Shown here in pieces: positions 1-64,000 of a stretch of DNA of 64,000 bases (its first letter is position 1; every line of letters starts with the position of its first letter). The translations under genes and the position numbers were made by a program. The notes under the pieces are model-generated. The model worked only from the letters and a program-made list of their open reading frames with translations, ran no database searches and was not told where the DNA came from. The stretch is from Balaenoptera acutorostrata (taxonomy: Eukaryota > Chordata > Mammalia > Artiodactyla > Balaenopteridae), in the NCBI RefSeq assembly GCF_949987535.1, contig NC_080082.1, positions 51,994,374 through 52,058,373 on the forward strand, written 5' to 3'.

Positions 1-390
1 CTGGGAAGTTTTGCCTTCAGAACCTTCCCCCGTTTTGTAGTGCAGCAGAACATCATTCAAGTGCCTCTTGAATCTGCGTCTCCCAGGCTAGGCTGCGGTC
101 CTAAGAAGCCCCAGTGGAATGCCTCTGCCTCAATCGGGTCTTCTTCTCTGTACCTCTGTTTCACCGTAGGCTTTGCCTGGTTTCTTCAAGAGAGGCACAC
201 AGGGAACAGAAATCTGTCAGCAGAGCCCCTACTGAGGAAAGGGCACTGGGTCCTGGGACGCCTCTGAGATGCATTCCTGATCGCCCCTGTTGCAGGAGGA
301 AGGTGTCAGGCAACCGGTGTGCCTGAAAGAGAGCTAGGGCCCTTGGGGAGGGAGCACCCTCCTCAGCCTAGCCCAGGTACTTGAGGGAGG

Positions 391-442
391 GTGGTGGTTT
401 GGGTGGTGGTGGTGGTCGTCGTGGTGGTGGGGTGTGTGTGTG
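391..442. repeat. (GGT)n / GT-rich microsatellite
   Basis: Impure GGT repeats running into GTGTGTG. Repeated in units 2 (about 6,472) and 3 (about 12,538) with the same length. Confidence 0.85.
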
Positions 443-849
443 GAAGAGATGGGTTAGGGGTGCTGGGGAGTGGAAAGGGCAGGGAGAAGGGGCTTCCGAC
501 ACGTTCCTGGAGAGCCCTGGAAGAGGCAGGGGCCCCGCCTAGTGCAGGCCCAGGGCATGGGCCTCCTCTGCCCAAGTCTAAGGGAGGGACCACCCTCAGG
601 GGCCAGTGGATTTTTGGCAACAGACCAGCCCTTGGAGCGGGACTCGGGGATCCCTGGCTGCAATTTCCACTCACCCCGAACCAGATCTGGGTCCACAGAC
701 GTCCCCGCTGTATCTATCTGCGCCTCACCACCAGGTCCAGCTGCTGCTGCTGCCGAGAACGCGACATAGGCCCAGATATCTGGGCTGTGGGTAATCTAAG
801 GAAAGAGGGTGCTGGCGCACCCTCCCTACTGTCCCCCAGGTGGTTGCCC

Positions 850-1400
850 CAGAACAATACCCCGGCCCGTCCCTCCAATGGAAACCACCTGCCCCAGCCT
901 TCAGTTGCAGACCCAAACCTCAGAAGGAGAGAACCCAAGAGAAAAATCAACATGTGACTGGAATTGTTGAAATCACCCTCTTGACCTCTCCTGAACCCGA
1001 GCCTCATTATACGCTCACTGGACTCCAGTTAGCCTGATGGGAAACACCTGACCACAGGGAAGGAAGGAAAAGCAGCAGATGGGACCACGGTTCCAGGGAG
1101 AACCCCGCCTCTTCCCAGAAAACCAATACCCATGCCTCCGCCTCCCGAACAGACCCTACCTTTAAACTTCCTGCCTTGTGAGCCCCCGGAGGAGAAGTTG
1201 ATTGGTGAGCCAAGCCCTCGACTCGGGCGTGTGCTGTTAGTATCTCAGCCTGCGTTTCCTTGATGGCAGTGGGAATCCAACAGGGAAAGAAACTTCCCCG
1301 CTGAGGCAGGGAGCTTCGGTTGGGCTGGGACCTAAGGGGAGGCGTCCATACGACCAATTCGGGAAGGCCGCCTCTCACCGTGGCCGCTCGGCCCTCCTGT
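850..1400. other. Insert within module A, origin unclear
   Basis: This stretch interrupts module A relative to B and C. It is less CpG-rich at its left and includes 'aaacttcctgccttgtgag' near 1,165. It could be another retroviral LTR fragment or unique sequence caught in the duplication. I cannot assign it, and no open frame in it is recognisable. Confidence 0.3.
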
Positions 1401-1440
1401 CGTCCTTCTGGCTGGTGGAGCTGAAGCCGGTCCTCCAGGC

Positions 1441-1450
1441 GCGCATGCGC
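1441..1450. promoter_or_regulatory. NRF1-type palindrome, unit 1
   Basis: The perfect palindrome GCGCATGCGC lies in a CpG-dense stretch (about 1,370-1,600), followed by 'aggcgac'. This is the core recognised by NRF1 in housekeeping CpG-island promoters. It is present in all three units. Occupancy would depend on methylation. Confidence 0.55.
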
Positions 1451-1526
1451 AGGCGACCAGGCCGCGAGGCCTGGCTGCGCCTCGGGCACGGTTGCTAAGC
1501 GACTTGCCTCTGAGGGGTGGGCGAGA

Positions 1527-1528
<2 letters not shown>

Positions 1529-1557
<29 letters not shown>
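1529..1557. repeat. (GGCT)n microsatellite
   Basis: GGCT repeats just after the NRF1 site. The repeat count differs between units (longest here, shortest in unit 2 near 7,612-7,634), as expected for replication slippage. Confidence 0.85.
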
Positions 1558-1755
1558 GGGCGCAGGCGCGGGCCGTGTCCGGTGCTCTAGGAAGGGCCTG
1601 GGGCCTAGGTCTTCCAGTGGTCCAGCAGATCGATAGACGGAAGGAAGGGTGGGCGGATCCACGGCTCGATGGAAGGTTGGAGGAATATACGGACGGACTG
1701 TTGGGGCCCCCGCAGAGTGGAGTGGAGGAAAGCCCTGCCGAGGGGCGGCAAGCGG

Positions 1756-1806
1756 AGGGGAGGGGAGGGGAGGGGAGGGGAGGGGAGGGGCGGGGAGGGG
1801 AGGGGA
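1756..1806. repeat. (GGGGA)n purine tract
   Basis: Pentanucleotide purine tract, much longer in unit 1 than in units 2 (about 7,833-7,864) and 3 (about 13,947-13,980). It is G-rich enough to form quadruplex-like structures. Its length change shifts the long minus-strand open frames, which is why those frames differ between units. Confidence 0.85.
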
Positions 1807-1859
1807 GAAGGAGGCGGGGAGAGGTTGCGAGCCTAGCGTGGAAGAATGGCGGAAAGAAG

Positions 1860-2600
1860 GGGTTTCCCACAGTTTCCTGCAAAGCAATGGAAGCGGCAGA
1901 GAACCCGCCCAGTGTGACGCCAGGGCACGGGCGGCCTCTGCCCATGTCTAGGGGAGGTACCGCTCTCTCTCCGGGTCAGTGGATTTCTCGGCGACGTGAC
2001 CGTCATTTTGAGCGGGGACATGGGGATCTTCATGCCGCTCGCCGCCTCACCAGGCACCAAGGCACCAGATTCCAAACCACCCCCCTTTCTCCATACAATG
2101 GACTCCATCACCTCCCACCTAGATCCGGATTTGGGTCCACTTGGCGTCTCGCCACCAGTTCCAGCCATCAGTGTGGGGGCAGTGGTTCGAAGATGTCGAC
2201 ACAGACTCTGAGATCCGGGACGTCAGTAACGTGAGGAGAGGAAGGCTGGCGCACCCTCCGTACTTCCCGCCATCTCCCTCTGTTCTCTCTCTCCTTTCCC
2301 GTCCCTACCCAGCTCACTCACCGGAGTTGAAGCCAGACCTCCAACTGCGTGAGCGCGCGGGGCACGGGCTGGGGGTGGGGTTGGGGGGGTGGAGTGGGAG
2401 GCTGACCTCACAATGACGAGCAGGTTTGCTAAGGGTTGGGTCTGTTAGGCTCTAGGGATCCGGAGCGCCCTTTGTCGCTTGGCAGGTACAGGTGAAAGCT
2501 GTGTCCGGTGCTCTCTGAAGGGCCTGTGGCCTGTGACTTCCAGTGGGCCAGTGGATGGATGGATGCCTGCACGGAAGGACGGATGGATGGGATGAAAGCA
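1860..2600. repeat. Internal module B of the macrosatellite unit
   Basis: Second copy of the module. 'gctggcgcac' recurs at 2,245, 1,434 bp after its place in module A. The second half follows directly ('gaagccagacctcc' near 2,327; 'tttgctaag' near 2,432; 'gaagggcctgtggcc' near 2,517). It ends in GGAT-rich simple sequence, as modules A and C do. Equivalents lie near 7,917-8,650 and 14,033-14,766. Confidence 0.75.
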
Positions 2601-2601
2601 G

Positions 2602-3045
2602 TGTTCCCATATTGGGGTACAGGGAAGTCATGCTGGCTCTGACATGATTTCTATGCTAACTACAACAGCCTGTTTTGTGGCCTCTTAAACATACGTTGTA
2701 CATGTGCTTTCATCGTTACAGAAAAGCGTGCATTGTCCAGAAATAAAGACGTCCTTTTGCAAGATACAAATAAAATGCCTCCCTTACCTGGACACCAGTG
2801 CCACTAGTCGTCCGATGAGAAGGCTCCTTCGGCAGGCGCCAAGGCCATACTGATTCGCGGTCTCTATGTGCTCATCTGTCTCTTTTGGAAACAAGAAGAC
2901 AAGGAATGGACCCCTGACACGATAGAGGTTCTCTGCCCTCAGATATAAAACTAGGCTGAAAGTCATGCTTCTCCAGAGCAGTTCCTCCGACCCCTGTGAG
3001 AGGCTGTCTCCTGCGCTCGAGTCCTCAGTTTGGCTCCAATAACTC
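2602..3045 (+). mobile_element. LTR-like stretch inside the unit (ERV1-type, tentative)
   Basis: This AT-richer stretch separates modules B and C. It starts with 'tgttcc', carries a TATA-like 'gatataaaact' at 2,942-2,952, and then runs into 'ctgtgagaggctgtctcctg' and 'gtttggctccaataa', phrases I associate with R/U5 of mammalian class I endogenous retroviral LTRs. The family is judged from memory, with no search done. No retroviral coding region is attached, so it would be a solitary LTR. Copies are near 8,651-9,093 and 14,767-15,210. If correct, each unit carries an LTR-derived promoter reading rightward. Confidence 0.4.
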
Positions 3046-3698
3046 GGGTGGGGGCGGGGGGGGGAGAAGTTGGGGGCTAATCGTGAAGACCTGTGCGGAG
3101 TAGGGCCTTGCCTCACATCCCTGCGAGGCACCGGGAGAGGCAGAGGCAGGGACCCCCGTCTCACCCGCCACCCGAAACCAGTGTGGCACCAGGGCATGGG
3201 CCTCCTCTGCCCACGTCTAGGGGAGCTACCACTTTCGGGGTCAGTGGATTTTCTGGTGACACGACCACAGTTCACAGTTCGAGCCGGGACTCTGGGATGT
3301 TCCTCGCCCCCGCCTCACCCGATGACATCCCACACCCTCCTCCCATTTGACACCATTCCCACCCATGCCGATCCAGATTTGGATCCACAGAGGTACCCGG
3401 CGTGCCTTGGTCTGGCCACCAGCTTCGGCAGCCACTGGCGGAGATGGTGGCACAGACCCAGAGATCTAGGATGTCCAGAACCTGAGCACCGGAGGGCTGG
3501 CGCACCCTCCCTACATCCCTCGCTGCCCTCCGTCCTCCTCTCTCCCCTCCCTGGGCTCTGACAGCCAGCCTTCTACTGGTGGAAGCCTGCCGTCCAACCA
3601 GGCGAGCGCGGACAATCGCTTTGGTTGCCCTGGGTTTCCCCTTTGTTGCCCTGCCGGGTTACTCAGCAAAAGGGGGCGGGGCTCTCCGTGATGCGGGC

Positions 3699-3712
3699 GC
3701 GCCCTCTGGCGG
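3699..3712 (-). promoter_or_regulatory. CTCF-like core, unit 1
   Basis: Plus-strand GCGCCCTCTGGCGG reads CCGCCAGAGGGCGC on the minus strand, a close match to the CTCF core. It lies 20-30 bp from a GC box ('gggggcgggg', about 3,672) within a CpG-rich stretch. One site occurs per unit in the same orientation. CTCF sites in human macrosatellites DXZ4 and D4Z4 are the relevant precedent. Confidence 0.6.
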
Positions 3713-3785
3713 CTGGCCGGGCTAGGGGCAGGCGCCGCCGGCGGCCCCCGTGCCTTTGGAAGCCCGGGCCCCCATCCTCCAGTGC

Positions 3786-3910
3786 GTCCAGCACATGGAT
3801 GGATGCAAGGATGAATGAGCGGATGGAAGGACGCAAGGAAGGGAGGAAGGGAGGATGGGAGGGAGGGAGGGAGGGAGGAAGAAAGGGAGGGAGGAAGGAA
3901 GAAGGAAGGC
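3786..3910. repeat. GGAT/GGGA-rich simple repeat
   Basis: Imperfect GGAT, GGAA and GGGA repeats end module C. Unit 3 has an extra 'gacg' near 15,995-16,000 relative to units 1 and 2. Confidence 0.8.
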
Positions 3911-3929
3911 TACATAAATGGATAGTTGC

Positions 3930-5700
3930 GGAGTGCAGAGTGGAATAAGGCCAGGCCGGGCCAGGCTGACCAAGCAGGATCAGGAGCCTAGTGGTGGTAT
4001 CCCTTGCTCAGGTCAATCTTCCGTGTGTGCCTGGGACTGTCCCGGAAGGGGGACTGCCCTGTGAGCTGGACAGGGGACTGACTGTGGGCTTCTGGGGGGC
4101 TTTGCTCCCTCGTGGGCTTCAGCGCCTGCAGCCAGAGCCAGAGCCAGAGCCCGAGCCCAGGCCCAAGGAACTGCCGTGCCCGTGGAGGGATGGGGCTTGT
4201 CTGAGGAGCCTGGGACTCCCTGCAGTCCCCATTTCCCCCCACTCACCACCACCCCCTCCGTGACAAGGCGGCTCCGTGGCTCTGTCTGGCTGTGTGGCTC
4301 AGTGGGATTCTGTTTTCCTTCCTTATCGCTTTTCCTGGCTTTTCTTCAAATGTGCCTGACTTGCCATGCCCTGGGAACAGCACGTGGAAGGAAGCCCCTC
4401 TGCATCCTGAGAGGCACCCTTCCACACACAAAAACACAAGGAATCTCTATGAGGATCTCATGATACACTTGTAGGAAAGATGCCAAAAGTCGTGCTCATG
4501 ATGCGAATGCCCCAAATCCCACCCCCACCCGAGCCCCTTTCCCCCAGCGCTCAACTCACCCAACCCGACCACAGCGCCATGATCTGGAAGAGGAAAGTCC
4601 CTTGGGCAAGGCATGATCCACTCGACTACAACCTTCTGGAAAATTCACCACCACCGATCCACTTCCAGTTGAGCTGTGTGTTTTGGCCTACCAGCACTTC
4701 ATTTGCTAGCTTCCAGTCTTCTTGCTGGGATGTAGGGACCCCGGGATGGGATGGGGGGGTGGGGGTGGGGCTATCCTCTGCTGTTGGAAAGTGCTCTCTC
4801 TCGGTGTTTGGGGGTTGCTCACCCTGTCTGCAAGCTTCTGAGAGCATGGGTTGGGGCTCAGCACATCTCCTCCTGTGGTCCTGGATAGGAACTTCTTCAT
4901 CGTGACCCCCTCTGGGGGTTCTCCTTGTGGTCCAAAGCACGGCTTGGGGGCATTATCAGCCTTGCAATCTCCAAACACCGCCTCAGAGGTGCACCCTCTG
5001 CCTCCCTCCTTCCTGGCCGCATCCCGATTCCACACCTGTCTGACTTGCTCTTTCTCTTCTCTGTGCTTGTGTGTGCTCTTCCGTCTTTTCCATGATTCTC
5101 TCCTCCTCCTCCTCTGCAGTACACGCGTTCCATGGCACTGGGTTCGCTTTTCCTTCTTAAACCCCTTTTGGCTCCGGTCAGTGCTTCTGTTCTTGGGAAG
5201 TCTTGGCCATCCCCTATTTCCATTGCTTTGCTTTGTTCTGTTTCTCACCTCATCAAGGACATTCCATTCCCGGTCCAGACTGGGCATTTCCCTTCTGTGT
5301 CTTTCACCTAGGATGGAATGTCTGTTCCTATTTCTTTCAGCATGATCTGCATCCCAGGAAATGCACCACACTCCCCGTTGTTTTCTGATGAGTTTTGGCA
5401 GACTTGCCTGGAACTGGGTTGCTGCCACCACCAGAACCTTGAGCGCTGGAGGGCGCGGAACGAGAAAGCCTTTGAAAAAACGGAGAATGAAAATCACTGG
5501 TTCTTTTGAGAAGAGCTAGAGCCCTGTCGTGATGATCACCACGATGGGGGTGGCAATGGACTGACACGGAGATTTGCAGTGAGTGCCCGCCTCCCTCCCT
5601 CACCCCACCCATGCCCACCGGGGTACGTGCCTGCGTTGGGACTCAAACACAGCTGCCGTCAAGGTCCAGACCCCAGGTACCCCACCCCCAAGTTCTCCTG
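3930..5700. other. Non-modular right part of the unit, no gene recognised
   Basis: This part contains a short 'ccagag' repeat near 4,133-4,160 and a G-rich tract near 4,751. Open frames of 164 codons (4,851-5,345, plus) and 263 codons (4,706-5,497, minus) overlap one another and are identical in unit 2. Their translations are low-complexity (proline-, arginine- or phenylalanine-rich) without any domain I recognise. Recent duplication alone explains their conservation. Confidence 0.6.
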
Positions 5701-5736
5701 ACCCTTTGCCCTAAGACACACACCGACACACAAACA

Positions 5737-5760
5737 CAGAGACAGACAGACAGACAGACA

Positions 5761-5791
<31 letters not shown>
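5737..5791. repeat. (CAGA)n(CA)n microsatellite, unit 1
   Basis: CAGA repeats followed by about 30 bases of CA. The matching tract in unit 2 (11,785-11,857) has about 56 bases of CA. Unit 3 is truncated before this site. Confidence 0.9.
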
Positions 5792-5793
<2 letters not shown>

Positions 5794-7521
5794 TCTCTCT
5801 CACTCTCTCTCCCTCTCAGACACACACACGGCGCCTTGCCCAGAATCATACTCGGACAGGCATACCTGCCAACACACCTGGCTCTTACTACGCTGTTGGA
5901 AGCCTGTCTTTTCTAGCTTCTCTAACATCTGCTAGCTGCCACAAGTGTGGTCTCAAAAGTTCCCCTCTTGCACCTCTGTAGTCATTTTGGACCCCAACCA
6001 AGGCTTGCTTCACAAGCACCCTTACTTTGGAGCAGTTCCAATCCGAATTCTTGACACACAACTCATGGAACTAACTATGGCCTGGGAAGTTTTGCCTTCA
6101 GAACCTTCCCCCGTTTTGTAGTGCAGCAGAACATCATTCAAGTGCCTCTTGAATCTGCGTCTCCCAGGCTAGGCTGCGGTCCTAAGAAGCCCCAGTGGAA
6201 TGCCTCTGCCTCAATCGGGTCTTCTTCTCTGTACCTCTGTTTCACCGTAGGCTTTGCCTGGTTTCTTCAAGAGAGGCACACAGGGAACAGAAATCTGTCA
6301 GCAGAGCCCCTACTGAGGAAAGGGCACTGGGTCCTGGGACGCCTCTGAGATGCATTCCTGATCGCCCCTGTTGCAGGAGGAAGGTGTCAGGCAACCGGTG
6401 TGCCTGAAAGAGAGCTAGGGCCCTTGGGGAGGGAGCACCCTCCTCAGCCTAGCCCAGGTACTTGAGGGAGGGTGGTGGTTTGGGTGGTGGTGGTGGTCGT
6501 CGTGGTGGTGGGGTGTGTGTGTGGAAGAGATGGGTTAGGGGTGCTGGGGAGTGGAAAGGGCAGGGAGAAGGGGCTTCCGACACGTTCCTGGAGAGCCCTG
6601 GAAGAGGCAGGGGCCCCGCCTAGTGCAGGCCCAGGGCATGGGCCTCCTCTGCCCAAGTCTAAGGGAGGGACCACCCTCAGGGGCCAGTGGATTTTTGGCA
6701 ACAGACCAGCCCTTGGAGCGGGACTCGGGGATCCCTGGCTGCAATTTCCACTCACCCCGAACCAGATCTGGGTCCACAGACGTCCCCGCTGTATCTATCT
6801 GCGCCTCACCACCAGGTCCAGCTGCTGCTGCTGCCGAGAACGCGACATAGGCCCAGATATCTGGGCTGTGGGTAATCTAAGGAAAGAGGGTGCTGGCGCA
6901 CCCTCCCTACTGTCCCCCAGGTGGTTGCCCCAGAACAATACCCCGGCCCGTCCCTCCAATGGAAACCACCTGCCCCAGCCTTCAGTTGCAGACCCAAACC
7001 TCAGAAGGAGAGAACCCAAGAGAAAAATCAACATGTGACTGGAATTGTTGAAATCACCCTCTTGACCTCTCCTGAACCCGAGCCTCATTATACGCTCACT
7101 GGACTCCAGTTAGCCTGATGGGAAACACCTGACCACAGGGAAGGAAGGAAAAGCAGCAGATGGGACCACGGTTCCAGGGAGAACCCCGCCTCTTCCCAGA
7201 AAACCAATACCCATGCCTCCGCCTCCCGAACGGACCCTACCTTTAAACTTCCTGCCTTGTGAGCCCCCGGAGGAGAAGTTGATTGGTGAGCCAAGCCCTC
7301 GACTCGGGCGTGTGCTGTTAGTATCTCAGCCTGCGTTTCCTTGATGGCAGTGGGAATCCAACAGGGAAAGAAACTTCCCCGCTGAGGCAGGGAGCTTCGG
7401 TTGGGCTGGGACCTAAGGGGAGGCGTCCATACGACCAATTCGGGAAGGCCGCCTCTCACCGTGGCCGCTCGGCCCTCCTGTCGTCCTTCTGGCTGATGGA
7501 GCTGAAGCCGGTCCTCCAGGC

Positions 7522-7531
7522 GCGCATGCGC
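7522..7531. promoter_or_regulatory. NRF1-type palindrome, unit 2
   Basis: Same GCGCATGCGC core, exactly one period (6,081 bp) from the unit 1 site, with identical flanks. Confidence 0.55.
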
Positions 7532-9742
7532 AGGCGACCAGGCCGCGAGGCCTGGCTGCGCCTCGGGCACGGTTGCTAAGCGACTTGCCTCTGAGGGGTG
7601 GGCGAGACGTTGGCTGGCTGGCTGGCTGGCTGGCGGGCGCAGGCGCGGGCCGTGTCCGGTGCTCTAGGAAGGGCCTGGGGCCTAGGTCTTCCAGTGGTCC
7701 AGCAGATCGATAGACGGAAGGAAGGGTGGGCGGATCCACGGCTCGATGGAAGGTTGGAGGAATATACGGACGGACTGTTGGGGCCCCCGCAGAGTGGAGT
7801 GGAGGAAAGCCCTGCCGAGGGGCGGCAAGCGGAGGGGAGGGGAGGGGAGCGGAGGGGAGGGGAGAAGGAGGCGGGGAGAGGTTGCGAGCCTAGCGTGGAA
7901 GAATGGCGGAAAGAAGGGGTTTCCCACAGTTTCCTGCAAAGCAATGGAAGCGGCAGAGAACCCGCCCAGTGTGACGCCAGGGCACGGGCGGCCTCTGCCC
8001 ATGTCTAGGGGAGGGACCGCTCTCTCTCCGGGTCAGTGGATTTCTCGGCGACGTGACCGTCATTTTGAGCGGGGACATGGGGATCTTCATGCCGCTCGCC
8101 GCCTCACCAGGCACCAGATTCCAAACCACCCCCCTTTCTCCATACAATGGACTCCATCACCTCCCACCTAGATCCGGATTTGGGTCCACTTGGCGTCTCG
8201 CCACCAGTTCCAGCCATCAGTGTGGGGGCAGTGGTTCGAAGATGTCGACACAGACTCTGAGATCCGGGACGTCAGTAACGTGAGGAGAGGAAGGCTGGCG
8301 CACCCTCCGTACTTCCCGCCATCTCCCTCTGTTCTCTCTCTCCTTTCCCGTCCCTACCCAGCTCACTCACCGGAGTTGAAGCCAGACCTCCAACTGCGTG
8401 AGCACGCGGGGCACGGGCTGGGGGTGGGGTTGGGGGGGTGGAGTGGGAGGCTGACCTCACAATGACGAGCAGGTTTGCTAAGGGTTGGGTCTGTTAGGCT
8501 CTAGGGATCCGGAGCGCCCTTTGTCGCTTGGCAGGTACAGGTGAAAGCTGTGTCCGGTGCTCTCTGAAGGGCCTGTGGCCTGTGACTTCCAGTGGGCCAG
8601 TGGATGGATGGATGCCTGCACGGAAGGACGGATGGATGGGATGAAAGCAGTGTTCCCATATTGGGGTACAGGGAAGTCATGCTGGCTCTGACATGATTTC
8701 TATGCTAACTACAACAGCCTGTTTTGTGGCCTCTTAAACATACGTTGTACATGTGCTTTCATCGTTACAGAAAAGCGTGCATTGTCCAGAAATAAAGACG
8801 TCCTTTTGCAAGATACAAATAAAATGCCTCCCTTACCTGGACACCAGTGCCACTAGTCGTCTGATGAGAAGGTTCCTTCGGCAGGCGCCAAGGCCATACT
8901 GATTCGCGGTCTCTATGTGCTCATCTGTCTCTTTTGGAAACAAGAAGACAAGGAATGGACCCCTGACACGATAGAGGTTCTCTGCCCTCAGATATAAAAC
9001 TAGGCTGAAAGTCATGCTTCTCCAGAGCAGTTCCTCCGACCCCTGTGAGAGGCTGTCTCCTGCGCTCGAGTCCTCAGTTTGGCTCCAATAACTCGGGTGG
9101 GGGGGGGGAGAAGTTGGGGGCTAATCGTGAAGACCTGTGCGGAGTAGGGCCTTGCCTCACATCCCTGCGAGGCACCGGGAGAGGCAGAGGCAGGGACCCC
9201 CGTCTCACCCGCCACCCGAAACCAGTGTGGCACCAGGGCATGGGCCTCCTCTGCCCACGTCTAGGGGAGCTACCACTTTCGGGGTCAGTGGATTTTCTGG
9301 TGACACGACTACAGTTCACAGTTCGAGCCGGGACTCTGGGATTTTCCTCGCCCCCGCCTCACCCGATGACATCCCACACCCTCCTCCCATTTGACACCAT
9401 TCCCACCCATGCCGATCCAGATTTGGATCCACAGAGGTACCCGGCGTGCCTTGGTCTGGCCACCAGCTTCGGCAGCCACTGGCGGAGATGGTGGCACAGA
9501 CCCAGAGATCTAGGATGTCCAGAACCTGAGCACCGGAGGGCTGGCGCACCCTCCCTACATCCCTCGCTGCCCTCCGTCCTCCTCTCTCCCCTCCCTGGGC
9601 TCTGACAGCCAGCCTTCTACTGGTGGAAGCCTGCCGTCCAACCAGGCGAGCGCGGACAATCGCCTTGGTTGCCCCGGGTTTCCCCTTTGTTGCCCTGCCG
9701 GGTTACTCAGCAAAAGGGGGCGGGGCTCTCCGTGATGCGGGC

Positions 9743-9756
9743 GCGCCCTCTGGCGG
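9743..9756 (-). promoter_or_regulatory. CTCF-like core, unit 2
   Basis: Identical core and flanks to the unit 1 site. Confidence 0.6.
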
Positions 9757-11784
9757 CTGGCCGGGCTAGGGGCAGGCGCCGCCGGCGGCCCCCGTGCCTT
9801 TGGAAGCCCGGGCCCCCATCCTCCAGTGCGTCCAGCACATGGATGGATGCAAGGATGAATGAGCGGATGGAAGGACGCAAGGAAGGGAGGAAGGGAGGAT
9901 GGGAGGGAGGGAGGGAGGGAGGAAGAAAGGGAGGGAGGAAGGAAGAAGGAAGGCTACATAAATGGATAGTTGCGGAGTGCAGAGTGGAATAAGGCCAGGC
10001 CGGGCCAGGCTGACCAAGCAGGATCAGGAGCCTAGTGGTGGTATCCCTTGCTCAGGTCAATCTTCCGTGTGTGCCTGGGACTGTCCCGGAAGGGGGACTG
10101 CCCTGTGAGCTGGACAGGGGACTGACTGTGGGCTTCTGGGGGGCTTTGCTCCCTCGTGGGCTTCAGCGCCTGCAGCCAGAGCCAGAGCCAGAGCCCGAGC
10201 CCAGGCCCAAGGAACTGCCGTGCCCGTGGAGGGATGGGGCTTGTCTGAGGAGCCTGGGACTCCCTGCAGTCCCCATTTCCCCCCACTCACCACCACCCCC
10301 TCCGTGACAAGGCGGCTCCGTGGCTCTGTCTGGCTGTGTGGCTCAGTGGGATTCTGTTTTCCTTCCTTATCGCTTTTCCTGGCTTTTCTTCAAATGTGCC
10401 TGACTTGCCATGCCCTGGGAACAGCACGTGGAAGGAAGCCCCTCTGCATCCTGAGAGGCACCCTTCCACACACAAAAACACAAGGAATCTCTATGAGGAT
10501 CTCATGATACACTTGTAGGAAAGATGCCAAAAGTCGTGCTCATGATGCGAATGCCCCAAATCCCACCCCCACCCGAGCCCCTTTCCCCCAGCGCTCAACT
10601 CACCCAACCCGACCACAGCGCCATGATCTGGAAGAGGAAAGTCCCTTGGGCAAGGCATGATCCACTCGACTACAACCTTCTGGAAAATTCACCACCACCG
10701 ATCCACTTCCAGTTGAGCTGTGTGTTTTGGCCTACCAGCACTTCATCTGCTAGCTTCCAGTCTTCTTGCTGGGATGTAGGGACCCCGGGATGGGATGGGG
10801 GGGTGGGGGTGGGGCTATCCTCTGCTGTTGGAAAGTGCTCTCTCTGGGTGTTTGGGGGTTGCTCACCCTGTCTGCAAGCTTCTGAGAGCATGGGTTGGGG
10901 CTCAGCACATCTCCTCCTGTGGTCCTGGATAGGAACTTCTTCATCGTGACCCCCTCTGGGGGTTCTCCTTGTGGTCCAAAGCACGGCTTGGGGGCATTAT
11001 CAGCCTTGCAATCTCCAAACACCGCCTCAGAGGTGCACCCTCTGCCTCCCTCCTTCCTGGCCGCATCCCGATTCCACACCTGTCTGACTTGCTCTTTCTC
11101 TTCTCTGTGCTTGTGTGTGCTCTTCCGTCTTTTCCATGATTCTCTCCTCCTCCTCCTCTGCAGTACACGCGTTCCATGGCACTGGGTTCGCTTTTCCTTC
11201 TTAAACCCCTTTTGGCTCCGGTCAGTGCTTCTGTTCTTGGGAAGTCTTGGCCATCCCCTATTTCCATTGCTTTGCTTTGTTCTGTTTCTCACCTCATCAA
11301 GGACATTCCATTCCCGGTCCAGACTGGGCATTTCCCTTCTGTGTCTTTCACCTAGGATGGAATGTCTGTTCCTATTTCTTTCAGCATGATCTGCATCCCA
11401 GGAAATGCACCACACTCCCCGTTGTTTTCTGATGAGTTTTGGCAGACTTGCCTGGAACTGGGTTGCTGCCACCACCAGAACCTTGAGCGCTGGAGGGCGC
11501 GGAACGAGAAAGCCTTTGAAAAAACGGAGAATGAAAATCACTGGTTCTTTTGAGAAGAGCTAGAGCCCTGTCGTGATGATCACCACGATGGGGGTGGCAA
11601 TGGACTGACACGGAGATTTGCAGTGAGTGCCCGCCTCCCTCCCTCACCCCACCCATGCCCACCGGGGTACGTGCCTGCGTTGGGACTCAAACACAGCTGC
11701 CGTCAAGGTCCAGACCCCAGGTACCCCACCCCCAAGTTCTCCTGACCCTTTGCCCTAAGACACACACCGACACACAAACACAGA

Positions 11785-11800
11785 GACAGACAGACAGACA

Positions 11801-11857
<57 letters not shown>
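11785..11857. repeat. (CAGA)n(CA)n microsatellite, unit 2
   Basis: Expanded version of the tract at 5,737; the extra CA pairs partly offset losses elsewhere in the unit. Confidence 0.9.
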
Positions 11858-11859
<2 letters not shown>

Positions 11860-13633
11860 TCTCTCTCACTCTCTCTCCCTCTCAGACACACACACGGCGC
11901 CTTGCCCAGAATCATACTCGGACAGGCATACCTGCCAACACACCTGGCTCTTACTACGCTGTTGGAAGCCTGTCTTTTCTAGCTTCTCTAACATCTGCTA
12001 GCTGCCACAAGTGTGGTCTCAAAAGTTCCCCTCTTGCACCTCTGTAGTCATTTTGGACCCCAACCAAGGCTTGCTTCACAAGCACCCTTACTTTGGAGCA
12101 GTTCCAATCCGAATTCTTGACACACAACTCATGGAACTAACTATGGCCTGGGAAGTTTTGCCTTCAGAACCTTCCCCCGTTTTGTAGTGCAGCAGAACAT
12201 CATTCAAGTGCCTCTTGAATCTGCGTCTCCCAGGCTAGGCTGCGGTCCTAAGAAGCCCCAGTGGAATGCCTCTGCCTCAATCGGGTCTTCTTCTCTGTAC
12301 CTCTGTTTCACCGTAGGCTTTGCCTGGTTTCTTCAAGAGAGGCACACAGGGAACAGAAATCTGTCAGCAGAGCCCCTACTGAGGAAAGGGCACTGGGTCC
12401 TGGGACGCCTCTGAGATGCATTCCTGATCGCCCCTGTTGCAGGAGGAAGGTGTCAGGCAACCGGTGTGCCTGAAAGAGAGCTAGGGCCCTTGGGGAGGGA
12501 GCACCCTCCTCAGCCTAGCCCAGGTACTTGAGGGAGGGTGGTGGTTTGGGTGGTGGTGGTGGTCGTCGTGGTGGTGGGGTGTGTGTGTGGAAGAGATGGG
12601 TTAGGGGTGCTGGGGAGTGGAAAGGGCAGGGAGAAGGGGCTTCCGACACGTTCCTGGAGAGCCCTGGAAGAGGCAGGGGCCCCGCCTAGTGCAGGCCCAG
12701 GGCATGGGCCTCCTCTGCCCAAGTCTAAGGGAGGGACCACCCTCAGGGGCCAGTGGATTTTTGGCAACAGACCAGCCCTTGGAGCGGGACTCGGGGATCT
12801 TCATCGCGCCCCACCTCGCCGCATTTCACTCTGCACCCCTCTCTCACTGGCTGCAATTTCCACTCACCCCGAACCAGATCTGGGTCCACAGACGTCCCCG
12901 CTGTATCTATCTGCGCCTCACCACCAGGTCCAGCTGCTGCTGCTGCCGAGAACGCGACATAGGCCCAGATATCTGGGCTGTGGGTAATCTAAGGAAAGAG
13001 GGTGCTGGCGCACCCTCCCTACTGTCCCCCAGGTGGTTGCCCCAGAACAATACCCCGGCCCGTCCCTCCAATGGAAACCACCTGCCCCAGCCTTCAGTTG
13101 CAGACCCAAACCTCAGAAGGAGAGAACCCAAGAGAAAAATCAACATGTGACTGGAATTGTTGAAATCACCCTCTTGACCTCTCCTGAACCCGAGCCTCAT
13201 TATACGCTCACTGGACTCCAGTTAGCCTGATGGGAAACACCTGACCACAGGGAAGGAAGGAAAAGCAGCAGATGGGACCACGGTTCCAGGGAGAACCCCG
13301 CCTCTTCCCAGAAAACCAATACCCATGCCTCCGCCTCCCGAACAGACCCTACCTTTAAACTTCCTGCCTTGTGAGCCCCCGGAGGAGAAGTTGATTGGTG
13401 AGCCAAGCCCTCGACTCGGGCGTGTGCTGTTAGTATCTCAGCCTGCGTTTCCTTGATGGCAGTGGGAATCCAACAGGGAAAGAAACTTCCCCGCTGAGGC
13501 AGGGAGCTTCGGTTGGGCTGGGACCTAAGGGGAGGCGTCCATACGACCAATTCGGGAAGGCCGCCTCTCACCGTGGCCGCTCGGCCCTCCTGTCGTCCTT
13601 CTGGCTGGTGGAGCTGAAGCCGGTCCTCCAGGC

Positions 13634-13643
13634 GCGCATGCGC
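13634..13643. promoter_or_regulatory. NRF1-type palindrome, unit 3
   Basis: Same core and flanks as in units 1 and 2. Confidence 0.55.
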
Positions 13644-15862
13644 AGGCGACCAGGCCGCGAGGCCTGGCTGCGCCTCGGGCACGGTTGCTAAGCGACTTGC
13701 CTCTGAGGGGTGGGCGAGACGTTGGCTGGCTGGCTGGCTGGCTGGCTGGCGGGCGCAGGCGCGGGCCGTGTCCGGTGCTCTAGGAAGGGCCTGGGGCCTA
13801 GGTCTTCCAGTGGTCCAGCAGATCGATAGACGGAAGGAAGGGTGGGCGGATCCACGGCTCGATGGAAGGTTGGAGGAATATACGGACGGACTGTTGGGGC
13901 CCCCGCAGAGTGGAGTGGAGGAAAGCCCTGCCGAGGGGCGGCAAGCGGAGGGGAGGGGAGGGGAGGGGCGGGGAGGGGAGAAGGAGGCGGGGAGAGGTTG
14001 CGAGCCTAGCGTGGAAGAATGGCGGAAAGAAGGGGTTTCCCACAGTTTCCTGCAAAGCAATGGAAGCGGCAGAGAACCCGCCCAGTGTGACGCCAGGGCA
14101 CGGGCGGCCTCTGCCCATGTCTAGGGGAGGTACCGCTCTCTCTCCGGGTCAGTGGATTTCTCGGCGACGTGACCGTCATTTTGAGCGGGGACATGGGGAT
14201 CTTCATGCCGCTCGCCGCCTCACCAGGCACCAGATTCCAAACCACCCCCCTTTCTCCATACAATGGACTCCATCACCTCCCACCTAGATCCGGATTTGGG
14301 TCCACTTGGCGTCTCGCCACCAGTTCCAGCCATCAGTGTGGGGGCAGTGGTTCGAAGATGTCGACACAGACTCTGAGATCCGGGACGTCAGTAACGTGAG
14401 GAGAGGAAGGCTGGCGCACCCTCCGTACTTCCCGCTATCTCCCTCTGTTCTCTCTCTCCTTTCCCGTCCCTACCCAGCTCACTCACCGGAGTTGAAGCCA
14501 GACCTCCAACTGCGTGAGCGCGCGGGGCACGGGCTGGGGGTGGGGTTGGGGGGGTGGAGTGGGAGGCTGACCTCACAATGACGAGCAGGTTTGCTAAGGG
14601 TTGGGTCTGTTAGGCTCTAGGGATCCGGAGCGCCCTTTGTCGCTTGGCAGGTACAGGTGAAAGCTGTGTCCGGTGCTCTCTGAAGGGCCTGTGGCCTGTG
14701 ACTTCCAGTGGGCCAGTGGATGGATGGATGCCTGCACGGAAGGACGGATGGATGGGATGAAAGCAGTGTTCCCATATTGGGGTACAGGGAAGTCATGCTG
14801 GCTCTGACATGATTTCTATGCTAACTACAACAGCCTGTTTTGTGGCCTCTTAAACATACGTTGTACATGTGCTTTCATCGTTACAGAAAAGCGTGCATTG
14901 TCCAGAAATAAAGACGTCCTTTTGCAAGATACAAATAAAATGCCTCCCTTACCTGGACACCAGTGCCACTAGTCGTCCGATGAGAAGGCTCCTTCGGCAG
15001 GCGCCAAGGCCATACTGATTCGCGGTCTCTATGTGCTCATCTGTCTCTTTTGGAAACAAGAAGACAAGGAATGGACCCCTGACACGATAGAGGTTCTCTG
15101 CCCTCAGATATAAAACTAGGCTGAAAGTCATGCTTCTCCAGAGCAGTTCCTCCGACCCCTGTGAGAGGCTGTCTCCTGCGCTCGAGTCCTCAGTTTGGCT
15201 CCAATAACTCGGGTGGGGGCGGGGGGGGAGAAGTTGGGGGCTAATCGTGAAGACCTGTGCGGAGTAGGGCCTTGCCTCACATCCCTGCGAGGCACCGGGA
15301 GAGGCAGAGGCAGGGACCCCCGTCTCACCCGCCACCCGAAACCAGTGTGGCACCAGGGCATGGGCCTCCTCTGCCCACGTCTAGGGGAGCTACCACTTTC
15401 GGGGTCAGTGGATTTTCTGGTGACACGACCACAGTTCACAGTTCGAGCCGGGACTCTGGGATGTTCCTCGCCCCCGCCTCACCCGATGACATCCCACACC
15501 CTCCTCCCATTTGACACCATTCCCACCCATGCCGATCCAGATTTGGATCCACAGAGGTACCCGGCGTGCCTTGGTCTGGCCACCAGCTTCGGCAGCCACT
15601 GGCGGAGATGGTGGCACAGACCCAGAGATCTAGGATGTCCAGAACCTGAGCACCGGAGGGCTGGCGCACCCTCCCTACATCCCTCGCTGCCCTCCGTCCT
15701 CCTCTCTCCCCTCCCTGGGCTCTGACAGCCAGCCTTCTACTGGTGGAAGCCTGCCGTCCAACCAGGCGAGCGCGGACAATCGCCTTGGTTGCCCTGGGTT
15801 TCCCCTTTGTTGCCCTGCCGGGTTACTCAGCAAAAGGGGGCGGGGCTCTCCGTGATGCGGGC

Positions 15863-15876
15863 GCGCCCTCTGGCGG
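15863..15876 (-). promoter_or_regulatory. CTCF-like core, unit 3
   Basis: Identical core and flanks to the sites in units 1 and 2. Confidence 0.6.
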
Positions 15877-17489
15877 CTGGCCGGGCTAGGGGCAGGCGCC
15901 GCCGGCGGCCCCCGTGCCTTTGGAAGCCCGGGCCCCCATCCTCCAGTGCGTCCAGCACATGGATGGATGCAAGGATGAATGAGCGGATGGAAGGACGGAC
16001 GCAAGGAAGGGAGGAAGGGAGGATGGGAGGGAGGGAGGGAGGGAGGAAGAAAGGGAGGGAGGAAGGAAGAAGGAAGGCTACATAAATGGATAGTTGCGGA
16101 GTGCAGAGTGGAATAAGGCCAGGCCGGGCCAGGCTGACCAAGCAGGATCAGGAGCCTAGTGGTGGTATCCCTTGCTCAGGTCAATCTTCCGTGTGTGCCT
16201 GGGACTGTCCCGGAAGGGGGACTGCCCTGTGAGCTGGACAGGGGACTGACTGTGGGCTTCTGGGGGGCTTTGCTCCCTCGTGGGCTTCAGCGCCTGCAGC
16301 CAGAGCCAGAGCCAGAGCCCGAGCCCAGGCCCAAGGAACTGCCGTGCCCGTGGAGGGATGGGGCTTGTCTGAGGAGCCTGGGACTCCCTGCAGTCCCCAT
16401 TTCCCCCCACTCACCACCACCCCCTCCGTGACAAGGCGGCTCCGTGGCTCTGTCTGGCTGTGTGGCTCAGTGGGATTCTGTTTTCCTTCCTTATCGCTTT
16501 TCCTGGCTTTTCTTCAAATGTGCCTGACTTGCCATGCCCTGGGAACAGCACGTGGAAGGAAGCCCCTCTGCATCCTGAGAGGCACCCTTCCACACACAAA
16601 AACACAAGGAATCTCTATGAGGATCTCATGATACACTTGTAGGAAAGATGCCAAAAGTCATGCTCATGATGCGAATGCCCCAAATCCCACCCCCACCCGA
16701 GCCCCTTTCCCCCAGCGCTCAACTCACCTAACCCGACCACAGCGCCATGATCTGGAAGAGGAAAGTCCCTTGGGCAAGGCATGATCCACTCGACTACAAC
16801 CTTCTGGAAAATTCACCACCACCGATCCACTTCCAGTTGAGCTGTGTGTTTTGGCCTACCAGCACTTCATTTGCTAGCTTCCAGTCTTCTTGCTGGGATG
16901 TAGGGACCCCGGGATGGGATGGGGGGGGTGGGGGTGGGGCTATCCTCTGCTGTTGGAAAGTGCTCTCTCTGGGTGTTTGGGGGTTGCTCACCCTGTCTGC
17001 AAGCTTCTGAGAGCATGGGTTGGGGCTCAGCACATCTCCTCCTGTGGTCCTGGATAGGAACTTCTTCATCGTGACCCCCTCTGGGGGTTCTCCTTGTGGT
17101 CCAAAGCACGGCTTGGGGGCATTATCAGCCTTGCAATCTCCAAACACCGCCTCAGAGGTGCACCCTCTGCCTCCCTCCTTCCTGGCCGCATCCCGATTCC
17201 ACACCTGTCTGACTTGCTCTTTCTCTTCTCTGTGCTTGTGTGTGCTCTTCCGTCTTTTCCATGATTCTCTCCTCCTCCTCCTCTGCAGTACACGCGTTCC
17301 ATGGCACTGGGTTCGCTTTTCCTTCTTAAACCCCTTTTGGCTCCGGTCAGTGCTTCTGTTCTTGGGAAGTCTTGGCCATCCACTCGTTCCATTGCCTTGC
17401 TTTGTTCTCTTTTTTACTTCATGAAGGACATTCCATTTCCAGTTCATACTGGGCATTTCCCTTCTTTGTCTTTCACCTGAGCCTAGGCT

Positions 17490-17603
17490 CAGAAGTTGTG
17501 TCTTAGTTGCTCCGCAGCATGTTGGATCTTCCCAACCAGGGCCGAATCCATGTCCGCTGCATTGGCAGGCGGATTCTTTACCACTGTGCTACGAGTGAAG
17601 TCC
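17490..17603 (-). mobile_element. CHR-type SINE remnant at the array edge
   Basis: Antisense SINE head ('gttgctccgcagcatg', 'attggcaggcggattcttta', 'gaagtcc') immediately outside the macrosatellite. It is diverged and has no clear target-site duplication, so it could mark the old breakpoint. Confidence 0.75.
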
Positions 17604-18140
17604 TCTATTTATATTTTTAATGGATTGTAAGATTTCTAAGTACTCAGTCATATCTGTAGATAAAAATTAATTTTTCTTTTCACATACGTGTTCTTTACTT
17701 AAAATAAATATGGTAATACTGAATATGTGTAATCTTATTACTATTTACTTGTAATAGCTAGAAGCTCATCTGTTACCCAGTTTAATGGAAATTTGTACAA
17801 TATTTTGCCATTAAATTGATATTTGCTTTGTTATATTCCAAGTAGTTAGCACTAAATTTTAATTTTCTTCGAATGCCATTGTGCATATTTTGCTGTGTTC
17901 ATGTATTATTCTCCTTTGATATGTTAATATAATTTACACTGATTTCTGACTTTTAACCATTTTTGGAATAACGTGCTTGTCTTGGCATATTATTCTTTTG
18001 AAAAGCCACTCCATTTTTTGGAATATTTTCTTCAGAAAATTGATATTGATATTATATATTAATAATCAAAATTAAGAATATGATACTTGAAATTTTTTGT
18101 TATTGACATTATATGTTCTGTGAAAGTTAGAACTTGGCTT
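17604..18140. other. AT-rich stretch, probably decayed L1
   Basis: No gene is seen. Composition and phrases such as 'tttgccattaaattgata' resemble the antisense of an old L1, but this is not certain. Confidence 0.35.
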
Positions 18141-18153
18141 TAAGCCCATATGG

Positions 18154-18348
18154 TGGGACTTTCTTGTCGGTCCAGTGGTTAAGACTTCGACTTTCAATGC
18201 AGGTGGTGCGGGTTCGATCCCTGGTCGGGGAGCTAAGATCCCACATGCCTCGCGGCCAAAAAACCAAAACATAAAACAGAAGAAATATTGTAACAAATCA
18301 ATAAAGACTTCAAAAATGGTCCACATCAAAAAAATTGTTTAAAAAAAA
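18154..18348 (+). mobile_element. CHR-type SINE
   Basis: Complete sense SINE: tRNA-like head, 'gggttcgatccctgg', then a tail with 'caataaagacttcaaaaatgg' and poly(A). It is flanked by a near-perfect duplication 'aagcycatatgg' (18,142-18,153 and 18,349-18,360). Confidence 0.88.
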
Positions 18349-18817
18349 AGCTCATATGGCCATGTTTTTTATTTTTAGTCTTCTGTTTTTAATATTAGAT
18401 ATTTCACCCCTTTTCTAAGTTCATCTGGTACTCTTCATTTCAATTTCTATGCTGTTTGAACCAAACAGATTATCTGACTACCTGCCCCAGCACAATTCCT
18501 TTGAGCACTTCACATTTTGGTAGTACCACTGGGTCCCACATAAAATGAGCATCCCTAAATGGGTCCCTCAATGAAAATCAAGTAAAATGTGTTCTTGACC
18601 GTACTCTGCTGGAGCTCAGGCCTTTTCTACAAGAGTATAAAATGCCATTTGGCTGCTTAGACACATTTGGATACTTACCAGCAATCTTAACAACAGTGTA
18701 GGTTCTTAAATGGGTGAAAGGTTTTAATGCAGGGTGAGAGATATCCACCAGTAGTTTCACTTTGTTTATTGTATCATGCTTAACATTATAATTTGTCAAA
18801 TAACTATCATTTCATTA

Positions 18818-19015
18818 AACAGTGAACATTCCTCTATCTCTGCACTGTCCAGTACAATAGCCACTAGCTACTTGTGGCTATTTAAATTTTAAATTAATTT
18901 AAATTGAATACAGTTAAAAATTGAATTCATCACTGGTACTAGCCATAATCAAGTGTTCTATAGCCATGTGTACTGAGCTTTACAGATAAAGAAGTTTTCC
19001 ATTATCAAAAAGCTT
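18818..19015. mobile_element. hAT-type non-autonomous DNA transposon remnant (tentative)
   Basis: 'tgcactgtccagtacaatagccactagctac' spans the left end and a diverged complementary phrase ('tagccatgtgtactgagc') ends it. This matches the layout of mammalian MER-type hAT palindromes. The family is judged from memory. Confidence 0.45.
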
Positions 19016-19189
19016 TCAATTAGATAGGAATGTTTTGAATATCTACAATCTATTCACAAAAATAAAGAGGACCTATGGCTTTAACAAATTAAATATTGCC
19101 AAGTACTTAATCATCACTTGCAAAATTAATCAAGCACTATAAAGCATATATTAAAAATCATATTTATCAGATATTTGATGCATCTTAAA

Positions 19190-19768
19190 CCTTTTTTAAA
19201 AAAATATTTAGTTATTTGGCTGGGCCAGTTCTTAGTTGCAGCATGTGGGATCTTCATTGCCACGTGCGGGATCTTCATCGCGGCGTGTGGGATCTTTAGT
19301 TGTCGCCTGCATGCGCGATCTAGTTCCCTGACCAGGGATTGAACCCGGGCCCCCTTCGTTGGGAGCAAGGAGTTTTTTTTGGTTTCTTTTTGTTTTTGTT
19401 TTGGCTGCGTTGGGTCTTCGTTGCTGTGTGCAGGCTTTCTCCAGTTGCAGTGAGCAGGGGCTACTCTTCGTTGTGGTGTGAGGGCTTCTCATTGCAGTGG
19501 CTTCTCTTGCTGCAGAGCATGGGCTCTAGGCACACGGGCTTCAGTAGTTGCGACGCGTGGGCTCAGTAGTTTTGGCTTGCAGGTTCTAGAGTGCAGGCTC
19601 GGTAGTTGTGGCACATGGGCTTAGTTGCTCCACGGTATGTGTGATCTTCCTGGACCAGGGATTAAAACCGTGTCCCCTGAATCGGCAGGTGGATTCTTAA
19701 CCACTGCGCCACCAAAGTGTTAACCACAGAGCACAGAGTCTTAACTGCTGGACCATCAGGGGAGTCCC
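19190..19768 (-). mobile_element. Nested pair of CHR-type SINEs
   Basis: The outer antisense SINE (19,190-19,373 and 19,728-19,768) is split by a second antisense SINE (about 19,374-19,727). The interrupted site reads 'ggagcaaggagt' on the left and 'agagcacagagt' on the right, a diverged target-site duplication. The outer head finishes with 'ggaccatcaggggagtccc'. Confidence 0.82.
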
Positions 19769-20810
19769 TTAAATCTTTTAAAGTGAAGCAATATGCAAAA
19801 AATATTCTAATATTTTTTTAAATAGTAAATAGAAAAAATGTATCAATTTATACTTTGTTTCTTACTACTGTTTCTCTATTTATACTTAATCATATTCTTA
19901 TTTCTTACCATTTCCCCTTATAATTATTGTAATTGGACAATTTTAGAAAATTCCTGCAGTTTTCATGTTTTTACCTGAGACACACGCATGCAAATACAGT
20001 AATCACAAAAACTGAATGCTTTAGGACCAGATTATCAACCAGATATTTTTTGATCAGGGCCCAGGTCTTGGTGATATTATGGCAGAGAACACTAAGTTCT
20101 TATTAGTGAATACTAATTATTATTATTGGGATACATTAAGATACAGTTTTATATTTTTGTTTCTTCCTAAGATAGAATAACAGGGATAGGATGTATCCTT
20201 TCAACTTAAACACTTTAAAAATAGGGGGGAAATGCATGAAATGACAGTTTTCAAACATTGGACAACTGTTCAAGACCATGTTCCTTATCACATAAACAAC
20301 CAAGGTGAGCCCTATTATGTCTGCCAACTTAATATATGGAGAGTTTCCAGGCCAAAGCACAGGCAGGGTTAACAGAGGCAGAGCCCAGTGTTCTTTATGA
20401 ATTGAGACACAAAGTTGGTGGTTTGGGGAAGCCAAGGTATGCGAAACAGTACTAGGCAGGAAATAACTGGAGAGCTCGAGAGCTCAAGAGCTCTGTACAA
20501 CTGGGAGGGAGTGCCTAGAATCTTCAGCTGAGTACTGATCAGTTCACGTGTGTGAAGAAAACACCATGAAGCTGTGGAAAGAACCACTTGAAATGAGTAA
20601 AGAGAATAATCCTTACAGCTCAAATAGGTCCAGGAATAGCTGATGTTACCAATAGTCAAAGTGGAAAAACCTTGTAATACTGGACATTGGGTAGAATACT
20701 CAAAAGGGGACTGCGTTAAGAAAGAGGAAAAATTAGCCCTGGACATTAAAAAAACAAACAAAAACACTAGACTTTTTAAAAGCTGTTCTGGTTCTGCCTA
20801 ACAAAGCTTT
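19769..20810. other. No feature recognised
   Basis: AT-rich sequence with one unremarkable open frame of 132 codons on the minus strand (20,369-20,767). I recognise no domain and no repeat family here. Confidence 0.4.
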
Positions 20811-20827
20811 AAAATGAGTAAAATGAG

Positions 20828-20941
20828 GGAATTCCCTGGCGACCATCAGTGGCTAGGACTCCATGCTTTCCCTGTGGAGGGAGCAGATTCAATCCCTGGT
20901 TGGGGAACTAAGACCCTGCAAGCTGTGCAACCAAAAAAATT
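20828..20941 (+). mobile_element. Short CHR-type SINE
   Basis: Sense copy with the head only, ending 'gcaaccaaaaaaatt'. It is flanked by 'aaaatgagtaaaatga' on both sides (20,811-20,826 and 20,943-20,958). Confidence 0.85.
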
Positions 20942-20959
20942 AAAAATGAGTAAAATGAA

Positions 20960-21530
20960 CCTTGAAAGGATCAAACTATTTCCAAGTTACAAGAGATGCA
21001 AAGAAGCAGGAAAATGAGAAACACACAATGAGAAAAATCAATATTCAAAACTGACTCAGACATTTGAATTAGTAGGCAGGTTATCAAAACAGTCAGAACT
21101 ATATTTTACATGTTGACAAAAGTAGAGCAAAATATGAGCAGAGAGTCATGGGAGATGTTTTTAAAAACTGAATTCAAAATACATAAATGAAAACTACAAT
21201 GTCTGAGATATAAGATACACTGGGACTGAAGGAACTGATTAGACAACTGATTAGACATTACAGAAGAAAAGATTAATGAACTTGAAGGTACAGTCATCCA
21301 AAAAGAAACAATTAACATAGTGAACATTTATCAGTGAGCTGTGGGACAACTTTAAGTTGCCTAATATTGTTATTAAAGTTCCCAAATTAATGTAGAAAGA
21401 GGAAGGGACAGAAAAATTATTTGAATAATGAATGATAAATAATATTCCAAATTTGATGAAAATTATAGACCTGCAAATTCAAACTCAGTGAACTCTAATC
21501 ATAAAAAATGTAGACCAAGAGTGGTCATAA
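20960..21530 (+). mobile_element. L1 fragment (sense)
   Basis: Phrases such as 'ccaaatttgatgaaaa' and 'caaactcagtgaactc' match the 5' part of older mammalian L1 elements. Heavily decayed, with no usable open frame. Confidence 0.5.
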
Positions 21531-21539
21531 TCCAATTAT

Positions 21540-21720
21540 TTTATTTTTTTAAACTTTCATGTTATTTCAATTTTTATTTTTATTTTTTAAATTTTTATTG
21601 GAGTATAGCTGATTTACAATGTTGTGTTAGTTTCTGCTGTACAGCAAAGTGAATCAGTTATACATATACATATAGCCACCCCTTTTTAGATTCTTTTCCC
21701 ATATAGGTCATGAATAAAGT
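21540..21720 (-). mobile_element. L1 3' end (antisense)
   Basis: 'attggagtatagctgatt' followed by 'gctgtacagcaaagtgaatc' is the antisense of the artiodactyl/cetacean L1 3' region. The same sequence recurs at 44,300. Confidence 0.7.
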
Positions 21721-21800
21721 CAGATTTCTTGTTGGAAACAGGAAACCAGAAGGCAATTGAGCAAAATCCTTATACAGTGCTGAAAAGAAAAAAAATTCCA

Positions 21801-22144
21801 GGACTTCCCTAGTGGTCCAGGGAAGGTGGTTTACAATCCGCCTTCCAATGCAGGGGACGCGGGTTCGATCCCTGGTCAGGGAGCTAAGATCCCACATGCC
21901 GCGGGGCAACTAAGACCCCGCGGGGCAACTAAGACCGCACGCAGCAACTACTGAGCACGCATGCCACAACCAGAGAGCCCGCGTGCTGCAACTACTGAGC
22001 CCATGTGCCGCAACTACTGAGCCTGCACACCACAACTAGAGAGAAGCCTGTGCGCCCCAATGAAAGATCCTGCATGCTGCAACAAAGATCCCGCATGCTG
22101 CAACTAAGAACCAACACAGCCAAATAAATAAATAAATAAATAAT
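21801..22144 (+). mobile_element. Long CHR-type SINE
   Basis: Full head ('ggacttccctagtggtcc') followed by the extended body of 'caactactgagc' phrases and a terminal (AAAT)n. Confidence 0.9.
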
Positions 22145-22979
22145 ATTTTTTTAAAAACAGAAAAATATTTCCTTGCATTCTATGCAAAGTAAACAATCTT
22201 TGTAAAAAAGTGAAAATTTGTGTATAGTTGATTTTCTCAGACATATAAAACATGAAAGAATTGATTAACAGTATTCCGGCATTATAAGAAATGATAAAGT
22301 CCTCCAGACAGCTAGAAAAGGATATCAGATGGAAGTTTGGATCTACACAGGACATGGTAAACATGTGTGTAAGCATAATTTTTTCTTAGTTTTGAAATTA
22401 ATAAAATGATACATGAGTGGAACTTCCAGAATGGTGTAGTGAGGAGCTTGGCAAATATCCCCAAAAAACAATCATAGAATGATAAAATTATCAAAACAAC
22501 CATTTTTGCACTATGGAAATTGAGCAGACACATACAGTGAATCAAGAAGCATTCATTCAAGCAAAACTACTGAACCCCAGGAAAGAGCAATGGAGTCTGT
22601 GGGGTTTTAGCCTTGGGATACCCCTAGTTCCCTCTAGCCCTGTTTTACCAGGGCAGCACGAGTTATGAAAACCACCAGCTTTGCTGCTCTAGGAGACCCA
22701 TTTGAGTTGGAGTGGAGTGTGGAAAAGTCCCATGCCTAGGGGTGTTGTGCAAAAATAATGTCAACCTCAGTGCAGACAACTGGGGAAGGGGAGCAACACA
22801 GATAGTCTGAGGTACCAATACCATCAGACTAACCAAAAGTTAATCAAAGAGAATGAGATAGCTAGAGAAGCTCTTAATACGATCTCATATATTCCTGGTG
22901 GTCTGGAAGGCTGGATTATGCACAGTCGTGAGAACCCTAGCCAACTATTCATCTCTGACCACAGAGGTGACATGAGAAG

Positions 22980-23093
22980 AGTGGTTAGGACTTTGCATGT
23001 TCTCTGCTATGGGCCCGGGTTCAATCCCTGGTCAGGGAACTAAGATCCCATAAGCTGCATGACGGGGCAAAAAAAAAAAAAAAAAAAAAAACC
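22980..23093 (+). mobile_element. CHR-type SINE remnant
   Basis: 'gtggttaggac', 'gggttcaatccctggtcagg' and 'aactaagatccca' followed by about 23 A residues; the first bases of the head are missing. Confidence 0.8.
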
Positions 23094-23807
23094 CCACAGA
23101 AAGTAAAAGCCAGGGCTTTTAATGAAACAATGCACAGATCAACTGGCAAGTGTTGGAAGGCTCACCTACTCAAGGTACTTAAGCACATCTGACCATTCAT
23201 TGGCTGACCACTAAGCTATGCTAACTCAGAAGTGACTCTATGAAGTCAGACTTAAATTCTTTAAACAAGAATTTAAAATATAACAATAAACTGAGCAGAG
23301 ACAGCAGCATCTCCATACTGAAAAGGAGACATATTACAGAATAATTAAGTCAGTAAACAAAAGCAAGAACATCAATTCCTGGGGGAACAGGACATCAGAA
23401 TTCAGACTTGCTACAATATATTATTTTAAATGTCCAGGTGTCAACAACAACAACAACAACAAAAGAGAACTACAAAGAAATGGAAAATGTGACCCATAAA
23501 TAGCAGAAAATCTCAATAAAACTGTCTCTGAGGGGGCCAAGATGTTGGACTCAGCAGAAAAAGACTGAAAAGCAGCTATTATAAATATGTTCAAATGACA
23601 ACTACTCACAAGTTGAGACTGTCAATAGAGAGATAAAAATTATTTTTAAAAAAGAACTTAGTAGAACTTCTAGCTTTGAAATGTTTAATATCTGAAATGA
23701 AAATTTTCCAAGAGAAGCTCAACAGCCGACTGAGCTGGCAGAATGAAGGATCTGTGAACCTGATGATAAATCATTAGAGATTATCTGTCTGAGAAAAAGA
23801 ATCATAG

Positions 23808-23952
23808 GGGACTTCCCTGGTGGTCCAGCAGTTAAGACTCCACTCTCCCAATGCAGAGGGCCTGGGTTCGATCCCTGGTCAGGGAACTAGATCCCGCATG
23901 CTGCAACGAAGACCTGGCACAGCCAAATAAATAAATAAAATATTTTTTTAAA
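23808..23952 (+). mobile_element. CHR-type SINE
   Basis: Sense head 'acttccctggtggtccagc', 'gggttcgatccctggtcagg', a short body ('acctggcacagcc') and an (AAAT)n tail. Confidence 0.88.
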
Positions 23953-24210
23953 AAATCATAAAATGGAAAAAAAACAAAGGAGCAATGTCAGAGACTTGGA
24001 CAACAATCAAGCATACCAAGCATACACATAAAAGGATTTCCAGGAGTATAACAGCTATTTTGAAGGAGAGTGGAGAAAGGGGCAGAAAAATTCTTTGAAG
24101 AAATAATGGCCCAAGATTTTCCAACTATGATGAAAAAAAAATCTACAAATCAAAGAAGCTCAACAAACTTCAAGTAAGATAAACAAAAAGAAATTCACAT
24201 CTAAATACAG

Positions 24211-26176
24211 TCAGGGCGGTACTCATTGAGGCTGCATCTGGGGGATTGCTGGAGCGGAACTACCAAGCAGAAGCAGGCGTTGCACTGTCAGTTGTCATCA
24301 GGTTTGCAATCAGATTGGAAAAGCTGAACTTGAAGCTTCCTGCCTGCAGTGAGGCCGAGAGATACCTATTGCTCACATAATAAAAGACATGAGCTTCAAC
24401 GTGACTTTCCACCTTTCCTACAAATTCCGATTACTGTTGCTTTTTACTTTATGCCTGACGGTGGTTGGGTGGGCCACCAGTAACTACTTTGTGGGTGTTA
24501 TTCAAGAGATTCCTAAAGCAAAGGATCTCATGGCTAGTTTGAACAAGGGTGTAGTTTTGGGGAAGAAAGGAACTGTGATAGAGGAAGCCTCTGTGAAAAA
24601 AGCAAACCTTGACAACTGCCCTTCTGTGTCTCCACACCTCAATCTCACTCTGGAAGAAGTACAGGCAGAAAACCCCAAGGTGCACAGAGGCCAGTATCAT
24701 CCTGAGGAATGCAGGGCGTTGCAGCGGGTCGCCATCCTCATCCTTCACTGGCACAGAGAGAAGCACCTGCTGTACCTGCTAGAACACCTTCACCCCTTCA
24801 TGCAGAGGCAGCAGCTGGCGTATGGCATCTACGTCATCCACCAGGCCGGAAGTAAAAAGTTTAATCACGCCAAACTCCTGAACGTAGGCTATCTAGAAGC
24901 TCTCAAGGATGAAAGTTGGGACTGCTTCATATTCCATGATGTGGACCTGGTGCCTGAGAACGATTTGAACCTTTACAAGTGTGAGGATCAGCCCAGGCAT
25001 CTGGTGGTTGGCAGGAACAGCACTGGGTGCAGGTTACGTTACAATGGATATTTTGGGGGTGTTACTGCCTTAAGCCGAGAGCAATTTTTCAAGAGTAGAG
25101 CTTCTTAGAATGAAAATAACCCGGCCACTGCCTGAAGTGGGTAAATATACTGTGATCTCCCACAAGAGAGACCAAGGCAATGAGGTGAATATAGAACGGA
25201 TGAAACTCTTACATCAGGTGTCACGTGTCTGGAGAACAGATGGGTTGAGCAGTTGTGATTATAAATTATTCTCTGTGGATTATAACCCTTTATATGTCAA
25301 CATCACAGTGGATTTCTGGTCTGGCCCATGACCCTGGTTCTTCTGGTGACATTTGGAGGAACTGAATATTTGATTGCAATAATTTTGGCCTAGAGACTTC
25401 CCCTAGTAGCACACATTAAGAACTTGTTGCAGGCAATTATTGAGCGGATTCTCCCTCTTTCGTATTTTCTTAGCAGAACTCCTGGTGATATGGAATGTAA
25501 AAGAATTGTAATAGGACAGCTTTCTTAGTTGTTTTGATCATGAGGGTTAAATATTGTAATGTAGATACTTGAAGGACTAAGTATAAAAGGACCACTCAAG
25601 AGATACCATGAAGGCTATTTGAGAACTCTGATTGAAGGAGATTTAGTAAAGTTTGAAGTGACACATATTTTCTGGGATAAAAAAGGCCACAGGAGATAAG
25701 ATTGCTGAATGTCCCAGGAACCAGAATTGTTCTTGTCCAAGCAGGAAAGGATTGAAGATATATTTCCGTTATTCATTTATCCTGCATGGTCATCTGTGAA
25801 GAGGCGGGTCCCAGGTGAGAAGAAGGCCGAAGAAGAGGGGAGAAAGGTGAAGAATCAAGATGCCTCAAACTTGGGACCAAAGAGGTGGCAGAAGGACCAC
25901 ATCAGGCAGAGAGCAGCTGCGGTGGTTGTACTGTTGCTATGGCTGTTTCCTGCGGCAGGTGTCACCTGCCCAGATACGCCTTCCCGTAACAGCCCAGCAG
26001 AGAACACATTTTATCTACTAGTTTTTAGAACATTTTTGTAAAATGATTTTGTACGTGTAGGATATGAAGTAGCAGTTTACAAACTACATATTAACTATCA
26101 ATACATCAGAAGTACCTCTGTAGTAAAATATGAAAAAGCTTTGGGGGGTTCAAAAAATAAATAAATAAATAAATAC
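24211..26176 (+). pseudogene. B4GALT4: B4GALT4 processed pseudogene
   Basis: Intronless copy of beta-1,4-galactosyltransferase 4, a Golgi type II membrane enzyme that transfers galactose to GlcNAc. The reading frame opens at 24,389. The N-terminal cytoplasmic and transmembrane segment (LLLLFTLCLTVVGWATS) and the catalytic start are recognisable, including the metal-binding DVD motif of 'FHDVDLVPEND' and the NSTG/RYNGYFGGVTALSR region. About ten residues are missing near codon 78. After 'EQFFK' roughly twenty codons that should carry the WGWGGEDD catalytic motif are gone; the frame shifts and a stop follows at 25,106. The C-terminus (PLPEVGKYT...ITVDFW) continues in another frame at 25,110-25,331. 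The 3' UTR runs to an A-rich (AAAT)n end near 26,152-26,175. It lies inside an L1. A dead retrocopy rather than the parental gene. Confidence 0.92.
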
Positions 26177-26177
26177 A

Positions 26178-27060
26178 CACAGTCAAGCTACCAAAAGCCA
26201 AAGATATGTAGAAAATCTTGAAAGAAGAAGAACAATTCATTATGTACAAGGGAACCACAATTAGATTAACAGCTGACTTCTCTTCAGAAACAATGGAGGA
26301 CAGATTGTAGTCAGGTGACTTTCAAAATGTGTTTTTTTCTTTCTCTTAACTGACTCAAAAGATAATTACACAAGACAACTATAAAACTGCATTGTTGAAC
26401 TTATAAAAAGGTGTGATATATATGATAACTGCAGAAGAGGAAGGGGACGGAATGGAGCTATATTGAAGCAACTTCTATATTTTATATGTAAATTAATATT
26501 AATCTGAATAATTTTATATTTAGATGCATATTGTCTTCTCTAGAGCAACCACTGAGAAAATAATTCAATATATTAAGAAAACCAATAAAACTAAAATGTT
26601 ACACTAGAAAAAATATATGTAACATTTTAAAAAGCAGTAAAGGGACTTTCCTGGTGGTACAGCAGTTAAGACTCCACGCTCCCAATGCAGGGGGTCCAGG
26701 AGCAATCCCTGGTCAGGGCTGCAACTAAAATATCCCACATGCCACAACGAAGATCCTTCATGTCTCAACTAAGACCTGGCACAGCCAAATAAATTAATTA
26801 ATAAATATTTAAAAAAATTAAAAAGCAGTAAAGGGGAAGATACAAAAACACACAAGACACATGAAACAAATGGCAAAATGGGAAATGTAAATTCAACAAT
26901 ATCAATAGTTACATTAATTTGAAATGTATTAAAAACTCGAATCAAAAGCAGATATTGTCAGTCTCTAAATAAAACAATATTCAGCTATATGCTATTTACA
27001 AGAGAAACACTTTAGATTCAAATACACAAATAGGTTCGAAGTAAAATGATAGGAAAGTAT
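26178..27060 (+). mobile_element. L1 continuation (sense)
   Basis: Resumes the L1 broken at 24,205: 'attcattatgtacaaggga', 'cttctcttcagaaacaatgg', then 'tatgctatttacaagag'. It is interrupted by a SINE at 26,644-26,817. Confidence 0.6.
26644..26817 (+). mobile_element. CHR-type SINE
   Basis: Sense SINE flanked by an exact duplication 'ttaaaaagcagtaaagg' (26,627-26,643; 26,818-26,834). Short body with an 'acctggcacagcc' ending. Confidence 0.9.
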
Positions 27061-28560
27061 ACCATGCAAATAATAGCATGATAGCTGGAGTGGCTATACC
27101 ATATTAGGCAGAGTAGTCTTTGATACAACAAAAAAGTCACTAGAGACAAAAGGGAACATTTTATAATGATGAAAGTGTCAATGTATATAAATATATAACA
27201 ATTGTAAACATTGACAGTGAGCAACAAAATAAATGAAGCAAGACTAGTAGAATTGAAGGAAGAAGTAGACAAATCAACAATAGCTGGAGTCTTCAATATG
27301 CCATTATCAGTTTGAGTCCAATCAGGAGGGAGACACCACACAGTAATTTGAACCAGGAATGTTTAATATAAATAAGTATTAACTATTACAGGGGATTAGA
27401 ATAATGAGCAAGTAAATAAAGCAAACTTTATGAGATATAAGAGCATTAAATCTCACAAACCTAGAGTTGAGATTGAGAACCCAAGGAAGATCCACCTTAC
27501 AGGACAGAGATCCAGACATTGTCAGAGAGGACATGGCCATTAACTCACTGAAAAGACATTGCTACTATGTTGTGCTGATGAAATTTGCTGGAAATCTGCT
27601 CTCTAGGGTGCTTGGGACCCTTGCTGGAAATCTGCTGTCTAGGGTGCTTGGGTGCTGTTCATGGGACATTATCTCACCTGAGATATTAACTACAAAACTG
27701 CTCAAGGAAGGATACTAGGGGAGACTGTTATTACTGGGTGCTGCTAGAGCCAGGCACTGGAGAAGCTGTGAGTGATTCAGGAGCTGAGGTACTCTGCCAC
27801 AAAAGTATCTGAGGATGGGCATAAGATTTAATGGGCAAAGATGTATTTTCATAGAGTAGTCAGAACAAATGAATTTACAGCCAAGAGTCAATAAATTTGT
27901 GTGTCAAACACCACTCATAATAACAGAGAGAACAGCTAGGTGAAAAATCAACAAGAATATGAACAATGCTGCCAATTTGACCTAAGTGACATGCATAGAG
28001 TAGATACATAGACCAGATGCATACCTTTCATGTCTCTTTCTCTCGCTCTCTCATGTGGAGTATTTATTTTGGGACAAAACCAGCTGCCATACTGAGGACA
28101 CACAAGCAGCAAACAGAGAGGCCAATGTGGAGAAAAGTGAACAGTATCAACTTAGTAGGCACATAAAGAGGACCATCCAGCTCCAGTCGAGCCTTGAGAA
28201 AACTGCAGCCTCATGGGAAACCCCAAGCCAGAATTGCCCAGCCACCTATTCCCAAAATTCTGACCTATAAAAATGATGAGAGATAATAAATGTTACCAGT
28301 GTTGCTCAGGAGTAGATATTACAGAAGGTGTTTATTAAATTAAAATATCCAACAGATCTCATGGTGTGAATGTTGCAGGCATAAACAAGCAAGAATCCCT
28401 ATCTTTTGTGAATTTATCTCTATTTCAAATTGTCTGATATTCAATTAATACATGAGTGACAATTGGAAGCTCTTTTATGTTGAGTAGATATATTATCAAT
28501 TCTTTGATATGAGAAAATTTGGAGTATTTGCTAAGAGAAGAGTTGGAATATTTGCTGAAG
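27061..28560. other. Decayed repeats, no gene
   Basis: 27,061-27,300 looks like further L1. 27,590-27,650 has a short tandem duplication ('tgctggaaatctgct' occurs twice). 28,075-28,290 ends in 'gagataataaatg' and resembles the 3' end of an old LTR/MaLR-type repeat. No coding region is recognisable. Confidence 0.35.
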
Positions 28561-28589
28561 ACCTATCAATATAATTCATAATCAGAAAT

Positions 28590-29705
28590 TTCTCAGCAGT
28601 AGGAATTATCTGATGCTGAGCAGAGATTGGCCATGCCTAAAGGAATTCCTATATTCCTTATATTCTAATCGTTTCAGACCAATATGAGTAACGCGATGTG
28701 CTTTAAGGGCTGAACCATCTCTAATGGCCAACCCACATTTCTTTCACCTATAGGGTTTTTCACTAATATGAATTTCTCATGTTGAACAAGATATGAAACA
28801 TGATGAAAGGCCTTCCTTCATGCCTTACATTCATAGGGTTTCCCACCAGTATGACTTTTTTTTTAATTTTTATTTATTTATTTATTTATGGCTGTGTTGG
28901 GTCTTCGTTTCTGCGTGAGGGCTTTCTCCAGTTGCGGCAAGTGGGGGCCACTCTTCATCGCGGTGCGCGGGCCTCTCACTGTCGCGGCCTCTCCTATTGC
29001 GGAGCACAGGCTCCAGACACGCAGGCTCAGTAATTGTGGCTCACGGGCCTAGTTGCTCCGCGGCATGTGGGATCTTCCCAGACCAGGGCTCGAACCCGTG
29101 TCCCCTGCATTGGCAGGCAGATTCTCAACCACTGCGCCACCAGGGAAGCCCACCAGTATGACTTTTTGATGTTAAGTAAGGCTCCCCTCTAAGCACCTTT
29201 TCACATTCCTTACATTCCTGGAATTTTACATAATTTTAATTCTCTTTTGTATAATAAGGGTTGAACTAAATGCAAAAATCTTCCCACATTCCTTGCATTC
29301 GAAGTATTTCAGACCAGTATGAATATTCTCATATTCAGGAACTTGACAGTCACTTATAAAAGCCTTCCTACATTTCTTAAATTTATAGGGTTTTGCACCA
29401 ATATGAATTCACCTATGTCAAACAGGTTGAGAGGCATATCTAATGCTTTCCTACATTCCTCATGTTTAGATTTTCACACCACTATGAATTTTCGTGTTGG
29501 GTAAGTTTTTCATGCATTCTGTATTTCTTTTCACATTTCCTATATTCACAGGGTTTTATATCATCATGAATTATTTTATGTGCATTAAGGTTTGAACTAA
29601 GTGTAAAGGCCTTCTTGTGCTCCTAAGTATCATTTCTCACCAGGAAATATTTTTCCATGCTTCAATAAGAAATTAACCCTTACAAAGGCCTTCCCACAGA
29701 GTGTT
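28590..29705 (-). pseudogene. Decayed C2H2 zinc-finger array (minus strand)
   Basis: The antisense of the finger-linker phrase appears repeatedly: 'ccttacattcatagggttt', 'ccttcctacatttcttaaa', 'caccagtatgactttt', 'cacattccttacattcc'. Read on the minus strand these give degenerate units of the type H-T-G-x-K-P-Y-x-C-x-x-C-G-K-A-F. There are at least eight units, most of which have lost a cysteine or histidine or shifted frame. A SINE interrupts the array (28,861-29,149). This is the zinc-finger exon of a dead KRAB-ZNF-type gene; no KRAB exon is seen nearby. It points away from the plus-strand array at 30.7 kb. Confidence 0.82.
28861..29149 (-). mobile_element. CHR-type SINE inside the zinc-finger relic
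   Basis: Antisense SINE flanked by the perfect 18-bp duplication 'ccaccagtatgacttttt' (28,843-28,860 and 29,150-29,167). The duplicated bases are zinc-finger coding sequence, so the insertion is in the array itself. Confidence 0.93.
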
Positions 29706-29723
29706 TCTTTTTTGTTTAATAGC

Positions 29724-30046
29724 TTCTTTTTTTTCCTTTAATTTTATTATTTTTTAAATTTTTGGTTGTGTTGGGTCTTTGTTGCTATGCGTGAGCTTTC
29801 TCTAGTTGTGGCAAGGTGGAGCTACTCTTCGTTGCAGTGTGCAGGCTTCCCTTGTTGCAGAGCACAGGCTCTAGGCGTGTGGGCTTCAGTAGTTGTGGCT
29901 GGTGGGCTCTAGGGTGCAGGCTCAGTAGTTGTGGCACACGGGCTTAGTTGCTCCACGGCATGTGGGATCTTCCCAGACCAGGGCTTGAACCCGTGTCCCC
30001 TGCATTGGCAGGTGGATTCTTAACCACTGCGTCACCAGAGAAGACC
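29724..30046 (-). mobile_element. CHR-type SINE
   Basis: Long antisense copy ('ggttgtgttgggtctttg' to 'ccactgcgtcaccagagaag') lying between the two zinc-finger relics. Confidence 0.88.
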
Positions 30047-30049
30047 ATC

Positions 30050-30740
30050 ATTAACTTTGAAAAAAGATTTCAACATTTGTATTTGATGTGAAATCTCAAG
30101 GGGAGTTAAGTAAATAAAAACTCAGTATCTCATTTGAAAAGAACACATGGCTGTGCATAAGAGGGAGTGAACCACAGTGGGGGAGACATTTGTAATCTTT
30201 AGTGGCATTGTAATTACAGAATCACCAGGCATAGATAGTCACCTTTTATTATTTATACATTTTATATACCTATATTTTATATGGGAGTGGTGTGTTAGAG
30301 CTGGGCAGTAATGTCATGCCAGGGCCAACCATGCACATCTCTCTCTAACTCTATGTTCAATGAATTATATCAATACATTGCTATTGGCCATGGTAGGAGT
30401 ATTTACACTGTGAACACTGGTAAACACTACAAAAGAGGGGTGTCTCTCTGTGTGTGTGTAGAGCTGGTTGTTAAATACTTAACAGCACTTCACTTCATAA
30501 AATCATGGTTTTTTGAGCTCTCCTTTCAGTATTTCAAATTTTATAACTGTTCTCTGACCCATCTCTACTGGGGAAGATTTGGAAATTTCTATTAATTGTA
30601 CTATAGAACACTTCCTTTTTCTTGCCATGGAATGGTAATATTTTTTTCTCATTTAGTTTAGATTTGGATTCAAGTTATATAATAATCAGCCATAGAAAAA
30701 CGTTTATATATGGAAAACATTCATCTCTTTTTCTGTATCA
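30050..30740. other. Sequence upstream of the zinc-finger relic, paralogous to 63.6-64.0 kb
   Basis: 'aacacatggctgtgca' and 'agagctgggcagta' with their surroundings align in order with 'agcacacgtggctatgca' and 'agagctggctgata' at 63,750-63,915. This is probably the end of the intron before a zinc-finger exon. A pyrimidine-rich stretch and 'ctgtatcag' at 30,733-30,741 may be the old splice acceptor. Confidence 0.6.
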
Positions 30741-30741
30741 G

Positions 30742-32940
<2,199 letters not shown>

Positions 32941-32954
32941 ATTGCTTTTGTGCT

Positions 32955-33235
32955 TCTTACAAACTGTGTGACATTCAGTAAGGTGTACTTCTCCGTTTTG
33001 GGCTTTTTTTTTTTTGTCTGCAGCAAGGCTTGTGGGATCTTAGTTCCCCAACCAGGGATTGAACCCAGGCCCTCAGCAGTGAAAGTGTGGAGCCCTAACC
33101 ACTGGATAACCAGGAAATTTTCCCTTTGGCCTCATTTTTAAATGATGATGGTAGTACCTCCAGTATACTGCTGTTCTTAGAATTACATGAAGAAGTACAT
33201 GTAAAAAACTTGGGAAAATATTTGGTATATACTTT
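32955..33235 (-). mobile_element. MIR SINE split by a CHR SINE
   Basis: 'aactgtgtgacattcagta' and 'ttttggcctcatttttaaatg' with 'atgatggtagtacctcc' are the order seen in MIR. A CHR-type SINE (33,004-33,121) sits in the middle. The strand assignment is tentative. Confidence 0.55.
33004..33121 (-). mobile_element. CHR-type SINE remnant
   Basis: Short antisense copy: 'tgtgggatcttagttccc', 'accagggattgaaccca' and 'aaccactggataaccagg', preceded by T11. Confidence 0.82.
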
Positions 33236-33239
33236 ATAT

Positions 33240-34020
33240 TAAAAAAAATAAGGCACTATTTCTAATGTAATCATTATGTTATTCTTAGTGACTTCTTTGA
33301 GATAAAGACCCAGAGGTTTAATGAATTAAGAAAAGTTCTATGTAACTACTTATCCCTTATTGAATTTTAATTCATTCTGGATAAAGTTAAAGTGTGATTA
33401 AAAAAACATTAGAGGATCTTCATTCAGGTCTCTTAAAGTGCATCAAACATTTAATCTTGGAATGAAATTCAGATATATAGGTTTAGAAAATGTAGAATAT
33501 TGAAAATAGACAGGAATTTACATTCCTTTTGCACAAATCAAAATTGATTAGAAATTAACAAAAGGATATCCATTTTGTAATCATCTCTATCTTTTAATTA
33601 TGGATAATTTTAAACATATAAACATTTTTATAAGAACACTGCAGCAAATGTATTAATGCATTCCCTCATTTTCTTTCCTATATGTTGGCTGAATAATTTC
33701 AGTGTTATGAACGTTATGATGTTTCATCACTAAATATATCAATGCATCCCGTAAAAATCCAATTTCTTTACTCAAATCCCCATATAATCAATCACACATA
33801 AGAAAATAATGATTTTCTCTTCCAGTATTTAATCCATATTCAAATTTTAAAAATTTTACCAGGTATGTCTTTTATAAGTAATTTCCAAAATTATATTCAG
33901 TCTAGGTTTATTAGATTATAGTGACTATTTGCTTTTATTTTAGAACAGTGGATGACAAACCACATCCCACAGACCAGATGAAACCTCACACTCTTTTTTG
34001 TAATGTTTTATTGCAACACT
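33240..34020. other. No feature recognised
   Basis: AT-rich sequence, perhaps old L1 or L2. No open frame of note and no sharp repeat boundary. Confidence 0.35.
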
Positions 34021-34045
34021 GCTACCCTCATTTGTTTATGTTTTC

Positions 34046-34389
34046 TTTTTTAATTAATTAATTAATTTTTGACTGCATTGGGTCTTTGTGGCTGCGCACA
34101 GGCTTTCTCTAGTTGCGGCGAGTGGGGGTTACTCTTCATTGCAGTGCACGGGCTTCTCCTTGCAGTGGCTTCTCTTGTGGAGCACGGGCTCTAGGCGCAC
34201 GGGCTTCAGTAGTTGTGGCACATGGGCTCAGTAGTTGTGGCTCACAGGCTCTAGAGCTCAGGCTCAGTAGTTGTGGCGCAGGGGCTTAGTTGCTCCACGG
34301 CATGTGGGATCTTCCCGGACCAGGGCTCGAACCCATGTCCCCTGCATTGGCAGGTGGATTCTTAACCACTGCGCCACCAGGGAAGTCCC
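34046..34389 (-). mobile_element. Long CHR-type SINE
   Basis: Antisense full-length copy starting with (TTAA)n and ending 'gcgccaccagggaagtccc'. Confidence 0.9.
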
Positions 34390-34394
34390 CCATT

Positions 34395-35225
34395 GTTTTT
34401 CATAATTACTTTCTGTAGCTTCTTTCTCCTCAGCTGAGACATTGCCTACATTCTCTATGCTTTTTAATAAGTCACGCAGTCTCCTCATTAGCATCTTTAG
34501 TGAATTCCATATATGTGATGACAGTAAAAGGATAAATTATCAATGAAGTTTCCCTTCAGTTCTACCCATTAATGAAGAAACTCCTGCACTTAGCAACAGT
34601 CCAGGAGGTATCCATTACACTTTAGTCAAGTTAAACAAAAAAGAAAGCAAAATCTGAACTCTTCCTTTCAGTTTTCAAATGTAATGAGCATGGAATCATA
34701 ACGATAAGTTGGAAATACCTGACGTATGGTTAGGCAGAGTGAGGACTTTGTGCTCTCTCACAAGAAGATGAGGTTGTTCAGTCATATTGAGGAAAGAGCA
34801 TATCTCAAATGGAAGTAAGAGGGTTAGGTTGTGAGGTCTTGAGAAGTGGATCCGAGCCCTGACCATACCAGTGGCCTCAAGTACTATGAGTAAAGTAAGT
34901 TGTCGGAATTGAGAGGCAGCCTCCTACCCTTCCACATTCACAAATCCTGACATGGGGCATACTTAGGGAATAAAAACAAAAGGACAACCTGGGCAAATTA
35001 ATACCTCAATCATCTCATCACACACCAGAGGCTAATTTTAAAATTTGACAGTATTAACTGTTAGAAGAAAGTGATGTTTTGTGAAGTATGATACATTTTA
35101 GGACTGTGAATAGTTTATTTACTTTGGGGGAAATAGAGCAACATCTAGTGAAGCTGAAGATAGTAACCAGGATACATACACGAGAATGTTCACAGCACTG
35201 TTTTTTTGGTAAGTTCCAAAAATGG
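34395..35225. other. No feature recognised
   Basis: Unique-looking sequence without a convincing open frame or repeat. Confidence 0.35.
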
Positions 35226-35229
35226 GAAC

Positions 35230-36825
35230 CACATTCATTATTAATCTTTTTTAATTTTGCATAATCTTATTTTTTAAAAGCAGTTTAAGTTTTAGAACAA
35301 ATTTGAGAGGGAGGTACAGAGATTTCCCATATAGTCACTGCACCCACACATGCATGGCTTCCCACATTATCAACATCATTCACCAGAGCGGTACATTTTT
35401 TACCAAGGGTGAACACATCATAATCACCTAAAGTTCATAGCTTATATTAGGGATCACTCTTGGTGTTGCACAGTCTATGGATTTGAATAAATGCATAACG
35501 ATATACATTATAATACCAAAGTTTAACGTGTGTGTGTGTGTGTACATACACACACAAATACAATATACAGAGGATAGTCACTGCCTTCTAAATCCTTTGT
35601 GATGGGACTTCCCTGGTGTTGCAGTGGTTAAGAATCCACCTGCCAATGCAGGGGACATGGGTTCAATCCCTGGTCCAGGAAGATCCCACATGCTGCGGAG
35701 CAACTAAGCCTGTGTGCCACAACTACTGAGCCTGCACTCTAGAGTCTGCGAGCTACAACTACTAAGCCCGTGAGCCACAACTACTGAAGCCCATATGCCT
35801 AGAGCCTGCGCACTGCAACAAGAGAAGCCACCACAATGAGAAGCTCGCGCACCACAACGAAGAGTAGCCCCTGCTCGCTGCAACTAGAGGAAGCCCGTGC
35901 ATAGCAACGAAGACCCAACGCAGCCAAAAATAAATAAATAAATAAATTTATTAAGAAACAAAATCCTTTGTGCTTTCCCTATTCATCTGTCTCCTCCTTT
36001 AGCAACCACTAATCTTTTTATTGTGCCCTTTTCCAGAATATCTCATAGTTGGAATCATAGCAGTATATGGCTTTTAAAACTTGGATTCTTTGACTTAGCA
36101 ATATGCCTTTAAGGTTCCTCCATGTCTTTTTATGGTGTGATAGATAATTTCTACTTAGTGCTGAATAATATTCCATTATCTGGATGTTTCACAATGTATT
36201 TATCCATTCACCTGCTGAAGGACATCTTGGTTTCTTCCAAGTTTGAGCAATTATAATTAAAGCTGGTATAATCATTCGTGTGCAGGTTTTTGTGTTGACA
36301 TAGTTTTCAGCTACTTTGGGTAAGTACCAAGGAGTGCAATTGCTGGACTGTGTGCAAAGAGTATGTTTAGTTTTGTAAGAAACTTCAAACTGTCTTCCAA
36401 AGTGGTTGCAGCATTTTCCATCCCCATTAGCAGTGGATGAGAGTTCCTGGTAATCCACCTCCTCACCAGTTTTTGGTGTTGTCAGTATTTTGGAATTTGA
36501 CCGTTCTAATAAGTATGTGGTGGTATTTCCATGTTTTAATTTGTAATTCCCTAATGACATATGATGGTGAATATCTTAACATATGCTTATTTGGCATCTG
36601 TATATCTTTGGTAAGTTTTCCAGGTGTTTTGCCCATTTTTAAATCCATTTGTTTTCTTTTTCTTTTTTTATAACTGAGATAGAATTAACATGTAACACTA
36701 CATTGGTTTCAAGTGTACAGCATAATGATTCTTGTATACATTGTGAAACAATCAACACCATAAGTCTAGTTAACGTGGGTCATCGTTCATAGTTACAATT
36801 TTTTTTTCTTGTGATGAGAACTTTT
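35230..36825 (-). mobile_element. L1 3' UTR region (antisense), split by a SINE
   Basis: 'aagttttagaacaaatttg', 'ccttttccagaatatctcat', 'ttccattatctgg' and 'gcaattataattaaagctg' in this order are the antisense of an old L1 3' region. A GT/AC microsatellite lies at 35,527-35,558. It continues on the far side of the ATP5MF insertion. Confidence 0.6.
35604..35960 (+). mobile_element. Long CHR-type SINE
   Basis: Sense copy with full head and body, flanked by 'aaatcctttgtg' on both sides (35,590-35,601; 35,961-35,972). Confidence 0.92.
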
Positions 36826-36839
36826 AAGATCTCTCCTAG

Positions 36840-38568
36840 GAGCAGACAGCCAGGACTCCAAGATGGCATCAGTTGTGCCACTGAAGAAGCTCCTGGATAT
36901 CAAATTAAGGGAGCTGCCAATCTGGATACTAATGCGGGATTTCACCCCTAAAGGCATTGCTGGAGCATTCAAAGAGGCCAGAGCCTTATGGGCATGTGTA
37001 AATAAAAGCAAATCTCTGGGTCTTTCATGTCTCTTTTTGCCCTGAATTAATTTGGCCAGTAAAGGCCTTCTCAGACCAGTAAGTTATGTAGAGAAGGACA
37101 GGGCGAGATTGTTAGCTCTTGAATTTCCATGTTTGATGGGTCCTATCAAAGGCTGGCTCTGAGGTATTTCAGACAAGGAAATGTTTTCTATTGCTTGGAA
37201 TCGGTACCACTGCCTCCGTCCATCTTAAAGAAATGTCATAAGACTTGAGGAAAATGAGTTTGAAACATAAGGGGACATCATTCTATCTCCCGGCCAGACA
37301 AAACTGAGACGAATATTTGAAATGGTCTATCCTTCAGCTCTGTGCATTTTAAAGTGCAAGACTAGTCAGATCAGTCCTGTGGAACCCATGTCATCATCTT
37401 TTAGGGGACTGCGTGATCGCCAGCCTCCTCAGGGGCCCCCCTCCTTCTGTGTTTTTCTTTATAATTTTGGTCACCCTGTGGCTCTCTTTTGCATACTGTT
37501 TCCTCCTTCCCTGAGGCCTTTCCTCAGCTTTGCCCTCTCATATTAGAATGCATAGAGCGTGCCCTCAGAGAAATGACTTCCTCTTCTGTTTGCAGGTTAT
37601 TACTGGTATTACAACAAGTATTTCAACATGAAGAAAGGGAGCGTTGCTGGGCTTTCTATGGTGCTGGCAGCTTATGTGCTTTTCAACTACTGCCGTTCTT
37701 ACAAGGAACTTAGTGAGTCTCTTGGGTTGCTTTGTCTTTGGTGGGGTTTCCCTTGACAAGGTGGTATTGGTTCCCTGTCAAATTTAGAAGTCCTTCATTC
37801 TACTGAAAACTGAAGAATTGGAAGGACTTATCAGAATACAGCATATTTTAAGTGAGAAAATTGTGGCAAAGACAAAGATAGGAAAAATAAGATGAAGCTG
37901 GGATAAAGGTAATACTTAGGAAGCATTCTATAAGATACTGTAGGCTCTGCCAAAGGTTGATGGAAAACTTGGCTTTATCTCCCTAGCAGCCAGTGTGAAG
38001 AGGGAAATAGTTGAGTGCTATAGTCCGGTGTCTGTGTAGTGCTCTGGAAAAGCGTGGCTATTCCTGATTCTGAGACCTGAGGGCAGTTTGTCCGGTGGGA
38101 GATGCTGGGAACAATTTCAGTGGTGGCCACTGGCTGGGGTTCATGGGCCCTTTCTGACAGCATTCAGCCCCTTGCTAGTCTGTCGCATCCAGAGCAATGA
38201 AAGATGGGCTCTTGGGTGCTGTTTTTCTGAGTTGGGTGTTCCTTCAGGGAAGGAAGAAGCTGGCCAGGTGGCAGATCAGCTCCTAATTCCTCAAGCGGGT
38301 TCTGGGTCATCTCCTGAATGGAATTCTCAGGATGGCTTCATGTGATCTTAGCCTGTTGCCCTCCCCGTCATCCGGTGCTTTCACCATACCTTTGAAGAAA
38401 CTTACTGTTTTGCCTTTCTAACTTCAGAACATGAGCAGCCAGGCGAGTACCACTGAAGAGGGTGCACTCTGCATTCCTGACCATGACCTTTGCCGGGCAC
38501 CCCTGAATCCTTTCATATCCTAATGGATAACTAACACTCAATAAAAGATGACTGGTGAAAAAAAAAAA
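36840..38568 (+). pseudogene. ATP5MF: ATP5MF retrocopy with two retained introns
   Basis: Copy of the small f subunit of mitochondrial ATP synthase. The start codon is at 36,863 (MASVV...KKLLDIKL...WILMRDFTPKGIAGAF), then non-coding sequence. A second exon, 37,596-37,712 (YYWYYNKYFNMKKG...YVLFNYC), has an intact 'ttgcag' acceptor and 'gtgagt' donor. The last exon starts at 38,428 after 'acttcag' and ends with the stop at 38,454. The 3' UTR has AATAAA (38,540) and a poly(A) run (38,558-38,568). A 14-bp duplication 'aagatctctcytag' flanks the whole (36,826-36,839; 38,567-38,580). The poly(A) and duplications show L1-mediated retroposition, yet two introns of about 620 and 715 bp remain, while the first coding junction is already spliced. 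The donor after the first segment reads 'gcc' instead of 'ggt'. Joined, the three exons would stay open for 86 codons, two fewer than the usual short isoform. Probably non-functional because the donor is lost. Confidence 0.88.
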
Positions 38569-38581
38569 GATCTCTCTTAGC

Positions 38582-39440
38582 AACTTACAAGTATGTAATA
38601 CAGTATTATTAACTATAATCACCATTCTGTATATTACATCCCCATGACTTATTTTATAATTGGAAGTCTGTAGCTTTCGACCACCTTCACCCATTTCCCC
38701 CCCTGCCTCTGGCAACCATCAATCTGTTCTCTGTATCTATAGCTTTGGTTTCATTTTTTTGTTTTTGATTTTTTTTTTTTTTTAGATTTCACATGTAAAT
38801 GAGGTCATACAGGATTGGTATTTGTCTTTGTCTGACTTCACTTAGTACAATGCCCTCAAGATCCATCCATGTTGTCACAAATTGCAGGATTTCCTTCTTT
38901 TTATGATTGAATAATACTCGATTGTATATATGCCACATTTTTAAAAAATCCATTCATCCCTTGATGAACTCTTGTTGTTTCCATGTCTTGGCTATTGTAA
39001 ATAATGCTGCATTGAACATTGGAGTGCAGATATATTTTCAAGATAGTGATTTTGTTTCCTTTGGTTAAATACCAAGAAGTGGAACTGCTGGGTTATATGG
39101 TAGTTCTAATTTTTTTGAGGAATCTCCATACTGTTTTCCATAGTAGCTGCACTAATTTACATTCCCTCCAGCAGTACATAAGGGTTCCCTTTTCTCCACA
39201 TTCTTGCCAACACTTATTTCTTGTCTTTTTGGTAATAGACATTCTTACAGGTGTGAGGTGATATTTTTATTGTAGTTTTGATTTGCATTTCCCTGATGAT
39301 TAGTGATGTTGAGCACCTTTTCCTGTACCTGTTGGCCATTTGTATGTCTTCTTTGGAAAAATGTCTATTCAGAGCCTCTCCCCATTTTTTAATTGGGTTG
39401 TTTGTTTGCCTTTCTATTAAGTTGTATAAGTTTTTAAAAA
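38582..39440 (-). mobile_element. L1 (antisense)
   Basis: 'tatgtaatacagtattatt', 'ccccatgacttattttata', 'ataatgctgcattgaacatt' and 'taccaagaagtggaactgc' are antisense L1 3' region. It continues the L1 interrupted at 36,826. Confidence 0.65.
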
Positions 39441-39499
39441 ATATATTGTGGATTGAAAATCAACTATACTCCAATATAAAATAAAAATTAAAAAATATA

Positions 39500-40990
39500 T
39501 TGTAGAAATTGTTTTATTATGATACTTAGCTCCAAAAGCAGGAGATATTATATACTAAGTAGCAGTGCATTAAAATGTACATCAAAAAAATCCTTGTAAC
39601 AAACATTTTGAAATGTTCACACTGGTTTTTATACAAGAATTGTATTATGCATGATTTGATTCTCCTTTATGTTTTTTTCCAAAATTTCTTAGATAATTTT
39701 ACTAATTTTTGTAATGAAATCACAGGAGAGCAAACATTCCACGTGCTTCCCTCCTTCTCTTGTATTGCAAAGCCTAAAATTTCATGTGCTGTCTTAATAT
39801 CTTTGAACCTCACAGGGCCCATAAGCCTAACCATGAGTTCCCCTCTTCTCGCCAGACATGCCCACCAAGCAGTGGGAAAAAAACTAACCATGCTGTTAGT
39901 TCCCGTATCAGCCAAACCATCTCCCTGTCAGCCACAAATTAATCAAAGAAGCCAATCACATCCTTCCACAGCAACCAGGGGGCACCTCATCCTCTTGTTA
40001 GTAGAAATCCTGCTCCCAAGTGACACCACCCTGTGACATGTTGTGTCCTTCTCCTGTAGGATTTGAGGATACTTGACTCAGACTGCTGTCAATCTCATCT
40101 GTCTAGTATCTAGGTGTGTGTTAGGATATCTTCAGAACCCTAGGGCAGGACTCTCTCCATCACCGCTAGCTGAAAAAAACACCTGCCTACTCATTTTTAC
40201 TGCTATTCCATGAGTTTTCAGTATCTACACTGAGAAAGATTTTTATAAAGCTCAATTAACCTTCAAATAGGAACGCTAGATCATGTTGTCAACCTGTATG
40301 TTTGTGATTCAAATTTTATTTTGCTGAGCCTACAAACTAATATTACACTTTTGCCCTATTTGTAAGACAGATAAGGCTAAAATTATAGGTATTATAGGTA
40401 AGGATCCCTCATTAAGCTTGGACTCAAATGGAAAAGGAGTCTTTTAGATTATTTCTTCAGGTTGGGTGGAAGTGGAGCTTTAGAATAAGAAGTGAGAGTT
40501 AAAGGGGGAGAGGGGGAAAAAAAGAACTGAGCGTTAAAATGGGAAAATGTTGGTAGCAGAAACAGATATTCTTACACTGCTGTGAATATGTAAAATGGTA
40601 TAATCACAGTGAGAAATTTGTCAGTATCACAAGTTAATGTGCAAAAAGCAAGACCACTTTCAAGAAGATAACTTACATATAAGCCTACATAGGTGCAAAC
40701 TGAAGTTTATGGAGGGATATTAATTGAGCATTGTTTGTGAGAAAAAAATAGGAAAATCCATAATATTTATTTGTAGAGTTTTGTTTCTTAGAGAAGGTTT
40801 CAGCTACACATACTGTGGCCTATTTTGCAGTTGTTGAAAATGATGACACTCCTTAAGTACTGATATGGAAATACGTTTGTGTGAAGAAAAAGAAATACAT
40901 ACTTTCATATGCATATAGCATACATAGTATTTGAAATTACATATACATTTTGTATTCATATGTATGTGTGTAACACTGTATATTTTATTT
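39500..40990. other. No gene recognised
   Basis: 39,436-39,490 is a short sense L1 tail ('caactatactccaatataa'). 39,830-40,130 has a C-rich plus strand and could be an LTR fragment, but I cannot place it. The remainder is AT-rich and unassigned. Confidence 0.3.
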
Positions 40991-41006
40991 TAAAATAACT
41001 TATCTG

Positions 41007-41297
41007 GGAGCTTCCCTGGTGGCGCAGTGGTTAAGAATCCGACTGCCAATGCAGGGGACACGGGTTCGAGCCCTAGTCTGGGAAGATCCCCCATGCTGGG
41101 GAGCAACTAAGCCTGTGAGCCACAACTACTGAGCCTGCGCTCTAGAGCCTATGCTCCGCAACAAGAGAAGCCCGCGCACTGCAACGAAGAGTAGCCCCCG
41201 ATCTCCGCAACTAGAGAAAGTCCGCCCACAGCAACGAAGACCCAATGCAGCCAAAAATAAATAAAGTAAATAAATAAATTTTTTAAAAAACTAAAAT
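41007..41297 (+). mobile_element. Long CHR-type SINE
   Basis: Sense copy flanked by 'aaaataacttatctg' on both sides (40,992-41,006; about 41,298-41,312), ending in (AAAT)n. Confidence 0.9.
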
Positions 41298-41312
41298 AAA
41301 ATAACTTATCTG

Positions 41313-41480
41313 AAACAACAAGGTCCTACTGTATAGCACAGGGAACTATATTCAATATCCTGTGATTAAACCATAACGGAAAATAATATGAAAAAGTATA
41401 TATATAACTGAGTCATTTTGCTGTACAGAAATTAACACAACATTGTAAATCAATTGTACTTCAATAATATTTTTTTAAAT
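41313..41480 (+). mobile_element. L1 3' end (sense)
   Basis: 'aggtcctactgtatagcaca', 'tattcaatatcctgtgatta' and 'ttgctgtacagaaa' with a terminal A/T-rich tail: the sense 3' end of the L1 family seen antisense at 21,540. Confidence 0.65.
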
Positions 41481-41489
41481 GTCAAATTA

Positions 41490-42400
41490 TTTTTATGAGA
41501 AAAAGTAAAATAACGTCTGGAAGGCTACATACACTAAAATCAAAATGCTGTGCATGCTAAGGTTAGCTACTGTATGCCTGAAATATATGGCAGAAGAGGT
41601 TGATCGCATTTTTAGTTAAACTTTATATCCTTTTGAAATGTTAATCTATGCATGGATTGCATATTTAAAATATGTTGTAATGCTGATAACTGAAATATGG
41701 GCATCCTTTGATGAGAACTTTACATTTCCCATTTGCTGAACTTACTCATGAATCTAAATATATATATGTGTAATGCAACCTTAATTCTTCTGATAGCCCA
41801 GAAGAATCTTCCTCCTTTCAGATTTTGAGCCTGATTTATCTTCACTGCCCAAACAACTGAGAAGCGAAGTATTTTTCAATGAGATGTCATGACCAGGCAT
41901 TACGAATTAAAAGATGTTCTCAACCTGTGGGCTTTTAAATGCAGTCAAGCTCGCCACTTCACAATAGAGCAGAGAGGGGTGAAAAGAATCGCTTAACAAC
42001 AGTCAATTTCTGGTGGACATAATATTGTAAAATGTAAATAAGGTATTGCTGTTTGTTCTAGTTTTCAGAGAACTGCAATCAGTATTCTTGAAAAAGGGAC
42101 CAAAACTCATTCTCCCTTTTTCTACAATGAGAATATACTATAAAGTCTCACTTTATCCAGGTTTTCTCACCTGGAAACACGTCTTTGCTAATCAACAGTA
42201 TAATGTTATACACCTTGTGTAAACTCAGAGGCTTCAGCTCTAAAACCGGAGTAGTCAGCACCTGTGGCATTGCGAGTGGAATGAGCGTTTCAGGGAAGGG
42301 ATACATTCACCTGCACACTCATAACACACGACACAAACACGCACAGAGTTTGGTTGGATCATGAACCCACCTCAAGAGCTCGCACTGGATGGCCCTCGGG
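41490..42400. other. No feature recognised
   Basis: AT-rich sequence leading to the CpG island. No repeat or open frame that I can name. Confidence 0.4.
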
Positions 42401-42439
42401 GTCATATTACTGATTCAACTGGGCAGACCCTTCACACGC

Positions 42440-42960
42440 AGGCCTGAAGCCTCGGAAAGGAAGAACTCCGCAGGCCCCTCCTCACAATTCTCTGGTCCGG
42501 CCCCACCCTCATTCGCCGCCTCCTGGCCCTGGGAACCACTGAACCCGCCTTCCGCCTCAGGTTGGGCCTCCGGGCGTTGGGCGACCAGCGCTGCGCAGGC
42601 GCAGTCTGGCGCTCACTCCCAGAAGTCTCCGGGCCCGGTCCGGCGGTTGCTTTGATTCAGGATTTTAACGACCTAGAATCTCACGTTCCACAGACGGCGA
42701 GGTGACTTTGAACTCCGGTTCTTTTTCCGTGTCCCGTGTTGCGAACTGCGCGTGAGTGGCACCCGTCCGAGGAAGAATCCGGCTTGGGTCGCCGCGAAGA
42801 CGACTGCGCAGACGTAGCTGGAGCCCACGAGGGACAGCCAGTGGCGGTGAGACTGGGATTGCGGGAGGCGCTCAAAGCGTGGACGGTCGGAGCGCAGCCA
42901 CGCGAGTCCGCCCGCCCCCTCGGGGCTGTGGGCGCTTGAGCAGCGGGGAGGGTAATTTTA
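42440..42960 (+). promoter_or_regulatory. CpG-rich promoter and first exon of the KRAB-ZNF gene
   Basis: This is the only CpG-rich stretch outside the macrosatellite. It carries an NRF1-type site TGCGCAGGCGCA at 42,592-42,603, a TATA-less context and a good splice donor 'gtggcg|gtgaga' at 42,846/42,847. The layout (short non-coding first exon in a CpG island, then a long intron before a start-codon exon) is typical of KRAB-ZNF genes. The transcription start is not visible; the first exon may begin near 42,620-42,750. The link to the exons at 50.8 kb and beyond is inferred from order and strand. Confidence 0.65.
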
Positions 42961-44285
42961 TCTCTTAGAGTGAGTGCGATTGTGAGACTGAGAGAGGTGT
43001 GTGTTCGTCCTTGTGTGACAGAGACAGAGGATGCATGTCCTTTTTGTGAATGTGGATTGCAGTGGCTCTGTGGTGTCATGTGACACATAGCTCTTTTTCC
43101 CCTTTGCTGCTTCTAGTCTTCTCTCAAACATGTACTTCTCCCAAAGAATGTGGGCGGAGTTGGGAAATCTGGTTTTGAGTCCTGCAGACACCTTCCAGCA
43201 AGAAAGTACATACCAGCTGCTGAGATCGGGATTTTAAATCAAGAATTGCCCCTGAGACAGGCTCCTAGGAACGTATGGATAAAAAGACTCCCAGGATTAG
43301 GATTCCTTCCTCGGATTACCCTCCCTGGCAGTTCTCTGGGGCTTATTTATGTATTTGAGTATGAAAGCATTTGAGTATGAAACTATGAGCTCTGACGGGA
43401 GAAACCTGTGAGCCCTGATACTACAGATCGCACAATCCTACTTAATTCTGGTTATAGGTATGAGGTTTAGTAGGTTTAGTAGTCTTGAAGGGTGGCACAC
43501 AATAAATGCTCAACATCGTCTTTATTCTGTGTCATTTACCCTTCAGATTCTATAAATCAGTGATGAAAATATGATGTTAATGTGTTGAGTGCTTGCATGT
43601 CAAAGGGCTACGTGGACGCTAGTTTTCCAGAACAAGTGTTCTGATCCAGGGGTCCTTTGTATTTTGGGGCCTACAGGGGACCACAAATGCCTTGTGCTTG
43701 TATAGAATTACTGCATATATTTGGAAAAATGCATTTTTCAAAGGTGTGATAACCCAAAAGATTAGACCTGGGTAATTGATATGCAATCAAGACCGTTATA
43801 CCTTGGGATGATTTTGCACAAAATTAATGATTATACTAATGGAATGGTTAAGAAAATCACACGATATCCATGAGATAGAATATTATGTAGATAATAAAAT
43901 TCCTATTTATAAGAGCCGTTACAAGAAAAAAATGGCTATGATCTAATGTTAAGCAATCTTAATATGTAGATAATAGTAGTCAAGAAAATTTGAAATTATA
44001 TATGCAGCTCATTTTAAAAAGAGAATTTTGTAAAAACTTTTGCAAGGATTATATCCAAAATGATAGTTTAATTGGTTTTTCAGAGAAGAATGAAAATGTT
44101 TAGCCACATTTATTGAGCATTTTCTGTGTACCCAGAACTTTTCTACCTATTTGGTACACATATTCACGTTAATTTGCAAAGGCAATTTCCTTTTCCATTG
44201 ATGTTAGAGTGTTTATAGGGAAATGTCTCTAATTATATCAGTGCAGTACAGCTAAAGGATATTCAAGAAGTGAATATACTTAAGT
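42961..44285. other. Intron 1, left part
   Basis: No exon is seen. A degenerate MIR-like stretch lies near 44,105-44,190 ('tttattgagcattttctgtg'). Confidence 0.4.
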
Positions 44286-44954
44286 GGTATTTATTTTATT
44301 TATTTATTTTTATTGGCATATAGTTGCTTTACACTGCTGTGTCAGTTTCCGCTGTACAGCAAAGTGAATCAGCCATACGTATACATACATCCCCTCTTTT
44401 TTGGATTTCCTTCCCATTTAGGTCACCACAGAGCACGGAGTAGAGTTCCCTGTGCTATGCAGTTGGTTCTCATTAGTTATCTATTTTATACATAGTAGTG
44501 TATATATGTCAATTCCAATCTCCCAATTCATCTCACTCTCCCTCCCCCTTGGTATCCATACGTTTGTTCTCTATGTCTGAGCCTCTATTTCTGCTTTGCA
44601 AATAAGATCCTCTTTACCATTTTTCTAGATTCCACATATATGTGTTAATATACGATATTTGTTTTTCTGACCTACTTCACTCTGTATGACAGTCTCTAGG
44701 TCCATCCATGTCTCTGCAAATGACACAATTTCATCCCTTTTTATGGCTGATTAATATTCCATTGTATATGTACCACATCTTCTTTGTCCATTCCTCTGTT
44801 GATGGACATTTAGGTTGCTTCCATGTCCTGGCTTTTGTAAATAGTGCTGCAATGAACATTGGAGTGCATGTATCTTTTTGATTATGGTTTTCTCCTGGTA
44901 TATGCCCAGTAGTGGGATTGCTGGGCCATATGGTAGTTCTGTTTTTAGTTTTTT

Positions 44955-45316
44955 TTAAATAAACTTTATTTATTTATTTATTTATTTATTTTGGGCTGTG
45001 TTGGGTCTTTGTTGCTGTGCGTGGGCTTTCTCTAGTTGCGGCGAGAGGGGGCTACTCTTCTTTGTGGTGCATGGGCTTCTCATCGCGGTGGCTTCTCTTG
45101 TTGCGGAGCACGGGCTGTAGGCACGTGGGCTTCAGTAGTTGTGGCACGCAGGCTCAGTAGTTGTGGCTCATGGGCTCTAGAGCACAGGCTAAGTAGTTGT
45201 GTTGCACGGGCTTAGTTGCTCCGCGGCAGGTGGGATCTTCCTGGACCAGGGATTGAACCCGTGTCCCCTGCATTGGCCAGCGGATTCTTAACCACTGCAC
45301 CACTAGGGAAGTCCCC
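44955..45316 (-). mobile_element. Long CHR-type SINE nested in L1
   Basis: Antisense copy. The L1 phrase 'tttttagtttttt' is present on both sides of it (about 44,942-44,954; 45,318-45,331). Confidence 0.88.
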
Positions 45317-45628
45317 TATTTTTAGTTTTTTAAGGAACCTCCATACTGTTCTCCATAGTGGCTGTATCAATTTACATTCCCACCAACAGTGTAAGAAGGT
45401 TCCCTTTTCTCCACACCCTCTCCGGCATTTATTGTTTGTAGATTTTTTGATGATGGCCATTCTGACCAGTGTGAGGTGATACCTCACTGTAGTTTTGATT
45501 TACATTTCTCTAATAATTAGTGATGTTAAGCATCTTTTCCTGTGTCTGTTGGCCATCTGTATGTCTTCTTTGGAGAAATGTCTATTTAGGTCTTCCGCCC
45601 ACTTTTTGATTGGGTTGTTTGTTTTTTT

Positions 45629-45929
45629 TGTTTTTTTTTTAAACTTTGGGTTTATTTATTTATTTATGGCTGTGTTGGGTCTTCATTTCTGCGTGAGGGC
45701 TTTCTCCAGTTGCGGCAAGTGGGGGCCACTCCTCATTGCTGTGCGCCGGCCTCTCACTATTGCGGCCTCTCTTGTTGCGGAGCACAGGCTCCAGACACGC
45801 AGGCTCAGTAGTTGTGGCTCACGGGCCTAGTTCCTCCGCGGCATGTGGGATCTTCCCAGACCAGGGCTCGAACCCGTGTCCCCTGCATTGGCAGGTGGAC
45901 TCTCAACCACTGCACCACCAGGGAAGCCC
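45629..45929 (-). mobile_element. Long CHR-type SINE nested in L1
   Basis: Antisense copy flanked by 'gggttgtttgttttttt' (45,612-45,628; 45,930-45,946). Confidence 0.9.
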
Positions 45930-46229
45930 GGGTTGTTTGTTTTTTTGATATTGAGCTGCATGAGCTGTTTGTATATTTTGGAGATTAATCCTTTGTCAGT
46001 TGCTTCACTTGCAAATATTTTCTCCCATTGTCTTTTCGTCTTGTTTATGGTTTGCTGTGCAAAAGCTTTTAAGTTTAATTCGGTCCCATTTGTTTATTTT
46101 TGTTTTTATTTTCATTACTCTAGGAGGTGGGTCAAAAAAGATCTTTCTGCAATTTATGTAAAAGAGTGTTCTGCCTATGTTTTCCTCTAAGAGTTTTGTA
46201 GTGTCTGGCCTTACATTTAGGTCTTTAAT

Positions 46230-46264
<35 letters not shown>

Positions 46265-46494
46265 CCATTTTGAGTTTATTTTTGTGTATGGTGTTAGGGA
46301 CTGTTCTAATTTCATTCTTTTACATGTAGCTGTCCAGTTTTCCCAGCACCACTTATTGAAGAGGCTGTCTTTTCTCCATTGTGTAGTCTTGTCTCCTTTG
46401 TCATAGATTAGGTGACCATAGGTGCATGGGTTTATCTCTGGGCTTTCCATCGTGTTCCATTGATCTATATTTCTGTTTTTGTGCTAGTACACTA

Positions 46495-46589
46495 CTATGC
46501 GGGATTTTAGTTCCCTGACTAGGGATCAAACCTGGGCCCTCTGCAGTGGAAGCATGGGGTCCTAACCACTGGACCACCAGGGAATTCCC
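46495..46589 (-). mobile_element. CHR-type SINE remnant
   Basis: Antisense head only: 'gattttagttccctgacta' to 'ggaccaccagggaattcc'. The phrase 'ttaagtggtatttatttta' found at 44,279 recurs directly after it at 46,589, so the L1 plus SINE block 44,290-46,589 is bracketed by a duplicated host sequence. Confidence 0.75.
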
Positions 46590-46599
46590 TTAAGTGGTA

Positions 46600-47900
46600 T
46601 TTATTTTAATCACATTGATTTTTTTTTCATTGTCATATTAACAGATTTTTTAAATGAGGAATATATGGCCTCTTCCCAAAGTGATGTCTATAAATATTTT
46701 AATACTTTGAAATATCTTTATATTTTATTTAGGATGATGGAATTAATACAGGCTTATTGCAAAAAATTTTCATTTCTTTAGGGAATTTACTGAGAAGAAA
46801 GCAAGGATAACCCATGATCTCCCTGCTTAGAGATAATCACTTTAACATTTTGGTGTATATTTTTCCAATTTTGTATGGTTTTGTTTTGGCAGAATAAAAT
46901 TGATCAAATAAAGAAGACAAAGTCCAACTCATAGTTCAAAAAAGAAATCTAATCCAATGATAGTTTTCTTTATACCCCTGTACATGTAGGGAGAAGAGGG
47001 AAGGGCAGAGAATCTTGTGTGAAAAGCATTACAAGTAGTTAAACCTTTTAGTTATTACAAATGTTATTTAAAACTTAATTACCAGGGCACCATATTACTA
47101 AGTAAGACATGCTTTCAGAGTTAATAATTTAGAGATTTAAGCTTATTTTTAGAAAAAATAACACTAATCTCTGATTTCCAGGTGTCTTACAAGTACAAAC
47201 AATATTTCCAAACATAGTTGTTATACCAGAAAATAAAGATTATATTTATAAATATTTACATAAATCTCTATATTGTGTGAAGAATAAGATTCATTCTCCA
47301 GTTAGTTTTCCCAGTTTTATCATGATGTTCTTTGAACAGGTTTATGATTCTGAACAGTTTTTCTTGCTCTCTGTAGCTGCTGGGGACTGAGGAAGGGGAC
47401 ATTTTCTCTTTTCTTGTCTGATAATCTCTCTCTCTCTCTTTTTAATTAATGATTTTATTAAGCAGAAATCTGTTTTGTCAAACGTACCTCCTAAAATTTT
47501 AAATTTCAGAACTAGAAGAAAGAGGACGCCCAAGAAGCACAAGTTTTAATATAATAAAACCAGGAAGCACCAGAGTTAGCTTCCTTTTATAATAAAAGAT
47601 TAAGGAACATGGAATGATTTTCTTCTTCAATAATGATAGATAATTTACATTAGTCATCATGATATACAATTTAGTGTGTATTTGAATTATTTTGCCTAGT
47701 CTTCAAACTAGTCATATATCATATGTGATATTTTTATCCATACTTTGCTGATGAGGAAATCGGCATTGAAATATTTTTCTTAATTTCAACGGGATGCCAC
47801 CTCTTAAATTATGCATAATTTTTTAGACCTACCTTCTTCACCGAGCAATTCTTTTAATATTGTTTTCCATCAATTATATGGTTTAATATCATTCTTATTA
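46600..47900. other. Intron 1 sequence, no gene recognised
   Basis: AT-rich. A weak MIR-like stretch ('tttgctgatgaggaaatcgg') lies near 47,740-47,762. The minus-strand open frame 47,342-47,542 has no recognisable domain. Confidence 0.35.
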
Positions 47901-47912
47901 AGAATGGCATAG

Positions 47913-48257
47913 GGGGACTTCCCTGGTGGCGCAGTGGTTAAGAATCCGCCTGCCAATGCAGGGGAAACGGGTTCAAGCCCTGGTCCGGGAAGATCCCAAC
48001 TGCTGCAGAACAACTAAGTCCACAAGCCACAACTACTGAGCCTGCGTTCTAGAGCCCACGAGCCACAACTAGTTAGACCTTTTGCCACAACTACTGAAGC
48101 CCGCGCGCCTAGAGCCCGTGCTCAGCAACAAGAGAAGCCACCGCAGTGAGAAGCACGCGTACTGCAACAAAGAGCAGCCCCGCTCACGGCAACTAGAGAA
48201 AGCCCACGTGCAGCAACAAAGACCCAATGCAGCCAAAGATAAATTAAAAAAAAAAAA
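47913..48257 (+). mobile_element. Long CHR-type SINE
   Basis: Sense copy flanked by 'agaatggcatag' (47,901-47,912; 48,258-48,269). Confidence 0.92.
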
Positions 48258-48269
48258 AGAATGGCATAG

Positions 48270-49040
48270 TATGTCACAATATAGCAGACTATAATATAGT
48301 TAACCTGTTTGCCTGCTGTGAGATTTTTATGTTTTTAATTTTGGACTATCAAAAATTATTCTCTGATGAACATTCTTGTGCATATACCTTGTGAACTTCT
48401 GTAAGTTATTTCCTTTAAAATTTTTCTAAAAGTGGTATTTTATAGTCAAAAATCATACTTCTTTTAATTGTTTAAAATATGCCAGACCTGGAAAGTATAA
48501 TATTTGAAGTAATACAGTCACTAAAAGGACATAATTACTTCCTTCAGTGTACTTATAATCTGTGAAGGAAGTTAAAATCTGAATAGGAATAATTGAAAGG
48601 TAGTGTGTGATAAAGGCCACTGGTGAGAGTTAGGTGACCTGCCTAAAGGAGACATCAGTGTGACTATAGTGACAGTAAGCATATAAACAAATAATACTGA
48701 ACACATGGCATCTGTATGACAATAAGTGGATTTTTTACTATAACCTTTATATTTTGTAGATTTCATTCTAATAATACTAGATGTATAGCAAAATTAATAG
48801 GTAAGATAATTCAGCAGCTATCTGGAGGATATCATGACAAAACTGACAGGTTCAGAAACAAGATAAATTCTTCTGTTGAAAAGATCTGAAATAAAGCTGT
48901 ATTGAGACTGTCATCACTTCACAAAAGAGATTACTCAGGGACTGTTCCCAAGTTTTTTGTGGCCAGAATTCCAACATAACTGAGAAGAAATTATAAAATG
49001 ATATATTGGGATCCAAAGGAAACAAAATATAAGCCATATA
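48270..49040. other. Intron 1 sequence, no feature recognised
   Basis: AT-rich, with possible old L1 near the left end. No exon-like stretch. Confidence 0.35.
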
Positions 49041-49058
49041 GTAAAATGATCTGAATTT

Positions 49059-49506
49059 ATTTATTTAAAAAAATTTTTAAAAAGTTTTGTGATGTGGACC
49101 ATTTTTAAAGTCTTTATTGAGTTTGTTACAATATTGCTTCTTGGTTTTTTGGCCCCAAGGCATGTGGGATCTTAGCTCCCCAACCAGGGATCGAACCCGC
49201 ACCCCCTGCATTGGCAGGCGAAGTCTTTTTTTTTTTTTTAATATTTATTTATTTATTTGGTTACACTGGTCTTACTTGTGGCAGGAGGGCTCCTTAGCTG
49301 CGGCTCACCAGCTCCTTAGTTGCGGCTTGCAGGCTCCTTAATTGTGGCATGTGAACTCTTAGTTGCGGCATGCATGTGGGATCTAGTTCCCTGACCAGGG
49401 ATAGAACGTGGGCCCCCTGCATTGGGAGCATGGAGTCTTATCCACTGTGCCACCAGGGAAGTCCCTGGAAGGTGAAGTCTTAACCACTGGACTGCCAGAG
49501 ACGTCC
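49059..49506 (-). mobile_element. Nested pair of CHR-type SINEs
   Basis: The outer antisense SINE carries the tail 'gtggaccatttttaaagtc' and is flanked by 'aatgatctgaattt' (about 49,045-49,058; 49,508-49,521). It is split by an inner antisense SINE (about 49,227-49,467), with 'ggygaagtct' repeated on both sides of the inner copy. Confidence 0.85.
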
Positions 49507-49579
49507 CAATGATCTGAATTTAAAGAACAAAGAACTTTGTGGACGTCTTCGCCTTAACAAATTAAAAAAAAACATATTT

Positions 49580-49840
49580 TGGACTTCCCTGGTGGCACAG
49601 TGGTTAAGAATCCGCCTGCCAATGCAGGGGACACGGGTTCGAGCCCTGGTTGGGGAAGATCCCACATGCTGCGGAGCAACTAAGCCCATGCGTCACAGCT
49701 ACTGAGCCTGCCCTCTAGAGCCTGTGCACTGCAACAAGAGAAGCCACTGCAATGAGAAGCCTGTGCACTGCAACGAAAAGTAGCCCCCGCTCGCCGCAAC
49801 TAGAGAAAGCCCGTGTGCAGCAACAAATAAATTAAAAAAG
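49580..49840 (+). mobile_element. CHR-type SINE
   Basis: Sense head 'ggacttccctggtggcacag', long body, ending 'cagcaacaaataaatt' without the usual complete tail. Confidence 0.88.
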
Positions 49841-50800
49841 AAAAATTTCAAGTTCCTATGTCAATTGTTATAATGATTATGAAGTAACCTTAAAAAAAAA
49901 AAAAAAAACTCAAGACCTAAGCAAAAAGATAGGGATTGCCAATGTCAAATTCTGATCATGGCAAAGGTAATAATTTGTCTTCACTAGTTTTATTTGATTG
50001 TTTCATGTATGAACTGAAAACAACTGAATACCCAGTGATTCATTTCTAAAACCACCCCCTAAAAAACAAAACAATAAAAACATAACCAAAAATATAATAG
50101 CTGTTAATATATGGCCATATAAATTTCCAGACTTTTCTATTTTCTGTTTTATGATTGTCATTCTTTTCTCTGTATTGATTAATATGCTCTTATATTTTAT
50201 AAATAGAAATATATTAGTCAACCTTACTTTTCTATTGACATTATATATGGAACATTTTCCATGTCCTTAAATATTCTTCCCAATTTAACTTTTAATGACT
50301 ATTTGTATATTCTAGTATAATATTGGTCTGTCATATATTTAACTAATAAGCTTTGCTGGACTCAGAATGCTGAACATTCCTTGTCCATCTCTTAATATTT
50401 TGATCAGCTGCACCCACTTTCAGGGCCATGAAAGAGGTTCTGATTTGGATTATGTGGCCTCTTTTCTCTCTTGAAGTTGGGAATGGAAAGAGGAATATCT
50501 GCTCAGAGCAAGACAGAGCTGCCCAGTCTTAGGTTCACGTCAACCTGATAACAATGGTACATTGGCCAGAAAATTTTCTGCTGAAGTATCTGGGTCTGGT
50601 TTCAATGCAGAAATGACTCTGCAGCTGAGACCCCTAGGAATTGAGTGAGGAAATGGATTTGTCCAGAATCCTAACTTACCCAAGTTGTGTGTGATACGAA
50701 GTAATTTGGAATCTGGAATGGAAGAGCATAAATGGTAACATTAACTTAAGCCCAGTGAGGAAACACTAAAGTACAACTGGTCTCAAGGTCTTTCTCTTCT
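49841..50800. other. Intron 1, right part
   Basis: No exon or repeat that I can name with confidence. It ends in the pyrimidine-rich acceptor 'tttctcttctcccag' just before the start-codon exon. Confidence 0.35.
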
Positions 50801-50805
50801 CCCAG

Positions 50806-50879
50806 GTCTGGGTTTTCTGGACTCTGCTTTTATGGTAAAGGAGCCCAGAGGACTGATCAGCTCTTGCAGGTCTAAAACC

Positions 50880-50888
<9 letters not shown>
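50806..50888 (+). other. Exon 2: 5' UTR and start codon
   Basis: Acceptor 'ttctcccag' ends at 50,805. The exon contains 'aaaaccatggcccat' with a good start context and ends at donor 'cat|gtaagt'. A tiny ATG exon before KRAB-A is usual in this gene family. Confidence 0.78.
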
Positions 50889-56780
<5,892 letters not shown>

Positions 56781-56789
56781 AGAAAATAT

Positions 56790-57000
56790 GTAACAAATTT
56801 TAACCATAAATTCTATCAGTAATTATATTAAAGGTAAATTGAGTGTACACTCCATTTAAATGACCAACGTAGGCAGAATGGATTAAAAATAAAAAACATG
56901 ATCCAACTGTAAGAAATACATTTTAGAGTCAGAAACACAAATAGGTTAAAATAAAGGTCCAGCCACATGGGGAAGCAGCTGGTCACTTTCTTAAAATGTT
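56790..57000 (+). mobile_element. L1 fragment (sense)
   Basis: 'taggcagaatggattaaaa' and 'acatgatccaactgtaag' with 'aaatacattttagagtcag' match a sense L1 segment. Confidence 0.6.
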
Positions 57001-57279
57001 AAACTTGGAGTTACCATCCGGTCAATAGGGTGCACTCCCTTATAGTCTTTAGATCTTTGCCCAAATATCATGCTTTTAGTGGGGTTTTGCAGTGAGCCGT
57101 TCCCCTGATCCTAGCCATCCTGAGTCTTCTTTCTAATTTCATTTTCTTCTTTAGCAATTTCCATCTTCTGGCATGCCATGTGACTTACTTGTTTTGCAAG
57201 CTAATGAAGGCCATGCTTTTCTTCTCATCTCTTTCCTTCATAGCTAGCTACATACTCTAGAAAATTGGAAATGTACATC

Positions 57280-60200
57280 TCACAAAAGCTTGTACATGGT
57301 TGCTCATAGCAGCATTGTGTATTAATGGTCAAAAAGTGTAAACAACCCAGATTTCCCACTATAATCAAGATACACAACATTTACAGTACATGAAAGGTTT
57401 CCATTGTTTCCCTTCCCAATTAATTTCCACGCCCCATGCCCACTCCCATTCAAACTACCACTGCTCAACTTTCTGTCAATGTACATTAGATTAGCCTTTT
57501 AAAATAATTTTATAAATATGGAATCATACATTATATATTCTGTTATGTTTTGCTCCCATTGGTCAGTATAATGACTTTGAGGTATGTCTATATTGTTGCG
57601 TGTATCACTACTTTGTTCATTTTTTTGTTAAGTAGTATTCTGTTGTATGGATAGACCACAATTTATGTTTCTGTTCACCTGCTGATGGACTTTTGTGTTT
57701 TTTCCGGTTTGGAACTAGTTATGAGTAGAACTGTTATGAATATTTGTGTACATGTATTTTTATAGGGTGAATACCTAAGAGTGGAATTGTTGAATAGTAA
57801 CTGCATGTTTAACAATTTTAGAAATTTTGCACTGCTCCATTCCACTTACTCCATTTCCTTTCCAACACTTGTTATTGTCAGTCCTTTAAATTCTAGACAT
57901 TATAGTTGGTATGTAGTGGTATCTTTTTGCATTTCCATGATGACTAATGATCTTGAGTTTCTTTTATTTACTGATCATTCATATTTTTTGGAGTGTTTAT
58001 CCAAATCTTTAGCCATTTGAAATCATTATTTTCTTATATTTGAGGGGTAACTGTTCTTTATTTTGGAACAAAAGGAAGTCCTTTTGGAACATTAAAAACT
58101 TTTTCCCACAATGTGACTTACCTATTAATTTTATTAACAATATCTTACAAGGAGTTTTTAAATTGTTATGAATTCCAATTTATCAAATTTCTCTTTAATG
58201 ATTTTTTTTGGGGTATACTATCCAAGAAATCTTTGCCTACCCCAGGGTGGCAAAGTTTTTTCCCTGCTTTTTCTTGACCTTTTATAATTTTTGCTTTTAT
58301 GTTTAGTTCTATTATATATCCATTTTGAGTTAATTTTTTATTACTGTGTGAGTAGGGTTCAGGACTCATGTTTTCCATATGGATACCCAGTTATTCCAGC
58401 ACCATTTTAAAAAAAAAGAATCTCCTTTCCCTGTTGGATTGCTTTGGCACCTTTGTCAGAAGTGAAATCACTGTATGTATCTGTGTCTGTTTCTGGTCTC
58501 TACTGTGTTTTTCATGTTGGCATAGAAAGTGAAAGTCTTAAAAAAAAAAAGAAAGTCTTGTGGTAGGTTTTTTCATTTGTGACCTTTGTTGAATTGTTGA
58601 TAGTTTTCTTTTGTTCCTGGTTTGCTGATTTTTTTTTTTTAACTATGAATGGGTGTTCAATTTTGTCAAATGCTTTATCTGAATCTATTAAAATGATTTT
58701 TTTTCAAAACTTTGCATTTCTTGTCCCTTCGTAATCTTCCTCCTCTGTCTTCCTCCAACTTCCTTAGGTATGCAATGATCTACTTTCTACTTTCTGTCAC
58801 AATAGAGTTGATTGCATTTTCTGTAGTTTTATACAAACAGAATGATAGTGTGAAGTTTTTCATCTTCCTTCAGTCAGCATAATTAGGTTGAAGTTCATCC
58901 ATGTTGTTATGTGTATTTTACTCAGTACTATACCAGTATTTGGTTATACCACAATTTGTTTACTCATTATCTGCTGATGGACATTTTTGGTTTTTAGCAA
59001 TAACAAATTAAGATGCTGTAGACATTTGTTTATAAGTCTTTGAATGAATATATGCTTTCATTTCTTTTGGCCAAATACCGAGCAGTTGAATGCCTGGATT
59101 GTATGGTTAAATTTGTAAGATTTTAAATTTAGATTTAGATAAATAAGATTATAAATTTAAATTTGTAAGAAACTATTTTACAGTGTTTCTATACCATTTC
59201 ACATTTCCACCAGCTGTAAGAGAGGTCTGGATCCTCCATATCTTATGAACAATTGGTATGGTCAATCTTTTTAATTCTGGCCTTTCAAGTAAGTATATAG
59301 TGGCATTTTGTTGTGGTTTTAATCTGTTTCTCCATAATAACTAATGATGTTGGTATCTTATTTGCTGTCTTCTTTAGTGCAGTATCTTTTAAAATCTTTT
59401 GTCTGTTTTATTAGGTTGTTTTCTTATTGAACTTGTAAGTTATTTTTCATATTCTACATTAAAAGATATCCTTTTTGAATATTCTCTTGTTTACTGTGAT
59501 TTTTCCTTTCATTCTTGTAGCAGTGTGCTTCGGAGAACAGAAGTTTTGAACTTTGACAAAATCAACTTTAGCCATTTATTCTTTATGAATCTTGGTTTTT
59601 GGTGTTGTATCTAAGAATTCTTTGTCTAGTCCAAGGTCACACATTTTTTCCGGTTTTCTTCCAAAAGTTTTACAGTTTTATGTTTTACATTCAGGTCTGT
59701 GATCCATTTTTTAGTTCATTTTTGTTTATCAAAGTATGGATTCTTTTTTGGCATATGGATATCCCAATTGTTCCTGCATCATTTCTTGAAAAGACTTCTT
59801 TCTTCACTCTATTGCCTTTGAAATGATGAAAGTAAGTATTTCATATATGTATAGATCTATTTCTGATCATCTGTTCCATTAATTGACGTGTCTTGACACA
59901 TCAACTTGCTGATTAGTGTATCTTCATAAGTCTTATAATTAAGTAGTGTTATTTAGTCCTCGTACTGTGGTCTTTTCAAAGTTGTTTTGACTATTCTAGG
60001 TCCTTTGCATTTCCCTATAAATTTTAGGATCAGCTTGTCAATTTCATCATAGACCACAAAAAAGTCTGCTGGGATTTTTACTGGAATTACATTGAATCTA
60101 TAAATCAATTCAGCAATAATTATTGACATCTTAACAGTATCAAGTTTTACATTCCATAAACATGATATGTCTCTCCGTTTATTTATATCTTTAACTTTTC

Positions 60201-60839
60201 TCAGCAGTGTTTTATAGTTTATAGTGTACAGGTCTTACATATCTTTTGTGAGATATATCCCTCACTATGTCCTATTTTTTTTTTATGTCCTATTTTTGAT
60301 ACTACTTTAAATTGTATTTTTAAAAACTGAATCCCTGAGTGTTCGCTCATATTTACATATTGGTTGTATATACTTCAGCCTTGCTAAACTCAATTATTAT
60401 TTTCTAGTAGCTGTTTTATAGTTTACATTTGACTTTCTACACATATGATTAAGTAATCTATGATTAAGGACATTTTTGTATCTTAATTTTTCTCCTGCAT
60501 GCCTTTACTTATTTTTTGATTTATTGCACTGCCTGGAACCTCTAGTCCAATGTTGAGTAGAAGTGGTGAGGGCATAACTTTTTATTGTTCTGATCGTATG
60601 TGGTAGGCATAATTCTCTCACCATTGGATATGGTGTTAGCTGTGGGTTTTTTTGCAGATGATCTTTATTAGGATAAGTTCTTTTTATGAGGGATGGATGT
60701 GGCTTTTATTAAATGCTTTTTTAAAAAAAATTTTTAGATATCCATATGGGTTTTTAAAATTTTATTTTGTTAATATAGTGAATTATATTGATGAAATTTT
60801 CAAATATTAAACCAATCTTGTATTCCTGGGATTGATCAT
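57280..60839 (-). mobile_element. Old L1 sequence (antisense), several pieces
   Basis: Antisense L1: 3' UTR-type phrases ('gtacatgaaaggtttccatt', 'gctgatggacttttgtg') recur at 57,680 and 58,970, so at least two L1 copies abut. Further right 'tattcctgggattgatcatt' is the antisense of ORF2. All frames are broken. Confidence 0.65.
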
Positions 60840-61200
60840 TGCTACGGTCTGAATGTTTCTACCCCCCAGTATTATACTGAAATCCGAACCCTCAAAGATG
60901 ATGGCATTAGGAGGGAAAGCCTTTGGGAGATGCTTAGCTCATGAAGGTGGAGCACTCATGAGTGGAATTAGTGTTCTTATTAAGAGTTACCACAGAGATT
61001 CCTCACCCCTTACACCATATGAGGATGCATTGAGAAGGCACTGGCTATGAACCAGGAAGAAGGCCTTCACCAGAATATGACCATACTGGTCCCTTGATCT
61101 TAGACTTCTCAGCCTCTGGAACTGTGAGAAATAAATTTCTGTTGTTTATAAGCTACCCAGTCTTTATTTTTTGTTATAGTAGCCCAAAAGGACTAAGACA
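60840..61200 (+). mobile_element. MLT1-type MaLR LTR
   Basis: A nearly complete LTR from 'tgctacggtctgaatgt' to 'gcccaaaaggactaagaca', with 'gatggcattaggaggga', 'cctttgggagatgcttag' and 'gagaaataaatttctgttg' in canonical order. It sits in the middle of the antisense L1. No internal region is attached. Confidence 0.75.
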
Positions 61201-61500
61201 GGCATTACGTATTACCTTTTTTATGTATTGATGGATTCTGTTAGTTAAGATAGTGTTTAGTATTTTGCATATATGTTTACAAGGTTTTATAGTGTGTAAT
61301 TTTCACTTCTTATACTGTTTTTCTCCTGTTTGGTATCAGAGTAACTAGCTGCATAGACTGATTCACTCCTCAATTTTCTGGAATAGTTTGTTTAGAACTG
61401 GTAGTACTTCTTCACTAAGTATTTGAAATAATTCACCAGTGAAACTGCCTGTGCTTGGAATTTTCTTTGTGGGAAGGTTTTCAGATTGTTTACTATGTAT
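61201..61500 (-). mobile_element. L1 ORF2 fragment (antisense)
   Basis: Minus-strand translation includes ENLPTKKIPSTG and LPVLNKLFQKIEE, the segment of L1 ORF2 between the endonuclease and reverse transcriptase. Broken on both sides. Confidence 0.65.
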
Positions 61501-62425
61501 AGTGTTGCCGCACTGATTTATATCCTTCTCATGCATGTGCTGTTGTTGGTAAGACTGAATGTTGTACTGATCTATACCCAAATACCAAATTAGGAAATCT
61601 CTGGCTGTTTTTGTCCCAGCATTCCCCGCTTGCTTTCCAGTTTGGCAGTGCTCCCTCTCATTGTTCTTATAGCCAGAAACATTGTGGAGTTTCTGTTGGA
61701 ATTTTTGTAGCCCACGCTTACCCCACAATAACTGGGACCTGCCCTTGAAGCAAGGACATGAGAGTGAGTTAAGCAAGAAACTCAGCTCAGTCTGGGTTGC
61801 TTTGTAAAGTCTGACTCCTTTCCAAAGCCCTCCTGCTTTTATTTACAGCCCTTATGTAGTTAATATTTGTATTTTGTCAAGTGTTAATAGTTGAAATCAG
61901 AGAGGGGGCAGGCTGTAGGAACTTCATGCTGCCATACTGGAACTAGAACTTCTTCAATTAAGGAGTTATTTAATGATGAGAAATAATTTTTTTCTCTTGT
62001 ATCATTGCTGATTCATTGCTTTTTATTGCATGGTTTATTATCTGTCACAATCATTTTTATGCTACTGTCTTTTTAGTTTTGGCCAATCAAAACTCTCCAA
62101 GCCTTTCAACTCTTCCTCTCTTTTTGGCATAAGATTTCTAGGGTTATGCCTGCTGGCTTCCTAAATTTTCCCTTTATCCAATTATGCTGTATCCATATTT
62201 TAGATCTAGATATTGAGAAATTACAATATAGGTGTTGAAATATGCTTATGACACTTCTTAATTTTTTCCTGGCAGCTTTTTTTCTGTTTATTCTGTAGCA
62301 TCTGGTTGGTTTAGGCTTTCTTTTCTGTGTTCAATTTTAATAAATTTTCCTAGAAAGTTATCCATACTTTCAAAAGTATTCACATAGTACCCTTGTAATT
62401 TAAATAAATTCCTCTGTGGTTTTTT
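61501..62425. other. Intron 4 sequence, no gene
   Basis: The left part is an open stretch on the minus strand (to 61,776) without a known domain. The rest is AT-rich and probably L1-derived. Confidence 0.35.
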
Positions 62426-62427
62426 TT

Positions 62428-62822
62428 TTTTAAGATTAATTATTTATTTATTTTTGGCTGTGTTGGGTCTTAGTTGTGGCATGTAGGATCTTCTGTTGCA
62501 GTGCACAGGTTCTTTGTTGAGGCATGCAGGGTTCTCTCTAGTTGTGGTGTGCAGGCTCCAGAGTGCATGGGCTCAGTAGTTGTGGCACATGGACTCAAGA
62601 GTGCGTGGGCTCTGTAGCTGTGGTGCATGGGCTCCACAGCGCATGGGCTCCGTAGTTGGAGCACACGGTCTCTCTAGTTGTGGCACGTGGGCTCAGTAGT
62701 TGCAGCGCGTGGGCTTAGTTGCCCCGCAGCACATGGGATCTCAGTTCCCCGACAAGGGCTTGAACCCTCATCCCCTGCATTGGAAGGCAGATTCTTAACC
62801 ACTGGACCACCAGGGAAGTCCC
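62428..62822 (-). mobile_element. Long CHR-type SINE with internal expansion
   Basis: Antisense copy from 'ttttttttttttaagattaa' to 'ggaccaccagggaagtccc'. The body shows an expanded run of 'gggctcNgtagttgtgg'-type repeats, making it longer than its sisters. Confidence 0.88.
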
Positions 62823-63590
62823 CCTCTGTGGTTCTTGTTTTCCTCTTTTCTTATTTTTATTTAGCTGTCTTTAATTGGTTTATCTAATATTTCTTATAAT
62901 GATTTTTTTAAAGTACCAGCTCTTTATTTGTTAATGTTACTGTTTTCTAACTCAGTATGTTCTGCTTTTATCTTTATCTTTATGCCTCCCTCTATTTTGT
63001 TGTTTATTTTCTACATGTTAGGCTTTGATTCTCAACTCACCTTTTTTTATAGAGATAATTATTTTAAGTTTTGAGTTCTCTGCGTGGTGAAATTGAATGC
63101 CCAAGGTTCAGATTTGTGCTTATTTTCTGTGTAGTCCATTTACTAGAACTCTTTTATTTCAGTTTTTTCTTTCCATAGTGATCTAGCATTTTTGGAGAAG
63201 GCATTTCCATTTCCAGATGAAAGGGCTTTTGGTTTTCTAATATTTATTAATTTCTATTGTTACTCAATTTTGAAGAGTGTTGTTAATATTATTTCAACTT
63301 TTTGTACACATACCATACTCTAGGTACAAGAAGATGTTTTTTGCCCTCAACTTATAGCTCCCTCATTAAACGCTTTGGATTTTGCTCAAGATACTTCATA
63401 CAGATTTTTATCATTCAGCCCACAACTGCCAATTCTTTTTAATATAATTCTTCGCATTCTTCTAGACTCTTCTATATAATTCAAGTGCCCTCTTTTGCCC
63501 AAAGTCCCTAAATGTTCAAAATACCATACAACTGGTATACCTGGTATATGTCAGAGAATTGATGGACATACTTTTCTGGGGATGACCAGA
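62823..63590. other. Intron 4 sequence, no gene
   Basis: AT-rich, probably old antisense L1. No exon or zinc finger seen. Confidence 0.35.
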
Positions 63591-63599
63591 ATGGTTGGC

Positions 63600-64000
63600 C
63601 TTGGTTAAAAGGGAAAGCTAGAGAGGACCTGAGAAAAGATATGAAGGAATGAAACAGGTTGAACATATGTAAGGATAAATAATAAAGTGTCAGGGGAGGA
63701 ATAACTAAGTAAAGACTCTCAATATCTTAATGTGTTATGAAGAACAAATAAAAGCACACGTGGCTATGCACAGGAGAGAAAGAGTCACAGTGGCAGAAAT
63801 GTGTATTTTTAGGGGAATTGTAATTGAAGAATGATCAGGTATAATTGCTTTTTTAAATTTTATTTATGTATATATATTTTAGATGGAAGTGGTATTTAGA
63901 GCTGGCTGATACTGGCTCTCTAGGGACAAGATTTTACTTATCATCCTAAGTCCAGGTTCAATTACATTACACTGATAGCTTGGAATTGCCTGTGGTGGGA
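63600..64000 (+). other. Paralogue of the sequence upstream of the 30.7-kb zinc-finger relic
   Basis: 'aagcacacgtggctatgca', 'gagtcacagtggcagaaatg', 'gaattgtaattgaagaatga' and 'ggaagtggtatttagagctg' align in order with 30,145-30,305. The similarity continues weakly to the end ('ttggaattgcctgtggtggga' against 'attggccatggtagga' at 30,384). It should be the end of the last intron of the KRAB-ZNF gene. By analogy the finger exon would start roughly 350 bp past the window. Confidence 0.6.

What the first reader, a model, noticed from the sequence alone, without database searches (positions are those of the whole stretch)
1..17481. A 6.07-kb GC-rich macrosatellite with near-identical units
Almost three tandem units are visible, with periods of 6,081 and 6,066 bp. 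Near-identity implies recent amplification or ongoing homogenisation. The unit carries CpG-rich modules, an NRF1-type site and a CTCF-like core and lacks a recognisable gene. It does not look like D4Z4 (no homeodomain found), the rDNA spacer, or the short satellites known to me from cetaceans. The array continues left of the window, so copy number is unknown.
Basis: partly seen in the sequence, partly recalled or inferred. Interest (0 to 1): 0.78.

Follow-up and report, generated by a model that had tools for sequence, protein, structure and literature searches.

The report
Whale 6-kb macrosatellite in zinc-finger cluster
A baleen-whale-type genome carries a 148-kb stretch in which the same 6-kb, gene-less, GC-rich DNA unit is repeated about 25 times almost without change, at what looks like the chromosomal place where humans carry another large repeat (SST1), so it offers a second natural example of how such arrays arise and stay uniform.

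Summary
Confirmed and enlarged. The window holds two complete units (6,081 and 6,066 bp) and a truncated third, ending at 17480. In the window's own genome the array runs gap-free for about 148.4 kb (C25:51,863,474-52,011,853): 23 complete units and two end fragments, one orientation, 0.17% mean divergence. A tail query found it only here and, diverged, in one inverted relic 0.66 Mb away; a module query agreed (40 of 80 candidates scored). No recognisable gene in 40 of 69 frames. The unit is three old ~0.7-kb modules (60-63% alike), a dispersed-repeat insert and a ~2.2-kb tail: apparently a late amplification from a decayed small-monomer array. Relatives appear as predicted proteins in blue, gray and right whales. 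The array lies between CAPNS1 and PSMD8 exons in a KRAB zinc-finger cluster; by recalled human gene order this is the 19q13.12 interval that holds two inverted SST1 arrays. Sequence kinship to SST1 could not be settled. The NRF1 palindrome exceeds chance; the CTCF core is weak. Best reading: a non-coding macrosatellite homogenised by unequal exchange and gene conversion, with a CpG-island promoter per unit; the regulatory role is only inferred. New member of a known kind.

The parts
1..6081 (+). complete unit (number 22 of 23 complete units; the array continues left for another 130.9 kb outside the window)
6082..12147 (+). complete unit (number 23, last complete one)
12148..17480 (+). right-end unit, truncated at unit position ~5309
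459..1637 (+). module A (with insert 838-1361) of the unit
   Evidence: internal alignment
838..1361 (+). 524-bp insert in module A; a query from unit position 1019 on gave 66-85% matches on other contigs, mostly to unit 1040-1408, so it contains an old interspersed repeat (LTR nature only a guess)
1829..2563 (+). module B
3073..3802 (+). module C
3850..6081 (+). about 2.2-kb tail of the unit; parts recur diverged in the relic locus
991..2480 (.). CpG island (500 bp, GC 55%, O/E 0.65 criteria) over modules A and B; equivalents 7061-8450 and 13191-14660
1440..1451 (.). NRF1 palindrome CGCGCATGCGCA; equivalents 7521-7532 and 13633-13644
3699..3712 (-). CTCF-like core; equivalents 9743-9756 and 15863-15876
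   Evidence: about 8% by chance per simulated unit
12801..12846 (+). 46-bp segment present in 13 of 24 testable copies, absent from both complete units in the window; modules B and C have sequence aligned to it, so its absence is probably the derived state
17382..17480 (+). decayed right edge: 14 substitutions in 95 positions against 9 in 5182 before it (unit 3 against unit 1)
17481..17603 (-). tRNA-derived SINE, apparently truncated, abutting the array (family recalled as cetartiodactyl CHR)
42151..43270 (+). CpG island of the right-hand flank, possibly the promoter of a KRAB zinc-finger gene pointing away from the array
   Evidence: role inferred
53792..53914 (+). KRAB box exon
   Evidence: query consensus recalled
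30709..32100 (+). C2H2 finger array, frame-disrupted

Best explanation
A non-coding macrosatellite of a cetacean, at one locus as far as searched. SHOWN: 25 head-to-tail copies (23 complete) of a 6.07-kb unit; 0.17% mean divergence; locally related neighbours; decayed edges; a diverged inverted relic of the same modules 0.66 Mb away; KRAB and C2H2 sequence around it; CAPNS1 and PSMD8 exons on either side. INFERRED: an old array of ~0.9-kb CpG-rich monomers decayed to 60-70% identity; one segment of it (three modules, an interspersed-repeat insert, the tail) was then tandemly amplified by unequal exchange, and exchange plus gene conversion still homogenise the interior while the ends decay. INFERRED, weaker (about 0.4): each unit is a CpG-island promoter (NRF1), at least partly unmethylated and transcribed in the germ line, and the array works as a repeat-dose-dependent chromatin domain between two KRAB zinc-finger promoters that point away from it. 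The confidence below is for the array, its homogenisation and its two-step origin, not for that last step.
For: Array extent and uniformity. Adjacent units more alike than in random order (5 of 5,000 permutations as low) and a lag-2 excess (62 of 5,000), which fits one- and two-unit block duplication; copies 7 and 9 have no substitution between them. Edge decay: 14/95 against 9/5,182 on the right; diverged unit fragments just outside the left edge. Two-step origin: modules A, B, C are no closer to each other (60-63%) than to the relic modules, and the tree is star-like. Locus: a tail query gave 25 array hits plus one relic hit, 26 of 26 candidates scored. Synteny anchors. CpG island in 3 of 3 units in the window and 236-245 CpG in each of 23 complete units. 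NRF1 palindrome beyond chance and perfect at the same place in relic modules r5 and r7.
Against: No expression, methylation or chromatin data were available. The NRF1 site is intact in only 3 of 10 aligned modules, and its 10-column windows rank 468-530 of 696 for conservation, so selection on it is not shown. The CTCF core is expected in about 8% of such units and is not found in the relic. CpG columns vary about four times as often as others (14 of 486 against 39 of 5,621), so some germ-line methylation is likely. The module C query had 80 candidates and only 40 were scored, the whole-unit query was not scored, and a query with a relic module did not complete, so further relics may exist. 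A strict pattern finds only two short open finger frames in the 264 kb around the array, which weakens the idea that the array serves working zinc-finger genes, although finger exons may lie outside.
Confidence: 0.8

Rival explanations
1. Neutral macrosatellite: amplification and homogenisation only, with no regulatory role; NRF1 and CTCF-like sites are passengers of a CpG-rich ancestor. It differs from the best explanation only in its last step.
For: No module-wide constraint on the NRF1 windows, CTCF core near chance, disrupted zinc-finger neighbours, faster change at CpG.
Against: CpG island kept in the homogenised units; NRF1 palindrome perfect in 24 of 24 array copies (not independent) and in two relic modules 62-63% identical to module A.
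Confidence: 0.45
2. Deep orthologue of human SST1: the 19q13.12 zinc-finger cluster has carried a macrosatellite since the common ancestor of primates and whales, with sequence overturned by exchange.
For: Same interval between CAPNS1 and PSMD8 (their human positions recalled); second locus in inverted orientation 0.66 Mb away, as the two human arrays are inverted and about 1 Mb apart; both GC-rich, CpG-island-bearing and without a known gene.
Against: Unit 6.07 kb against 2.4-2.5 kb; three of four human SST1 primers match no better than chance, and the fourth (1 of 200 simulations, 15 primers tried; a TAF11-Like control primer reached 3 of 200) lies in the insert that contains a dispersed repeat. 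The whale partner locus is a decayed relic of ~0.9-kb modules, not a second array.
Confidence: 0.2
3. Cetacean DXZ4, D4Z4/DUXC or ZAV.
For: All are multi-kilobase arrays; DXZ4-like repeats and DUXC arrays are reported for dolphin (passages); ZAV has a 5.3-kb unit, 60% GC, islands of 1.4 and ~0.7 kb beside a zinc-finger gene.
Against: The contig carries CAPNS1 and PSMD8 exons, so by recalled human order it matches 16q/19q, not X, 4q/10q or 9q32; no homeodomain in 40 of 69 frames; the 34-bp DXZ4 motif is not found in full, only a gapped match to its CTCF part; ZAV primers match at chance level.
Confidence: 0.03
4. Assembly artefact (false tandem expansion of a single copy).
For: Assembled arrays can be wrong in copy number; no reads were available to check.
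Against: Units carry distinct combinations of 53 variable columns and length variants, with no two copies identical; a right whale gene prediction joins unit positions ~1,109 and ~5,472 in the order expected across a unit boundary; two ENA-sourced contigs have about unit length, 6,253 and 5,942 bp.
Confidence: 0.03

Closest known systems
SST1 macrosatellite, human 19q13.12 (PMC3018141, section 8 read; passages)
   Same: GC-rich non-coding tandem array with a CpG island per unit; more than 99% identity within an array; inside a zinc-finger gene cluster; two loci in inverted orientation; same interval between CAPNS1 and PSMD8 (human gene positions recalled).
   Different: Unit 6.07 kb not 2.4-2.5 kb, 58.6% GC not 64%; built of three modules plus insert and tail; the partner locus is a decayed relic; no convincing sequence match in the four primers available.
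ZAV, human 9q32 (PMC3018141, section 12 read)
   Same: Similar unit size (5.3 kb), GC (60%), island sizes (1.4 and ~0.7 kb) and a zinc-finger neighbour transcribed away from the array.
   Different: Another chromosome region (by synteny, human order recalled); primers match at chance level.
DXZ4 (PMC3491370, PMC3218863, PMC8662614: passages seen)
   Same: GC-rich, near-identical multi-kilobase units, no obvious protein, CpG-rich promoter-like region.
   Different: X-linked beside PLS3; its 34-bp conserved motif is not present in full.
Common cetacean satellite (PMC9659126: passages seen)
   Same: Cetacean tandem repeat.
   Different: Similar to the 3' part of L1 according to that review; its unit length near 1.6-1.75 kb is recalled. 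Sequence not compared.

Membership tests
Macrosatellite | units of 2 to more than 12 kb in tandem (PMC3218863, passage) | tested here: met
   6.05-6.13 kb, 23 complete copies
Macrosatellite | restricted to one or two genomic locations (same passage) | tested here: met
   tail query: 25 array hits and one relic, 26 of 26 candidates scored; module C query: the same two places, but only 40 of 80 candidates scored; the insert region has dispersed relatives
Macrosatellite | copy number varies between individuals | not testable with these tools
   one assembly only
SST1 | location in the 19q13.12 zinc-finger cluster | tested here: met
   between CAPNS1 and PSMD8 exons on C25 (human order recalled); KRAB boxes and fingers around it
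SST1 | 2.4-2.5-kb monomer | tested here: not met
   6.07-kb unit with ~0.7-kb modules
SST1 | sequence homology to SST1 | tested here: inconclusive
   only four primers available; one match at 1 of 200 simulations, in the insert
DXZ4 | X-linked, next to PLS3 | tested here: not met
   contig carries CAPNS1 and PSMD8; recalled PLS3 and AGTR2 give no hit in the window; the genome-wide AGTR2 search did not complete
DXZ4 | 34-bp motif from 25 mammals | tested here: not met
   best ungapped IUPAC match in the unit 26 of 34, against 28 in flanking DNA; only a gapped match to the CTCF part
D4Z4/DUXC | double homeobox gene in the unit | tested here: not met
   no homeodomain in 40 of 69 frames scanned; recalled DUX4 homeodomains give no tblastn hit in the window
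ZAV | next to ZFP37 at 9q32 | tested here: not met
   contig carries CAPNS1 and PSMD8; ZFP37 itself was not searched
rDNA or its spacer | rRNA genes in the unit | tested here: not met
   only Rfam hit at gathering threshold in the window is a tRNA match at 23814
Common cetacean satellite | similarity to the L1 3' end | not tested
   no L1 or satellite reference was compared

The most novel reading that the evidence does not exclude
One mammalian KRAB zinc-finger cluster (19q13.12) has hosted macrosatellite arrays in both primates and whales, either by deep descent with total sequence turnover or by repeated birth, which would mean that the cluster itself demands or breeds large CpG-rich arrays, perhaps as a germ-line chromatin boundary.
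Probability: 0.3. Interest if true: 0.8.

Novelty: new member of a known kind. Interest (0 to 1): 0.58.

Why it matters
Why macrosatellites exist is open. Here a birth sequence can be proposed from one chromosome: a relic of the small-monomer ancestor, a dispersed-repeat insertion, capture of three diverged modules and a tail, amplification, and edge decay. The shared interval with human SST1 gives a comparative test of whether zinc-finger clusters need or breed such arrays. If copy number proves variable, the array could also serve as a marker in whales.

Tried and rejected
DXZ4: a gapped 18-base match to the CTCF part of its motif (2 of 1,000 simulated units as good; 3 of 2,000 shuffled motifs) looked exciting, but the rest of the 34-bp motif is missing and the match lies in the module A insert; dropped. 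ZAV: attractive by size, islands and neighbour; dropped on synteny and primers. Gene array: no Pfam family reached its cut-off in 40 of 69 frames; the matches listed (Presenilin E 0.055, zf-Tnp_2 E 0.94, a procyclic acidic repeat protein E 0.0006 with 20 bits against a cut-off of 100) look like low-complexity noise. NRF1 constraint: I expected it to stand out among modules; it does not. YY1 and X-box sites: none with the patterns used. Viral contigs: no relatives in two scans. Unit age of 0.9-1.7 Myr at assumed rates is rough only, because exchange resets the clock. C2orf78, said to be at about 150 apparent copies in blue whale near a centromere (passage), was not compared directly.

In their listings I saw no description of this repeat; 'macrosatellite' with 'cetacean' gave 1 paper and with 'whale' 5. 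The word macrosatellite does not occur in the main text of the blue whale duplication paper (PMC10919930). Dfam and Repbase were not available, so a database entry cannot be excluded.
Full report
OBSERVATION. The tandem repeat is real. BLAST of the first 6,080 bases against the window returns 1-6080, 6082-12146 and 12148-17478 at 98-100% including gaps. Aligned, units 1 and 2 differ by 15 substitutions in 6,044 positions and a few length changes. Unit 3 differs from unit 1 by 9 substitutions in 5,182 positions and then by 14 in the last 95 before the array stops at about 17480. A SINE that looks truncated follows directly.

EXTENT. The window is C25:51,994,374-52,058,373 of a 2.77-Gb genome. 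Fetching 200 kb to the left shows that the array starts 130.9 kb left of the window, with no N inside it: a left fragment, 23 complete units of 6,050-6,129 bp and the right fragment, all in one orientation, about 148.4 kb in all. Mean divergence among the 23 complete units is 0.17% (maximum 0.33%) over 253 pairs. No two copies are identical once length changes count.

HOW UNIFORMITY IS KEPT. Neighbours are more alike than in random order (5 of 5,000 permutations as low), and units two apart are more alike than the mean of lags one and three (62 of 5,000). Copies 7 and 9 show no substitution between them. Variants are shuffled between copies; the 46-bp segment, to which modules B and C have aligned sequence, is present in 13 of 24 testable copies in mosaic fashion. 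The ends decay: 14 of 95 positions on the right, and on the left diverged pieces of the unit just outside the array (a piece of about unit 2559-3010 at window -135,109 to -134,639, 70% identical, and a short piece of about unit 1700-1800 next to the edge). This is the expected signature of unequal exchange and gene conversion in the interior. The mechanism itself is inference.

INTERNAL ANATOMY AND ORIGIN. The unit contains three ~0.7-kb modules, A, B and C, 62-66% identical in a three-way alignment, with a 524-bp insert in A. A query over part of the insert (unit 1019-1579) gave 41 matches: 24 array copies and 17 weaker ones, 66-85% identical, at 14 places on other contigs, so it contains an old interspersed repeat. 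A query from the tail (unit 4539-4699) hit the 25 array copies and one 75% copy on the minus strand at C25:51,200,097. The DNA there is a relic, about 8 kb long, of module copies plus pieces of the tail; seven relic modules were complete enough to align and shorter fragments were left out. Modules A, B and C are no closer to one another than to relic modules (A/B 0.63, A/C 0.60, B/C 0.62; to relic modules 0.54-0.72), and the tree is star-like, with no well-supported fork among its 7 inner branches. So a small-monomer array probably decayed first, and a segment with three modules and the tail was amplified much later.

SEQUENCE SIGNALS. A CpG island of 1.4-1.5 kb covers modules A and B in 3 of 3 window units, and each of the 23 complete units has 236-245 CpG. 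CpG columns vary about four times as often as other columns (14 of 486 against 39 of 5,621). The NRF1 palindrome was found in 0 of 2,000 simulated units and in 1 of 3,000 simulated islands with each of two local models. It is perfect in two relic modules as well, but across ten modules its position is not conserved above average. The CTCF core is in 25 of 25 copies, but about 8% of simulated units have one, 49 and 88 of 3,000 simulations of the module C stretch have one, and the relic has none. A shuffle of the whole, more AT-rich window gives a lower expectation (mean 0.14 for the window), but the three window sites are copies of one.

CODING. Of 69 stop-to-stop frames of at least 60 aa in a unit, 40 were scanned; no Pfam family reached its cut-off. 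Ten database proteins matched two of these frames, and the 4 that bear names are gene predictions: Balaenoptera musculus LOC118885468, Eschrichtius robustus J1605_004286 and J1605_004287, and a partial Eubalaena glacialis model called SAMD1-like (in one search only the 7,993 candidates sharing most words were scored). The right whale model joins unit position ~1,109 to ~5,472, the order expected across a unit boundary on the minus strand, which implies a tandem arrangement there too. Two hits come from ENA-sourced contigs of 6,253 and 5,942 bp, about one unit long. Two unnamed hits from a 2,242-bp contig match at 81-82% amino-acid identity, perhaps a toothed whale; the taxon is unknown. A third search with an alignment found the same six proteins. 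No named hit came from outside the baleen whales, but this search reaches only close relatives.

PLACE. KRAB boxes lie on both sides (window -148,300 on the minus strand and 53,792 on the plus strand), CpG islands at -140,679 to -139,420 and 42,151-43,270, and C2H2 fingers at several places. Open frames with two or more fingers are few in the 264 kb (2 frames, with 2 and 4 fingers, by a strict pattern). The single best CAPNS1 match was elsewhere, an uninterrupted 90% copy on C3, which I take for a retrocopy; an uninterrupted 72% relative lies at C25:29.8 Mb and fits CAPNS2 of 16q (recalled). In humans CAPNS1 and PSMD8 flank the 19q13.12 zinc-finger cluster (recalled), which holds two SST1 arrays about 1 Mb apart in inverted orientation, with 2 zinc-finger genes proximal, 16 between and 11 distal (PMC3018141, section 8). 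The whale array lies 1.4 Mb, and its relic 0.75 Mb, beyond CAPNS1, also inverted to one another.

VERDICT. A new macrosatellite of a known kind, found only at this locus and one relic by the searches that were answered. Its most interesting feature is the shared interval with SST1. Sequence kinship to SST1 is not shown: three of four primers match at chance level and the fourth match lies in the insert. Function is not shown. The best reading is a homogenised non-coding array whose units carry a CpG-island promoter and may form a chromatin boundary between zinc-finger promoters; a purely neutral array is about as likely.

Noticed in passing
window 24353-25108 (+): Open frame of 251 aa with Glyco_transf_7N/7C domains, resembling beta-1,4-galactosyltransferase 4 (resemblance recalled); one uninterrupted frame, so perhaps a retrocopy.
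   Followed up: partly
window 28639-29698 (-) and 30709-32100 (+): Two C2H2 zinc-finger arrays broken by frameshifts or stops beside the array.
   Followed up: partly
C25:51,199,595-51,207,870 (L025, L026): Relic array of ~0.9-kb modules with two separate remnants of the unit tail.
   Followed up: yes
window 838-1361 and other contigs (C13, C1, C27, C17, C22 and more): Dispersed relatives (66-85%) of part of the module A insert; the family was not identified.
   Followed up: partly
protein database, P0008 and P0010: Two proteins from a 2,242-bp unnamed contig are more distant relatives of the unit (81-82% amino-acid identity); near the right edge P0008 shares two residues with the decayed edge of unit 3 rather than with unit 1 (compared by eye).
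   Followed up: no
window 17481-64000: 24 matches to one tRNA-derived SINE seed, the seed itself included.
   Followed up: no
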